Made by a program: the position numbers and the translations under genes
Origin: Prevotella sp.
GTDB lineage: Bacteria; Bacteroidota; Bacteroidia; Bacteroidales; Bacteroidaceae
Direction of reading: 5' to 3'
Assembly: GCA_017541365.1 (NCBI GenBank)
Contig: JAFXZF010000001.1
Span: 1-51,020 of the forward strand
Length of the DNA stretch: 51,020 nucleotides
Shown: in pieces, positions 1 through 51,020 of the stretch
How the letters are laid out: each line of letters begins with the position of its first letter
How positions within the stretch are numbered: the stretch's first letter is position 1
Notes under the pieces: model-generated
What the model was told of the DNA's origin: nothing
Databases searched by the model: none
The model's input: only the letters and a program-made list of their open reading frames with translations

Positions 1-1260
1 CTCTGCGGTGGTGGTGACGTGGTATTCAACAACACTACTCTGTATGTGCTCGAGCGCAGCTCAGCTAACGTGATTGCTGCTCCTAACACTGATGCTAACA
101 CTCAGTGGGGTTATGTGATGCTCAACTGTACTATCGACGGTGATGCCGGTCAGGCTAACAAGTACAATTTTGGTCGTCCATGGCAGGGCTCTCCTGCAGC
201 TACATGGATTAATACAACATGTAAGATACCTTCTTCTTCTGCTGCATATACAAGCATGACTCCTAACCTCGTTCTGCGCTTCCATGAGTATAACACTATG
301 GATGCAGATGGTAATCCTATTACTGGTCATAACCTCAATGCATGTGATGGTGCTTCAACCTCTGACGCACTCTATCTTACTGAGACAGAAGCAGCAAACT
401 ATACTATCGCTAATGTTCTGTCAGGCTGGGATGCTGAGGCTCTCGTAGCTCAGGCTGAGGTAGTAAAGACATCTGTTGTAAACAACGTGGTAACTGTACC
501 AGAAGGTATCTACCTCGTAGAGAAGGACGGTAACTTCGTTGAGATCTTCAACGGTACTTCTTACAAGTACGACAACACAGGTAAGTACACTCTGCGTATG
601 GCTAACGAGCGTGGTGGCTTCGGTGAGGCAGTTGAGATGATTTCTGGCGCTGCAGCTCCTGAGGTTGACGGTGAGACAATCACTCTCACAGTGTCTGCCA
701 ACATGAACGGCTACCGTGCATACGTTAACACCGAGAGCAACTACACTGTTGACGGGAACACTCAGGTTTACCTGCCTGTTTCTAAGACAAACAATGAGGT
801 TAACCTCGAGCCAATAGACATAGCAGTTGTTCCTGCTAACATGCCTGTAATACTCGTTACTTCTGCTGAGCCTAACACTGACGGCACTTACACCATCACT
901 CTGACAACAACTGATGCTGATGCTTCAGAAGTAGATGCAATACAGTATCTGCAGCTTACTGAGGAAGGCGTAGCAGTTAACGGCTACCGTCTTGGTTACA
1001 AGGCAAGCAGCGGTGTGAAGTTCTACAAGTATGTAGCTACTAACCCAGAGCCTGGCAAGATATACCTCAACATGTCTGACCTGCCAGAGGGTACTCCAAG
1101 TGCTGACGCTCTCCAGATTGAGTTTGAGCTGGAAGCTACCGGCATAAACGAGGTTGGCGCTGCTAAGGCTGTTGTTGACGGTAAGTTTATCAAGGCTGGC
1201 AAACTGGTAATAATGAAGGCTGGCAAGGCATTTAATGCTGCTGGTGCAACACTGAAGTAA
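1..1260 (+). CDS. Secreted pectinesterase-like protein, C-terminal part (5' truncated by the window)
   Basis: The open frame runs in from base 1 with no stop, so the gene begins upstream. The first ~60 residues resemble the end of a pectin methylesterase beta-helix: a WGYVMLNCTI strand followed by NFGRPWQG, matching the family's GRPW signature that carries a substrate-binding Arg and Trp. Pectinesterases remove methyl esters from pectin, consistent with plant-fibre use. The remaining ~330 residues look like beta-rich accessory repeats. The last ~40 residues (NEVGAAKAVVDGKFIKAGKL ... AAGATLK) resemble the C-terminal tails common on exported Prevotella proteins, possibly a secretion or anchoring signal; that is inference. 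Codons are strongly biased to GCT, AAC and GTT, suggesting high expression. The catalytic Asp residues would lie upstream of the window, so activity cannot be judged. Confidence 0.7.
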   Translation, partial: LCGGGDVVFNNTTLYVLERSSANVIAAPNTDANTQWGYVMLNCTIDGDAGQANKYNFGRPWQGSPAATWINTTCKIPSSSAAYTSMTPNLVLRFHEYNTMDADGNPITGHNLNACDGASTSDALYLTETEAANYTIANVLSGWDAEALVAQAEVVKTSVVNNVVTVPEGIYLVEKDGNFVEIFNGTSYKYDNTGKYTLRMANERGGFGEAVEMISGAAAPEVDGETITLTVSANMNGYRAYVNTESNYTVDGNTQVYLPVSKTNNEVNLEPIDIAVVPANMPVILVTSAEPNTDGTYTITLTTTDADASEVDAIQYLQLTEEGVAVNGYRLGYKASSGVKFYKYVATNPEPGKIYLNMSDLPEGTPSADALQIEFELEATGINEVGAAKAVVDGKFIKAGKLVIMKAGKAFNAAGATLK

Positions 1261-1291
1261 TTTTTAATAAAAACAAAATACAAAAATAGAA

Positions 1292-1435
1292 ATGAAAAAG
1301 AAATATTTCGCACCAACAATAACTATTGTAAAAATAGAAATGCCCGCTATCCTCGCAGGTTCTGAGAGTCCTGCCGATGAATGGGGTGACTCACTCAATA
1401 TGGAGTTCTCTGAAGATAGCGAGGGTAAGGAGTAA
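1292..1435 (+). CDS. Small 47-residue peptide with KKKYxxP N-terminus and LAGS motif
   Basis: A short frame starts 31 bases after the stop of the pectinesterase-like gene and ends before a strong terminator, so the two probably share a transcript. The product begins MKKKYFAPTITIVKIEM, has ILAGS at about residues 22-26, and ends in an acidic tail rich in Asp, Glu and Ser. Short proteins of this plan (basic start, one Pro, hydrophobic stretch, LAGS/LTGS, variable acidic tail) recur beside exported proteins in Bacteroidales; that is recollection, not a search. The function is unknown. The layout of leader, Gly-containing junction and variable tail resembles peptide precursors, but no maturation enzyme is seen nearby. 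Confidence 0.6.
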   Translation: MKKKYFAPTITIVKIEMPAILAGSESPADEWGDSLNMEFSEDSEGKE

Positions 1436-1482
1436 CTCATGCCTCCCTCTCTAAGGAGCAATCCTTAGATACATAAATAACA

Positions 1483-1526
1483 ATTCAGCCCTGCACTCAT
1501 GACGAGTGCAGGGCTGAATGTTTTTT
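1483..1526 (+). terminator. Rho-independent terminator, 16-bp perfect stem
   Basis: ATTCAGCCCTGCACTC (1483-1498) pairs perfectly with GAGTGCAGGGCTGAAT (1504-1519) around the 5-base loop ATGAC, followed by a G and six T. It ends the pectinesterase/small-peptide unit. The same stem recurs at 2794-2830 with the loop reverse-complemented. Confidence 0.9.
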
Positions 1527-1600
1527 AAATGGGGAAAGACTAAATTCATCTTTAGTATTCATATTTTTTGATGAAATATTTGCTTATGCGGGAAGAATTA

Positions 1601-1638
1601 TGTAATTTTGCATTATGTAAAATTGCATAATGTAAAAT
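1601..1638 (+). promoter_or_regulatory. Candidate promoter with overlapping tandem 15-bp repeats for the ATPase gene
   Basis: TAATTTTG at 1603-1610 fits the Bacteroidota -7 box. It sits inside a repeat: TGTAATTTTGCATTATG (1601-1617) and TGTAAAATTGCATAATG (1616-1632) match at 14 of 17 positions, and a third start (TGTAAAAT) follows at 1631. CATTATG (1611-1617) and CATAATG (1626-1632) also form an inverted repeat with an 8-base spacer. A repeat at the transcription start could be an operator, but no regulator is known. Confidence 0.5.
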
Positions 1639-1648
1639 AAACGAGGAT

Positions 1649-2776
1649 ATGGAACAAATAAGTAATCCGTTTGTAATAGGCAAATATGTAAGCAAAGAAT
1701 ACTTCTGTGATAGAGAAAAGGAAGCGGAAGTGTTGATGCATCATATATTGAATGGACGTAATGTCACGCTGATGTCTGAGCGACGTTTGGGGAAAACGGG
1801 ACTGATAGAGCATGTGTTTGCGAACTACCTGCCAGACGGATATGAACCCTTCGTAATAGACATCTACACCTGCAAAAGTCTGAAAGAAATGGTGTATATG
1901 CTCGCCAACGAGGTGTTTGGCAGGATAAAACGCAGACAACCGTTGCTTGACAGGATGATGAGTGTGGTGCGTTCGCTGAAGACGACGATAACGTATGATG
2001 TCGTGACGGGTATGCCAGAGTTGGGCTTGAGACTGGGTGAGATAATTCAGCCTGAGGTGACGCTTGATGAGATTCTCTGTTATTTGGAGTCAGCAGACAA
2101 TACGTGTATTGTTGCTATAGATGAGTTTCAAAAAATAGCAGATTTTGAGGAAGGTAATATAGAAGCTCTCTTGCGTACAAAGATACAACACCTGAAAAAG
2201 ACGCAGTTTGTATTTGCTGGCAGTGAGAGACATCTGATAGAAAACATCTTCAGTGACCCCAACCGCCCATTCTACAATAGTGTGGTGTTTCAGCAGTTGC
2301 TGCCGATACAAAAAGATGTATATACGGAATTTTGCGAGGGGCTGTTTGCCAGATATGGCAAGACGGTGTCGGAGGAATTGGTTTCACGTCTGTACGATGT
2401 GTTCCAAGGGGTGACATGGTATATGCAGTTGGCTATGAATGAGGCTTTCACTCTCGTGGAACGTGGAGAACATGTGGCAGAGGACGCATATAATGTGATA
2501 TTGACGCATTTGGTTGACACTAAGCGCTTCACCTTTGAAGACCGCTTCGCGTCTCTTACAGACAAGCAGAAGATGGTGCTACTTGCGATAGCTAACGAGT
2601 ATCCTAATGCGGTAACACCTACCAGTCAGGAGTTTATAACACGCTATAACCTGAAGACAGCAAGCAGTGTGCAAACGGCAATAAAAGGGTTGATAGACAA
2701 AAATATCCTTACGGATTATCGTGGAGAAAAACGTCCGACTGATATGCTCTGGATGCTCTGGCTTAAGAAATTTTGA
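1649..2776 (+). CDS. AAA-type ATPase of the archaeal-ATPase (ATPase_2) family
   Basis: 375 residues. A P-loop is visible as SERRLGKTGLI near residue 44, a Walker B as CIVAIDEFQK near residue 153, and FAGSERHLI near residue 190 matches the sensor strand usual in this family. The C-terminal third ends in a winged-helix-like segment (residues ~300-370). These are stand-alone ATP-binding proteins, common in gut Bacteroidota and often without a known partner; cellular role unknown. An ATG at 1649 preceded by a purine-rich stretch is the natural start. The gene stands alone between two terminators with identical stems, which suggests it is an independent unit inserted between the pectinesterase locus and gpmI. 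Confidence 0.85.
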   Translation: MEQISNPFVIGKYVSKEYFCDREKEAEVLMHHILNGRNVTLMSERRLGKTGLIEHVFANYLPDGYEPFVIDIYTCKSLKEMVYMLANEVFGRIKRRQPLLDRMMSVVRSLKTTITYDVVTGMPELGLRLGEIIQPEVTLDEILCYLESADNTCIVAIDEFQKIADFEEGNIEALLRTKIQHLKKTQFVFAGSERHLIENIFSDPNRPFYNSVVFQQLLPIQKDVYTEFCEGLFARYGKTVSEELVSRLYDVFQGVTWYMQLAMNEAFTLVERGEHVAEDAYNVILTHLVDTKRFTFEDRFASLTDKQKMVLLAIANEYPNAVTPTSQEFITRYNLKTASSVQTAIKGLIDKNILTDYRGEKRPTDMLWMLWLKKF

Positions 2777-2793
2777 TTATAGGATTAATAATA

Positions 2794-2836
2794 ATTCAGC
2801 CCTGCACTCGTCATGAGTGCAGGGCTGAATGTTTTT
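2794..2836 (+). terminator. Rho-independent terminator, same stem as 1483-1519 with inverted loop
   Basis: The 16-bp arms are identical to the terminator at 1483, the loop is GTCAT instead of ATGAC, and a T-run follows at 2832-2836. It ends the ATPase gene and faces the end of gpmI, which comes from the other strand. Confidence 0.9.
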
Positions 2837-2881
2837 AATGACAGGAGTTTTTTTATACTTTCCTGATAATATATAATCTGT

Positions 2882-4402
2882 TTAATCTGTAATAAGGTTT
2901 TCGCCAGTCATCTCTGATGGTTGCTCCAAGCCCATGATATGGAGTAGGGTGGGGGCAACGTCGGCAAGGCGACCGTCCTTGATTGTTGCAGAATTGTTGT
3001 TGGTGACGTAGATGCATGGCACAGGGTTGAGTGAGTGTGCCGTGTTCGGAGTACCGTCAGGGTTGATGGCATTGTCGGCATTACCGTGGTCGGCAATGAT
3101 GATAGCCTCGTAGTCGGCAGCCTTGGCAGCCTCGATGACGTCGCGTACGCAGTTGTCAACTGCAACTACTGCTTTAGCTATGGCATTATACACTCCAGTA
3201 TGTCCCACCATGTCGCCATTTGCGAAGTTTACCACGATGAAATCGTACTTTTCGGTTTTTATCGCCTCGACGAGTTTGTCCTTCACCTCATAGGCTGACA
3301 TCTCGGGTTTGAGGTCGTAGGTGGCAACCTTTGGTGATGCCACGAGTATGCGGTCCTCACCATCAAATGGTGCTTCCCTGCCGCCGTTGAAGAAGAATGT
3401 GACGTGTGCATACTTCTCTGTCTCGGCAGTATGCAGTTGCTTCTTGCCCTGCTGTGAGAGGTATTCACCGAGGGTGTTGGTGACATTCTCCTTGGGGAAG
3501 AGTATGCCGACACCCTGGAAGGAAGCATCGTAAGGCGTCATGCAGTAGAACTTCAGATCCTTGATGGTGTGCATGCCTTCCTCCGGCATGTCCTGCTGTG
3601 TGAGCACCTGGGTGAGTTCCTTGGCGCGGTCGTTGCGGAAGTTGATGAAGATTACCACATCACCCTCCTCGATGTTGCCGTTGACATTGGCATTGGTGAC
3701 AGGCTTGATGAATTCGTCTGTCACACCTTCGTCGTATGACTCCTGCATAGCCTGCACCATATCATTGGCTTTCTTGCCCTTGCCGCTGACGATGAGATCG
3801 TATGCCTCCTTGACGCGGTTCCAACGCTTGTCACGGTCCATGGCATAGAAACGACCCACGATGGATGCTATGTTGGCATCGTTCTCCTGACACTTGGCAT
3901 CGACAGCCTCAATGAAACCTTTGCCTGACTTGGGGTCGGTATCACGTCCGTCCATGAAGCAGTGAACGAAGAGCTGCTGAGAGAGTCCGTACTCCTTGCC
4001 TACCTCGATGAGTTTGAAGAGGTGGTCGAGAGATGAGTGCACACCGCCGTTGGATGTCAGTCCCATGAGGTGCAGCTTCTTGCCATTCTGCTTGGCATAC
4101 TGGTATGCCTCCATTACCTGAGGGTTCTGGGATATAGAACCGTCAGCACATGCCTTGTTGATTTTTACAAGATCCTGATATACTATGCGGCCGGCGCCGA
4201 TATTGAGGTGACCTACCTCAGAGTTGCCCATCTGTCCGTCGGGCAGGCCTACGTCTTCGCCTGATGCCTGCAGTTGCGATGTGCTGCTAACTGCCTGTAG
4301 ATAATCAAGATAAGGCGTGGGAGTATTGTATATCACGTCACCCTTGCCGTGCTTTCCGATTCCCCATCCGTCGAGGATCATTAGTAATGCTTTCTTTGCC
4401 AT
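2882..4402 (-). CDS. gpmI: 2,3-bisphosphoglycerate-independent phosphoglycerate mutase
   Basis: 506 residues, the usual size of the cofactor-independent enzyme, which interconverts 3- and 2-phosphoglycerate in glycolysis using two Mn ions. The N-terminus [16 protein letters not shown] carries the metal-binding Asp, and [18 protein letters not shown] (about residues 55-72) holds the phospho-accepting Ser in [18 protein letters not shown] and, near the C-terminus, [10 protein letters not shown] and GHTGVY give the other metal ligands. It is monocistronic on the minus strand, convergent with the ATPase gene and divergent from mraZ, with two candidate promoters 85 and 160 bases upstream. Confidence 0.97.
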
Positions 4403-4489
4403 GTTTTATTTTGGAGTTAATGTTGTTAAGGAGTTAAAGGAGCTAAGGACAAAACAGATGCCTAACTCGTAAACTTGTTAAATTGACTG

Positions 4490-4573
4490 CAAAGGTACAA
4501 AAACGAGGGCAAATGACAAAATAAATTTATTTATTTTTGCTTTGCCGAGTGCATGTTACCTTATCCAAAGGTA
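4490..4573 (-). promoter_or_regulatory. Two candidate minus-strand promoters for gpmI
   Basis: Read on the minus strand, TACCTTTG occurs at 4497-4490 and again at 4573-4566; both match the Bacteroidota -7 box. They lie in the 333-base gap between the divergent gpmI and mraZ genes. The rest of that gap is AT-rich filler (for example repeated TTAATTAGAAATT-like words at 4578-4610) plus the MraZ operator. Confidence 0.6.
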
Positions 4574-4681
4574 CAAAAATTAATTAGAAATTTAAAATTA
4601 GTAATTAGGAAATTGATTTGAGAGCCGAAAGTTGGTTGTAATAAACAACTAAAGAATGTTAAAAAATAAACTTTCAATAAA

Positions 4682-4708
4682 AAAGTGGAGCAAAGTGGAG
4701 CAAAGTGG
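4682..4708 (+). promoter_or_regulatory. MraZ operator: three AAAGTGG repeats at 10-bp period
   Basis: AAAGTGG occurs at 4682-4688, 4692-4698 and 4702-4708, exactly 10 bases apart and so on one face of the helix. MraZ is known to bind three direct repeats of this kind upstream of its own gene (AAAGTGk-N3 in Mollicutes, TGGGn-N5 in Escherichia coli). The box covers the -33 region of the promoter at 4721, so binding would be expected to interfere with initiation and autoregulate the dcw operon. Confidence 0.85.
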
Positions 4709-4720
4709 GGAATTTTTTTG

Positions 4721-4728
4721 TATCTTTG
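4721..4728 (+). promoter_or_regulatory. dcw operon promoter (-7 box TATCTTTG)
   Basis: TATCTTTG followed by CAG is a strong Bacteroidota -7 element. Transcription would start about 5-8 bases downstream, at or next to the mraZ ATG at 4736, so the mRNA would be leaderless or nearly so. It is the only strong promoter seen before the operon. Confidence 0.75.
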
Positions 4729-4735
4729 CAGTCGA

Positions 4736-5185
4736 ATGAGATTTCTCGGTAACATAGAAGCTAAGACAGATGCTAAAGGACGTGTTTTCTTGCCTGCAAC
4801 ATTCCGCAAAGTGTTGCAACAGGAGGGCGTGGAGCAGCTGGTGCTTCGTAAGGATGTACATGAGAAATGCCTTGTGCTGTTTCCTAGTAGTGTGTGGGAA
4901 GAGCAGGAGGATGCTCTGCGCAAGCGTCTGAATCGTTGGAACAAGCAACAACAGCAGATGTTTCGCCGCTTCGTCAGTGATGTGGAGATGGTGACGCTTG
5001 ATGGCAATGGCCGTTTCCTCGTGCCACGACGCTTCCAGGAGACAGCAGAGATAGAGCAGTCGGTACGCTTCATAGGCGTCGGCGATACGATAGAGATATG
5101 GTCAGAGGCTGAATACAAAAAGTTCTCGGAACAAAACGATGACTTCGCCGAGGCCTTAGAACAAATGATGACAGTTGACAGTTGA
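4736..5185 (+). CDS. mraZ: Transcriptional regulator MraZ
   Basis: 149 residues. Two SpoVT-AbrB-like halves are visible: NIEAKTDAKGRVFLPATFR (residues ~5-23) and VTLDGNGRFLVPRRF (residues ~83-97), each with the DxxGRxxxP pattern of MraZ. The protein forms ring-shaped oligomers that bind direct repeats before its own gene. The start MRFLGNIEAK at 4736 is preferred over an upstream GTG-type extension because it gives the family N-terminus and lies just after the promoter. It overlaps rsmH by 11 bases, so the two are translationally linked. Confidence 0.96.
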   Translation: MRFLGNIEAKTDAKGRVFLPATFRKVLQQEGVEQLVLRKDVHEKCLVLFPSSVWEEQEDALRKRLNRWNKQQQQMFRRFVSDVEMVTLDGNGRFLVPRRFQETAEIEQSVRFIGVGDTIEIWSEAEYKKFSEQNDDFAEALEQMMTVDS

Positions 5186-6098
5186 TAATTACCACATACC
5201 CGTATTGCTCCAAGAGAGCGTGGACGGCTTAGCAATAAAGCCAGAGGGGGCGTATGTTGACGTTACATTTGGTGGCGGAGGCCACAGCAGAGAGATACTT
5301 TCACGGCTAAAGGGCGGACATCTATATTCTTTCGACCAGGATGCCGATGCAGAGAGCAATGTAGAGCCACAAGAGGGTTTTACCTTTGTTCGTTCAAACT
5401 TCAGATACTTAAAGAACTGGATGCGCTATCATGGCGTAGAACAGATAGATGGCCTACTCGCCGACCTGGGAGTGTCAAGCCACCACCTTGATGATGAGAG
5501 CCGCGGGTTCTCGTTTCGTTTTGACGCACCCCTTGACATGAGGATGAATAAGAGGGCGGGCATGACTGCCGCCGATATCGTCAACGACTACGACGAGGCG
5601 CGACTGGCAGACATATTCTATTTGTATGGCGAGGTAAAAAACTCACGTCGCGTAGCATCGATGCTGGTAAGGGCGAGGCAGAAAAAGCCCATACGAAGCA
5701 CGCTTGACTTTATAAATGCCGTAAGGGGAGGGCAGACCGTTACTGGCACCATGGCTGAGAGCCGAGAGAAGAAAGAAATGGCAAGACTCTTTCAGGCTCT
5801 GCGCATAGAGGTAAACCATGAGATGGATGCACTGAGGGAGATGCTGCTGGCTGCCACCGAACTACTCAGGCCAGGAGGCAGACTGAGTGTCATAACCTAT
5901 CACAGTCTGGAAGACCGCATGGTGAAAAATGTCATGAGGACGGGAAATGCGGAGGGTAGGAAGGTGCAGGACTTTTATGGAAAGGTGGAAACACCCTATA
6001 GGTTGATAAACAACAAGGTGATACTCCCGTCACCGCAGGAACAGGAACGTAATCCGCGTTCGCGAAGTGCTAAGCTGCGTATCGCAGAGAAATGCTGA
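5175..6098 (+). CDS. rsmH: 16S rRNA (cytosine-1402-N4) methyltransferase RsmH (MraW)
   Basis: 307 residues, normal for the family. HIPVLLQESVDGL begins the protein, VDVTFGGGGHSREIL is the SAM-binding motif, LADLGVSSHHLDD and RGFSFRFDAPLDMRM are family signatures, and LSVITYHSLEDRMVK closes it. It methylates N4 of C1402 in the ribosomal P site. The start appears to be TTG at 5175: a stop lies two codons upstream in this frame and no earlier ATG exists. The weak start inside the end of mraZ suggests coupling to mraZ translation. Confidence 0.95.
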   Translation: MTVDNYHIPVLLQESVDGLAIKPEGAYVDVTFGGGGHSREILSRLKGGHLYSFDQDADAESNVEPQEGFTFVRSNFRYLKNWMRYHGVEQIDGLLADLGVSSHHLDDESRGFSFRFDAPLDMRMNKRAGMTAADIVNDYDEARLADIFYLYGEVKNSRRVASMLVRARQKKPIRSTLDFINAVRGGQTVTGTMAESREKKEMARLFQALRIEVNHEMDALREMLLAATELLRPGGRLSVITYHSLEDRMVKNVMRTGNAEGRKVQDFYGKVETPYRLINNKVILPSPQEQERNPRSRSAKLRIAEKC

Positions 6099-6102
6099 CA
6101 AG

Positions 6103-6591
6103 ATGATAGATAAGGATAAAGACATACAGGAGCAGATAGCCAACCTGCCATACGTTGACTCCGAAGAGATGACACCACAGACAGAGGAGCCAAAGCCTGT
6201 CAGCAGCGTGCTCGGCAATAAGACCATCGAGGATGTGATACAGCGAGAGGCAAAGGAGGAACAGGATACCTCATCGCCTTTCTCTATCTCCAAGACTCTC
6301 GGTGGCGTGATGATAGCCAGGGCAGTGCAGAGGCAGATAGGACTGGTGTTGCTCGTGTGCGCGTTCCTTATTATATATATAAGCAACCGGTATATATGTC
6401 AGAAGAAGTTGGTAGAGATAGACAAACTGGAGACCAAACTCGTTGATGCACGCTTCAAAGCTACCGTGTGTACCAGCCAGCTGACAGAGAAAAGCCGAGA
6501 GAGTAATATCATGGGACTGCTTTACAACTACGGTGACAGTACCCTCGCCATACCACAAGATCCACCATACCTAATACGCGTCGAAGAATAA
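6103..6591 (+). CDS. ftsL: FtsL-like cell division protein
   Basis: 162 residues from the ATG at 6103, four bases after the rsmH stop. The first ~75 residues are polar and cytoplasmic, GLVLLVCAFLIIYISN (about 86-101) is a single membrane span, and the remainder is a short coiled-coil-like periplasmic segment. This is the plan of the FtsL-type protein at this position in Bacteroidota dcw clusters; sequence identity across FtsL is always low, so position and topology carry the call. The partner would be FtsQ in the divisome. Confidence 0.8.
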   Translation: MIDKDKDIQEQIANLPYVDSEEMTPQTEEPKPVSSVLGNKTIEDVIQREAKEEQDTSSPFSISKTLGGVMIARAVQRQIGLVLLVCAFLIIYISNRYICQKKLVEIDKLETKLVDARFKATVCTSQLTEKSRESNIMGLLYNYGDSTLAIPQDPPYLIRVEE

Positions 6592-8769
6592 ATGAGTGCT
6601 TTCGAATATAACAAATCAATGCTACGCTACTCAATCATCAGTGTGCTGATGACTGCAGTAGCTATTGCTGTCTTGGCGAAGGGCTTCTACATCATGACGG
6701 TGGAGCGTTCTTACTGGAATGAGGTAAACTCTACTATAAAGTTTGACAGCATCGAGGTAGCCCCCGTACGTGGCAACATACTCAGTGCCAACGGTCAGCA
6801 GTTGGCATGCAATCTGCCGGAGTACCGTATGTACATGGACTTCGTAGCACTCAAGGAGAGCAAGGCCGATACGTTGTGGCATGACTCGTTAGGCAATGAT
6901 ACCAAGACTCTTGACATACTGTGCAATGGACTGCATCGCATATTCCCCGAGCAGAGTGCCGAGGAGTTTAAGGAGCATCTCAAGGAGGGTTACAATAAGG
7001 GCAGCCGCTACTGGCCGATAGTCAAGAAACGCGTAGACTATACCACATACCAGGAGGTACGCAAACTGCCCATCTTCTCACTCAGGTCAGGTATAGGCGG
7101 TTTCACCTCACAGAAGTTTATGGTGCGCAATCGTCCTTACGGTTCGTTGGCATCAAGTATCGTGGGTGCCACATATAATGAAGGTGGTACGGCATATGCC
7201 GGTCTGGAACTGGCTTACGACACTATCCTCCGTGGACGTGCGGGATTCAAGCACCGCCGTAAGATGCTCAATGGCTGGGTGGATATGATAGATTCCGCCG
7301 CCGTCAATGGCAACAACATCATCACTACCATTGACGTGGGTATGCAGGACTTGGCAGAACGCTCGCTTATCAAGGAACTCAAAAAGGTGGGTGGATACAC
7401 AGGCGTGGCAATCGTCATGGAGGTGAAGACTGGTGACATCAAGGCTATGGTAAATATGGACCGTGACCCTGAAACAGGAGAATACAAGGAGGGACGCAAC
7501 CATGCTATCGCCGACTGGTTGGAGCCTGGTTCGGTATTCAAGACTGCCAGCTTCATGGTGGCGCTTGACGATGGTGTCATCGATACTACTATGACCGTTG
7601 ATACTGGCTGTGGCATACGCGATATGTATGGCGCGAAGATGCGCGACCATAACTGGCACAGAGGAGGATACGGTGTCATCAGTGTGCCCAAGGTGCTGCA
7701 GGTGAGTTCTAATATCGGTGTTAGTGCACTGATAGACAAATACTACCATAACAACCCAGAGAAGTTTGTGCAGGGACTGCATCGTGTGGGTATAGCCGAG
7801 AACCTGCATCTGCCATTCCCCGAATACATGGCACCACGTGTGCGCATGCCGAAAAAAGACAAGAGGGGCAAGCACTACGTAAACTGGAGCAATACGGCAC
7901 TGCCGTGGATGAGTATAGGTTACGAAACCAATGTACCGCCTATCTCCGTATGTACCTTCTATAATGCCATCGCCAACAACGGAAAGATGGTATGCCCACG
8001 TCTGGTAAAGGCGATAGAGAAGGATGGTGAGATAATACAGGAATTTCCTGTGGAGGTGCTGAAGGAGCACATCTGTGGCAACAAGGCACTGGGAGAGATA
8101 CAGACCATACTGCGACAGGTGGTAAGCATAGGACTTGGCAAGACGGCTGGCTCAAAACATTTCGAGGTGTCAGGCAAGACTGGTACGGCACAGAAGGCAT
8201 CGGGAGGCGGCTATAAGAACGGTACTGTCAACTACTTGCTTTCATTCTGCGGATATTTCCCCTCCAATGCTCCGGAATATACTTGTATAGTATGTATCCA
8301 CAAGGCGGGACTGCCGGCATCGGGCGGACTGATGAGCGGACAGGTGTTCCACGACATCGCAGAGGGCATCATGGCAAAACGCGTAAAGTATGATGCCAAG
8401 GGCGCTGGCGACTCTGCTTCGATACTCATGCCCGACGTAAAGGCAGGCAATATACTCGCTGCCGACTACGTACTGTCACGACTGGGTTTCAAGACTGAGG
8501 GCGGATGGAACGGCAGTTATGCCGATGGCAACCCAGTATGGGGTAAGATGAACCGTACGAAGTCCAAGGAGATAGTAGAACGAACCACTATGGCGGCAAA
8601 GGACAAGATGCCTGATGTCACAGGCATGGGAGCCCGCGATGCGGTATATCTCATAGAGAGCCGCGGGGCAAGAGTCATAGTACGTGGTTGCGGTAAGGTA
8701 AAGGCACAAAGCAAACCCGCTGGAGCAAAGATAACGAGAGGTGAGAAGGTAACATTAGAGTTAGGATAG
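6592..8769 (+). CDS. ftsI: Division transpeptidase, class B penicillin-binding protein with PASTA domain
   Basis: 725 residues, starting on the base after the ftsL stop. It has an N-terminal membrane anchor (residues ~15-33), a dimerisation/pedestal region, and a transpeptidase domain with the three penicillin-binding motifs: S314-V-F-K317, S372-S-N374 and K529-T-G531. The last ~65 residues ([20 protein letters not shown]...) form one PASTA domain. It cross-links septal peptidoglycan together with FtsW. The long form with PASTA is normal for Bacteroidota FtsI. Confidence 0.95.
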
Positions 8770-8771
8770 AT

Positions 8772-10226
8772 ATGAAGTTAAGAGAACTGCTTTCCAGAAT
8801 CAGTCCCATCGAGATAGTCGGTAATGACGATATCGATATCAAGGGCATCAATATTGACTCACGTAAGATAGAGCCAGGACATATCTTTATCGCTATGCGA
8901 GGTACACAGGTGGATGGTCACAAGTTTATCCCCAAGGCGATAGAACAGGGCGCTACGGCGGTGCTATGCGAAGAGATAGCTGAGCCACAGGATGGCATCA
9001 CCTATGTAAGGGTCGCTGACTGCGAGGACTGTGTGGGTAAGCTGGCTACAATGTTCTATGGCAATCCTACAGCGAAACTGAAACTCGTCGGTGTTACCGG
9101 CACTAATGGCAAGACGACTATCGCCACCTTATTATATAATATGTTTCGCAAGATGGGACATAAGAGTGGACTGTTGTCAACCGTATGCAACTATGTCGAT
9201 GGTGAGGCATATCCTACCGACCACACTACTCCTGACCCCATAGAACTCAACATGCTTCTTGCCAAGATGGTCGAGGCCGGATGTGAGTATGCCTTTATGG
9301 AGTGCTCCAGCCATGCCATAGCGCAGAAGCGCATAGGAGGACTGAAGTTTGCCGGTGGTTTGTTTACCAATCTCACTCGTGACCACCTGGACTACCACAA
9401 GACGGTAGAAAACTATCGCGATGCCAAGAAGAAATTCTTCGATGACTTGCCAAAGGATGCCTTTGCCATAACCAATGCTGATGACAAGAACGGTATGTAC
9501 ATGGTGCAAAATACCAAGGCTACCGTAAAGACATACTCCACACGTTCGATGGCTGACTTCACTGCGCATATCATAGAGTGTCATTTCGAGGGTATGTATC
9601 TCGAGATGGATGGCCATGAGGTAGGAGTGCAGTTTATCGGTAAGTTTAATGTGAGCAACCTCCTCGCCGTATATGGCGCAGCACGCATGCTTGGCAAGGA
9701 GGCAGAGGAGATACTCGTGGTGCTCAGCACACTGAAGAGTGTATCAGGACGTCTGGAACCGATACAGTCACCTGATGGTTTTACTGCGATAGTAGATTAT
9801 GCTCATACCCCTGATGCTCTGGAGAATGTACTCAAAGCCATACATGAGGTGTTGGAGAAGAAGTCGGGTAAGGTCATCACAGTATGTGGTGCTGGTGGCA
9901 ACCGCGATAAGGGCAAGCGCCCACTGATGGCTCAGGAGGCGGTGAAGCAGAGTGATAAGGTCATAATCACGAGCGACAACCCACGTTTTGAGGAACCCCA
10001 GGATATCATCAACGATATGCTGGCGGGTCTGACACCGCAGCAGATGAAGAAGGTGGTGAGCATCGTTGACCGTCGTGAGGCTATCAAGACAGCCTGCATG
10101 CTGGCACAGAAAGGCGATGTGATACTCATCGCAGGCAAGGGACACGAAGACTATCAGGACGTGAAGGGAGTGAAGCATCACTTCGACGACCGTGAGGAGT
10201 GCCGCAAGGCCTTCGGAATAGAATAA
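8772..10226 (+). CDS. murE: UDP-MurNAc-tripeptide synthetase MurE (meso-diaminopimelate adding)
   Basis: 484 residues. The ATP loop is [15 protein letters not shown] (near residue 114), TTPDPIELN matches the UMAG-binding part, and DNPR at residues 402-405 is the motif that selects meso-diaminopimelate over lysine. It adds the third residue of the stem peptide in the cytoplasm. It starts two bases after ftsI, so it is cotranslated in the operon. The DNPR motif indicates DAP-type peptidoglycan. Confidence 0.97.
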
Positions 10227-10252
10227 CTTTCAACCTTCAACTATCAACTAAA

Positions 10253-11530
10253 ATGTTATACTACCTCTTCAGATTTTTGGAACAGTGGAACATCCCAGGT
10301 TCGGGTATGTGGAGCTACATATCTTTCCGTTCTATATTGGCATTGGTCTTGTCACTTATCATCTCAGTGTGGTTTGGTGAGTATTTCATCAAGTGGATGC
10401 GCAACAACGGTGGCACAGAGACGCAACGCGACCGCAGCATAGACCCATATGGAGTAGAGAAGCGTGGCGTGCCCACCATGGGAGGCGTGATAATTATCGT
10501 GGCAACGGTAGTGCCGTGTCTGCTCTTCGGACGTCTGAGAAATATATACATGATATTGATGATTGTCACCACACTGTGGCTCGGCCTGATAGGATTTGCT
10601 GATGACTACATCAAGATGAAGGTGACAAAGGATGGTCTGAAGCCTATATACAAACTCCTTGGGCAGGCAGTGCTCGGACTGGGCATAGGTCTCACGTTGT
10701 GGCTCAGCCCTGATGCAGTGATAAGGGAAAACGTATCAGCACAGAAGACACTTAACGGACAGCAGACGATAGAGGTGGTCATGCACAAGAGCAAGCCCGT
10801 CAAGTCAACGACGACGACCATACCTTTTGTCAAGAACAACAACCTCAACTATACCGATGCTCTCTTCTCATGGTTGGGTGAGCACAGGGCAGCAGGCGGA
10901 TGGATATTCTTTGTGCTCCTCACCACCTTCCTTGTGATGGCAGTGAGCAACGGTTCTAACCTCAATGACGGCATGGACGGCATGTGCGCCGGCAACTCCG
11001 CCATTATATGTGTCGCCTTGGGCATACTGGCATACGTGTCGAGCCACATAGGCTATGCATCGTACTTTAATATAATGTATATCCCCCAGTCGGAGGAATT
11101 GGTGATATTCCTTAGCGCTTTCATAGGTGCCCTGATAGGTTTCCTGTGGTATAATGCTTATCCGGCTCAGGTGTTTATGGGCGATACGGGTTCGCTTGCC
11201 ATCGGTGGTATCATAGCTGTTGTTGCCATCATCATCCACAAGGAATTGCTCATACCTATCCTCTGCTTCATATTCTTATGTGAGAGCATCTCCGTGATGT
11301 TGCAGATGAACGTGGCACGTTATGGCAACAAGCGCGGTAAGAAGTTGCGTGTCTTTAAGCGTGCGCCGATACATGATGCCTTTCGTACCACTCCAGAGCA
11401 GCTGGAGGGTTTGAAGGTGATATTCAACCGTCCACGCGGCAGATGGCTGGAGTCAAAGATTACTACGCGCTTCTGGATTATTACTATAGGTATGGCAGCA
11501 CTTGCCATTATCACTTTGAAGATAAGATAA
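10253..11530 (+). CDS. mraY: Phospho-N-acetylmuramoyl-pentapeptide transferase MraY
   Basis: 425 residues from ATG 10253; an earlier in-frame start would overlap murE and add a non-family leader. Multiple membrane spans are present, along with the catalytic GFADDYIKM stretch, SNGSNLNDGMDGM and VFMGDTGSLAIGG. It makes lipid I on the inner membrane. It is about 65 residues longer than the E. coli enzyme because of a hydrophilic insert (SAQKTLNGQQTIEVV ... TTTTIPFVKNNN) after the fourth span, a feature I associate with Bacteroidota MraY. The 26-base spacer before it contains CAACCTTCAACTATCAACT-type filler. Confidence 0.96.
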   Translation: MLYYLFRFLEQWNIPGSGMWSYISFRSILALVLSLIISVWFGEYFIKWMRNNGGTETQRDRSIDPYGVEKRGVPTMGGVIIIVATVVPCLLFGRLRNIYMILMIVTTLWLGLIGFADDYIKMKVTKDGLKPIYKLLGQAVLGLGIGLTLWLSPDAVIRENVSAQKTLNGQQTIEVVMHKSKPVKSTTTTIPFVKNNNLNYTDALFSWLGEHRAAGGWIFFVLLTTFLVMAVSNGSNLNDGMDGMCAGNSAIICVALGILAYVSSHIGYASYFNIMYIPQSEELVIFLSAFIGALIGFLWYNAYPAQVFMGDTGSLAIGGIIAVVAIIIHKELLIPILCFIFLCESISVMLQMNVARYGNKRGKKLRVFKRAPIHDAFRTTPEQLEGLKVIFNRPRGRWLESKITTRFWIITIGMAALAIITLKIR

Positions 11531-11546
11531 CCAAAAACAATAGACG

Positions 11547-12896
11547 ATGAAAAAACTTGTGATACTCGGAGCTGGTGAGAGTGGCGTGGGAACAGCCATC
11601 CTCGGTAAGCAGCAAGGATATGATGTCTTTGTCAGTGACATGGGCACCATAAAACCTCGGTATAAGAAAAAGCTCGATGAGTACGGCATACGCTGGGAGG
11701 AGGGTATGCACACAGAGAAGGAGATACTCGCTGCTACGGAGGTAGTGAAGAGTCCTGGCATACCTGATGCGGCACCCATCGTAAAGGCTCTCATCAACAA
11801 GGGTACACCTATCCTTGCCGAACTGGAGTTTGCCAAGCGCTACAGTAAGGGTAAGACGATTTGTATCACGGGTTCTAACGGCAAGACTACCACGACCTCA
11901 CTCATATACTATATAATGAAAAAGTGGGGCATTGATGTAGGGCTGGCAGGCAACATCGGACGCAGCTACGCCATGCAGGTAGCAACAAAGGACCATGACT
12001 GGTATGTATTGGAGGTTAGTTCCTTCCAACTCGACAATATGTTCCAGTTCCGTGCCGATGTCGCTGTGCTGATGAATATCACGCCTGACCATCTTGACCG
12101 CTATGATTTCAATATGCAGAACTACGTCGATTCCAAGATGCGTATCATACAGAATCAGACTCCGAAGGACAGTTTCATATACTGGGTGGAGGATGAATAC
12201 ATAGATAAGGAGATGCAGAAACGTACTGACGGCTATGCACCAAAACCTACGCCAAGCAGTCGTCCTGCCGTTATGGGCTACCCTTCACTCGTGCCTTTCT
12301 CTGATAAGGATATCGACCCCAACAGTGACTTCCCTCTCCCTGGCAAGCACAATCAGCGCAATATGATGGCAGCAAAAGCTGCAGTACTCGCGGCGATGGC
12401 AAAGATGGATCTTCCTATGGGACAGCAGTACAAGATGGGAGAGATACTTGAGAAGTGCCTGAAGGAGTTTCCAGGTGTAGAGCACCGTCTTGAGAAGGTG
12501 GCAGAAAAGGATGGCATACTGTGGATCAATGACTCCAAAGCCACAAATGTCGATGCCTGCCGCGTAGCACTCGAAGCCATGAGCCGTCCTACGGTACTTA
12601 TCGTTGGCGGAAAGGACAAGGGTAACGACTATAATGACATCAAGGCCTTGGTAAAGGAGAAGTGCCGTGGACTGGTATATATGGGAGTGGACAATGCCAA
12701 ACTTCATGCCTCTTTTGATGACCTCGGACTTCCCGTTGCTGATACCCACTCCATGAAGGAGTGTGTGGAGGCATGCCGCGGTATGGCACAAAAAGGTGAC
12801 GTGGTGCTTCTCTCACCCTGTTGCGCATCCTTTGACCTCTTCAAGAATATGGAGGACCGTGGCGAGCAGTTCAAGGAACTGGTACACAATGCCTAA
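11547..12896 (+). CDS. murD: UDP-MurNAc-alanine:D-glutamate ligase MurD
   Basis: 449 residues. VILGAGESGVGTAILGK is the N-terminal UDP-binding fold, GSNGKTTTTSLIYYI the ATP loop (near residue 111), LNITPDHLDRYDF the central ligase motif and INDSKATNVDA the C-terminal one. It adds D-glutamate as the second stem-peptide residue. It lies 16 bases after mraY. Confidence 0.97.
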   Translation: MKKLVILGAGESGVGTAILGKQQGYDVFVSDMGTIKPRYKKKLDEYGIRWEEGMHTEKEILAATEVVKSPGIPDAAPIVKALINKGTPILAELEFAKRYSKGKTICITGSNGKTTTTSLIYYIMKKWGIDVGLAGNIGRSYAMQVATKDHDWYVLEVSSFQLDNMFQFRADVAVLMNITPDHLDRYDFNMQNYVDSKMRIIQNQTPKDSFIYWVEDEYIDKEMQKRTDGYAPKPTPSSRPAVMGYPSLVPFSDKDIDPNSDFPLPGKHNQRNMMAAKAAVLAAMAKMDLPMGQQYKMGEILEKCLKEFPGVEHRLEKVAEKDGILWINDSKATNVDACRVALEAMSRPTVLIVGGKDKGNDYNDIKALVKEKCRGLVYMGVDNAKLHASFDDLGLPVADTHSMKECVEACRGMAQKGDVVLLSPCCASFDLFKNMEDRGEQFKELVHNA

Positions 12897-12934
12897 CTGT
12901 CAACTATTAACTGTCAACAATCAACTAACAAAAC

Positions 12935-14230
12935 GTGGGCCGTTTTAAGCAACTACAGAATCTCTTTAAGGGTGACCGTATCATCTGGATAATATTCTTC
13001 CTGCTGTGTATCATCAGCGTCTTGGAGGTATATTCATCATCATCCTTTCTTGGCTATAAGTCAGGAAACTACTGGTGGGCGGCATTATATCACACGATAC
13101 TTCTTGGCATAGGATTTCTTGCCATGGTATGTGTGCTCAATGTGCCGTGCCGTTATTTCAAGGTCATGACGCCTATCATGGTGCCATTCTCTCTGTTGTT
13201 GCTGATATTGGTTTTGTTTTTCGGTTCCAAGGAAAACGATGCCGCCCGTTGGATAAAGCTTTTTGGTTTCATACCATTGCAGCCATCTGAGATTGCCAAG
13301 GGTACCATGGTACTTGCTACGGCACATATACTCAGTCAGTTGCAGACACCGACGGGTGCCCACCCTAAGGCGTTCAAGTTTGTCCTTTGTACGGCAGGCG
13401 CACTGATACTGCTCGTCTTGCCAGAGAATTTCTCTACTGCTGCATTGATGGGGTTCGTGACATTCCTCATGATGATTATCGGCAGGGTGCCACTGAGGCA
13501 GTTGGGATATCTCTGCTCTGCCATCGCCATATTGGCGGTAGTAGCGGTGATGCTTATATGGGCTGTGGGCAAGTCGTCCTCAGAACTGGCACAGCAACAG
13601 CCGCAGGATACCAAACCCACTACCGAGGTGGTGGATGGCAGACAGACTACCGACGAGATACAACCTGTCACTGCCGATGCAGAGGTGAAACCAGTTAAGC
13701 GTGGAGGCATACTGCACCGCCTCGACCTGTGGAAGCAACGTATAGACGATTTCATGAACAAGGAAGAGGTGCCTCCCCAGAAGTATGACCTCGACAAGAA
13801 CGGTCAGGTGGGACATGCCAACATTGCCATCGCCTCCAGCCACTTCACTGGTGTGGGACCAGGCAACTCCGTACAGCGTGACTTCCTGCCGCTGGCGTTC
13901 TCTGACTTCATATACGCTATCATCTTCGAGGAACTGGGATGGTTCGGTGCTGCCTTTGTGGCATTGCTGTATATCTCCCTGCTCTTCCGTACGGGTTATA
14001 TAGCACGTCGTTGCCAAAACACCTTTCCTGCGTACCTCGCTATGGGACTCGCACTGCTCATTGTCGTGCAGGCGATGTTCAATATGATGGTGGCCACAGG
14101 ACTTGCCCCCGTCACGGGTCAGCCATTGCCACTCATCAGTAAGGGCGGTACTTCCTCTATCATCAACTGTATATATATAGGTATGATATTGAGCATCAGC
14201 CGCACTGCCAAGAAACGTGCGACAGCCTAA
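12935..14230 (+). CDS. ftsW: Septal peptidoglycan polymerase FtsW (SEDS family)
   Basis: 431 residues from a GTG at 12935. Ten or so membrane spans are visible. GSKENDAARWIKLFG and FIPLQPSEIAKG are SEDS signatures, and the C-terminal GLAPVTGQPLPLISKGGTS matches the conserved lipid II-handling end. It polymerises glycan strands with FtsI. Residues ~205-285 form an unusually long hydrophilic loop rich in Gln, Thr and Pro before the GVGPGNSVQRDFLP segment. The 38-base gap before it consists of CAACTGTCAACTATTAACTG-like repeated words. Confidence 0.95.
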   Translation: MGRFKQLQNLFKGDRIIWIIFFLLCIISVLEVYSSSSFLGYKSGNYWWAALYHTILLGIGFLAMVCVLNVPCRYFKVMTPIMVPFSLLLLILVLFFGSKENDAARWIKLFGFIPLQPSEIAKGTMVLATAHILSQLQTPTGAHPKAFKFVLCTAGALILLVLPENFSTAALMGFVTFLMMIIGRVPLRQLGYLCSAIAILAVVAVMLIWAVGKSSSELAQQQPQDTKPTTEVVDGRQTTDEIQPVTADAEVKPVKRGGILHRLDLWKQRIDDFMNKEEVPPQKYDLDKNGQVGHANIAIASSHFTGVGPGNSVQRDFLPLAFSDFIYAIIFEELGWFGAAFVALLYISLLFRTGYIARRCQNTFPAYLAMGLALLIVVQAMFNMMVATGLAPVTGQPLPLISKGGTSSIINCIYIGMILSISRTAKKRATA

Positions 14231-14256
14231 TTTCTAATTTCTAATTCCTAATTAAC

Positions 14257-15366
14257 ATGAGCGAACCGAGAATCATAATCAGTGGCGGCGGCACGGGAGG
14301 TCACATTTTCCCTGCCGTGAGTATCGCAAATGCCATAAAGGAGAAGTGCCCTGATGCGCAGATACTATTTGTAGGAGCCGAAGGACGTATGGAGATGACA
14401 CGTGTGCCTGAGGCTGGTTACGATATCAAAGGTCTGCCAGTGCGCGGATTGATACGTCCGCTGTGGAGCCCCAGAAATATCGGTGTGATGATCGATTTTT
14501 TCAGAAGCCGCAGGATGGTGAAAAATATCATACGCAGCTTCCGTCCTCAGGTGGCAGTAGGAGTGGGTGGATATGCCTCTGCCCCTACGCTCAATGCAGC
14601 AGCAGCTATGGGCATTCCATGTCTCATACAGGAGCAAAACTCCTACGCGGGCGTCACTAACCGTTCGCTCGCCAAGAAGGCTGCCAAGATATGTGTGGCA
14701 TACGACGGCATGGAACGATTCTTCCCTGCTGACCGCATCATAAAGACTGGCAATCCCGTAAGGCAGGCTCTCCTTGCAAACGATATGACAAAAAACGAAG
14801 CACGCGAGGCACTGGGACTTGACAAGTCACTGCCTACGATACTCGTCATCGGGGGTTCGCTGGGAGCACGCACTATCAACAATGCCATAGCAGCCGGCAT
14901 ACAGCGCTTTGAGGATGCTGGCATTCAGGTGATATGGCAAACAGGAAAATACTATGCCGAGGAGTGTGAGCGCAAAGCTAAGGAGGCGGGTGCCAAACTC
15001 GTCAAGCCGCAGGCCTTCATCTCTGATATGGCTACGGCATACAAGGCTGCAGACATCGTCATAAGCAGGGCAGGGGCATCGAGCATCAGCGAACTGTGTC
15101 TGCTTGGCAAGGCATCGATACTGGTGCCATCACCTAATGTGGCGGAGGACCACCAGAGCAAGAATGCACGTGCGCTGTCCGACAAGGATGCTGCCGTATA
15201 TGTGCCAGACAACCAGGCTGAGCGCACCCTCGTAGAGGAAGCGATAGCGTTGGTGTCCAATGCTGAGGCTATATCATCGTTGGAGCATGAGGTGCTGAAA
15301 CTTGCCCTCCCTGATTCTGCCGACATCATAGCCGATGAAGTGCTTAAACTAGTAAAAAACTCTTGA
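14257..15366 (+). CDS. murG: Lipid II synthase MurG (UDP-GlcNAc transferase)
   Basis: 369 residues. IISGGGTGGHIFPAVSIA is the N-terminal glycine-rich loop, GVGGYAS and IQEQNSYAGVTNR are conserved acceptor-site stretches, GGSLGARTINNA begins the UDP-GlcNAc domain, and DIVISRAGASSISEL is the donor motif. It adds GlcNAc to lipid I at the inner leaflet. Preceded by a 26-base spacer made of three TAATTTCTAAT-like repeats. Confidence 0.97.
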   Translation: MSEPRIIISGGGTGGHIFPAVSIANAIKEKCPDAQILFVGAEGRMEMTRVPEAGYDIKGLPVRGLIRPLWSPRNIGVMIDFFRSRRMVKNIIRSFRPQVAVGVGGYASAPTLNAAAAMGIPCLIQEQNSYAGVTNRSLAKKAAKICVAYDGMERFFPADRIIKTGNPVRQALLANDMTKNEAREALGLDKSLPTILVIGGSLGARTINNAIAAGIQRFEDAGIQVIWQTGKYYAEECERKAKEAGAKLVKPQAFISDMATAYKAADIVISRAGASSISELCLLGKASILVPSPNVAEDHQSKNARALSDKDAAVYVPDNQAERTLVEEAIALVSNAEAISSLEHEVLKLALPDSADIIADEVLKLVKNS

Positions 15367-15387
15367 ACCTTTGAACTTTTCAACTAT

Positions 15388-16755
15388 ATGAACGCAGTAT
15401 ATTTTGTAGGTGCCGGTGGCATAGGCATGAGTGCCATAGCACGTTATTTTCTTCGCCAGGGTTTGGTAGTAGGAGGTTACGATAAGACCCCCTCAAAACT
15501 CACAGAGGCACTGGAGCAGGAGGGTATGCTCATACACTATGATGAGGATGTAGAGAAGATACCCCAGGCTTGTCGTGATCCCAAGGAGACACTCGTGATA
15601 TACACCCCCGCCATACCTGCCGAACATAAGGAACTGCAGTTCTTCCGCAATGGCGGTTTCGACATACAGAAACGTGCACAGGTACTTGGCACGCTGACCA
15701 AGGAGCATAAGGGCCTCTGCGTGGCTGGTACCCATGGCAAGACGACCACCTCTACCATGTGTGCTCACATCATGCACCAGTCGTCCAAGGACTGCAACGC
15801 ATTCCTCGGCGGCATATCCAAGAATTACGGCACTAACTATATACTTTCCGACGACTCTGACTATGTAGTGATTGAGGCTGATGAGTTTGATCGCAGTTTC
15901 CACTGGCTGCGTCCGTGGATGACCGTCATCACCAGTTCTGATCCCGACCACCTCGACATCTACGGCACCAAGGAGGCGTACCTCGAGTCGTTTCGTCGTT
16001 ACACCACGCTGATACAGCCCGGCGGAGCATTGATAATACATACTGGTCTCGAGATGCAGGCTGACGTACAGGACGGTGTGCGCACCTATACCTACGGTAT
16101 CGACGAGGGAGACTTCCATGCCGAGAATATCAAGATTGAGAAGGGCGAGATAACCTTTGACTTCATATCGCCTATAGAGAGCGTCAGAGGTATCAGTCTG
16201 GGACAACCCGTTCCCATCAATATCGACAATGGCATAGGTGCCATGGCGATGGCACAGCTCAACGGCTGTACCCCTGACGAGTTGCGACGTGGCATGGAGA
16301 CATACGCTGGCGTGGACCGTCGCTTCGACTTCGCACTGCGTACCGACAGCCATGTGGTACTCTCTGACTATGCCCACCATCCCAAGGAGATATACCAGAG
16401 TGCCAAGAGCATGAGGGAGGTGTATCATGACCGCCATATCACGGCGATATTCCAACCTCACCTATATACCCGCACCCGAGACTTCTACGCTGACTTTGCC
16501 GACGCACTGTCACAACTCGATGAGGTGATACTCTGCGATATCTATCCCGCTCGTGAGCAACCCATACCAGGCGTCACGTCAAAACTCATATACGACCGTC
16601 TCGCACCTGGCGTGGAGAAGTCGATGATACACAAGGAGGAGGTCCTCGACCTCGTACGCTCTCGTGACTTTGACGTGCTCATCATCCTCGGTGCCGGTGA
16701 CCTCGACAATTACGTACCCCAGATAGCTGAGATTATAAAAGGAAAGGGTGCATGA
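15388..16755 (+). CDS. murC: UDP-N-acetylmuramate:L-alanine ligase MurC
   Basis: 455 residues. YFVGAGGIGMSAIARYF starts the UDP-binding domain, AGTHGKTTTSTMCAHIM is the ATP loop (near residue 112), EADEFDRSFHWL and SSDPDHLDIYG are ligase motifs, and DYAHHPKEI lies in the C-terminal domain. It adds the first alanine to UDP-MurNAc. The stop lies four bases before the ftsQ ATG. Confidence 0.97.
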   Translation: MNAVYFVGAGGIGMSAIARYFLRQGLVVGGYDKTPSKLTEALEQEGMLIHYDEDVEKIPQACRDPKETLVIYTPAIPAEHKELQFFRNGGFDIQKRAQVLGTLTKEHKGLCVAGTHGKTTTSTMCAHIMHQSSKDCNAFLGGISKNYGTNYILSDDSDYVVIEADEFDRSFHWLRPWMTVITSSDPDHLDIYGTKEAYLESFRRYTTLIQPGGALIIHTGLEMQADVQDGVRTYTYGIDEGDFHAENIKIEKGEITFDFISPIESVRGISLGQPVPINIDNGIGAMAMAQLNGCTPDELRRGMETYAGVDRRFDFALRTDSHVVLSDYAHHPKEIYQSAKSMREVYHDRHITAIFQPHLYTRTRDFYADFADALSQLDEVILCDIYPAREQPIPGVTSKLIYDRLAPGVEKSMIHKEEVLDLVRSRDFDVLIILGAGDLDNYVPQIAEIIKGKGA

Positions 16756-16759
16756 TAAT

Positions 16760-17554
16760 ATGAAATTCAACATCAACATAAAGAAGACACTCCTCGTCTG
16801 CATCGATGCCGTCATCGGATGCTACCTCTTCATGGCATTCACCTCATGGCACAAGCCTGCCGACGTGTCGCAGCAGTGCACCAAGGTGGTTATCAATATC
16901 GCCGATGACAAAGTAAATGGTTTCCTCAACTCCGACGAGGTAAAGACACTCCTCGTCAAGAAGGGAATGTACCCCATAAGCAAGAGCGTCACTGATATCA
17001 ATCCACGTAAGATAGAAGACCAACTGGTGGGTATGCCGTTTGTCAAGACGGCGCAGTGCTACGTCACCACCGAGGGACACGTCTTTATCTCCATCACACA
17101 GAATATCCCCGTAGCACGCGTGAAGAGCAACAAGGGTGAGGACTATTACGTCGATGCCAATGGCGGCGTGATGCCCAACTCCCAATATACCAGCGACATG
17201 ATCATCGTTACTGGCGATGTCAGCAGGCCCTATGCCAACCGCTACGTAGCACCCCTCGCCGATGCCATCATGACTGACGACCTGTGGCGTAATCAGATTG
17301 AGCAGATAAATATCCTCAGCGACCTCTCTGTAGAACTCGTGCCGCGCGTAGGAGACCATATCATAAATATCGGTCAGCTGCCACTCGCATCTAATGATGC
17401 CAAGCGCAAGGCGGAGATTGCGGAGTATGTCAATAACCAACTCAGGCGCCTCGAACTCTTCTATCGCTATGGACTCTCTCATGCTGGGTGGAATAAGTAC
17501 GACTACATCTCTTTGGAATACACCAATCAGATAGTATGTCGTAAAAGAGAATAA
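16760..17554 (+). CDS. ftsQ: Cell division protein FtsQ/DivIB-like
   Basis: 264 residues from ATG 16760; a GTG at 16748 would overlap murC and is less likely. One membrane span near residues 9-27 (TLLVCIDAVIGCYLFMAF) is followed by a periplasmic POTRA-like and beta region, with VGMPFVKTAQCYVTTEGHVF typical of the FtsQ POTRA end. It scaffolds FtsL and the FtsWI pair. The call rests on topology, motif and position between murC and ftsA. Confidence 0.88.
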   Translation: MKFNINIKKTLLVCIDAVIGCYLFMAFTSWHKPADVSQQCTKVVINIADDKVNGFLNSDEVKTLLVKKGMYPISKSVTDINPRKIEDQLVGMPFVKTAQCYVTTEGHVFISITQNIPVARVKSNKGEDYYVDANGGVMPNSQYTSDMIIVTGDVSRPYANRYVAPLADAIMTDDLWRNQIEQINILSDLSVELVPRVGDHIINIGQLPLASNDAKRKAEIAEYVNNQLRRLELFYRYGLSHAGWNKYDYISLEYTNQIVCRKRE

Positions 17555-17603
17555 ACAATCTTAAAAATCGTTATAACAAGGCACCCGAACGTCAGAATTT
17601 CTG

Positions 17604-17611
17604 TAATTTTG
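17604..17611 (+). promoter_or_regulatory. Candidate internal promoter before ftsA
   Basis: TAATTTTG lies in the 106-base ftsQ-ftsA gap, the largest gap inside the dcw run, about 50 bases before the ftsA ATG. It would give extra ftsA-ftsZ-dgt transcription independent of MraZ. Confidence 0.45.
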
Positions 17612-17660
17612 TAATAATATTACAACCCACCATCTTTGAACTCTTGAACTAAAATACAAT

Positions 17661-19130
17661 ATGCCAGCAAGGAATTTTATCGTAGCCATCGAACTTGGCT
17701 CTACAAAAATCAGAGGTATCGCCGGTCAGAAGAAGTCCGACGGACGCATTGACGTGCTTGCCGTAGTGACCGAAAATGCTGACCAGTGCATACGTAAGGG
17801 TGTCGTATATAATACCGACAAGACCATACAGTGCATCATCAATGTCGTACAGCGACTGCGCTCACAGCTCAAGTCGGGCATCAAGCACGTATATATCGGT
17901 GTGGGAGGACAGTCTATCCACTCCGACCTCAATACCATCACCAAGGAGGTGGCTGATGACATGCCAGTGACACAGCAGCTCATCGTCGATATGATGGACC
18001 AAAACCGTTCCATGGACTATCCCGAGCAGGAGATACTCGACGTGGAGGTGCAGGAGTATCGTGCCGATAACTTGTTGCAGATAGACCCCGTGGGCATACA
18101 GTGTCAGCGTCTTGAGGGTAACTTCCTCAATATCCTCCAGCGCAAGCGTCACTATCAGTGGCTCAACTCATGTTTCGAAAAGGCCGACGTGAAGATTGCC
18201 GAGGTATATCTGGCACCATTCGCACTCGCCGATGCAGTACTCACACCGATGGAGAAGCGCAGCGGCTGCGTGCTCGTCGATCTCGGTGCCGACACCACTA
18301 CCGTGATGGTCTTCTATAAGAATATCATACGCCACCTCGCTGTGATACCTCTCGGCGCCAACAACATAACGAAAGATATATGTTCGCTGCAGGTGGAGGA
18401 GACAGAGGCAGAGCGTATGAAACTGCGCTACGCATCAGCCTATACAGAGCAGGCTGACATCGACCCCACACTGAAGTATGACCTCGACTATGAGCGCAAG
18501 GTGGATAGCCCACGCTTCATCGATATCGTGGAGGCTCGTGTGCAGGAGATTATCGCCAATGTGTGGAACCAGGTGTCACAGGAGTATCAGGACAAGCTCC
18601 TCGGTGGCATAGTGCTCACCGGTGGCGGTTCCAACCTCAAGAATATCGACGTGGCATTTGCTAAGCAGACCGGTGTGGAGAAGATACGCATCGCCAAGTC
18701 TGTCACCTACACCATAAGTTCTTCTAATCCTGCCATCACTGCCCACGACGGTACGATGAATACCGTGCTGGGACTGCTCGCCAAGGGCGACCAAAACTGT
18801 TGGCAGCCTGAAGAGCAGAAACCACAAAACCTCTTTGAGGCAGGAACAGCGCCTGCACCAGCAGCGGGCACACCACCCACAGCACCAATCGCAGCAGGCG
18901 ACACGATACAGCCACGCGACCCCAACACCCTTCCTCCTGGTGCCGTGCAGACAATGGCTGAGATAGAGGCTGCCAAAAAGGCTGCTGCTGAAAAGGCTGC
19001 ACAGGAGGCAGAGCAGAAACGTCTCGAGGAGGAGGAGCGCCAGCGTCGTGAGGCAGAGGCCAACAAGAAACCAAGCTGGGGTTCAAAACTCGCCAAGTGG
19101 CTCGGCTCATTCACCGAAGCAGAAGAATAA
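17661..19130 (+). CDS. ftsA: Cell division actin-like protein FtsA
   Basis: 489 residues. FIVAIELGSTKIRGIAG is the phosphate-1 loop, LVDLGADTTTVMVFY the phosphate-2 loop, and GGIVLTGGGSNLKN the adenosine motif of the actin fold. It tethers FtsZ to the membrane. After residue ~390 comes a low-complexity linker rich in Ala, Pro, Glu and Lys, ending in an amphipathic WGSKLAKWLGSF helix that should be the membrane-targeting sequence. The tail makes it longer than the ~420-residue E. coli protein. Confidence 0.96.
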   Translation: MPARNFIVAIELGSTKIRGIAGQKKSDGRIDVLAVVTENADQCIRKGVVYNTDKTIQCIINVVQRLRSQLKSGIKHVYIGVGGQSIHSDLNTITKEVADDMPVTQQLIVDMMDQNRSMDYPEQEILDVEVQEYRADNLLQIDPVGIQCQRLEGNFLNILQRKRHYQWLNSCFEKADVKIAEVYLAPFALADAVLTPMEKRSGCVLVDLGADTTTVMVFYKNIIRHLAVIPLGANNITKDICSLQVEETEAERMKLRYASAYTEQADIDPTLKYDLDYERKVDSPRFIDIVEARVQEIIANVWNQVSQEYQDKLLGGIVLTGGGSNLKNIDVAFAKQTGVEKIRIAKSVTYTISSSNPAITAHDGTMNTVLGLLAKGDQNCWQPEEQKPQNLFEAGTAPAPAAGTPPTAPIAAGDTIQPRDPNTLPPGAVQTMAEIEAAKKAAAEKAAQEAEQKRLEEEERQRREAEANKKPSWGSKLAKWLGSFTEAEE

Positions 19131-19176
19131 TTAGTTACACCTCAAACCTCAAATCTCAAACCTCAATTCGTAACAG

Positions 19177-20535
19177 ATGTTAGACTTCGAAACCAATAGC
19201 AACAACAACAATACTATACTGGACGTCTTTCCAGCAGCACAGGAAAATAGTATCATCAAGGTCATCGGCGTAGGCGGTGGCGGTGGCAACGCTGTCAACC
19301 ACATGTATCGCGAGGGCATACACGACGTGTCGTTTGTGCTCTGCAATACCGATGCCCAGGCACTCAATGACTCACCCATACCTGTTCACCTGCAGCTCGG
19401 CAGCGAGGGACTGGGTGCCGGCAACCGTCCTGAGAAGGCGCGCGAAGCTGCCGAGGAGAGCATCGAGGATGTACGCCGTATGCTCAATGACGGCACCAAG
19501 ATGACATTCATCACCGCTGGCATGGGTGGTGGCACAGGTACTGGTGCTGCACCTATCATAGCTCGTGAGTCAAAGGCCATGGGCATACTTACCGTGGGTA
19601 TCGTCACCATACCATTCAAGTTTGAGGGTATGAAGAAAATCAATCAGGCACTCGATGGAGTGGAGGAGATGGCAAAGAATGTCGATGCACTCCTCGTCAT
19701 CAACAACGAGCGCCTGCGCCAGATATACTCCGACCTCTCTGTCAACGAGGCTTTTGCCAAAGCCGACGACACACTGTCAGTGGCAGCAAAGTCTATCGCT
19801 GAGATTATCACCGTACACGGAAAGATAAATCTCGACTTCAACGATGTCAAGACGGTGCTCAAAGATGGTGGCGTAGCCATCATGTCAACAGGTTACGGCG
19901 AGGGCGACGGACGTGTGAAGCAGGCTATCGCCGATGCTCTCAACTCCCCACTGCTCAATGACAATGATGTCTTCAACTCACAGAAGATACTCCTCTCTGT
20001 CACTCATGCCGATGATGCCAACCACAAGGGACTCATGATGGATGAGATGAACGAGATCAACGACTTCATGGAGAAGTTCAACAACTTCGAACTCAAGTGG
20101 GGTATAGCCAACGACCCATCACTTGGCGACAAGGTCAAGGTCACCATCCTCGCTACGGGCTTCGGACTCGCCGATGTCGATGACGAACTCAAGAAACGTC
20201 AGCAGAAGCGTACCGCAGAGGATATGGCACGCCTCGCAGAGAAAGAGGAGAAGGAGCGCATGGACCGTGAGCGCATGGGACGCTACTACGGTGCCGACGG
20301 CACCAACCACCCAGCTAAGCGCCGTGCCAACTGTTACCTCTTCAAGGCAGAGGACCTCGACAACGAAGACCTTATCCTCGCTGTGGAAAACAATACCACC
20401 TACGGACGTACCCGTCAGCAACTCGAGCACCTCAACCACCTCTCTGTAACCTACAAGAAACCCGAAGAACCAACTGCTGCGACTGATACCACCTCTTCCA
20501 GCGACCCTGTAGAGGGAGTCATCAGCTTCGCGTAG
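19177..20535 (+). CDS. ftsZ: Cell division tubulin homologue FtsZ
   Basis: 452 residues. VIGVGGGGGNAVNHM starts the GTPase domain, MGGGTGTGAAPI is the tubulin signature, and KINLDFNDVKTVLKDGG holds the catalytic T7 loop. It forms the Z-ring. The body ends near residue 330, followed by a basic linker (KKRQQKRTAEDMARLAEKEE). The very C-terminus (SSSDPVEGVISFA) does not show the DIPAFLRR-type peptide of proteobacterial FtsZ; LAVENNTTYGRTR about 50 residues from the end is the nearest look-alike. The 46-base gap before it contains repeated CCTCAAACCTCAAATCTC words. Confidence 0.97.
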   Translation: MLDFETNSNNNNTILDVFPAAQENSIIKVIGVGGGGGNAVNHMYREGIHDVSFVLCNTDAQALNDSPIPVHLQLGSEGLGAGNRPEKAREAAEESIEDVRRMLNDGTKMTFITAGMGGGTGTGAAPIIARESKAMGILTVGIVTIPFKFEGMKKINQALDGVEEMAKNVDALLVINNERLRQIYSDLSVNEAFAKADDTLSVAAKSIAEIITVHGKINLDFNDVKTVLKDGGVAIMSTGYGEGDGRVKQAIADALNSPLLNDNDVFNSQKILLSVTHADDANHKGLMMDEMNEINDFMEKFNNFELKWGIANDPSLGDKVKVTILATGFGLADVDDELKKRQQKRTAEDMARLAEKEEKERMDRERMGRYYGADGTNHPAKRRANCYLFKAEDLDNEDLILAVENNTTYGRTRQQLEHLNHLSVTYKKPEEPTAATDTTSSSDPVEGVISFA

Positions 20536-20549
20536 CATGATTTAATACA

Positions 20550-21890
20550 GTGGATTGGCAACACCTTATAAGCAACAAACGACTGGGGCAGGAACTGCAC
20601 CACGCAGAGCGTCATGATGAGCGTTCAGAGTTTAAGCGTGATTACGACCGCTTGATATTCTCAGCTCCCTTCCGTCGTTTGCAGAACAAGACGCAGGTAT
20701 TTCCCCTCCCAGGCTCCATCTTCGTTCACAATCGTCTCACGCACTCTCTCGAGGTAGCGAGTGTCGGTATGTCATTAGGCAGCGACGTGGCACGCGATGT
20801 CATACGCCGTGACCCCACACTTGCTGGTTCGCTCGTCGAGGAACTCGGTACCATCGTCTCCAGCGCCTGTCTGGCACACGACCTTGGCAACCCACCCTTC
20901 GGTCACTCCGGCGAGAAGGCGATACAGACATTCTTCTCAGAGGGAGCAGGCTCTGTACTCCGTGACAAGCTCCCCGACGATGTGTGGAGCGACCTCATAC
21001 ACTTTGAGGGCAATGCCAATGCCTTCCGCATACTCACACACCGTTTCTCGGGCAGGCGTGAAGGAGGCTTTGCTATGACATACAGCACCCTCGCCTCCAT
21101 CGTCAAGTACCCATACCCCTCCACGGCTATACCTTACGTAGGCAAGGAGAAGTTTGGTTTCTTCGCCTCCGAAGCCCCCACCTATAAGAAGATAGCATCA
21201 GAGCTGGGCATTCACAAATTGACAAATTCCTCAGGTGAGGCTTACTCCCGTCATCCCTTGGTATATCTCGTAGAAGCAGCAGATGATATATGCTATGAGG
21301 TAATGGATATCGAAGATGCCCACAAACTCAAGCTGCTCAGTTTTGAGGAGACACGCGGTCTGCTCCTCGCCTTCTTCGACGATGACGTGCAGCGTGCCAT
21401 CCTGCAGCGCATAGAGACAGAGCATATCACCGACGAAAACGAACAAGTGGTATATATGCGTGCCTGCGTCATCGGCAAACTCGAAAATGAGTGTGTCGAT
21501 GCCTTCCTGCACAATGAGGCAGCCATCATGGCAGGCACCTTCAAGGGGTCGCTGATAAAACATATCGGAGAACGTCAGCGCCGAGCATACGAACAATGTA
21601 CCAAGGTAGCCCTCAGCAAGATATACCACTCCAAACCCGTTCTCGACATCGAGCTTGGCGGTTATCATATCATGGGCACCATCCTTGAGCGCATGGTCGA
21701 TGCTATCATCAGTCCCGACCGTTTCTACTCACAGCAGCTCCTGCGCCGTGTCAGCAGTCAGTATGAGATAGAAGCTCCCGATATGCCCACACGCGTCATG
21801 GCAGTCATCGATTTCATCTCAGGCATGACCGATGTCTTCGCCCTCGACTTCTACCAGAAGATCAATGGCACCTCGCTGCCGATAATATAA
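20550..21890 (+). CDS. dgt: Deoxyguanosinetriphosphate triphosphohydrolase-like protein (HD domain)
   Basis: 446 residues starting at a GTG 14 bases after ftsZ. Family motifs are RDYDRLIFSAPFRRLQNKTQ, VHNRLTHSLEVASVG (first metal His) and CLAHDLGNPPFGHSGE (the HD pair). VEAADDICYEVMDIEDA carries the later metal Asp. These enzymes cleave dGTP to deoxyguanosine and triphosphate and limit dNTP pools. Close spacing puts it in the dcw transcript. Confidence 0.93.
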   Translation: MDWQHLISNKRLGQELHHAERHDERSEFKRDYDRLIFSAPFRRLQNKTQVFPLPGSIFVHNRLTHSLEVASVGMSLGSDVARDVIRRDPTLAGSLVEELGTIVSSACLAHDLGNPPFGHSGEKAIQTFFSEGAGSVLRDKLPDDVWSDLIHFEGNANAFRILTHRFSGRREGGFAMTYSTLASIVKYPYPSTAIPYVGKEKFGFFASEAPTYKKIASELGIHKLTNSSGEAYSRHPLVYLVEAADDICYEVMDIEDAHKLKLLSFEETRGLLLAFFDDDVQRAILQRIETEHITDENEQVVYMRACVIGKLENECVDAFLHNEAAIMAGTFKGSLIKHIGERQRRAYEQCTKVALSKIYHSKPVLDIELGGYHIMGTILERMVDAIISPDRFYSQQLLRRVSSQYEIEAPDMPTRVMAVIDFISGMTDVFALDFYQKINGTSLPII

Positions 21891-21902
21891 TTCCCCCTCC
21901 CT

Positions 21903-22793
21903 ATGTTTTCTTTCCGCAAGCAAGATCGCAATGCCGCCATACTGTTTCTCAGCATAATAGTATTGGTGGTATTATTATTTCCCCTGCTCAAGAAAGAAGG
22001 TGATAACCTTAACGATAACTATCCTTTCTCTACCCAGAGAGGAATTAAGGGTGAGTCTTCCAATCTCCCCTCTCTAAACAGAGAAGGGGCGGGGGTGAGT
22101 CTCTTTCCCTTCGACCCCAACACCGCCGACAGCATACAGCTGTTGCGCCTTGGACTGAAACCCTGGCAGGTGCGCAATATATATAAGTACCGCGCGAAGG
22201 GCGGCAGATACCGCACTAAGGAAGACTTCGCCATGCTCTACGGACTCACCCTGGAGCACTATCGTCGCCTCGAACCATATATCAAGATAGCTCCCGAGGT
22301 CATGGCACGCGACGTGATAGTTAGAAGGAATAACGAGAACGTTAACCATAGCCATAATGCCAACGCTAATGTCCCGATCACTCCCCCCAATAAAAAGCTC
22401 TCTCCTGGCGAGACTCTCGACATCAATACCGCCGACACTACGTCACTCAAGCGCATACCAGGCATCGGTTCCTATTTTGCCCGTCGCATAGTAGAGCTGC
22501 GCCAGCGTCGTCAGGCATTCACCTCGCCCGACGAACTCCTCGCTATACGCAATTTCCCAGAGTCATCACTCGTCTATATGACCTGTTCGCAAAACTTCCC
22601 CAAGGTGCATGTCAACAGTTCTACCTTGCAACAGCTCAAGGAACATCCCCTCATCAACCACACCCAGGCAACCGACATCCTACGATATCGCCGCCTGAAT
22701 GGAGCCATACACTCCATCAATGACATGGCACTCCTCCCATCGTTCACCAAGGAGAAACTTTCGCGTATCGCCCCCTTCCTCATCTTCGACTAA
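21903..22793 (+). CDS. Membrane-anchored helix-hairpin-helix (ComEA-like) protein
   Basis: 296 residues. One N-terminal membrane span lies at residues ~11-30. There are several helix-hairpin-helix units: FDPNTADSIQLLRLGL near 73, LDINTADTTSLKRIPGIG near 170 and VHVNSSTLQQLKEHPLI near 235. ComEA-type domains bind DNA without sequence preference; a role in DNA uptake or handling at the envelope is inference. Residues ~42-66 (STQRGIKGESSNLPSLNREG...) are encoded by a duplicated palindromic repeat and look like an in-frame insertion. It starts 12 bases after dgt. Confidence 0.85.
   Translation: MFSFRKQDRNAAILFLSIIVLVVLLFPLLKKEGDNLNDNYPFSTQRGIKGESSNLPSLNREGAGVSLFPFDPNTADSIQLLRLGLKPWQVRNIYKYRAKGGRYRTKEDFAMLYGLTLEHYRRLEPYIKIAPEVMARDVIVRRNNENVNHSHNANANVPITPPNKKLSPGETLDINTADTTSLKRIPGIGSYFARRIVELRQRRQAFTSPDELLAIRNFPESSLVYMTCSQNFPKVHVNSSTLQQLKEHPLINHTQATDILRYRRLNGAIHSINDMALLPSFTKEKLSRIAPFLIFD
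22025..22102 (+). repeat. Two copies of a REP-like palindromic repeat inside the ComEA-like gene
   Basis: Copy 1 (22025-22058) reads TTTCTCTACCCAGAGAGG and ends AAGGGTGAGTCT. Copy 2 (22067-22102) reads CCCCTCTCTAAACAGAGAAG and ends GGGGGTGAGTCT. Both have a CTCT...AGAG hairpin followed by GGGTGAGTCT. Such CCCTCTCT-loop-AGAGGGG-GGGTGAG units are frequent intergenic repeats in Bacteroidota. Here both copies are read in frame, as RGIKGES and REGAGVSL. Confidence 0.7.
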
Positions 22794-22796
22794 TGT

Positions 22797-22827
22797 AGCT
22801 ATGCTTCATCTACCTTCTGGCATAGCT
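22797..22827 (+). terminator. Hairpin after the dcw/dgt operon (weak terminator candidate)
   Basis: AGCTATGC (22797-22804) pairs with GCATAGCT (22820-22827) across a 15-base loop, right after the stop of the ComEA-like gene. No T-run follows, so termination here is uncertain; a stronger hairpin lies at 22927. Confidence 0.35.
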
Positions 22828-22837
22828 TCAGAATTAT

Positions 22838-22895
22838 AAACCATATGCTTTAAGCCCCTAAACCATATGCTTTAGCATTGCAAACCCTATGCTTT
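22838..22895. repeat. Three 22-bp periodic repeats (AAACCATATGCTTT)
   Basis: AAACCATATGCTTT starts at 22838 and 22860, and AAACCCTATGCTTT at 22882, exactly 22 bases apart. The unit is nearly palindromic (AAA...CATATG...TTT). A different repeat with the same layout and period is at 41274-41355. Confidence 0.8.
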
Positions 22896-22926
22896 TCCAA
22901 TGCAATCTATAATCTATAATCTGCAG

Positions 22927-22999
22927 TCTTAACCTCCCTATCGGGAACCTGCATGAATGCAGGGCTGAAGGCCCATATAGGAAGGTTAGGGAGTTTTTT
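22927..22999 (+). terminator. Terminator with long imperfect stem and six T
   Basis: TCTTAACCTCCCTAT (22927-22941) can pair with ATAGGAAGGTTAGGGA (22977-22992), allowing a few mismatches and G-T pairs. Six T follow at 22994-22999. The ~35-base loop carries a smaller GCAT hairpin. It probably ends the dcw-dgt transcript. Confidence 0.6.
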
Positions 23000-23050
23000 G
23001 CGCAAAAACTTTTTTTCTGCCCTTTTTTTGTTGGTTTCAAAAATTATTGT

Positions 23051-23058
23051 TACTTTTG
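23051..23058 (+). promoter_or_regulatory. Candidate promoter for the non-coding RNA region
   Basis: TACTTTTG fits the -7 box and is followed by about 340 bases without a convincing reading frame but with strong secondary structure. Two small hairpins (AAAGGT...ACCTTT around GGTGC-TTC-GCACC at 23074-23107, and GGCTTG-AGCG-CAAGCC near 23114-23129) come before the long hairpin at 23182. Confidence 0.5.
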
Positions 23059-23181
23059 TACTCGAACGCCAGAAAAGGTGCTTGGAGCGGTGCTTCGCAC
23101 CACCTTTCACATAGGGCTTGAGCGCAAGCCGCTGGTGTGATTTTATTGGTAAAACTAATTCGCGCGTAGTACTACGTTTGG

Positions 23182-23301
23182 AATGTCCCTGAACCTCGGA
23201 AATTCATAAGACATTCATACAACAAATAAGTATCAGCGCCTGCGCATAGCGTGGGCTGAGCTTATCTGTATGAATGGGTCATCCGAGGACCTTGGGACAT
23301 T
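23182..23301 (+). ncRNA. 6S-like RNA candidate: long hairpin with central bubble
   Basis: The arms pair as AATGTCCC/GGGACATT (23182-23189 with 23294-23301), CCTCGG/CCGAGG (23194-23199 with 23283-23288), CATTCATACA/TGTATGAATG (23212-23221 with 23267-23276), ATAAG/CTTAT and TCAGC/GCTGA. A short apical CGC-ATA-GCG hairpin closes it. Between the second and third stems is an open bubble of 12 bases on the 5' side and 6 on the 3' side. A rod-like RNA with a large internal bubble mimicking an open promoter is the hallmark of 6S RNA, which binds and inhibits RNA polymerase. The full transcript probably extends further on both sides. No reading frame occupies it. The 6S assignment is inference from structure only. 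Confidence 0.55.
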
Positions 23302-23406
23302 GATAAGAGCAGTTTCACGCTTTTATTATGTCTCAGGGTTCTTTGTTATTGAGCCCATCACCAATCAAACAGTTAAGTACTGTCGCTCATAAACTTATAT
23401 GCGTAG

Positions 23407-24441
23407 ATGGATTTTGTAATCAGAGAACTTAAATCTGTCAACAATCCACGTTCCATTCATGGGATATACCCATATCGTGGAAAGATTTCAGCGTTGGATG
23501 CAGAGCAGATTTTATCTCAAATGCCCAAGGGCAGTACTGTCCTTGACCCTTTTTGTGGCTCTGGAACAATTGTATATGAAGGTATGAAGCATGGACTTCA
23601 TACTATAGGTATTGATGCCAATCCGATTGCTGTTACTTTGTCAAATGGGAAGATACACATCCCGTTATCATTTCAAGAGGTTGAATATGAGGTAAACAAC
23701 GTAATACAGAGGGCAAAAGCGCAAACCCATGTGCCAATTGCACCAGAATATCCAGCAAGCCTTTTTCATAAAGAATCTCTCGATGAAATTATGAGGATGT
23801 CTGTTTTCTATGATGAAATGTCCGATTATGTCAAAGCATGCTTTCTCGGCGCAATAGCCTTAACAGCAAGAGGATGTAATGATTACAAATGGACATCAAG
23901 TACGGTTGGTAAGAATATAGAGCCGAAAAGGTATATCCCTTTTTATGAAAAACTTCAATTGAAGATAAAAAAGCATTATCTGCCAATAGCAAATGATAGT
24001 ACGATTTATTATGAAGACAGTAGGAATCTTGACAATGTTATCAAACCAAATTCGATAGATTTTATTTTCTCAAGTCCACCATATTTTGACTGTCTTGACT
24101 ATACGGCCTATTATGCTAGAATTATTTATGACATATTAGGCTTCGAGAGAATTCAAATCAGATCGAGACTCATACAAAGTTTTGAGAACTATAAAGAGGA
24201 CATGAAAACTGTTCTCGACAAGCTTTACAATGTTCTTAAACCTGGTGGCCAAGTTATCTTCGTAGTAGGTGACAAGAAGATACATGGTAGAGTTATAAAT
24301 GGTGCTGAATATTTTCAATCCATAAGCCCATTTAAAGACTACACCATCGTGGAACGGTCTTACTCTGGCACAAGTTCAAAGGTATTTGATGCAATAAACA
24401 AAACAGACAGAAAAGAACAAATAGTTATATGGACAAAATAG
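23407..24441 (+). CDS. SAM-dependent DNA methyltransferase (SPPY type), first methylase of a restriction-modification cassette
   Basis: 344 residues. The SAM loop is VLDPFCGSGTIVYEG (residues ~45-59) and the catalytic motif is FSSPPYFDCLDY (~221-232), with a ~150-residue variable region between them that probably recognises DNA. SPPY is most often found in N4-cytosine methylases but also in some N6-adenine ones. The order SAM loop, recognition region, catalytic motif resembles the alpha arrangement. It overlaps the next methylase by 13 bases. Base composition is clearly more AT-rich than the dcw genes, and AAA, ATA and TTA codons are frequent, pointing to acquisition by transfer. Confidence 0.88.
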   Translation: MDFVIRELKSVNNPRSIHGIYPYRGKISALDAEQILSQMPKGSTVLDPFCGSGTIVYEGMKHGLHTIGIDANPIAVTLSNGKIHIPLSFQEVEYEVNNVIQRAKAQTHVPIAPEYPASLFHKESLDEIMRMSVFYDEMSDYVKACFLGAIALTARGCNDYKWTSSTVGKNIEPKRYIPFYEKLQLKIKKHYLPIANDSTIYYEDSRNLDNVIKPNSIDFIFSSPPYFDCLDYTAYYARIIYDILGFERIQIRSRLIQSFENYKEDMKTVLDKLYNVLKPGGQVIFVVGDKKIHGRVINGAEYFQSISPFKDYTIVERSYSGTSSKVFDAINKTDRKEQIVIWTK

Positions 24442-25271
24442 AAAAATTGGTATTGGGTGATGCAACCATCTATAATCATGATTCGAGTGATATGAGTGCT
24501 ATTCCTAACGAAAGTGTTCATTTGATAATAACGAGTCCCCCCTATTGGACTCTTAAGGATTATGATGTCGAAGGACAAATTGGCAAGGGAAGTAGTTCGT
24601 ATGACTACTATTTGAGCGAACTTAACAAAGTATGGAAGGAATGTGTCCGCGTTTTAGCTCCAGACGGAAAGATTTGTATAAATATTATGCCATTTCTGTT
24701 GACAGGAAAAGCTGCTCGTTTTGACCGTCGGGAAACACGCTTGGTATTGGGCGATATTGAATCATTTATGAACTCAACAGGCTGCATGTACCAATTCGGG
24801 TTGTATATATGGGATAAAAGAAAGATAGCAAGATTCAGTTCTTTTGGTAGTTATCCTTATCCTCCTAATATTTTCTCCACTTACCCTTATGAATGGATTA
24901 CGGTATTCTCTAAAAAAGGTAAGCGTAAACCTGTAACTAAAGAAATCAAAGAGAAGTCAAAACTCACATCGGAAGAGTGGCAAAAATGGGCAATCAATTC
25001 TATTTGGGAAATGCAGCCAGCAAAGGCAAAGACAGAAGGACATCCCGCTCCTTTTCCTAAGGAACTTCCCATGCGACTTATCAAACTGTATAGTTTCTGG
25101 GGCGATACTGTATTAGACCCATTTGCTGGTACTGGTACAACTCTTTTAGCAGCTCAAGAACTGGGACGCAAATCAATCGGGTTTGAGTTGAATCCTGACT
25201 ACGTAAAACTGATAAAAAACAAACTTACACCGACTATATCACAACAATGCCTATTTACCGGGGAAATATAA
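24429..25271 (+). CDS. Beta-class DNA methyltransferase (SPPY type), second methylase
   Basis: 280 residues. The catalytic motif TSPPYWTLKDY lies at residues 35-45 and the SAM loop VLDPFAGTGTTLLAA at ~228-242, the motif order of beta-class enzymes. HPAPFPKELPMRLIKLY just before the SAM loop is the usual beta-class motif X. The order is opposite to that of the first methylase, so the two are not a simple duplication. Two methylases in one cassette usually means an asymmetric recognition sequence with one enzyme per strand. It overlaps both neighbours (13 and 25 bases). Confidence 0.92.
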   Translation: MDKIEKLVLGDATIYNHDSSDMSAIPNESVHLIITSPPYWTLKDYDVEGQIGKGSSSYDYYLSELNKVWKECVRVLAPDGKICINIMPFLLTGKAARFDRRETRLVLGDIESFMNSTGCMYQFGLYIWDKRKIARFSSFGSYPYPPNIFSTYPYEWITVFSKKGKRKPVTKEIKEKSKLTSEEWQKWAINSIWEMQPAKAKTEGHPAPFPKELPMRLIKLYSFWGDTVLDPFAGTGTTLLAAQELGRKSIGFELNPDYVKLIKNKLTPTISQQCLFTGEI

Positions 25272-25690
25272 ATAGTACGCTTGCTTCTATTGTCGCCAAT
25301 TCTTCTGATGGGGAGGAGAAACAATTCTTCTATCATGTACCATGTAAGAAAAAATTGGAAACCTTAGTGTACTTTGCAAGTAATATCGAATCTAAAGATC
25401 GTTCTGTATTCATACGAGTAAATTATGAATGGGAGTACGGACTAAGGGCACGTAGAATAGACTTGGTGTCAAAAGAATACGATACAATTACTCTCTATAA
25501 GAAGTCTAATAAGTTTGCCACAGACAGTAATGCGATGGACTTATATCGATTGAAGGAAAGTGTCTCAGGTTCTTTTCCTAATCTAAAGGTCAAGTGTATG
25601 CTTCTGTATTCAGATACTGTCGAAGAACAAAGTATCCAGCAGACATTAGATTCATTAAAACTTGATGTGGGATTTATGACAATATTGTAA
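25247..25690 (+). CDS. Unrecognised 147-residue protein of the restriction-modification cassette
   Basis: It overlaps the second methylase by 25 bases and ends two bases before the next gene, so it belongs to the same translationally linked unit. I do not recognise the family. The stretch EYGLRARRIDLVSKEYDTIT followed by LYKKSNKF and MDLYRLK has the rhythm of a PD-(D/E)XK core (Asp, spacer, then a strand with Lys), but the expected E/D-x-K is not present, so it may be a degenerate nuclease fold or something unrelated. Two Cys residues (33 and 117) are isolated. Confidence 0.75.
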   Translation: MPIYRGNINSTLASIVANSSDGEEKQFFYHVPCKKKLETLVYFASNIESKDRSVFIRVNYEWEYGLRARRIDLVSKEYDTITLYKKSNKFATDSNAMDLYRLKESVSGSFPNLKVKCMLLYSDTVEEQSIQQTLDSLKLDVGFMTIL

Positions 25691-25692
25691 TT

Positions 25693-26868
25693 ATGGCATT
25701 TCTTATCAATCGCACAGCAGCAGCTAGAATAGAGTGTTTGCATGCACTTGCTCAGTTAATCGTTGAGAAATTCGGCACCTACGGAACTTCCTTTAATCTT
25801 AAGGATATAAAGTTCGATCGTAATGCCACCAATATACACAAGTTTTGCACATTACTTAAAGAGGATGAACTTGTTGGCAAATATTGCCGATTCAAGGAAA
25901 ATCCTCTTGATGATGCAGGTTGCTCTATAACAAATGGTGTTTTGAGTGACACCACAAAATCAAAAGAGGTGAGCAATACGATTAATGCAATGCATGCGCT
26001 AGGTTTTGTTGAGCGAGTTGGAAGAAAGGTAAGAATAACCCCTTTTGGCGTTAGGTTTGCAAAAACAGAATGTGGAACGGCTGAAATGCAAGCTATCATC
26101 AAAAAGGCAGTTCTAAATTATGGACCAGTTGTAGGGGTTATGTATAGTTTGTCCAAATATAATCCAGGAGAAACCTTTGATGCTGGCGAGATAACTGTGG
26201 GTTATCCTTCTCCAACAGAGTTCGTAGAATATAATGGTAATATGGTTGAATTATCCGCAGGCTCTACGCGTGATTCAAATACTAGAACAAAGTCCTGTAT
26301 TTTGGCATGGCTCACGCAGGGAGGCTACATTAAACCTGTAAATTTCAAACCTACAGCATCGCCTTACGCACACATCGCCTATCGTGATTATATCAATAGC
26401 GAGCATCGAGTGGGACAGGAGTATGAGATGATAGAAATCCCCAATACAGATATAACAGATAGACCTCTTAACTATGACAACCTTACCAAAATGAATTTCT
26501 GCTTAAGGGAGAATGGTCAGGAGATGGTGCGTGAGGCTACAATGTATTACGAATCCAAAATCAAGAATCGTCGCTTTGCTATTCTTTTCTTACTTAATCT
26601 TGCATTTCAAAACAATACGGCTGTAGCATTAAGTGACATTATAGATGTTCTAAAAGAAGACAAAGACAAGTTCGTGATTTCAGAGGAAGACCTTGAGGAT
26701 ACTATATCAACAGAAATAGATATTGCATTCATGGCAGGAATACCTTATGTAGGAAGAATTATGAATGGGAAGTTCTATCTGCAACCAACAAAAGGATTGA
26801 ATATAAAAGAATTAGAGGTGGGTGCTCCACAGGATGTTATAGACTGTCTAAACCAATATAGCTATTAA
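25693..26868 (+). CDS. Unrecognised 391-residue winged-helix-like protein, possible specificity subunit
   Basis: Residues ~90-125 (SNTINAMHALGFVERVGRKV followed by RITPFGVRFAK) read as a winged-helix DNA-binding unit, and a second similar unit is plausible around 205-235 (SCILAWLTQGGYIKPV). There is no SAM loop or obvious nuclease motif. Lying between the methylases and the nuclease gene, and joined to the latter by a TAATG stop-start, it could supply DNA recognition to the nuclease; this is inference. AT-rich codon use matches the rest of the cassette. Confidence 0.8.
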   Translation: MAFLINRTAAARIECLHALAQLIVEKFGTYGTSFNLKDIKFDRNATNIHKFCTLLKEDELVGKYCRFKENPLDDAGCSITNGVLSDTTKSKEVSNTINAMHALGFVERVGRKVRITPFGVRFAKTECGTAEMQAIIKKAVLNYGPVVGVMYSLSKYNPGETFDAGEITVGYPSPTEFVEYNGNMVELSAGSTRDSNTRTKSCILAWLTQGGYIKPVNFKPTASPYAHIAYRDYINSEHRVGQEYEMIEIPNTDITDRPLNYDNLTKMNFCLRENGQEMVREATMYYESKIKNRRFAILFLLNLAFQNNTAVALSDIIDVLKEDKDKFVISEEDLEDTISTEIDIAFMAGIPYVGRIMNGKFYLQPTKGLNIKELEVGAPQDVIDCLNQYSY

Positions 26869-27902
26869 TGGGTAAGTTTTGTTTATATGCAGATAATAGG
26901 CTTGATGCTCCTTGTGCATTCCTGCAAATGTACAAGTATTCGTATCTTGCAAATTTTATAGAGGATGAAAAGCATAGTAAGGGAAAATCGTCACATAGTG
27001 TTCCCTTAGTGGTTAGTTGTCTAAAAAATGGTGAAGATAGAGTAAGTAAGTTCTCTGTAAAAGAAGAATGCTGTATAAACTGTATGTTTTGCGTGTTTGG
27101 ATGCGTAGGCAATCGTATTCTATTGACAAACAAATTTCATCCCAATAGGTTCTGTTATGATATCTCTGCTAAGGAGCTATCCGAATTGGAAATGGCCTCG
27201 TCAAGTCTATTTAAAGGAACATTCATAAAATTGCCTAAGGTGCCTGTTGGCCTTCTTTCAGTTAAATATAAGTGTTTTGAGGCCTTTACTGCTGTTGACG
27301 AAACGAAGAATATTGCCGTGTGGACAGCAAATGCCATGAAATTTCTAAGCATGTCATTTGAACCTCGCTTGGCATTAGAAGTTGGATTGAGAATTGACCA
27401 AAGAGATAGAGGTGGAAGATTAGATGTTAGTCTTCTGAATATCCGAGACAATTATCTCTTTGTTGCTGAAACAAAAGTTGACTTCAATCATATGATGGCT
27501 GAAGGAAGATATGAGTCTCAAATGGTGGCTTACGAAACAGAACTAGAACAAGTCGAAGATAGAATAAAACGCGCAAAGTTTTTAGTTATCGGAGGTCGCG
27601 AATGTGATTTACTCCCCTCATCAGTACAAGGCTCCACCTCTGGTCCACGAGCAGACTTGTTTTATAGCGTCTTACGTAAACATAAACTTTTCTTTTTTTC
27701 TGCAAATGCTTTGCTCGCTCTAGGATTGCAAAAATTGTACGTCTCAAACAGCGACTACTCCTTGGAGTCTTTATTCCCTATAATCAATAATAATGAGTAT
27801 GTCGGACTTTTATCTTCAGGAGTTGTTACTAGAGAAGGACAAATCATTGCATTAGATAAGATTCTTGATACTGTCAAAAAAACTAGAATACAAGGAAAGT
27901 AG
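26868..27902 (+). CDS. PD-(D/E)XK nuclease with ferredoxin-like Cys cluster; likely restriction endonuclease
   Basis: 344 residues, starting in a TAATG overlap. The N-terminal third contains C69-IN-C72-MF-C75-VFG-C79, the exact CxxCxxCxxxC spacing of a [4Fe-4S] ferredoxin site, with further Cys at 5, 16, 51, 68 and 96. The central part carries a nuclease core: E171, D186 (GGRLDVSLL), E201-T-K203 (FVAETKVDF) and a Q218-MVA-Y222 that matches the QxxxY helix of RecB-like nucleases. The C-terminal third is alpha/beta with no clear motif. Cas4 and AddB also join an Fe-S cluster to this fold but split the cysteines around the nuclease; here the four lie together upstream. Restriction is inferred from the linked methylases. 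Cofactor binding is untested. Confidence 0.82.
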   Translation: MGKFCLYADNRLDAPCAFLQMYKYSYLANFIEDEKHSKGKSSHSVPLVVSCLKNGEDRVSKFSVKEECCINCMFCVFGCVGNRILLTNKFHPNRFCYDISAKELSELEMASSSLFKGTFIKLPKVPVGLLSVKYKCFEAFTAVDETKNIAVWTANAMKFLSMSFEPRLALEVGLRIDQRDRGGRLDVSLLNIRDNYLFVAETKVDFNHMMAEGRYESQMVAYETELEQVEDRIKRAKFLVIGGRECDLLPSSVQGSTSGPRADLFYSVLRKHKLFFFSANALLALGLQKLYVSNSDYSLESLFPIINNNEYVGLLSSGVVTREGQIIALDKILDTVKKTRIQGK

Positions 27903-27934
27903 AAATAACATCAAAGAGTGGAAAAATAAACATC

Positions 27935-27974
27935 ATCGCCTCACTCATCATTGCATGAGTGGGGCGATTTCGTT
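27935..27974 (+). terminator. Terminator ending the restriction-modification cassette
   Basis: ATCGCCTCACTCAT (27935-27948) pairs with ATGAGTGGGGCGAT (27955-27968), one G-T pair, 6-base loop, followed by a weak TTCGTT. The stem shares CGCCyCACTCAT with the terminator at 29518. Confidence 0.7.
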
Positions 27975-28040
27975 AATAGAAGGGTTGTTGCACCATAGCA
28001 TGTTTAATGCCGAAAATTTGGAGAAAAGAAAAAAAGTTCA

Positions 28041-28048
28041 TAAATTTG
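28041..28048 (+). promoter_or_regulatory. Promoter for the DUF4468 gene
   Basis: TAAATTTG followed by CAGG fits the -7 box. The ATG at 28059 is only 10 bases beyond it, so the leader would be about 5 bases or less; a second ATG at 28071 would give a leader of about 15. Confidence 0.6.
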
Positions 28049-28058
28049 CAGGTGTTAA

Positions 28059-28823
28059 ATGAATGAATTGATGAAGACATTATTGATGACTATGATGCTC
28101 GCAATATGCGGGGCTTCGCTGACAGTGGAGGCACAGGTGATGAAGGCTGCCGACTTGGAGAAATATGCTAAGAGCCGTTATGGCGATAAGTGGGTGGATG
28201 CCGCTATGACACTGGCAGGCGATATGAAGTTTGACAAGAACGAGTCGCTTACTTATCAGGAGATAATACAGGCTCCAGGAAAGACTAAGCAGCAACTGTA
28301 TGTGATGCTGAACTACTGGGTGACGGCTACGTTTAAGGATAAGCAGGCGATAACGCTGAACGACAAGGAGGACGGATGCATCATCATATCGTCAACGCTG
28401 GATGCTATCGCCGACCATACGGGTACGCTCTATCGCTATATAGTGAACATAACTCCCGTGATAAGGATTGACATCAAGGACGGCAAGGTGCGTGTGACCT
28501 ATACGGTGCAGAACTATGACGTGGTGAAGGTGGAAAGCGGTGGATGGCTGGGAGGACTGACGAATACTGACAGCAAAGATCAAAACCGCAACAAGGATGT
28601 GTATGCTGACGGCAAACGTATGAATGCCGACAAGACGGACCGCCGACTCTATGACGAGCAATGGGAGATAGTGCGACACTATCCCTTCGTGGAGAAGGAC
28701 CTGCAGAAACGCACCTGCTCAAAGGCTCTCGTGATGACTCACGCTTACTCTAATGCCATAATGGACAAAATAGAGGAAGCGGTGAAGAACGGCCTCATAG
28801 GCAATGAGGACGATAACTGGTAA
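28059..28823 (+). CDS. Secreted DUF4468 domain protein
   Basis: 254 residues. A signal peptide is present (MKTLLMTMMLAICGASLTVEA, cleaved after VEA-Q if the second ATG is used). The middle (residues ~75-150) is the beta-alpha-beta region typical of DUF4468, a periplasmic Bacteroidota domain of unknown function, with DGCIIISST and TYTVQNYDV strands. The start could be 28059 or 28071. It is followed closely by a LolA-like gene with its own promoter. Confidence 0.75.
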   Translation: MNELMKTLLMTMMLAICGASLTVEAQVMKAADLEKYAKSRYGDKWVDAAMTLAGDMKFDKNESLTYQEIIQAPGKTKQQLYVMLNYWVTATFKDKQAITLNDKEDGCIIISSTLDAIADHTGTLYRYIVNITPVIRIDIKDGKVRVTYTVQNYDVVKVESGGWLGGLTNTDSKDQNRNKDVYADGKRMNADKTDRRLYDEQWEIVRHYPFVEKDLQKRTCSKALVMTHAYSNAIMDKIEEAVKNGLIGNEDDNW

Positions 28824-28861
28824 GTTTTCCCTAAAAATTTGGAGGAGAGAGAGATTTTTTG

Positions 28862-28869
28862 TACCTTTG
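28862..28869 (+). promoter_or_regulatory. Promoter for the LolA-like gene
   Basis: TACCTTTG is a good -7 box, with the ATG at 28879 only nine bases after it, again implying a nearly leaderless mRNA. Confidence 0.65.
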
Positions 28870-28878
28870 CGGGGAAAT

Positions 28879-29511
28879 ATGAGAAATGTCTTTTTATATA
28901 TGGTGTTGGCGCTGATGATGTGCGCCAACGTTACTTCGGAGGCGAAGAAGAAACCGTCGGCCGATAGTCCGAATGCTCAGCAGGCGAAGCACCTGTTTAT
29001 GCAGGCGTGGCAAAGGACCTTCAGCAGTCAGGGGGCTACGCTGCACTATAAGGTGAATGTGGCTAATCTGTATAAAACGGAGGGCACGATATGGTATAAG
29101 GGTAAGAAGAGCAGGTATGTGTCGAAGAACAGCAAGGGATGGAATGATGGCGTGACGGCATATATCACGAAGGAGAAAAAGAAGGTGGTGGAGATACACC
29201 ATGGTACGGAGAAGGGAAAGTATGAGGAGAAATTTACCTTCGAGCCTGATAACTACACGTATAGCGTGACTCGCGAAGATGAGGGTCTGCTGGTGACGCT
29301 AAAGGCGAAGAAGGGTGTTGACGGGGTGAAGGAGGCTAAGGTGCTGTTGGACCTGGCGACTCATAATCCGAAGCGTATCAGGGTGAAGGTTGCCTTCTTG
29401 TGGGCAACGATAAATATCTCTAACTTCAAGTCGGGTGGCATAGATGACAGTATGTTTGTCTTCCCACGGGCACAGTACAGTGGATATGAATTTGTAGATA
29501 AGAGGGAGTAA
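28879..29511 (+). CDS. LolA-like secreted protein
   Basis: 210 residues from ATG 28879; a longer upstream frame would cross the promoter. The signal peptide is MRNVFLYMVLALMMCANVTS. The mature part is beta-rich and ends SNFKSGGIDDSMFVFPRAQY ... VDKR, the closing pattern of LolA-fold proteins in Bacteroidota (F.FP...Y....VD.R). LolA carries lipoproteins across the periplasm; stand-alone LolA-like proteins of this size have unknown cargo. It ends just before a strong terminator. Confidence 0.7.
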   Translation: MRNVFLYMVLALMMCANVTSEAKKKPSADSPNAQQAKHLFMQAWQRTFSSQGATLHYKVNVANLYKTEGTIWYKGKKSRYVSKNSKGWNDGVTAYITKEKKKVVEIHHGTEKGKYEEKFTFEPDNYTYSVTREDEGLLVTLKAKKGVDGVKEAKVLLDLATHNPKRIRVKVAFLWATINISNFKSGGIDDSMFVFPRAQYSGYEFVDKRE

Positions 29512-29517
29512 CAACGG

Positions 29518-29567
29518 TTCGCCCCACTCATCAATGGATGGGTGGGGCGAATTTGTTTTTTTTTTAT
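29518..29567 (+). terminator. Terminator with 15-bp stem and nine-T run
   Basis: TTCGCCCCACTCATC (29518-29532) pairs with GATGGGTGGGGCGAA (29537-29551), one G-T pair, 4-base loop, then TTTG and a long T-run to 29565. It overlaps the stop of the convergent M20 gene. Confidence 0.9.
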
Positions 29568-30640
29568 GCGAGCAACTTGAGGTAGGTGTCTATGGCATGC
29601 TGAATCTCGCTGATGCAGATGTACTCATCGGCGGAGTGGGAACGGCTACTCTCGCCTGGACCGAGCTTGAAGCTGGGGAAACGCATGAGGGCTTGGTCGG
29701 AGAGGGTGGGGGAGCCGAAGGGCTGCATGCCGAGTGCGGAGAACTTCTTCTGGTAGTCACGAAGTGACGTATCGTCTTCGCTGCTGAACAGCGAAGAACT
29801 GTGCAGATGGAAGGAGCGTGCCTTGAGGTCGCTCTTTAGTTTGCTCTGCAGGAACTCGAATATCTCCTCGTTGGTGTATAGCTCGTTGGAGCGAACGTCG
29901 ATGGTGAAGCGACACTCATCGGGCACGACATTGTGCTGGGTGCCGCTATTGAGGATGGTGCACTGCATCTTGGTCTCGCCGAGGAGGGGTGAGACGCGTT
30001 GGAACTTATAGTCGCGTATAAACAGCAGGTCGTCGAGGGCTTGGTAGATAGCATTGATACCCTCGCCACGAGCGGCATGACCACTCTTGCCGTGGGCTAC
30101 GCCGTCGATGACCATGAGGCCGCGCTCGGCGATGGCGGGTTGCATGCCGGTGGGTTCGCCGACGATAGCTACGTCAACCTTAGGAAGTGAAGGGAGCACG
30201 GCACGAATGCCGCCAGCTCCGCTGACCTCTTCCTCGCATGAGGCGAGGTAGATATAGTTCGCACTGTGAACTGTGAACTGTGAACTGTGAACTGCCCTAA
30301 ACACCTGCAAGAGGCTCACCAGTCCACCACCGCAGTCATTGGAACCGAGACCGTAGAGGCGGTCACCCTCTATGGTGGGGGTGAAGGGGTCGCGAGTCCA
30401 TGTGGAGACGGGCTTGACGGTGTCGATATGGGCATTGAGGAGTATGGTGGGACGGCTGTCGTCCCATGATGATGACTTTATGAGCAGGTTATTGCCTATG
30501 CGCTCCGGCTCGTAGCCGTAGCTGTGCATGGCTTGCTCCATTATGTCGGCTGCTGCACTCTCGTCGCGGCTTATGGATGGGGTGGCGATGAGTTGTTTGA
30601 GCAGTGCTACTGCATCATTGACGTATTGGTCGATGGTCAT
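29564..30640 (-). CDS. M20 family deacylase, acetylornithine deacetylase-like
   Basis: 358 residues from the ATG at 30640; a longer frame exists but adds a non-family leader across the promoter. Metal ligands are visible in LLNAHIDTVKP (His-x-Asp), GSNDCGGGLVSLL (bridging Asp), ASCEEEVSGAG (catalytic Glu pair) and AIVGEPTG. SGHAARGEGINAI is the lid-domain signature. Such enzymes hydrolyse N-acyl amino acids; in Bacteroidota the relative at this level may act on N-acetyl- or N-succinyl-ornithine, so the substrate is not fixed. About ten residues (AVHSSQFTVHSANY) before the catalytic Glu motif are encoded by a 7-bp tandem repeat and look inserted. Confidence 0.88.
   Translation of the reverse strand: MTIDQYVNDAVALLKQLIATPSISRDESAAADIMEQAMHSYGYEPERIGNNLLIKSSSWDDSRPTILLNAHIDTVKPVSTWTRDPFTPTIEGDRLYGLGSNDCGGGLVSLLQVFRAVHSSQFTVHSANYIYLASCEEEVSGAGGIRAVLPSLPKVDVAIVGEPTGMQPAIAERGLMVIDGVAHGKSGHAARGEGINAIYQALDDLLFIRDYKFQRVSPLLGETKMQCTILNSGTQHNVVPDECRFTIDVRSNELYTNEEIFEFLQSKLKSDLKARSFHLHSSSLFSSEDDTSLRDYQKKFSALGMQPFGSPTLSDQALMRFPSFKLGPGESSRSHSADEYICISEIQHAIDTYLKLLA
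30263..30294 (-). repeat. 7-bp tandem repeat (ACTGTGA, over four copies) inside the M20 deacylase gene
   Basis: The plus strand reads ACTGTGA four times in a row plus ACTG. On the coding strand it gives SSQFTVHS-type peptide. Seven is not a multiple of three, so gain or loss of one unit would shift the frame. Confidence 0.85.
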
Positions 30641-30668
30641 GGTGAGTTTTTTGTTATCGTTAGTTTTG

Positions 30669-30716
30669 CAAAGGTAGTAAATAAATTCATAATTCATAAT
30701 TCATAATTCACAATTA
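30669..30716 (-). promoter_or_regulatory. Promoter for the M20 deacylase and adjacent AT filler repeat
   Basis: On the minus strand TACCTTTG is read at 30676-30669, about 30 bases before the start. Just upstream, 30685-30716 holds four imperfect copies of AATTCATA(C), a short-word repeat of the kind seen in several spacers of this window. Confidence 0.65.
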
Positions 30717-30725
30717 TATTAAAAG

Positions 30726-30757
30726 TTTGCTCATTTTATACTTTTTTTGTAAATTTG
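30726..30757 (+). promoter_or_regulatory. Promoter for the acyl-CoA ligase gene
   Basis: TTTG (30726-30729) and TAAATTTG (30750-30757) are 20 bases apart, matching the -33 and -7 elements of Bacteroidota promoters. The ATG at 30793 follows. Confidence 0.7.
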
Positions 30758-30792
30758 CATTCAAAATTGATATGTGATAAAAACGTATTGCC

Positions 30793-32601
30793 ATGCAAAC
30801 AGTGTGTCATTTAGCGTTGCTGCCTCACGAGCAGGCAAAGAAATATGGTGACAGGACAGTCTTTGAGTATAAGGACTTTGGGGGCACCGTATGGAGAAAG
30901 GTATCGTGGAACGAGTTTTCGGAGAGCGTAATGAAGGTGTCGAATGCCCTGCTGAATCTGGGTGTGAAAGCGCAGGAGAATATCGGAGTGTTCTCGCAGA
31001 ACGCCCTGCAGTACTTCTACACCGACTTTGGTGCCTTCGGAGTGAGAGCCGTGACGATACCGTTCTATGCCACGAGTTCGGAGCAGCAGTTGCAGTATGT
31101 CGTCAACGATGCGCAGATACGTATAATGTTTGTCGGCGAACAGGAGCAGTATGACAAGGCTCGTAGGGTGCAGGCGCTGTGCTCCACACTGGAGAGGATA
31201 GTGATATATGATGCATCGGTGACGCTGGCGGAGCATGACGTGACATCGATATACTTCAACGATTTCATGAAACAGGGTGAGGGACTGCCACGTCAGACAG
31301 AGGTAGAGCGGCTGTGGAACGAACTTAATGATGACGATATCGCCAACATACTATATACCTCGGGCACTACGGGAGAGTCAAAGGGAGTGGTGCTTACCTG
31401 CGGACAGTATGCTGCTGCCTTTAAGGCCAACAACGAGTGTGTGCCTGTGGGAGAGGATGACAGAGTGATAACATTTCTGCCCATAGCGCATATCTTTGAA
31501 AGGGGATGGGACTTCCTGGCACTGACGGAAGGCAGCATGCTGATAATCAATACTGACCCTCGTGAGATACAGAAGTCGATGAAGGAGACACACCCAACGT
31601 GTATGTCGGCGGTGCCACGCTTCTGGGAGAAGGTGTATGCTGGCATACAGGACAAGATAGACTCGTCATCGCCTATGCACCAGAAACTGTTCAGGGAGGC
31701 ACTGGCGATAGGCAAGAAATATAACGTGGAGTGTAAGGCGCACGGCAAACGCCCGTCACTGCTCCTCGCCATGAAGTACAAGGCGATAGACAAGACGCTG
31801 CTGGCGCTGGTGAGAAAACAGTTTGGACTGGTGAAGCCCAACATATTTCCTACGGCGGGCGCCGTGGTGTCGCCTGAGGTGGAGACATTCGTGCACAGCC
31901 TGGGACTGAACATGATAGTGGGATACGGACTGACGGAGAGCCTCGCCACGGTATCGTGCGACCATAAGGACGAACCTTATACTATAGGCTCTGTGGGACG
32001 CCCCATCAACGGCATCGACGTGAAGATAGGGGAGAACGACGAGATACTGCTCAAGGGACCTACGATAACGCGTGGATACTACAAACGCGAGACGCTTAAC
32101 AAAGAGTCGTTTACGGAGGATGGATATTTCCGTACGGGGGATGCTGGATACATACGTGACGGCGAACTATTCCTGACGGAGCGCATAAAGGACCTATACA
32201 AGACATCCAACGGCAAGTACATAGCACCACAGGCGGTGGAGTCGAAACTGCTGGTGGATAAGTTTATAGAACAAATAGTGGTGATAGCTGAGGAACGTAA
32301 GTTTGTCTCTGCGCTGATAGTACCAGCATACCCTATGCTGGAGGAGTATGCTCGTGAATATAACATACCATTTGAGGGACGTGAGGATCTATGCCGCAAC
32401 GCAAAGATAATAAAGATGCTCGCGGAACGTATAGACACTCTGCAGCAGGGATTGGCAGGCTACGAACAGGTGAAACGCTTCACACTGCTTACCGCACCGT
32501 TTACCATGGAGAGTGGGGAACTGACCAACACACTGAAGACACGCCGCCCCGTAGTGATAAAAAACTACGCTGAAATCATTGAACAGATGTACAATGATTA
32601 A
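30793..32601 (+). CDS. Long-chain fatty acid-CoA ligase (AMP-forming)
   Basis: 602 residues. The adenylate-forming signature ILYTSGTTGESKGVVLT (near residue 190) binds ATP, GYGLTESLATVSC is the A5 motif, and YFRTGDAGYIRDGELFLTER the A7-A8 hinge. The C-terminal catalytic Lys region is SGELTNTLKTRRP. It activates fatty acids to acyl-CoA for lipid synthesis or breakdown. Length and motifs fit the FadD15/long-chain type. Confidence 0.92.
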   Translation: MQTVCHLALLPHEQAKKYGDRTVFEYKDFGGTVWRKVSWNEFSESVMKVSNALLNLGVKAQENIGVFSQNALQYFYTDFGAFGVRAVTIPFYATSSEQQLQYVVNDAQIRIMFVGEQEQYDKARRVQALCSTLERIVIYDASVTLAEHDVTSIYFNDFMKQGEGLPRQTEVERLWNELNDDDIANILYTSGTTGESKGVVLTCGQYAAAFKANNECVPVGEDDRVITFLPIAHIFERGWDFLALTEGSMLIINTDPREIQKSMKETHPTCMSAVPRFWEKVYAGIQDKIDSSSPMHQKLFREALAIGKKYNVECKAHGKRPSLLLAMKYKAIDKTLLALVRKQFGLVKPNIFPTAGAVVSPEVETFVHSLGLNMIVGYGLTESLATVSCDHKDEPYTIGSVGRPINGIDVKIGENDEILLKGPTITRGYYKRETLNKESFTEDGYFRTGDAGYIRDGELFLTERIKDLYKTSNGKYIAPQAVESKLLVDKFIEQIVVIAEERKFVSALIVPAYPMLEEYAREYNIPFEGREDLCRNAKIIKMLAERIDTLQQGLAGYEQVKRFTLLTAPFTMESGELTNTLKTRRPVVIKNYAEIIEQMYND

Positions 32602-32624
32602 TTAGGAATTTCTAATTAAAAAAG

Positions 32625-33743
32625 ATGATAACACAGGAACAACTGAAGGATGTGATGGACAGGGCGGATGCTCTGTATAAATATCTGGACATAGATAGAA
32701 AGAAGATAGAGTACGAGGAGGAAGACCTCCGTACGCAGGCTCCAGACTTCTGGGATGACCCAGAGAGGGCAAGGGCACAGATGAAGGTGGTGGGCGAACT
32801 GAAGAAGTGGCTCGACGGCTACAAAGAGGTGCGCACTGCTACGGATGAGGTGCAGCTGGCGATGGAGTTTTATAAGGATGAGATGGTCACCGAACAGGAG
32901 GTGGACGTGGCATACGAACGTGCCATAAAGGCTATAGAAGACCTTGAGCTGAAGAATATGCTGCGACAGGAGGAAGACCCCATGGACGCTGTGCTGAAGA
33001 TAAATTCTGGTGCTGGTGGCACTGAGGCACAGGACTGGGCACAGATGCTGATGCGTATGTACATACGCTGGGCTGAAAAGGGTGGCTACAAGGTGACCGT
33101 GGTGGATCTGCTCGAGGCTGACGATGCCGGCATAAAAACTGTCACCATGCAGATAGAGAACCAAGGCGAGGCAGACTATGCGTATGGTTACTTGAAGTCG
33201 GAAAGCGGCGTACACCGTTTGGTGCGGGTCAGCCCGTATAATGCCCAAGGTAAACGTATGACGAGTTTTGCATCGGTGTTTGTGACACCTCTCATCGATG
33301 ACACTATAGAAGTGGAGATAGACCCTGCAAGGATATCATGGGATACCTTCCGCTCATCAGGTGCCGGCGGACAGAACGTCAACAAGGTGGAGACGGGTGT
33401 CAGAGTGCGTTATATGTACCAAGACCCCGACACGGGCGAGGAGGAGGAGATACTCATCGCCAACACTGAATCGCGCAAACAACAGCAGAATCGTGAGAAT
33501 GCTCTACGACTGCTGAAGTCACAACTCTATGACCGTGCCATGAAGAAAAGACTGGAGGCACAGGCAGCGATAGAGGCGGGAAAGAAGAAGATAGAGTGGG
33601 GTAGTCAGATACGTTCGTACGTCTTTGACGACCGACGTGTGAAAGACCATCGCACGGGATATCAGACTGCAGATGTCGATGGGGTGATGGATGGTAAGAT
33701 AGACGGCTTTATCAAAGCATACCTGATGGAAGAACAAAACTAA
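32625..33743 (+). CDS. prfB: Peptide chain release factor 2
   Basis: 372 residues. The GGQ loop is SGAGGQNVNKVETGVR (near residue 250), and VHRLVRVSPYNAQGKR holds the stop-reading tripeptide, here SPY where the E. coli factor has SPF. GTEAQDWAQMLMRMY is a family signature. It releases peptides at UGA and UAA. The frame is open from ATG 32625 through the place where many bacteria have an in-frame TGA and +1 shift: here TATCTGGAC replaces TATCTTTGAC, so the autoregulatory frameshift is absent. Confidence 0.96.
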   Translation: MITQEQLKDVMDRADALYKYLDIDRKKIEYEEEDLRTQAPDFWDDPERARAQMKVVGELKKWLDGYKEVRTATDEVQLAMEFYKDEMVTEQEVDVAYERAIKAIEDLELKNMLRQEEDPMDAVLKINSGAGGTEAQDWAQMLMRMYIRWAEKGGYKVTVVDLLEADDAGIKTVTMQIENQGEADYAYGYLKSESGVHRLVRVSPYNAQGKRMTSFASVFVTPLIDDTIEVEIDPARISWDTFRSSGAGGQNVNKVETGVRVRYMYQDPDTGEEEEILIANTESRKQQQNRENALRLLKSQLYDRAMKKRLEAQAAIEAGKKKIEWGSQIRSYVFDDRRVKDHRTGYQTADVDGVMDGKIDGFIKAYLMEEQN

Positions 33744-33774
33744 GAATAATAATAACTAAACAACGTAAAGAATC

Positions 33775-33930
33775 ATGAGCAACTTTAAACATGCAAAGCG
33801 TGATGCCAAGAAGGCTGCATACGCTGAAAAACAACAGAAGCATCAGAAAAACGTGATAAACTGGATATTCGGCGTACTGATAGCACTGGGCGTGCTGTAT
33901 GCTGTATATACTATTATATCAGTGGGATAG
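33775..33930 (+). CDS. Small single-span membrane protein (51 residues)
   Basis: It starts 31 bases after prfB. The first ~25 residues are strongly basic (SNFKHAKRDAKKAAYAEKQQ), then one membrane span (INWIFGVLIALGVLYAVYTI) to near the end. Small proteins of this plan follow prfB in related genomes as far as I recall; the function is unknown. Codon use matches its neighbours and the CYTH gene follows within six bases, supporting a real gene. Confidence 0.7.
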   Translation: MSNFKHAKRDAKKAAYAEKQQKHQKNVINWIFGVLIALGVLYAVYTIISVG

Positions 33931-33936
33931 TTAACA

Positions 33937-34434
33937 GTGGCACAGGAGATAGAACGTAAGTTTCTGGTAAAACGTGACGGCACTTTCAGAGATGAGGCGT
34001 CGTCGTCGTCAATCATCGCCCAGGGCTATATGGATGTCAATGGCGCAACGGTGCGCATACGGTTGCGAGATGACAAGGCATATCTCACGATAAAGAGCCC
34101 CTCACGTGATGGAGGACTGTCACGATATGAGTTTGAACGTGAGATACCTATAGCTGATGCCCGTGAGATGCTGAAACTATGTCATGGCGGACTGGTAGAA
34201 AAAGTGCGTTACCTCGTGCCATATGGGGGACATACCTTTGAGGTCGATGAGTTTAAAGGTGCCAATGAGGGACTGCTCCTCGCAGAAGTGGAACTGCGTG
34301 ATGCTGATGAGGCGTACACCAAACCTGACTGGCTCGGACCAGAGGTGACGGGCGACAGACATTTCTACAATAAGGGTTTGCTTAAGAACCCTTACCCCCT
34401 TTGGAAACATTTAGTCCCAAAAGAGTACCAATAA
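33937..34434 (+). CDS. CYTH domain protein (triphosphatase/adenylate cyclase superfamily)
   Basis: 165 residues from GTG 33937. EIERKFLV gives the ExExK-type motif at the N-terminus, TVRIRLRDDKAYLTIK the triphosphate-binding strands, YEFEREIP and FEVDEFKG further acidic strands, and AEVELRDADEA the metal-binding end. Short bacterial CYTH proteins usually hydrolyse inorganic tripolyphosphate; cyclase activity is less likely. It forms a small unit with prfB. Confidence 0.9.
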   Translation: MAQEIERKFLVKRDGTFRDEASSSSIIAQGYMDVNGATVRIRLRDDKAYLTIKSPSRDGGLSRYEFEREIPIADAREMLKLCHGGLVEKVRYLVPYGGHTFEVDEFKGANEGLLLAEVELRDADEAYTKPDWLGPEVTGDRHFYNKGLLKNPYPLWKHLVPKEYQ

Positions 34435-34465
34435 AAAAAGCGCTACCCATCGGCAGCGCTTTTTT
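34433..34465. terminator. Bidirectional terminator between convergent genes
   Basis: A seven-A run, AGCGCT (34439-34444), a 10-base loop, AGCGCT (34455-34460) and a six-T run. It serves both the CYTH gene and the EnvC-like operon. Confidence 0.85.
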
Positions 34466-34490
34466 GTATCTATCATCTATTATCTGTCAT

Positions 34491-36074
34491 TTATCTCGCA
34501 ATCCACTGTTCGGGATTGAGCTTTGCACGTTCTTTACGTAATTGGAACTGCAGTATGTTGTCGTTGCCCACGGTGCCGAGAGCCTGACGTGCTGATACCT
34601 TCTGTCCGCGTGATACGCTGACACTTCTGAGGTTACAATATACAGAGATGTACGCACCATGGCGTACCAATACACCCATGGAGCCTCCGACATTAAATAC
34701 GGCACTCACCTCGCCATCGTAGATAGAACGTACAGCAGCGCCATGTGAGCCGAGTATGTTGATGCCCTTGTTGTCAAGCACGACGCCAGGCAGTCCCTCC
34801 ACACCATGCTGTCCGAAGTGACTTACTATCCTACCTCCTGCGATAGGTGAAGGCATGCGTCCTTTGTTGGCCTCGAAACCTCCGCTGATGAGGCGGTCAG
34901 CACTGCTCAGTGTCACAGCGGCATCACTCTCTTTCCTTGCATCGGCCACCGCTTTTTCAGAACGTGCCCTGTCGGCTGCTGCCTTGCGTTCTGCTGCTAT
35001 ACGTGCTGCTTCAGCCTCACGTGCCATTTGTTCGGCTCTTTCACGTGCCGCCTTATCCTTTGCAGCGGCTCTTGCAGCAGCCTTCGCTTTCTCTTCTGCA
35101 GCTTTTGCTTCGGCTATGCGTCGTTCATTCTCACGTGCTTTAGCTTCAGCCTCCGCCTTCTTGCGCGCCAGCTCCTCTGCCTTGCGCTTCGCTTCTGCAG
35201 CCTGCTCCGCCTTGCGCTTTGCCTCGGCTATGGCACGTTGACGTGCCTTTTCTACCTCTATTGCCACGAGTTTGTCAATCTCGGCATTGAGTGCTGCATC
35301 TTTCTTCTTTTGCTCGGCGATGATGCCTTGTATGGTTTTCTGCTGATTTTGCAGCGATGTGACGATTTTCTGTTGTTCGTCCTTCTGTGCCATGAGAGCC
35401 TGTTTTTCCTTTGTGCCCTTATACAATAGGTTGCTCTTCTCGCCCTTCACTACGTTGAGCTGTTGACGCTTGGAGTCCACCTGTTGTTGCTTTGCCTGTA
35501 GCATTTTGCCCTGCGAGCGTTGGAAATCAGCATACTGCTTCACGAAGCGCATGCGACGGTACAGCTGGCTGAGGTCTTTTGCAGAGAAGATAAACATCAG
35601 TTGGCTCTCGATGCCTCGTTGCTTTGCCATATAGCGTATGGACTTTACGTAACTCTCCTTGCGCTCGTTGAGTTGTTGAGTTAGGTTGTCGAGCTGTGTT
35701 GTCAGCATACCGATGTCGCTATTGATACGGCTGAGGTCGTTGTTGATAGAGTCGATAGACTGTTGACGGCGATTCATGTCGGCACCGATGCGCTCCAGGT
35801 CTTTAAGTTTCTTCTGTACCTGTGCCTTGTTGGCACGCAGGGCTTGCTCCTGCTTGCGTATATTCTGCTTTATGCGTGCCTGTTCGCTACGCAGTCCACT
35901 GATAGATTTTGGTTCGTTTTTCTTAGTCGATGTGCTCTTCTGTGTAGCAGTTTTCTTTTTTGCCTTTGTCGTAGTTTTCGAGGCAACGGGTTTCTTTGCC
36001 GTCTTCTTGCTCGTCTGAGCATAGGAAAGCGACATTGTCAGTGATGCTATTATAATAATGAGAAGTGCTCGCAT
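34491..36074 (-). CDS. EnvC-like murein hydrolase activator with degenerate LytM (M23) domain
   Basis: 527 residues with a signal peptide (MRALLIIIIASLTMSLSYA). A Lys/Thr-rich segment follows, then two long coiled coils (residues ~55-260), an Ala/Glu/Lys/Arg-rich helix (~270-380), and a C-terminal LytM domain (~410-527). The usual zinc ligands are lost: NKGINILG replaces HxGxDI, VYCNLRSV replaces Y-HL, and LQFQLRK replaces HLHFE. EnvC-type proteins activate cell-wall amidases at the septum without cutting wall themselves. It is the last gene of the dut-TPR-DUF4292 operon. Confidence 0.9.
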   Translation of the reverse strand: MRALLIIIIASLTMSLSYAQTSKKTAKKPVASKTTTKAKKKTATQKSTSTKKNEPKSISGLRSEQARIKQNIRKQEQALRANKAQVQKKLKDLERIGADMNRRQQSIDSINNDLSRINSDIGMLTTQLDNLTQQLNERKESYVKSIRYMAKQRGIESQLMFIFSAKDLSQLYRRMRFVKQYADFQRSQGKMLQAKQQQVDSKRQQLNVVKGEKSNLLYKGTKEKQALMAQKDEQQKIVTSLQNQQKTIQGIIAEQKKKDAALNAEIDKLVAIEVEKARQRAIAEAKRKAEQAAEAKRKAEELARKKAEAEAKARENERRIAEAKAAEEKAKAAARAAAKDKAARERAEQMAREAEAARIAAERKAAADRARSEKAVADARKESDAAVTLSSADRLISGGFEANKGRMPSPIAGGRIVSHFGQHGVEGLPGVVLDNKGINILGSHGAAVRSIYDGEVSAVFNVGGSMGVLVRHGAYISVYCNLRSVSVSRGQKVSARQALGTVGNDNILQFQLRKERAKLNPEQWIAR

Positions 36075-36103
36075 AAAGGGAGGACGATATAGTGCGTTGT
36101 TTA

Positions 36104-37048
36104 TTACAGTTTGCTGAGGCGTGAGAAGAACTCTTCTGCCGTGACTTTCTTATAACGGTCAGATACTGTGGTGGTGGATTCCCACCCACCATCAGTGGAT
36201 ATGGTGCCCATATTGATATCGAGTGTCATGGTGCCCGTGGAGAACGCCTTGGTATTGAACGTGATACGCTCGTGTGAGGGAAATCTCTTGGTACCGAGGG
36301 TAACGAAATTGCTATAGGCTACGTTGACGCTTGATTCGTTCTTCGTCTTCTTGTCGTACGTGATGTCGGTGTTGGTGATATATGCTTTTTTGTCGGTCGT
36401 CCAGCTTAGTTGCAGGCGTTTCTCGCTGAGGCCCACCTCACTTATGCCGTTGGACTTCCTGTTGAGAGAAAATGATGCGAGGTCGCTGTCAGTAAGCTTT
36501 GCTTTGCCTGGTTGAAAGAGTTCGTTCCAGAAGAGTGACTGCAAGGTGTAGAACGTCAGTCCCTCAGCCTTTAGAAATGATACTTCGTTATATGAGGCCT
36601 TCACATACTCCTTGTGTACGCGGTCGATGAGAAGTACGTATGATGGTGTAAACTCTAGTCGCGCCACCTCCATAAGTCCGAATGGTACGATGGTAAGGCG
36701 TATCACCTGCCCACGACGCATCTGCAGTTTACCGTCAAGGGTGATGTCCTTACCTAGTCCCTGCAACCCGAGGTTTATGCGCGAACTGATATTCTGTGCA
36801 TATACGGCATGGTCATACACCTGTCGCAGGTAGTTTATACGCTGAAGCCGTTCGGCATAGGCATTGTCCTGTCTGACATTGACAGCTGTCACGGTGTCAA
36901 CGGCCTGCTTGATGGTATCGTTGACGAGTGCCACGGTATCCTTATCAGCCTTTGTCAGTGCTGTCGCTCCTGTCTGTGCATCGTCGGCAAATGCCATTAC
37001 TGATGTCAGGGCGAGTGTCAGTGTGATTGTGATATTCTTGGTGTTCAT
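36104..37048 (-). CDS. DUF4292 family envelope protein
   Basis: 314 residues. The signal peptide is MNTKNITITLTLALTSVMAFA. After a Thr/Asp-rich spacer comes the DUF4292 core with SSRINLGLQGLGKDITLDGK, GQVIRLTIVPFGLMEVARLE and FTPSYVLLIDRVHKEYV, typical of this LolA/LolB-like Bacteroidota family. The function is unproven; a role in lipoprotein or envelope transport is suggested by the fold. It sits 29 bases upstream of the EnvC-like gene and 3 bases after the TPR gene. Confidence 0.85.
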   Translation of the reverse strand: MNTKNITITLTLALTSVMAFADDAQTGATALTKADKDTVALVNDTIKQAVDTVTAVNVRQDNAYAERLQRINYLRQVYDHAVYAQNISSRINLGLQGLGKDITLDGKLQMRRGQVIRLTIVPFGLMEVARLEFTPSYVLLIDRVHKEYVKASYNEVSFLKAEGLTFYTLQSLFWNELFQPGKAKLTDSDLASFSLNRKSNGISEVGLSEKRLQLSWTTDKKAYITNTDITYDKKTKNESSVNVAYSNFVTLGTKRFPSHERITFNTKAFSTGTMTLDINMGTISTDGGWESTTTVSDRYKKVTAEEFFSRLSKL

Positions 37049-37051
37049 TTG

Positions 37052-38662
37052 TTATTTCTTCTTCTTAAGTTTCTTGTTAATCTTCGCAGCATGTCCGGCT
37101 ATCTCGCCATCCGAGTCCTCTCCCTCTTTGAGATTTTCTATCGCCATATCTATATATGCCTTGGCATCCTCGTAGCGTTTTTGCTTATACAGTATCCATG
37201 CGTAGGTGTCGAGGTATATGGCACTTTGTGGGTCGGCGGTGATGGCACGGTAACTCATTTTCTCCGCCTTCTTGAGGTCCTTGCCCTCTTCGGAGAGGAA
37301 GTATGCATAGTTGTTGAGGCACATCACCTTCTCGGGGTTATATACGAGGCAACTGTCATATGCTGCGTAGGTGTCCTGTATGCGTCCCTCTTTTTGGTAT
37401 ATGTCGCCAAGCAAAGAGTATATGTCGGCAGCCATCTCCTTGTTGGTCTCAGCGGTTATGTTGTCGGCACCGCGTCGCAGGCTGCGTATGGCATCCTTGT
37501 TGCGCTTGTTGATAAACTGTGCTAAGCCGAGATAGTAATACAGTGACGGTTCATCAGGTATGTACTCCAGTGCTTTCTCGCACTCGCGTATCACGTTGTC
37601 GTCGATGCTGTCGCTCCACATGTGCTGTATGAGTTGCAGACGTGCGTAAGTATTTTCTGGTGCTATGCGGAGCACATCCCTCCATGCCTGCTGTATGTTG
37701 GCAGACGGAAATTTCTTCAACTCGAGGTATGCCGCCTTCATCGTTGCTACGTCGGAGGTGGACTGTGGCATGGCGAGTACGCGGTCAAACACCTGTATGA
37801 TGCGTAGTGAGTCGCCATCGCGTGACTCACTGTCTCTCACCCAACTACTTATCAGTTCAAGGCGGTCGTCGGAGTTGGTACGTGGGTTGACAAGTATATC
37901 GTAGAGCAGGGTGTCAGCCCGTGCTATCTCTCCCTCGCTGCGGTAGTAGTCCATCAGTGCCATCTGTGCCTGAGCGTTGTCGGGCTCCTCGCTGAGCACA
38001 TTGTTGAATGTGGTGAGTGCTTCCTTCTTCTTACCCTGGTTGAGATACCAATTGCCGAGCATCACTCGCAGGTTCATGTCAAAGGGATGTGCATCGATAA
38101 GACTCTGCAGTTCCTTGTATGCTCCGTCATTGTCGTCCATCATGGAACGTATGCGCATCTTCTCCAGTGTGATGCTTTCAGTCTGCCCCTCCTGAAGTTC
38201 TATACGGCCGAGGGTAGAGAGCATCTGTGGGTAGTCATGCTGCTGGCTGTATATCTGCAGCAGTTGTTCGAGGTAGTCTGTGCGATCGGGCTGATGCTTC
38301 ACCAGTGTCTCATACACCTCAGCAGCTGCGGAGGCGTTATTCTGATATAGGTATGTGCGTGCCAGATGTTCGCCAAACTCATTATTGTCGGGTTCGAGCT
38401 CGATGGCTCGTTTGAGATATGCCACACCCAGGGAGTCCTGCTGCATGGCGATATAGAACAAGCCAATGGCATAGTTGACTTCTGGTGCATCGGGGTTCAA
38501 CTCGTGGCAATGACGGAAGAGTTCAAATGCAGCTATATAGTTTCCCATATCCTGCTGCCTGACAGCCTCGATATAGTAATACTCAAATTTGCCCGCTGAA
38601 ACATTCAGCGAACACAGCATTGATAATATGAGTAATAACCGTCTCAACTGTGAACTATGCAC
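37052..38662 (-). CDS. Exported tetratricopeptide-repeat protein
   Basis: 536 residues. The signal peptide is MHSSQLRRLLLILSMLCSLNVSA. At least ten TPR units follow, for example AAFELFRHCHELNPDAPEVN, AVAYLKRAIELEPDN-like repeats and EVMCLNNYAYFLSEEGKDL. The C-terminus is KKLKKKK. TPR arrays bind protein partners. In Bacteroidales this gene is usually found between dut and DUF4292, which suggests a shared envelope job. Confidence 0.88.
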   Translation of the reverse strand: MHSSQLRRLLLILSMLCSLNVSAGKFEYYYIEAVRQQDMGNYIAAFELFRHCHELNPDAPEVNYAIGLFYIAMQQDSLGVAYLKRAIELEPDNNEFGEHLARTYLYQNNASAAAEVYETLVKHQPDRTDYLEQLLQIYSQQHDYPQMLSTLGRIELQEGQTESITLEKMRIRSMMDDNDGAYKELQSLIDAHPFDMNLRVMLGNWYLNQGKKKEALTTFNNVLSEEPDNAQAQMALMDYYRSEGEIARADTLLYDILVNPRTNSDDRLELISSWVRDSESRDGDSLRIIQVFDRVLAMPQSTSDVATMKAAYLELKKFPSANIQQAWRDVLRIAPENTYARLQLIQHMWSDSIDDNVIRECEKALEYIPDEPSLYYYLGLAQFINKRNKDAIRSLRRGADNITAETNKEMAADIYSLLGDIYQKEGRIQDTYAAYDSCLVYNPEKVMCLNNYAYFLSEEGKDLKKAEKMSYRAITADPQSAIYLDTYAWILYKQKRYEDAKAYIDMAIENLKEGEDSDGEIAGHAAKINKKLKKKK

Positions 38663-38701
38663 TGTGACACAAAGTGATGAGCTCCGCGAACTAACTGATA
38701 C

Positions 38702-39139
38702 TTACTTCACCCCAGTATGTCCATACCCTCCTGCACCGCGCAGAGTTTCGTCAAGTTGCTCCACGATGGTAAACTCTGCCTGCTCGTGCTTGGCTATTAC
38801 CATCTGTGCTATGCGCTCGCCAGGTTCTACGATGAATGGGTCATTGGACAGATTGACAAGTACAACGCCGATCTCGCCCCTGTAGTCGGCATCGATGGTG
38901 CCAGGGGTGTTGAGTACAGTGATACCATGCTTCAGCGCGAGTCCGCTGCGTGGTCGCACTTGTGCTTCGTAGCCTTCAGGGAGAGCTATGAAAAGTCCTG
39001 TTGGAACGAGCTTGCGTTCAAGTGGCTTTAAAGTAAAAGCCTCCTCTATGTTGGCACGCAAGTCCATGCCTGCACTCTGCGGTGTGGCATATTGTGGCAG
39101 TGGTTGTTTGCCTTTATTGATAACATTTACCTGTATCAT
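38702..39139 (-). CDS. dut: Deoxyuridine 5'-triphosphate nucleotidohydrolase (dUTPase)
   Basis: 145 residues, typical for the trimeric enzyme. Motifs in order: SAGMDLRAN (1), [10 protein letters not shown] (2), [17 protein letters not shown] (3) and GERIAQMVI (4). The C-terminal GAGGYGHTG is motif 5, which closes over the substrate. It converts dUTP to dUMP and so keeps uracil out of DNA. First gene of the minus-strand operon. Confidence 0.97.
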
Positions 39140-39180
39140 GATATGTCCTTTTACCTTGTGATATTATTGTAAATAATATG

Positions 39181-39188
39181 CAAAGGTA
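39181..39188 (-). promoter_or_regulatory. Promoter for the dut operon
   Basis: CAAAGGTA on the plus strand is TACCTTTG on the minus strand, about 42 bases before the dut start. Nothing else is seen in the 128-base dut-araC gap. Confidence 0.7.
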
Positions 39189-39267
39189 GCAATTTATGAT
39201 GACACAGGCAAGAAAATAAACTATTTTTAATAAACTAAGGCTCTAACGTGAGTGTATGGACAGACAA

Positions 39268-40068
39268 CTACTTTTTGCGTAGTTCTGAAGGGTATGCCCC
39301 GAGGTAACGTTTGGTGTAGCGATTGAAATAAGAGGTGCTGGTAAAGTGAAATATCTCTGCTATCTCCGAACTACGTTTCCTGTCCTTGGTGAGCAGTTCG
39401 TATATGTCCTGCGAGGTAAATTTGTTGATCCAATATGATGCAGAGAAACCGCTTACCTTGTTGCATATCTCGCTGAGGTATTTGGGTACTACGCATAGCC
39501 GTTCTGCATAGTAAGCTACCTCGCGGTTGTATCGGTACTCCTTGGCTTGCAGCATCTGTATGAAGCGTGTCATAATGTCTGATGACTTCTGCGAAATCTT
39601 TTCTGTGACCTGTGTGCGTGACTGTATGTCAAACAGGTCGAGGGCAAGCATCCTTGCTGATACTCTCAGTATGTCATTGTAGAAACGGTGGTCAGTGGCG
39701 TCGAGGCGTCTTTGGAAGTTGGCAAAGAGATTGATGCACAGTTCCTGCTCCTTGTCGCTGACATCTATGATAGGGGTGGAGTATAGTGCCAGCATACCCT
39801 GAATGATGTAGGGGTTGCGTGGTCCGCTCTGACGTAGAAACGACTCATCGATGTAGATGACGTCGCAGATAAAGTCGAGTGATGGTTTAGTCGCCTTGAT
39901 GAAGGCGAGATTTAGGAATATAGCACACTGGCCGCCTTTCAGTGTAATATTCCTTTCGTTGTAGTCAATGTCACAGAACCCCTTGTAGCAGTAGGCAAAT
40001 GCTCTGTAGGACTTCATCTCCGCGTTTGTAAGGTTGCTGACATTCTGTTCGATGATTACATTTTTCAT
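39268..40068 (-). CDS. AraC family transcriptional regulator
   Basis: 266 residues. The C-terminal ~100 residues carry the double helix-turn-helix of the family: LSEICNKVSGFSASYWINKF, then SSEIAEIFHFTSTSYFNRYT and KRYLGAYPSELRKK. The N-terminal half is a cupin-like sensing domain with no recognised ligand. It is transcribed alone from a promoter at 40122-40129 (minus). Confidence 0.9.
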   Translation of the reverse strand: MKNVIIEQNVSNLTNAEMKSYRAFAYCYKGFCDIDYNERNITLKGGQCAIFLNLAFIKATKPSLDFICDVIYIDESFLRQSGPRNPYIIQGMLALYSTPIIDVSDKEQELCINLFANFQRRLDATDHRFYNDILRVSARMLALDLFDIQSRTQVTEKISQKSSDIMTRFIQMLQAKEYRYNREVAYYAERLCVVPKYLSEICNKVSGFSASYWINKFTSQDIYELLTKDRKRSSEIAEIFHFTSTSYFNRYTKRYLGAYPSELRKK

Positions 40069-40121
40069 TGGTCAACTCCTTTCGGTCTTTAGGTTTTCAA
40101 TAGAATAGTAGTAATATGTCA

Positions 40122-40129
40122 CAAAGGTA
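40122..40129 (-). promoter_or_regulatory. Promoter for the AraC-type gene
   Basis: TACCTTTG on the minus strand, about 55 bases before the start codon. Confidence 0.65.
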
Positions 40130-40189
40130 AGAAATATTATCCAATTTTACAAGAAAATAGGAGAAAAAGGCGAAAAATTAACAAAAAAA

Positions 40190-40232
40190 AACAACCAACC
40201 ATCTCTTTTCGAGACATGTTGGTTGTTTTTTT
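40190..40232. terminator. Terminator between rpmH and the AraC-type gene
   Basis: AACAACCAAC (40190-40199) pairs with GTTGGTTGTT (40218-40227), plus an inner TCTC/GAGA stem. A T-run follows on the plus strand and an A-run (T-run on the minus strand) lies at 40182-40190, so it can stop rpmH transcripts. Confidence 0.85.
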
Positions 40233-40269
40233 TCGGCTTTGCCTAAGCCATTCTTCACACGGAAGATAA

Positions 40270-40425
40270 TTACTTTCCGTGGTGCTCGTCGCTTACAGTA
40301 AGCTTTTTGCGGCCCTGAGCACGACGGTTAGCGAGCACTCTGCGACCGTTCTTGGTTGCCATACGTGCACGGAAACCATGCTTGTTTACGCGACGGCGAT
40401 TGTGTGGCTGGAATGTTCTTTTCAT
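40270..40425 (-). CDS. rpmH: 50S ribosomal protein L34
   Basis: 51 residues, from ATG at 40425. [18 protein letters not shown] and [20 protein letters not shown] are the near-universal L34 sequence, with a short lineage-specific tail ([10 protein letters not shown]). It is part of the large ribosomal subunit. Single-gene unit. Confidence 0.98.
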
Positions 40426-40472
40426 TGTCTTTTAAGATATCTTATTTTTGTTAATTTGCGCAATTCGAGGTG

Positions 40473-40480
40473 CAAAGGTA
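40473..40480 (-). promoter_or_regulatory. Promoter for rpmH
   Basis: TACCTTTGCA on the minus strand, ~48 bases before the start. Confidence 0.7.
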
Positions 40481-40596
40481 CAAAGAAAAGTTGAAAGATG
40501 GATGTTGAAAGCGTATTGAAAGCTTTGTTTTAATATTTTTTAACGATGCATGCTAAAAAACCATGGACTGTGAATTATGAATTATGAATTATTTTG

Positions 40597-40604
40597 TACC
40601 TTTG
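40597..40604 (+). promoter_or_regulatory. Promoter for efp
   Basis: TACCTTTG followed by CAG, 67 bases before the efp ATG. Just upstream (40569-40593) is a TGAATTA-type short-word repeat. Confidence 0.75.
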
Positions 40605-40671
40605 CAGCACTTTATGCGTACGCACGAGGCGGGCGCAACGTGAAACATAGTTATACACACAATAAAAAGCA

Positions 40672-41238
40672 ATGATTAATTCACAAGACATTAAGAAAGG
40701 CGTTGCCGTACGTATGGACGGTGGCATTTGGGTTTGCATCGACTTCCAGCATCGCAAGCCAGGTAAGGGTAACACTATCATGATTATCAAGTTGAAGAAC
40801 GTAACCGACGGCCGTGTACTGGAGCGTCGTTTCAACATCGGTGAGAAACTGGAGGAGGTGCAGATCACACGTCGTCCTTACCAGTATCTCTACAAGGAGG
40901 GTGAGGACTATATCTTCATGAATCAGGAGACATACGACCAGACTCCTATACCAGCAGAACTCGTTACGGGTGTAGAGTACATGAAGGAGTCAGATATCGT
41001 AGAGGTTGTAAGCGACGCAGATACTGACACCGTGCTCTATGCAGAGATGCCTGTTAAGACCATACTGCGTGTCACTCACTCTGAGCCAGGTGTGAAGGGC
41101 GATACCGCTACCAACACTCTGAAGCCAGCTACACTGGAGACAGGCGTGGAGATTCGTGTACCTCTCTTCATAGAGGAAGGCGAGCTCGTACAGGTTGATA
41201 CACGCGACGGTAGCTACCTGCAGCGTATCAAGGAGTAA
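40672..41238 (+). CDS. efp: Translation elongation factor P
   Basis: 188 residues, standard length. RKPGKGN near residue 33 holds the loop Lys that reaches the ribosomal peptidyl centre and relieves stalling at prolines. RRPYQYLYKEGEDYIFMNQE is the second domain, and DTRDGSYLQRIKE a typical end. No lysyl-modification gene is seen nearby, so the modification state is unknown. Confidence 0.97.
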   Translation: MINSQDIKKGVAVRMDGGIWVCIDFQHRKPGKGNTIMIIKLKNVTDGRVLERRFNIGEKLEEVQITRRPYQYLYKEGEDYIFMNQETYDQTPIPAELVTGVEYMKESDIVEVVSDADTDTVLYAEMPVKTILRVTHSEPGVKGDTATNTLKPATLETGVEIRVPLFIEEGELVQVDTRDGSYLQRIKE

Positions 41239-41273
41239 TCCACTGATAGACAACCTGTTACAGTAGGGGTTGG

Positions 41274-41355
41274 AAAAGGTATCCTTTTGGCCCCCCAAAA
41301 GTTATCCTTTTAGCCCTTAAAAGTTATCCTTTTGGCTCCTAAAAGATATCCTTTT
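41274..41355. repeat. Four 22-23-bp periodic repeats (AAAAGnTATCCTTTT)
   Basis: AAAAGGTATCCTTTT at 41274, AAAAGTTATCCTTTT at 41297 and 41319, and AAAAGATATCCTTTT at 41341. Each unit is nearly palindromic (AAAAGG-TAT-CCTTTT) and separated by GGCCCC/AGCCCTT-like words. It fills the 144-base gap between efp and the glycosyltransferase gene. Confidence 0.85.
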
Positions 41356-41382
41356 AGAAAACCATAGTTTTCACTATAGTCT

Positions 41383-42429
41383 ATGACACCAAAATACAGT
41401 ATCATAGTACCGGTATATAATAGGCCTGATGAGGTGGATGAACTGCTTGACAGTCTCACTCGTCAGGCTTATGCCGATTTTGAGGTCATCATAGTGGAGG
41501 ACGGTTCGGCGCTGCCATGTAAGGATGTGTGTGACAAATATGCCAGCAAACTGCCACTGCGCTATTTCGTAAAGGAGAATAGCGGACCTGGACAGAGTCG
41601 TAACTATGGTGCCGAGCGTGCTACGGGTGACTACCTCATAATACTCGACAGTGACGTGGTGCTGCCTGATGGCTACCTGCAGGCTGTCGAAGAGGAACTC
41701 ACGCTACATGGCACCTGCGATGCCTTTGGCGGAGCTGATGCCTCGCATCCTTCGTTTACCCCAGTGCAGAAGGCTATCAGTTATGCCATGACGAGTTTCT
41801 TCACCACAGGGGGCATTCGCGGAGGAAAGAAGAAACTTGACAGGTTTTATCCACGTTCGTACAATATGGGCATACGCCGTGAGGTGTATGCAGAGTTGGG
41901 AGGTTTTTCCAAGATGCGATTCGGTGAGGATATTGATTTCTCTTATCGCATAGTGGAGGCAGGCTATAAATGCCGTCTCTTTCCGGAGGCATGGGTGTGG
42001 CACAAGAGGCGCACAGACCTGAAGAAATTCTTTCGTCAGGTATATAACAGTGGCATCGCACGCATAAACCTTGAAAAGCGCCATCCTGGCACGATGAAGA
42101 TTGTTCACCTCCTGCCGATGGTATTTACTGTTGGCGTGATTGCCCTCGTGCTTGCATCTGCAGTGGGCAGGGTGTTGATGCATTATGATGATGTGCACAG
42201 GTGGTATTGGCTCTGTGCCCTGCCTTGGTTGCCCATATTGCTATACTCACTGCTGATATTCGTTGACTCGTCCATACAAAACAAGTCGTTAAAGATAGGC
42301 TTTGTCAGCATCGCCGCCGCTTTTGTCCAACTGATGGGCTACGGCTGCGGTTTCCTTGAAGCATGGTGGAGACGCTGTGTGCTTGGCAAGGACGAATTTC
42401 AGGCTTTTGAGAAGACGTTTTATAAGTGA
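41383..42429 (+). CDS. Family 2 glycosyltransferase, membrane-associated
   Basis: 348 residues. The GT-A start YSIIVPVYNRPDEVDELLDS binds the nucleotide sugar, LIILDSDVVLPDGYL gives the metal-binding DxD, and GEDIDFSYRIVEAG is the ED motif. The C-terminal ~110 residues contain two to three membrane spans. It adds sugar to a lipid or glycan; acceptor unknown. Its stop overlaps the radC frame. Confidence 0.9.
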   Translation: MTPKYSIIVPVYNRPDEVDELLDSLTRQAYADFEVIIVEDGSALPCKDVCDKYASKLPLRYFVKENSGPGQSRNYGAERATGDYLIILDSDVVLPDGYLQAVEEELTLHGTCDAFGGADASHPSFTPVQKAISYAMTSFFTTGGIRGGKKKLDRFYPRSYNMGIRREVYAELGGFSKMRFGEDIDFSYRIVEAGYKCRLFPEAWVWHKRRTDLKKFFRQVYNSGIARINLEKRHPGTMKIVHLLPMVFTVGVIALVLASAVGRVLMHYDDVHRWYWLCALPWLPILLYSLLIFVDSSIQNKSLKIGFVSIAAAFVQLMGYGCGFLEAWWRRCVLGKDEFQAFEKTFYK

Positions 42430-42434
42430 AACCG

Positions 42435-43130
42435 ATGAATGAGATGACAAAACTCACCGTAAAGCAGCTTGCCGAGGAAGACCGCCCTCGTGAGAGGCTT
42501 ATGATGCATGGTGCCGAGGCGCTGTCGAGCGCAGAACTGCTGGCGATACTCATCGGTTCGGGTAATAAAAACGAGACTGCCGTTGACCTCATGAAACGCC
42601 TGCTCGCCGACTGCAACAACAACCTTGCCACGCTGAGCAAGATGTCTCTCGGACAACTGATGAACTACAAAGGTATAGGCGAGGCAAAGGCAATATCGAT
42701 ACTTGCGGCATGTGAACTAGGCAAAAGACGTGAGGGGGCGGAAATGCCTGAGCGCAAGAAATTTGGTACCGCAATGGATATATACAATCATCTGTGGGCT
42801 AAGATGCGTGACCTCGACGTAGAAGAGAGTTACGTCATACTGATGAATCAGGCATACAGGGAAATAAAGACCATGAGGCTGTCTCATGGTGGCATCACCG
42901 AAACCGCCGTAGATGTAAGGCTCATCATGAAAGAGGCACTGCTCAATAATGCGACGGTGATAGCCGTAGCACATAACCATCCGAGCGGCAATGTCCGGCC
43001 AAGTCGTGATGATGATATGCTGACAAGAAAAATCCGTGAGGCGTGTCAGACGATGCGCATCCATTTTCTCGACCACGTGATAATAACCGACGGCAACTAT
43101 TATTCCTACAGAGAACAAGGAAAGTTATGA
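42435..43130 (+). CDS. radC: RadC-family JAB/MPN domain protein
   Basis: 231 residues from ATG 42435; a GTG at 42426 in the same frame overlaps the glycosyltransferase stop. The N-terminal part is helix-hairpin-helix-like (SLGQLMNYKGIGEAKAISIL), and the JAMM metal motif is VAHNHPSGNVRPSRDD. The historical link to DNA repair is weak, and the activity of RadC proteins is unsettled. Coupled to the next gene through an ATGA overlap if its longer start is used. Confidence 0.92.
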   Translation: MNEMTKLTVKQLAEEDRPRERLMMHGAEALSSAELLAILIGSGNKNETAVDLMKRLLADCNNNLATLSKMSLGQLMNYKGIGEAKAISILAACELGKRREGAEMPERKKFGTAMDIYNHLWAKMRDLDVEESYVILMNQAYREIKTMRLSHGGITETAVDVRLIMKEALLNNATVIAVAHNHPSGNVRPSRDDDMLTRKIREACQTMRIHFLDHVIITDGNYYSYREQGKL

Positions 43131-43156
43131 TGCTTTTTAGCAGAAAAAGAAAAATT

Positions 43157-43477
43157 ATGACTCAAGAAGAGAAAAACGAAACAGAACAGCGTATAATAGA
43201 GGTACTGAAGACGGTATATGACCCCGAGATACCCGTCAACATCTATGACCTCGGATTGATATACAAGATAGACCTCGCTGATGATGGTGCACTCGACATC
43301 GACATGACGTTTACTGCGCCATCGTGCCCTGCTGCTGATTATATCATAGAGGATGTGCGCAGCAAAGTGTCTGCCGTGCAGGGAGTAACCTCTGCTAACG
43401 TCAATATGGTATTCGAACCAGAGTGGGACAAGAGCATGATGACGGAAGAAGCACGTGTGGAGTTGGGGTTTGAGTAA
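43157..43477 (+). CDS. SufT-like MIP18 (DUF59) iron-sulfur assembly protein
   Basis: 106 residues from ATG 43157; an alternative start at 43127 forms ATGA with the radC stop and adds ten basic residues. LKTVYDPEIPVNIYDLGLIY is the DUF59 signature and MTFTAPSCPAADYI carries the conserved Cys. These proteins help mature Fe-S enzymes. Confidence 0.88.
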   Translation: MTQEEKNETEQRIIEVLKTVYDPEIPVNIYDLGLIYKIDLADDGALDIDMTFTAPSCPAADYIIEDVRSKVSAVQGVTSANVNMVFEPEWDKSMMTEEARVELGFE

Positions 43478-43527
43478 GATCAGAGATTAGAGATAAAAGA
43501 TAACAGATAGCAGATAATCGTTGTGTC

Positions 43528-44286
43528 ATGATTTATTTTCTTTCCGATGCACATTTAGGTTCTTTGGCAATACCTCACCGCAGGATGCAGGAACGCCGCC
43601 TTGTCAATTTTCTCGATGAGATAAAGGATAAGGCAGAGGCCGTATATCTGCTTGGCGACATGTTTGATTTCTGGTACGAGTATGGACAGGTGGTGCCTAA
43701 AGGCTATACACGTTTCCTCGGCAAACTATCAGAACTCACCGATAGGGGAGTGGAGGTGCACTTCTTTACGGGTAATCATGATATCTGGGCATACGATTAT
43801 CTGGAAAAGGAGTGCGGGGTGATACTCCATAAGAAACCCTGTACCCTCGAACTGCACGGCAAGACTTTCTACCTCGCACATGGTGATGGGCTTGGTGATC
43901 CCGACCGCAAATTTAAGTTTATACGTAGCATATTCCATAGCAAACTGTGCCAGCGGATGTTCAGTTGGTTGCACCCCGATCTGGGAGTGAAGTTCGGGCT
44001 TGCGTGGGCAAAGCATTCGCGCCTCAAACGCGTCGATGGTACCGAACCGCCATACATGGGTGAGGACAAGGAGCATCTTGTGCTCTTTGCCAAAGACTAT
44101 CTGAAGAACCATCCCGATATAGACTATTTCCTCTTCGGACATCGCCACATAGAGCTAGACCTCATGCTTACCAAGCAGTCGCGCCTCATGATACTCGGCG
44201 ACTGGATAAGCCAGTTTACCTATGCAGTGTTTGACGGCGAGCACCTCTTTATGGAAAACTACGTGGAGGGAGAGAGCTCGCTCTGA
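43528..44286 (+). CDS. lpxH: UDP-2,3-diacylglucosamine diphosphatase-like phosphoesterase
   Basis: 252 residues. Calcineurin-type metal motifs occur in order: YFLSDAHLG, GDMFDFWYEYG, FTGNHDIWAYDYL, HGDGLGDPDRKF and FLFGHRHIELD. LpxH removes UMP to give lipid X in lipid A synthesis at the inner membrane. The match to LpxH rather than a general phosphoesterase rests on DAHLGS, FWYE and GLGDPDR. Last gene before the tRNA-Phe element. Confidence 0.88.
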   Translation: MIYFLSDAHLGSLAIPHRRMQERRLVNFLDEIKDKAEAVYLLGDMFDFWYEYGQVVPKGYTRFLGKLSELTDRGVEVHFFTGNHDIWAYDYLEKECGVILHKKPCTLELHGKTFYLAHGDGLGDPDRKFKFIRSIFHSKLCQRMFSWLHPDLGVKFGLAWAKHSRLKRVDGTEPPYMGEDKEHLVLFAKDYLKNHPDIDYFLFGHRHIELDLMLTKQSRLMILGDWISQFTYAVFDGEHLFMENYVEGESSL

Positions 44287-44340
44287 GAGAAAGTAAGAAG
44301 TAATAAGGAAAAAGAAAGAAGTAGGAGTTTGAGATAAAAG

Positions 44341-44376
44341 AAAAAAGCAGTTACAGGAGTCTGTAACTGCTTTTTT
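44341..44376. terminator. Terminator after lpxH; also the original downstream terminator of the tRNA-Phe locus
   Basis: GCAGTTACAG (44347-44356) and CTGTAACTGC (44361-44370) form a 10-bp stem with a GAGT loop, flanked by A6 and T6, so it works on both strands. A closely similar hairpin is at 50310-50345. Confidence 0.9.
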
Positions 44377-44381
44377 CAATG

Positions 44382-44426
44382 GTGGTGCCAACGGGATTCG
44401 AACCAGTGACACACGGATTTTCAGTC
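44382..44426 (-). repeat. Left attachment site: 45-bp fragment of tRNA-Phe
   Basis: Identical to 50352-50396. It contains the T-arm, variable loop and anticodon-stem part of tRNA-Phe but stops inside the anticodon arm, so it is not a functional tRNA. Confidence 0.92.
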
Positions 44427-44477
44427 TAAAATATACACTACTCGGCTAATTTCAAATAGTTAAATATTGTTCATTTA

Positions 44478-44509
44478 TTTGCTTGATTATCAGCATTTTT
44501 GTAACTTTG
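44478..44509 (+). promoter_or_regulatory. Integrase promoter
   Basis: TTTG (44478-44481) and TAACTTTG (44502-44509), 20 bases apart, match the Bacteroidota -33/-7 pair. A ~90-base leader follows. Confidence 0.7.
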
Positions 44510-44554
44510 CGCCAAAACAAGCGAAATCTGCAAATACGGCGATAAACGTTCTTA

Positions 44555-44585
44555 TTTGTTCAGGATTTGTTCAGTTTTTTGTTCA
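44555..44585. repeat. Three TTTGTTCA boxes: candidate integrase arm sites, left end
   Basis: TTTGTTCA at 44555, 44566 and 44578 (11-12-base spacing, about one helical turn). The same word occurs twice at the right end (50281 and 50292, 11 apart). Confidence 0.5.
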
Positions 44586-44604
44586 AATATAACATTAAAG
44601 AAAG

Positions 44605-46062
44605 ATGAAACAACTAACATCCTTGACCTGCAGCAAAGTCGGAAATTGCTCTCTCCTGTTCTCGCTAGACCGCAGATACAAGAACAAGAGTGGAGAATAC
44701 CCCATAGTTATTACTTGCACACTTAATTACAAGCGATATTATCACCGCATCGGTGAATTCACCACAGACAAGTATTTTACTGAGGTCTGTAATGTTACAT
44801 CTTCCAAAAACTCTTTGATGAAGAAAAAGAAAGAATGGGAGAGCATATTGGAAGGCTATCGCACAAGGCTCGCTAAAGTGGCAGAGAAGCAACAACTTAC
44901 GCTGCCACTTATAAGCGCGGTTCTTTCTGGCGTAGATATACACGGCGAAGCCAACAATTCTTTTATAAGTATATGGGAAAACATCATTGCCTCCAGACGT
45001 AAGGAGGGACGTGCAGGCACAGCACAAAGTTACAATTGCGCTCTAAATTCCTTTCGCATGATATTGGGAGAAGTTCCAGGGTTTGCTATTGACAAAAACG
45101 TCATACAGCGGTGGAATGAAGGTATGATGAATGGCATAATGCAGAACGGTAAGACGGTTGGAAAGATAGCAGATGCTACCAGAGGCATTTATCTTCGCAC
45201 CTGCCGCGTGATTTGGCATGAAGCAGTAAGGCAAGGTTTCCTTAGCGAAGTGGAGTACCCTTTCAGTAACAAGGATTCTTCGCTGATTTCGATACCACGT
45301 GGCAAAAGACGGCAAAAATCCTACCTCAGCATAGAGGAATGGACGCAACTATACCAGGTATTTGTAGAAAAAAGATACCCCGACAATTGGGATCCGATAT
45401 ATAAGGAGCGAGTTCATGACTCTCTGGGACTATTGCTTGCTCAATATCTCTGCAACGGCTGCAACCTTGCAGACATTGCGCGATTGAGGTATAATGATAC
45501 GTATTGGAAGGAGGGTGGCAAAGCATTCGAATTTGAACGTAAAAAAACTTCCGCCCAAAGCAACGATAACGCTGTAGTCATCGTTCCTATCATTGAGCCC
45601 CTCCAGAACATTCTCGATGAGATTGCAGCACCTCCCACCAAAGGCGGTTATGTATTCCCCCAGGTGTTCCACGGCATCCGTGATGAAGAGGAGCGCAGGA
45701 GGCTCACTTTGAAGGAAAATTGCAATATTAAAGACCGAGTGCGTAAAGTGTGCAAGGAAGTACTGCACTGGGATAAAGAACTCGTATCGGGCACATGGGC
45801 AAGACACTCCTTTGCCACGAATTTGAAATTGGCTGGAGTAGAAGAAGAGTACATTGCCGAGAGCATGGGACACTCTCACGGCAACGATGTAACACGTGGG
45901 TACCAAGATATGTACCCACTCAAAACTAGAAAAGAAAACAATCAAAAGCTATTAAAACTAGAAGAAGATGTAACAGGTGCACTGGATGTTGACAATATGA
46001 GTGTCGAAGAAATGAAGAACCTAATAAAATATTTTGTCAAAATTCAAAAAAATCGACATTGA
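44605..46062 (+). CDS. Tyrosine recombinase (element integrase)
   Basis: 485 residues. There is an N-terminal arm/core-binding region including a SAM-like domain (~residues 105-210, ISIWENIIASRRKEGRAG...). The catalytic domain has a first Arg probably in CNGCNLADIARLRYND, WARHSFATNLKLAG (His-Arg region, as TWARHS in Bacteroidota enzymes), SMGHSHG, and the nucleophile Tyr in VTRGYQDMYP. It would recombine the 45-bp tRNA-Phe core. It lies next to the left attachment site, as usual for tRNA-targeting elements. Confidence 0.93.
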   Translation: MKQLTSLTCSKVGNCSLLFSLDRRYKNKSGEYPIVITCTLNYKRYYHRIGEFTTDKYFTEVCNVTSSKNSLMKKKKEWESILEGYRTRLAKVAEKQQLTLPLISAVLSGVDIHGEANNSFISIWENIIASRRKEGRAGTAQSYNCALNSFRMILGEVPGFAIDKNVIQRWNEGMMNGIMQNGKTVGKIADATRGIYLRTCRVIWHEAVRQGFLSEVEYPFSNKDSSLISIPRGKRRQKSYLSIEEWTQLYQVFVEKRYPDNWDPIYKERVHDSLGLLLAQYLCNGCNLADIARLRYNDTYWKEGGKAFEFERKKTSAQSNDNAVVIVPIIEPLQNILDEIAAPPTKGGYVFPQVFHGIRDEEERRRLTLKENCNIKDRVRKVCKEVLHWDKELVSGTWARHSFATNLKLAGVEEEYIAESMGHSHGNDVTRGYQDMYPLKTRKENNQKLLKLEEDVTGALDVDNMSVEEMKNLIKYFVKIQKNRH

Positions 46063-46088
46063 AATTTGGAGAAATAAAAAAATCTCCG

Positions 46089-46398
46089 TACCTTTGCACA
46101 GAAGTGGAAATGTTCCACACAAAAATATAATGGGCGAGAAAGCATAGACGTCCCTCGCCAAGAGAGCTAATTTTCTAGAACCTTAAGGGTTCAATTGTGT
46201 AACACACTCCTTCGGGAGTATCGGGCTGGTTGGACAGCCTTATGCTGAGGGCATAGCCACTCGGCAAGCGCAAATAAACATAATCGCACGACGCAGCATC
46301 CAATTTTTTTAAAAAGCTCTCGCTTCCTACTTGCATAAAACATGCGAGAAGGATGTTGTGTTTTTATATTCTAACCAAAAGTCGTGCGATTATGTTTA
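46089..46398 (+). ncRNA. Highly structured non-coding block upstream of the HTH-rep genes
   Basis: In the 340-base gap after the integrase gene a promoter box TACCTTTG (46089-46096) is followed by a chain of hairpins: GTGGAA-ATG-TTCCAC (46104-46118), GGCGAG/CTCGCC (46133-46159), GAACC-TTAAG-GGTTC (46178-46192), ACTCC-TTC-GGAGT, GGCTG-GTTGGA-CAGCC and TATGC-TGAGG-GCATA. TAAACATAATCGCACGAC (46275-46292) then pairs perfectly with 46381-46398, ending five bases before the HTH gene. No reading frame fits. It could be a leader RNA controlling rep expression, a counter-transcript region, or a single-strand origin. Confidence 0.6.
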
Positions 46399-46402
46399 AA
46401 AA

Positions 46403-46744
46403 ATGGATGCAAATTTTATTCAGCTCATCGAGCATGAAATCGAGGAGCGTGCAGTAGCAAAGGCTGCTCAGATGTTCGAGGAATGGAAAAACAGACATGG
46501 TGTTCCTTCTGTGCCAATTGATGTGGCGCAAGATGGACGCACGATTAAGCCATTCCTAATTGGCGGAGTCAAATTCATCAGCCGCAAGGATGCAGCAAGT
46601 CTTTTGGGTGTTTCTTTGACAGTCCTCTGGCGGTGGACGGAGAAGCAGAACTTGCTGCAGAAGAGAAAAATCGGCCAAAAGGTGTATTTCCTATACGATG
46701 ATGTTGTGAACTTCGCCTGCAAAGAGAAAGGAGGTGAGCTATGA
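46403..46744 (+). CDS. Helix-turn-helix (excisionase/MerR-like) DNA-binding protein
   Basis: 113 residues. An N-terminal helix (residues ~1-30) is followed by KFISRKDAASLLGVSLTVLW and RWTEKQNLLQKRKIGQKVYF, the usual recognition helix and wing of HTH_17/excisionase proteins. In Bacteroidota elements such proteins control excision or mobilization genes. It overlaps rep by four bases (ATGA), so it may also regulate replication. Which role applies cannot be seen. Confidence 0.85.
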   Translation: MDANFIQLIEHEIEERAVAKAAQMFEEWKNRHGVPSVPIDVAQDGRTIKPFLIGGVKFISRKDAASLLGVSLTVLWRWTEKQNLLQKRKIGQKVYFLYDDVVNFACKEKGGEL

Positions 46745-47733
46745 CTGAGAATAAAGAAACAAATCTCTTCTGGGCAAATGAGTTTACCTGCCGTCGGCAC
46801 AACCTCTCAAAGATGCAAATGAATGCTTTGTACTTTATCATTGAACAGGTGCGGAGCGTCTATAAAAGCGGCATGGCTCTCAATGAGAAAGGAGAGTGGA
46901 AAAACATGACTGTGAAGCTGCCAAGCAATCGCTTGTCCAAGATTGCAGATAAAAATCACACGGCAGAGGCACGCAAGGCATTGACCGAACTGGTTGATTT
47001 GCCACTAGATATAGAAGATGGCTCTGGAGATTGGCTGCATTGTCACTATATAAATTATGTGAAAAAGAGGCACTCTGATGACTTCTACGAAGTAGAGGTC
47101 AGCAGAGAACTCATGCCCTACCTTGTAGAACTAACACAAAAATACACCTCACTTCAGCTCAGCGTTTTGCTCACCTTAACTAGCAAATACAGCAAAAGTT
47201 TTTATGAATTTTGCTGTAAATGGCGAAATTTCGCCAAAGATACAGAAGGATACATTCCACTGATGTCACTAAAAAGGCTTCGCCAGATTCTCCTACTCGA
47301 AGATAAATACACCCAAAACCAAGACTTCAATAGAAAAGTCCTGGACGTAGCAAGTAAAGAATTGAAAAAAATCTACGACAAGGGCGAATGCGACATCTAC
47401 TTTACCTACGAGCAAGAAGGCAAAGGAAAGGACGCAATGTACAGATTTCGTGTAATCAATCGTGATTTTGAAGCGAAGCCTACGTCTGCATCATCTTCGA
47501 AAGTGACGCATGAGTATCGGGAACAATGCTTAGCCTACATTTTCAACCGAAGTAGGGACATCCTCCCTAATGACCCAAAATTTTCGAATAGGCTTCTCGT
47601 CCATATGAACGAAAACCCTGATGATATTCTTCGAATTTACGAGAAGTTGACACTGAAAGAAAAGGCTTATAAATCCAGCGATTTGCCTTGTATCTGGCGT
47701 CACATATTAAAAAATGATTTTAAAATTAAATAG
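46741..47733 (+). CDS. Replication initiator, Rep_3 (RepB/RepA winged-helix) family
   Basis: 330 residues. The N-terminal start NLFWANEFTCRRHNLSKMQM and TSLQLSVLLTLTSKYSKSFY (near residue 137) are characteristic of Rep_3 first winged-helix domains. Residues ~170-240 form the second one (MSLKRLRQILLLEDKYTQNQ, then the KVLDVASKELKKIYDKG helix). These proteins bind iterons to start theta replication of plasmids; matching iterons lie at 50112-50235. Start is fixed by the ATGA overlap. Confidence 0.9.
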   Translation: MTENKETNLFWANEFTCRRHNLSKMQMNALYFIIEQVRSVYKSGMALNEKGEWKNMTVKLPSNRLSKIADKNHTAEARKALTELVDLPLDIEDGSGDWLHCHYINYVKKRHSDDFYEVEVSRELMPYLVELTQKYTSLQLSVLLTLTSKYSKSFYEFCCKWRNFAKDTEGYIPLMSLKRLRQILLLEDKYTQNQDFNRKVLDVASKELKKIYDKGECDIYFTYEQEGKGKDAMYRFRVINRDFEAKPTSASSSKVTHEYREQCLAYIFNRSRDILPNDPKFSNRLLVHMNENPDDILRIYEKLTLKEKAYKSSDLPCIWRHILKNDFKIK

Positions 47734-47739
47734 AGTATC

Positions 47740-48054
47740 ATGGAAAAAGATTTTAAGCTATTCGTCGGATGCGTGGAAAGCATGCTGGCGGCCGAGAAGG
47801 AGTGTGAGAAGAATCCTACTCCTCGCAATAAAAAAATCCATCTAAACCTCCGCAACAAGGTCGAAGGATGGATTCAATGGGTGCATAACAAGGAGGAGGG
47901 CAACACCTCGTCTCCTCTCCCTCCCTTTATTGGAAAAATAAAAAATTCCAAAGGAGGGAATAAGCCCCGTAACCTCCCGATAAGCGAAGAGCTTTACCGA
48001 CAATTACGGGGAACCCATACACCCGAAGAAATTTCGGAGTGCTTTGGTTCTTGA
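47740..48054 (+). CDS. Unrecognised 104-residue element protein
   Basis: Six bases after rep. It is basic and mostly helical at the start (DFKLFVGCVESMLAAEKECE), with a Pro/Ser-rich middle (SSPLPPFIGKIKNSKGGNK) and a closing THTPEEISECFGS. No family recognised. Position just before the putative oriT and relaxase suggests a mobilization accessory or copy-control role; inference only. Confidence 0.7.
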   Translation: MEKDFKLFVGCVESMLAAEKECEKNPTPRNKKIHLNLRNKVEGWIQWVHNKEEGNTSSPLPPFIGKIKNSKGGNKPRNLPISEELYRQLRGTHTPEEISECFGS

Positions 48055-48244
48055 TAACGCCAAAAGAATGGCAAAATTACCATTACGTTGCAAATGGTAA
48101 ACGCACACGTGCACCCTCGTTAAAAAAAATTAACACTACGTGCTCATTTTTTTCGAAAGTGCGTGTGCAAGGAGATGGGTTCTACCCCCTCCTTGACCTC
48201 CCCCGAAGTGCGCGAAACGCACTAATTTTTTAAATTTTTAGGAT
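48055..48244 (+). other. Candidate origin of transfer upstream of the relaxase gene
   Basis: This 190-base gap holds three inverted repeats: TTACCATT/AATGGTAA (48077-48084 with 48093-48100), GCACACG/CGTGTGC (48103-48109 with 48162-48168), and AGTGCG-CGAAA-CGCACT (48207-48223) followed by A2T6. MobV relaxases act at hairpin-containing sites immediately upstream of their own genes. The last hairpin could alternatively be a terminator. Confidence 0.5.
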
Positions 48245-49906
48245 ATGAAAAATTCAAAAAAGGGCGCGTGTAGCGCCAACGTTCAAGCAGCAAAAATGAT
48301 TTGCCTGCAGCACAATCGCAGGAATGAGAATTCTAAAAATATTCCTTCCTACGTGAACCCTCACCTCTCCCACTTGAACCACACCGTTTTTGAGGATGAT
48401 ATGATAAAGGGGAGAGCCTCCATCGTACCTCTCGTAAAAAGGGCGGAACTTCTCTACACAAACAAAACTGGCCAAAAATGCCAAAAATCCTTTACACCTT
48501 TCAGAGAGGACGTCTTGAGTCTTCCGAATCGAGGTGACATCTCAGATGAACAAATTCTTGAATACATCCACATTATTGAAAAAAAAGTGGGATGGAAAGT
48601 CGTTGGTGCCTGGTATCACAAGGACGAAGGGCATCAAAGGTCGAAATATATAGAGGGCGATGAAAATTTCAAGATAAATTATCATGTCCACGTCCTTTAT
48701 TATTGTCAGGATCCAGAGACGGGGAAATCCATTCGTCCGCAAATACCTATTGGAAAATTACGCCAAGACTGGTGTGCAGAAGCAACGGGCATGGAACGGG
48801 GAACACCTGCGGAAGAAACTGGGCGAAGGAGAAGAAGCGCACAGCAGCAACGAATTTTCTCTCAGGAAAGACGAATAGAGAAGCTGGAAGACATCATCGA
48901 GGAAAAAGAGCAGGAGAAAAATGAACTGCAACATCAGGTGGGCTTCGGTGCAAAGGTCGGGGCATTCTTTGGCGTGGGTGACCTCGCAGAAATAAGGTAC
49001 GATAAGAAAAAAGCATTGAAAGCCCTGGAAGAGGAAAAAAATCGAGAGATTGCAGCAATGAAAGACCTGATAGAGGAAAAAAACAAAGAAATTGCCGACA
49101 AAAATGCCAAGATAGAAGCCCTGCATGAAGCTAACAAGGCTCATGCCGAGGAATTGTCCACCGAGAAGGAGAAAAGCCGTCAGAGAGGCTATTCTGAGGC
49201 GATTTCGGAGATAAAAAAGGCGGCAGGGGGACACAAGGTCAAAGGTGACAGCGACACGGCAGAGGTCATTGGGAAGGCATGGAGATACGACTATGACCAG
49301 CGCGTGCAGTTGACGAAGCAGTTGGAAACTGAGAAGAACAAGGCTTTGCAGAGGAAAGACCCCATCGAGACGGTCAATGGTCTTCTTTCCCTGCTTAATA
49401 TCTCCAAGGTTGCAACACTGGAGGACATCGAGGAGGTGACGGCAAGGCTCCAGAATGTCCGCAACGTCGAGTCTTTCTTCTGCAGAGAACGCCATGAACT
49501 TTGTGCTGCCATCATGGCGTGGGGAGACCAGAAAGAGTGTGATATCAACTCTCCGAAGGCTTTGCAAATCCTTCGGAGGTTGTACGAAGCTATGCGAGAT
49601 GCGTGGAACGCCCTGGTTTCAACCGCCAGAAAAATAGCAGCAGAGCACGTGTTGCAACCTAACTACATATTCAAGAACAAAGATTTGATTGATATTGTCA
49701 ACCTTCAGCTGCATTTCACACCTGGCGCATGCTTCAGATACACCTCTGGGTGGGCGGAAGCTCTGAATATGGGTGAGGAAAAGTACCTGGCACCATTCAA
49801 GGAGAGAATAGACCAGGCACGGCAGCAGTCCATGCAGCAGGAAGAACAGGACATCGAGCAGGATTACGAGCAGGAGGAAACGATGGTAGCACATCGACAC
49901 GTTTAA
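48245..49906 (+). CDS. MobV-family relaxase (Pre/Mob)
   Basis: 553 residues. Motif I is MICLQHNRRNENSKNIPSYV (residues ~18-37) and the metal-binding motif YHKDEGHQRSKY ... INYHVHVLYY (near 124-152) fits the HxDE...PHxH pattern, with Asn-Tyr instead of the usual Pro before HVH. MERGTPAEETGRRRRSAQQQ starts a long coiled coil (~200-320) typical of the family. It nicks oriT and leads DNA transfer using a helper conjugation machine. An Asp/Glu/Gln-rich tail ends the protein. Confidence 0.88.
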   Translation: MKNSKKGACSANVQAAKMICLQHNRRNENSKNIPSYVNPHLSHLNHTVFEDDMIKGRASIVPLVKRAELLYTNKTGQKCQKSFTPFREDVLSLPNRGDISDEQILEYIHIIEKKVGWKVVGAWYHKDEGHQRSKYIEGDENFKINYHVHVLYYCQDPETGKSIRPQIPIGKLRQDWCAEATGMERGTPAEETGRRRRSAQQQRIFSQERRIEKLEDIIEEKEQEKNELQHQVGFGAKVGAFFGVGDLAEIRYDKKKALKALEEEKNREIAAMKDLIEEKNKEIADKNAKIEALHEANKAHAEELSTEKEKSRQRGYSEAISEIKKAAGGHKVKGDSDTAEVIGKAWRYDYDQRVQLTKQLETEKNKALQRKDPIETVNGLLSLLNISKVATLEDIEEVTARLQNVRNVESFFCRERHELCAAIMAWGDQKECDINSPKALQILRRLYEAMRDAWNALVSTARKIAAEHVLQPNYIFKNKDLIDIVNLQLHFTPGACFRYTSGWAEALNMGEEKYLAPFKERIDQARQQSMQQEEQDIEQDYEQEETMVAHRHV

Positions 49907-49931
49907 TTTTTTTTCTTTCCCTTTTTTGGAT

Positions 49932-49957
49932 GCCCCACCGCTCGGTGGGGCTTTTTT
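49932..49957 (+). terminator. Terminator after the relaxase gene
   Basis: GCCCCACCG (49932-49940), CT loop, CGGTGGGGC (49943-49951) and six T. A second GC-rich hairpin, GGAGGG/CCCTCC (50001-50006 with 50020-50025), follows in the non-coding tail. Confidence 0.92.
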
Positions 49958-50043
49958 CACTCCCGTTGTCGCTATCGCGCCAACACAACCCGCATGGTGT
50001 GGAGGGAGCGCACGCGCGACCCTCCCCCTATAAAAAAAGAAAA

Positions 50044-50235
50044 AAAAACAAATACGTAATTTTCTGTATTTATTTTATAGTTACTTTTTCGCGCGCGTAC
50101 ATATATATACATTAAGACTTTTTTGTGGGTTATTACACAAAACTAAGACTTTTATGTGGGTTTCCACGCAAAACTAAGACTTTTATGTGGGTTTCCACGC
50201 AAAACTAAGACCACAAAGCTAAGACCAGTCTTAGA
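50044..50235. other. Candidate replication origin: AT-rich stretch plus 31-bp iterons
   Basis: TAAGAC-containing repeats recur exactly every 31 bases at 50113, 50144, 50175 and 50206. The full unit is ACTAAGACTTTTATGTGGGT followed by TTCCACGCAAA. Copies 2 and 3 are identical, copy 1 diverges and copy 4 is partial. Each contains GTGG-GTTT-CCAC or a variant. A perfect CTAAGAC-CA-GTCTTAG palindrome (50219-50234) closes the array. An AT-rich stretch ending in a TATATATA run precedes it (50044-50112). Iterons plus an AT-rich box are the normal binding and melting sites of Rep_3 initiators. Confidence 0.75.
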
Positions 50236-50280
50236 TTTTGGTATTTGCATAATGTTTCTTAAAATGCGATTTTTAACGCA

Positions 50281-50299
50281 TTTGTTCAAATTTTGTTCA
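50281..50299. repeat. Two TTTGTTCA boxes: candidate integrase arm sites, right end
   Basis: TTTGTTCA at 50281 and 50292, 11 bases apart, ~55 bases inside the right attachment repeat. See the left-end set at 44555. Confidence 0.5.
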
Positions 50300-50309
50300 G
50301 ATTATAAAG

Positions 50310-50346
50310 AAAGAGGCAGTTACGATTTCTCGTAACTGCCTCTTTT
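50310..50346. terminator. Element-borne terminator serving tRNA-Phe
   Basis: AAAGAGGCAGTTACGA (50310-50325) pairs perfectly with its complement at 50330-50345 around TTTC. Read on the minus strand it follows the tRNA directly. It resembles the terminator at 44347, which followed the tRNA before integration. Confidence 0.85.
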
Positions 50347-50351
50347 TCAGT

Positions 50352-50396
50352 GTGGTGCCAACGGGATTCGAACCAGTGACACACGGATTTTCAGTC
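50352..50396 (-). repeat. Right attachment site: 45-bp repeat within intact tRNA-Phe
   Basis: Identical to 44382-44426; it covers the 3' half of the tRNA. Because the element brings its own copy, the tRNA stays intact. Confidence 0.92.
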
Positions 50397-50425
50397 CGAT
50401 GCTCTACCAACTGAGCTATGGCACC
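50353..50425 (-). tRNA. tRNA-Phe (GAA)
   Basis: 73 bases on the minus strand: acceptor GGTGCCA/TGGCACC, D-arm GCTC..GAGC, anticodon loop CTGAAAA with anticodon GAA, and T-arm with GGTTCGAATCC. The 3' CCA is not encoded. It is the integration target of the adjacent element. Confidence 0.98.
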
Positions 50426-50578
50426 ATTTTCTGAATGCGGGTGCAAAGGTAGTAATTTTTTTTCATACTGCCAAATTTTTCTTTTATTTTTTTTATTCGT
50501 TGCCGTCTTTTTTTATTTTTTATCATTTTGCTCATGAAAAAAATGTTTCAAACGTTTTGCTATTTAAAAAATAGTTCG

Positions 50579-50586
50579 TAATTTTG
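50579..50586 (+). promoter_or_regulatory. Candidate promoter for the last gene
   Basis: TAATTTTG, 65 bases before the ATG at 50652. The remaining 50426-50651 gap is AT-rich with no frame or repeat seen; CAAAGGTA at 50445-50452 is a minus-strand -7 box for tRNA-Phe. Confidence 0.5.
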
Positions 50587-50651
50587 CTACGAATATTTGA
50601 TTGCCGAATATTCTTTTTATATATTACTAATTATAAACTAAACAACAATTT

Positions 50652-51020
50652 ATGAAAAAACTATTACAAAAGATGTCGTTGCTGTGCATGGCACTGATTG
50701 CTTCGCTCTCAATGTATGCTGGTGACAATGACCTGCTTTGGGATTACACTGAGGCTGCACCAACGGCTAATCCAGCCAAGGGCTTGAATGATGCCCTGCT
50801 GTATTATGGTTCAAATGTGAATGATGCTGCTGGTACAAAGAATGGCCTGAAGGGTGTCAAGTTGAATTCTTCTGGTTACGCATTCTTCGCTAAGCCGGCA
50901 GTAGCAGGCAAGTTGTCCCTTACAATAGGTAAGCGTGACGGTGTCGGAGCCTACTGTGTTGATGTATATAAGTGCACCATAGCTGATGGTAAGGCAACAT
51001 TTACAGATGGTGCCGCTACA
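50652..51020 (+). CDS. Secreted protein, N-terminal part (3' truncated by the window)
   Basis: 123 codons are visible with no stop. The signal peptide is MKKLLQKMSLLCMALIASLS with a likely cut after SMYA. The mature start LLWDYTEAAPTANPAKGLND and KLNSSGYAFFAKPAVAGKLS suggest a beta-sandwich accessory domain like those at the front of Prevotella pectin-degrading enzymes; that is recollection, not a search. Codon use (GCT, AAG, GGT rich) matches the pectinesterase-like gene at the window start, so both may be highly expressed polysaccharide enzymes. Confidence 0.65.
   Translation, partial: MKKLLQKMSLLCMALIASLSMYAGDNDLLWDYTEAAPTANPAKGLNDALLYYGSNVNDAAGTKNGLKGVKLNSSGYAFFAKPAVAGKLSLTIGKRDGVGAYCVDVYKCTIADGKATFTDGAAT

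Follow-up and report, generated by a model that had tools for sequence, protein, structure and literature searches.

A probable FokI-type restriction endonuclease in two polypeptides with a ferredoxin-like Cys-rich domain on its cleavage protein

In nucleases of the Cas4, AddB and Dna2 type, one Cys is placed before the nuclease core and three after it. FokI carries recognition and cleavage in a single chain, and in the heterodimeric R.BspD6I (BstNBI) the recognition subunit also bears a nuclease site (available text of the Type II review PMC4081073). The 51,020-nucleotide stretch of Prevotella sp. DNA analysed here (the window) contains an operon of five genes, M1, M2, S147, W391 and NUC, the first four all lying 5' of NUC on the same (+) strand. 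We consider it likely that these genes make up a Type II (Type IIS/IIA-like) R-M system, in which the endonuclease is a FokI-type enzyme in two polypeptides, W391 serving for recognition and NUC, with a ferredoxin-like Cys-rich N-terminal domain, for cleavage.

M1 (23407..24441, 344 aa) and M2 (24429..25271, 280 aa) are amino-methyltransferases, the former with a circularly permuted motif order and matches to PF01555 in two pieces (1.3e-16) and to PADLOC MTase_II (1.2e-21), the latter with matches to PF01555 (1.3e-47) and PDB 2zie (3.3e-48); in contrast to the FokI system, they are separate PF01555-type enzymes. The two genes overlap by 13 bases, M2 overlaps S147 (25247..25690, 147 aa) by 25, a gap of 2 bases separates S147 from W391 (25693..26868, 391 aa), and W391 and NUC (26868..27902, 344 aa) share one base, at which the W391 stop codon meets the ATG of NUC. 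An earlier note on this DNA had called NUC a restriction-type nuclease, and the two DNA methyltransferases in its operon bear this out. The two genes may provide the two methyltransferase activities that an asymmetric site calls for in a FokI-type system. S147 gave no convincing family or profile match. It was found by tblastn in seven of nine loci (see below) and evolves fast, with 24-29% identity in three far loci, yet is fixed in operon position; its slot is also present in both Flavobacterium loci, as a 149-aa ORF in L008 and at the same coordinates of L009 (24% identity). S147 may have a role in the R-M system.

NUC is a single ORF running from ATG to TAG, and the ORF, its motif Cys (C69, C72, C75 and C79) and its nuclease residues (E171, D186, E201-T-K203, Q218 and Y222) occupy the positions first claimed for them. 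The motif, CINCMFCVFGC (residues 69-79, 27072..27104), belongs to an N-terminal domain (residues 1-135, 26868..27272) that is rich in Cys, eight of them invariant, and the six core residues E171, D186, E201, K203, Q218 and Y222 to a PD-(D/E)XK cleavage domain (residues 136-344, 27273..27899). CxxCxxCxxxC is the spacing of ferredoxins, and its presence exceeds chance expectation, as it arose in 3 of 20000 shuffles of NUC, which has 11 Cys in total. A search of 5.8 billion proteins returned 157 relatives of NUC and a profile search 198; 120 of each were taken, giving 124 distinct ids besides the query. With the query these made up 125 protein entries, which were aligned with nine locus translations (n = 134, partial duplication being possible). 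C75 and C79 were kept in all 134 sequences, C69 in all 133 with a letter in that column and C72 in 132 of 133, the exception (P0044) having F. Four further Cys were invariant, namely C5 (126/126), C16 (127/127), C51 (133/133) and C96 (134/134), and all eight were retained in 125 of the 126 sequences spanning all eight columns, P0044 again being the exception. The remaining Cys were not conserved (C68 in 40, C136 in 3 and C246 in 50 of 134). The six core residues were retained together in 133 of 134 sequences, the other having a gap at position 171. The Cys and the nuclease core of NUC are conserved jointly, and homologues that have the core yet lack the Cys, which would tell against the earlier note, were looked for and not encountered among the NUC sequences examined. 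As to the four-Cys ferredoxin-type cluster described there, the motif ahead of the core is real, but the site is an eight-Cys domain of which four invariant Cys had been overlooked.

Like Cas4, AddB and Dna2, NUC has a PD-(D/E)XK core and Cys ligands on a single polypeptide, but its eight Cys all precede the core instead of flanking it on both sides. The invariant Cys are confined to residues 5-96 and the nuclease core begins at about residue 145; as no invariant Cys lies beyond residue 96, the layout is unlike that of Cas4 and AddB, just as had been proposed. The likening of the core to RecB is less well supported, as structure comparison favoured a FokI/BspD6I-like over a RecB/Cas4-like core; kinship with Cas4/RecB was disfavoured but stays conceivable, Cas4 4r5q appearing at Foldseek rank 42 (E 0.18). 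The modelled structure suggests a FokI-type fold for the cleavage domain. Pfam FokI_cleav_dom was reported in none of 65 NUC members scanned, and PF09254 (FokI_cleav_dom) run over 296 genomes of the phylum of genome G003 matched two ORFs of other kinds, G003's own NUC being unmatched.

By calculation, W391 has the FokI recognition fold, consisting of three winged-helix subdomains, and its alignment covers only the recognition halves of FokI/BspD6I-type enzymes, W391 seeming to bear no cleavage domain of its own. Whereas FokI is a single chain, recognition and cleavage are here separate genes (ORFs 25693-26868 and 26868-27902), W391 and NUC were separate stretches in all nine loci, and NUC carries an extra eight-Cys N-terminal domain, which BspD6I is not known to have either. 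Heterodimers of Type IIT (BspD6I/BtsI type) have a nuclease site in each subunit; as distinct from R.BspD6I, W391 aligns to recognition halves only, and S147, suspected by eye of being a degenerate nuclease, showed no profile link to NUC. The protein search admits candidates of 0.55-1.75 times the query length, so that a fused W391-NUC could escape it. NUC and W391 distances correlated at 0.992 (28 pairs; the window and seven loci). As to the contigs, 36 of the 124 distinct lengths of those bearing NUC recur among the 118 for W391, some perhaps by chance. W391 itself has five near-invariant Cys among 129 aligned sequences (C15 122/122, C52 123/124, C65 125/125, C77 125/125 and C202 125/129), and a metal site in this protein is possible.

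In the mechanism that we propose, W391 would bind an asymmetric site, the two strands of which would be methylated in the host by M1 and M2, their strand specificity being a presumption. On unmethylated DNA, W391 would recruit NUC, and the PD-(D/E)XK domain of the latter would cut beside the site, probably paired with a second copy in the manner of FokI. The Cys domain appears to be the best candidate for docking NUC on W391, where it would replace the covalent linker of FokI.

The NUC query itself matched nothing in Pfam or PADLOC at E<=1; its NCBIfam matches across the motif were ferredoxin-type (NuoI, PorD) and all below threshold. When 65 NUC members were scanned with Pfam at E<=1, Fer4_6 was matched in 38, Fer4_2 in 32, Fer4_7 in 22 and Fer4 in 14 (best 3.2e-4). 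With NCBIfam, NUC members matched 66 families, the 25 listed being mostly ferredoxin-type with some others, and TtrB matched 20 members (best 2e-5). Among 10 shuffled N-termini used as a control (125 residues, Cys fixed), two matched Fer4-type models (best 0.016), none matched Fer4_6 and one matched a zinc-ribbon model at 0.12, indicating that spacing alone explains part of the Fer4 signal and that neighbouring residues add some. PDB sequence searches with NUC likewise gave mainly ferredoxin-type matches over the motif (E 0.1-10). NUC resembles bacterial ferredoxins and Fer4 domains in CxxCxxCxxxC, and its flanks weakly resemble PorD, NuoI and FdxA, but it has a single motif where those have two, its four partner Cys are scattered and scores are weak throughout, and a Pro following the fourth motif Cys occurs in few of the NUC sequences displayed. 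The conserved motif and its partner Cys, as in [4Fe-4S] ferredoxin-type proteins, are present together in the 125 of 126 sequences mentioned above. In ferredoxins the fourth Cys of the motif serves the other cluster, and the motif plus four extra invariant Cys therefore suits two [4Fe-4S] clusters, although one cluster and another site are possible too. We infer that Fe-S is the likeliest ligand set, and that the N-terminal domain of NUC most likely houses one [4Fe-4S] cluster or two, in a mainly structural role.

Structural zinc sites are known from restriction enzymes, and in the available text of PMC4081073 zinc occurs 33 times, whereas iron, Fe-S, sulfur and ferredoxin are absent from its main text. 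NUC could be imagined to carry a zinc-binding structural domain of treble-clef or zinc-ribbon-like type, such as several other restriction enzymes possess, all the more as model confidence is low in the Cys region (structure prediction from 65 sequences, pLDDT 60-66 at residues 41-80). The zinc spacing in that text is, however, CXXC...CXXC as against the ferredoxin-type CxxCxxCxxxC of NUC. Moreover, zinc families were absent from the 25 Pfam families matched by the 65 members, 13 of which were Fer4-type, and family and profile searches linked NUC to none of the zinc-binding restriction families, whereas such a link would, according to the earlier note, have refuted its proposal. We therefore regard zinc in place of Fe-S as unlikely. 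Even less probable is that the genes are not Type II and form a phosphorothioate- or BREX-type defence module, with a triple winged-helix protein (SspB/DndG-like) acting together with a nuclease.

Preferring a mainly structural Fe-S site, we also think it improbable that the cluster is a redox or oxygen sensor switching cleavage, or that Fe-S maturation delays the nuclease so that methylation precedes. The eight invariant Cys with two possible cluster sites speak for such a reading, as does the need of R-M systems for methyltransferase before nuclease during establishment; in addition, family and profile searches recognized no controller gene among the five operon genes, S147 being without family assignment. 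Against it, Cas4, AddB and Dna2 are generally held to use their Fe-S clusters chiefly for structure, and no redox partner was recognized among the five operon proteins. Furthermore, the Flavobacterium homologues retain all eight Cys, and as Flavobacterium is a mostly aerobic genus, this weakens the anaerobe-specific part of the earlier suggestion, namely redox or oxygen sensitivity suiting a gut anaerobe, while leaving a redox or oxygen switch as such conceivable. With a maturation timer, to put forward an idea, Fe-S assembly would postpone cutting until methylation is complete. Carried further, the operon might represent the first Fe-S restriction endonuclease family, a split FokI whose recognition and cleavage proteins are coupled by a two-cluster, eight-Cys, ferredoxin-like domain. 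The nuclease would remain inactive until its clusters are assembled, so that the methyltransferases gain time in a newly entered cell, and the leader RNA described below would provide a further layer of control, at the RNA level and in common with other restriction systems; this composite picture is doubtful and is offered tentatively.

In the open-access literature searched (titles and abstract starts, REBASE and subscription journals being outside this scope), none of the papers listed reported a restriction enzyme with Fe-S, or a FokI split in nature into one protein for recognition alone and another for cleavage alone; nor did we find a description of a cutting protein with a probably iron-sulfur Cys-rich front domain in a split FokI-like system. 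As described in the available text of PMC12839542, the PAPS reductase of Type-4 BREX, likewise a defence enzyme, has ferredoxin-type Cys regions. If the proposed reading is true, a natural split of FokI bears on the origin of modular Type IIS enzymes, NUC offers a cleavage domain dependent on a partner, restriction enzymes join the Fe-S nucleases so far represented by the Cas4/AddB/Dna2 layout, and it becomes testable whether restriction can be timed or gated by a cluster.

In order to locate further copies, 84,980 species genomes were scanned with two short peptide patterns, by which distant relatives may be missed. The scan gave 124 stretches, nine of which were confirmed as loci: six in Bacteroidales/Prevotella-type metagenome genomes (several from rumen), one in Odoribacter and two in Flavobacterium. 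M2, W391 and NUC occurred in identical order in all nine (M2 of L003 being partial), and M1 in eight, L003 being cut inside M2 by a contig end. The L004 copy is damaged (L004 5666-7998), with one in-frame stop in M2 and a broken W391 frame, either by decay or by assembly error, intact copies existing elsewhere. In the window, the region from the leader to NUC (23183-27902) has a G+C content of 37.9% compared with 52.5% and 50.2% on either side, which is consistent with recent gain, and, the leader excepted, blastn at E 1e-10 matched neither flank (16001-23400 and 27951-34000) to the loci. Low G+C and unmatched flanks fit an operon moving between chromosomal places. In Flavobacterium L008 (2978-12365), neighbouring ORFs resemble RadC and a tyrosine integrase by eye, and this copy may sit in a mobile element. 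Relatives of NUC were absent from the viral contigs, plasmids and phages searched, and relatives of W391 from the viral contigs searched. The NUC profile gave no match beyond the seed genome in 393 genomes of the order of genome G001 and, in 296 genomes of G003's order, only the seed and one chance-like stretch (L013; profile positions 94-169, outside the CxxCxxCxxxC motif, in an ORF helicase-like by eye); the W391 profile gave none beyond the seed in 395 genomes of G003's phylum.

Upstream of the operon lies a structured leader RNA (23183..23406, +), ending directly at the M1 start codon. Its bases 23183-23400 (218 bases) fold at z -6.95, none of 200 shuffles being as good, and it is conserved in L001, L002, L004, L005 and L006. 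Among six sequences, three of them nearly identical, 13 of 73 pairs were changed on both sides. Rfam gave no match over the leader at E<=1 in the window and none at gathering scores in six loci, the sole match listed in the window being RsaJ at 27851-27968, away from the leader and far below threshold (E 0.22), and among the papers listed by topic none fitted. A covariance model built from the six sequences found 78 places in 46 of 173 genomes of G001's family. The next gene was taken for 57 of the 60 places at E<=1.1e-5, omitting L001's own copy and two that a contig end cuts off downstream; this set excludes the 18 weaker places, which include three antisense duplicates. The contigs of L004 and L006, which contributed to the model, recur as L032 and L033, so that 55 of the 57 are other places. 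All 57 entered the pair statistics (64 model-fitted matches, 61 distinct rows, one antisense), in which 90.6% of cells paired as against 70.0% in shuffled and 36-43% in slid alignments, and two-sided changes were seen in 69 of 73 pairs. An earlier count on 45 sources, from which 15 of the 57 places (mostly with non-restriction-like genes) and near-duplicates were omitted, gave the same result. The leader is probably pseudoknotted: a pairing of the first hairpin loop with the linker before the long hairpin, picked by eye from the alignment, was formed in 87.2% of cells compared with 64.4% shuffled and 33-62% slid (47 rows), and its covariation score was supportive, although pair and pair-type counts were equalled by shuffles. 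In wider samples the model matched 29 of 198 genomes of G001's order and 5 of 119 of G003's order, where weak matches may include chance hairpins. The leader RNA is possibly a shared regulator of restriction operons in G001's family.

Among the 57 genes that follow the leader, Pfam tallies, which are raw counts and may overlap, were N6_N4_Mtase 14, SNF2 helicase 11, N6_Mtase 8, Eco57I 6, ResIII 6, D12 5, EcoRI methylase 3 and HSDR_N_2 3, and PADLOC reported mostly methyltransferases and PLD/SNF2 helicases. In this family the leader stands before many restriction or defence genes that are unrelated to one another, among them methyltransferases, SNF2/PLD helicases and methylases of the EcoRI and D12 types, and before some other genes, those not restriction-like by eye including L045, L046, L048, L067, L069, L070, L073, L077, L081 and L087.
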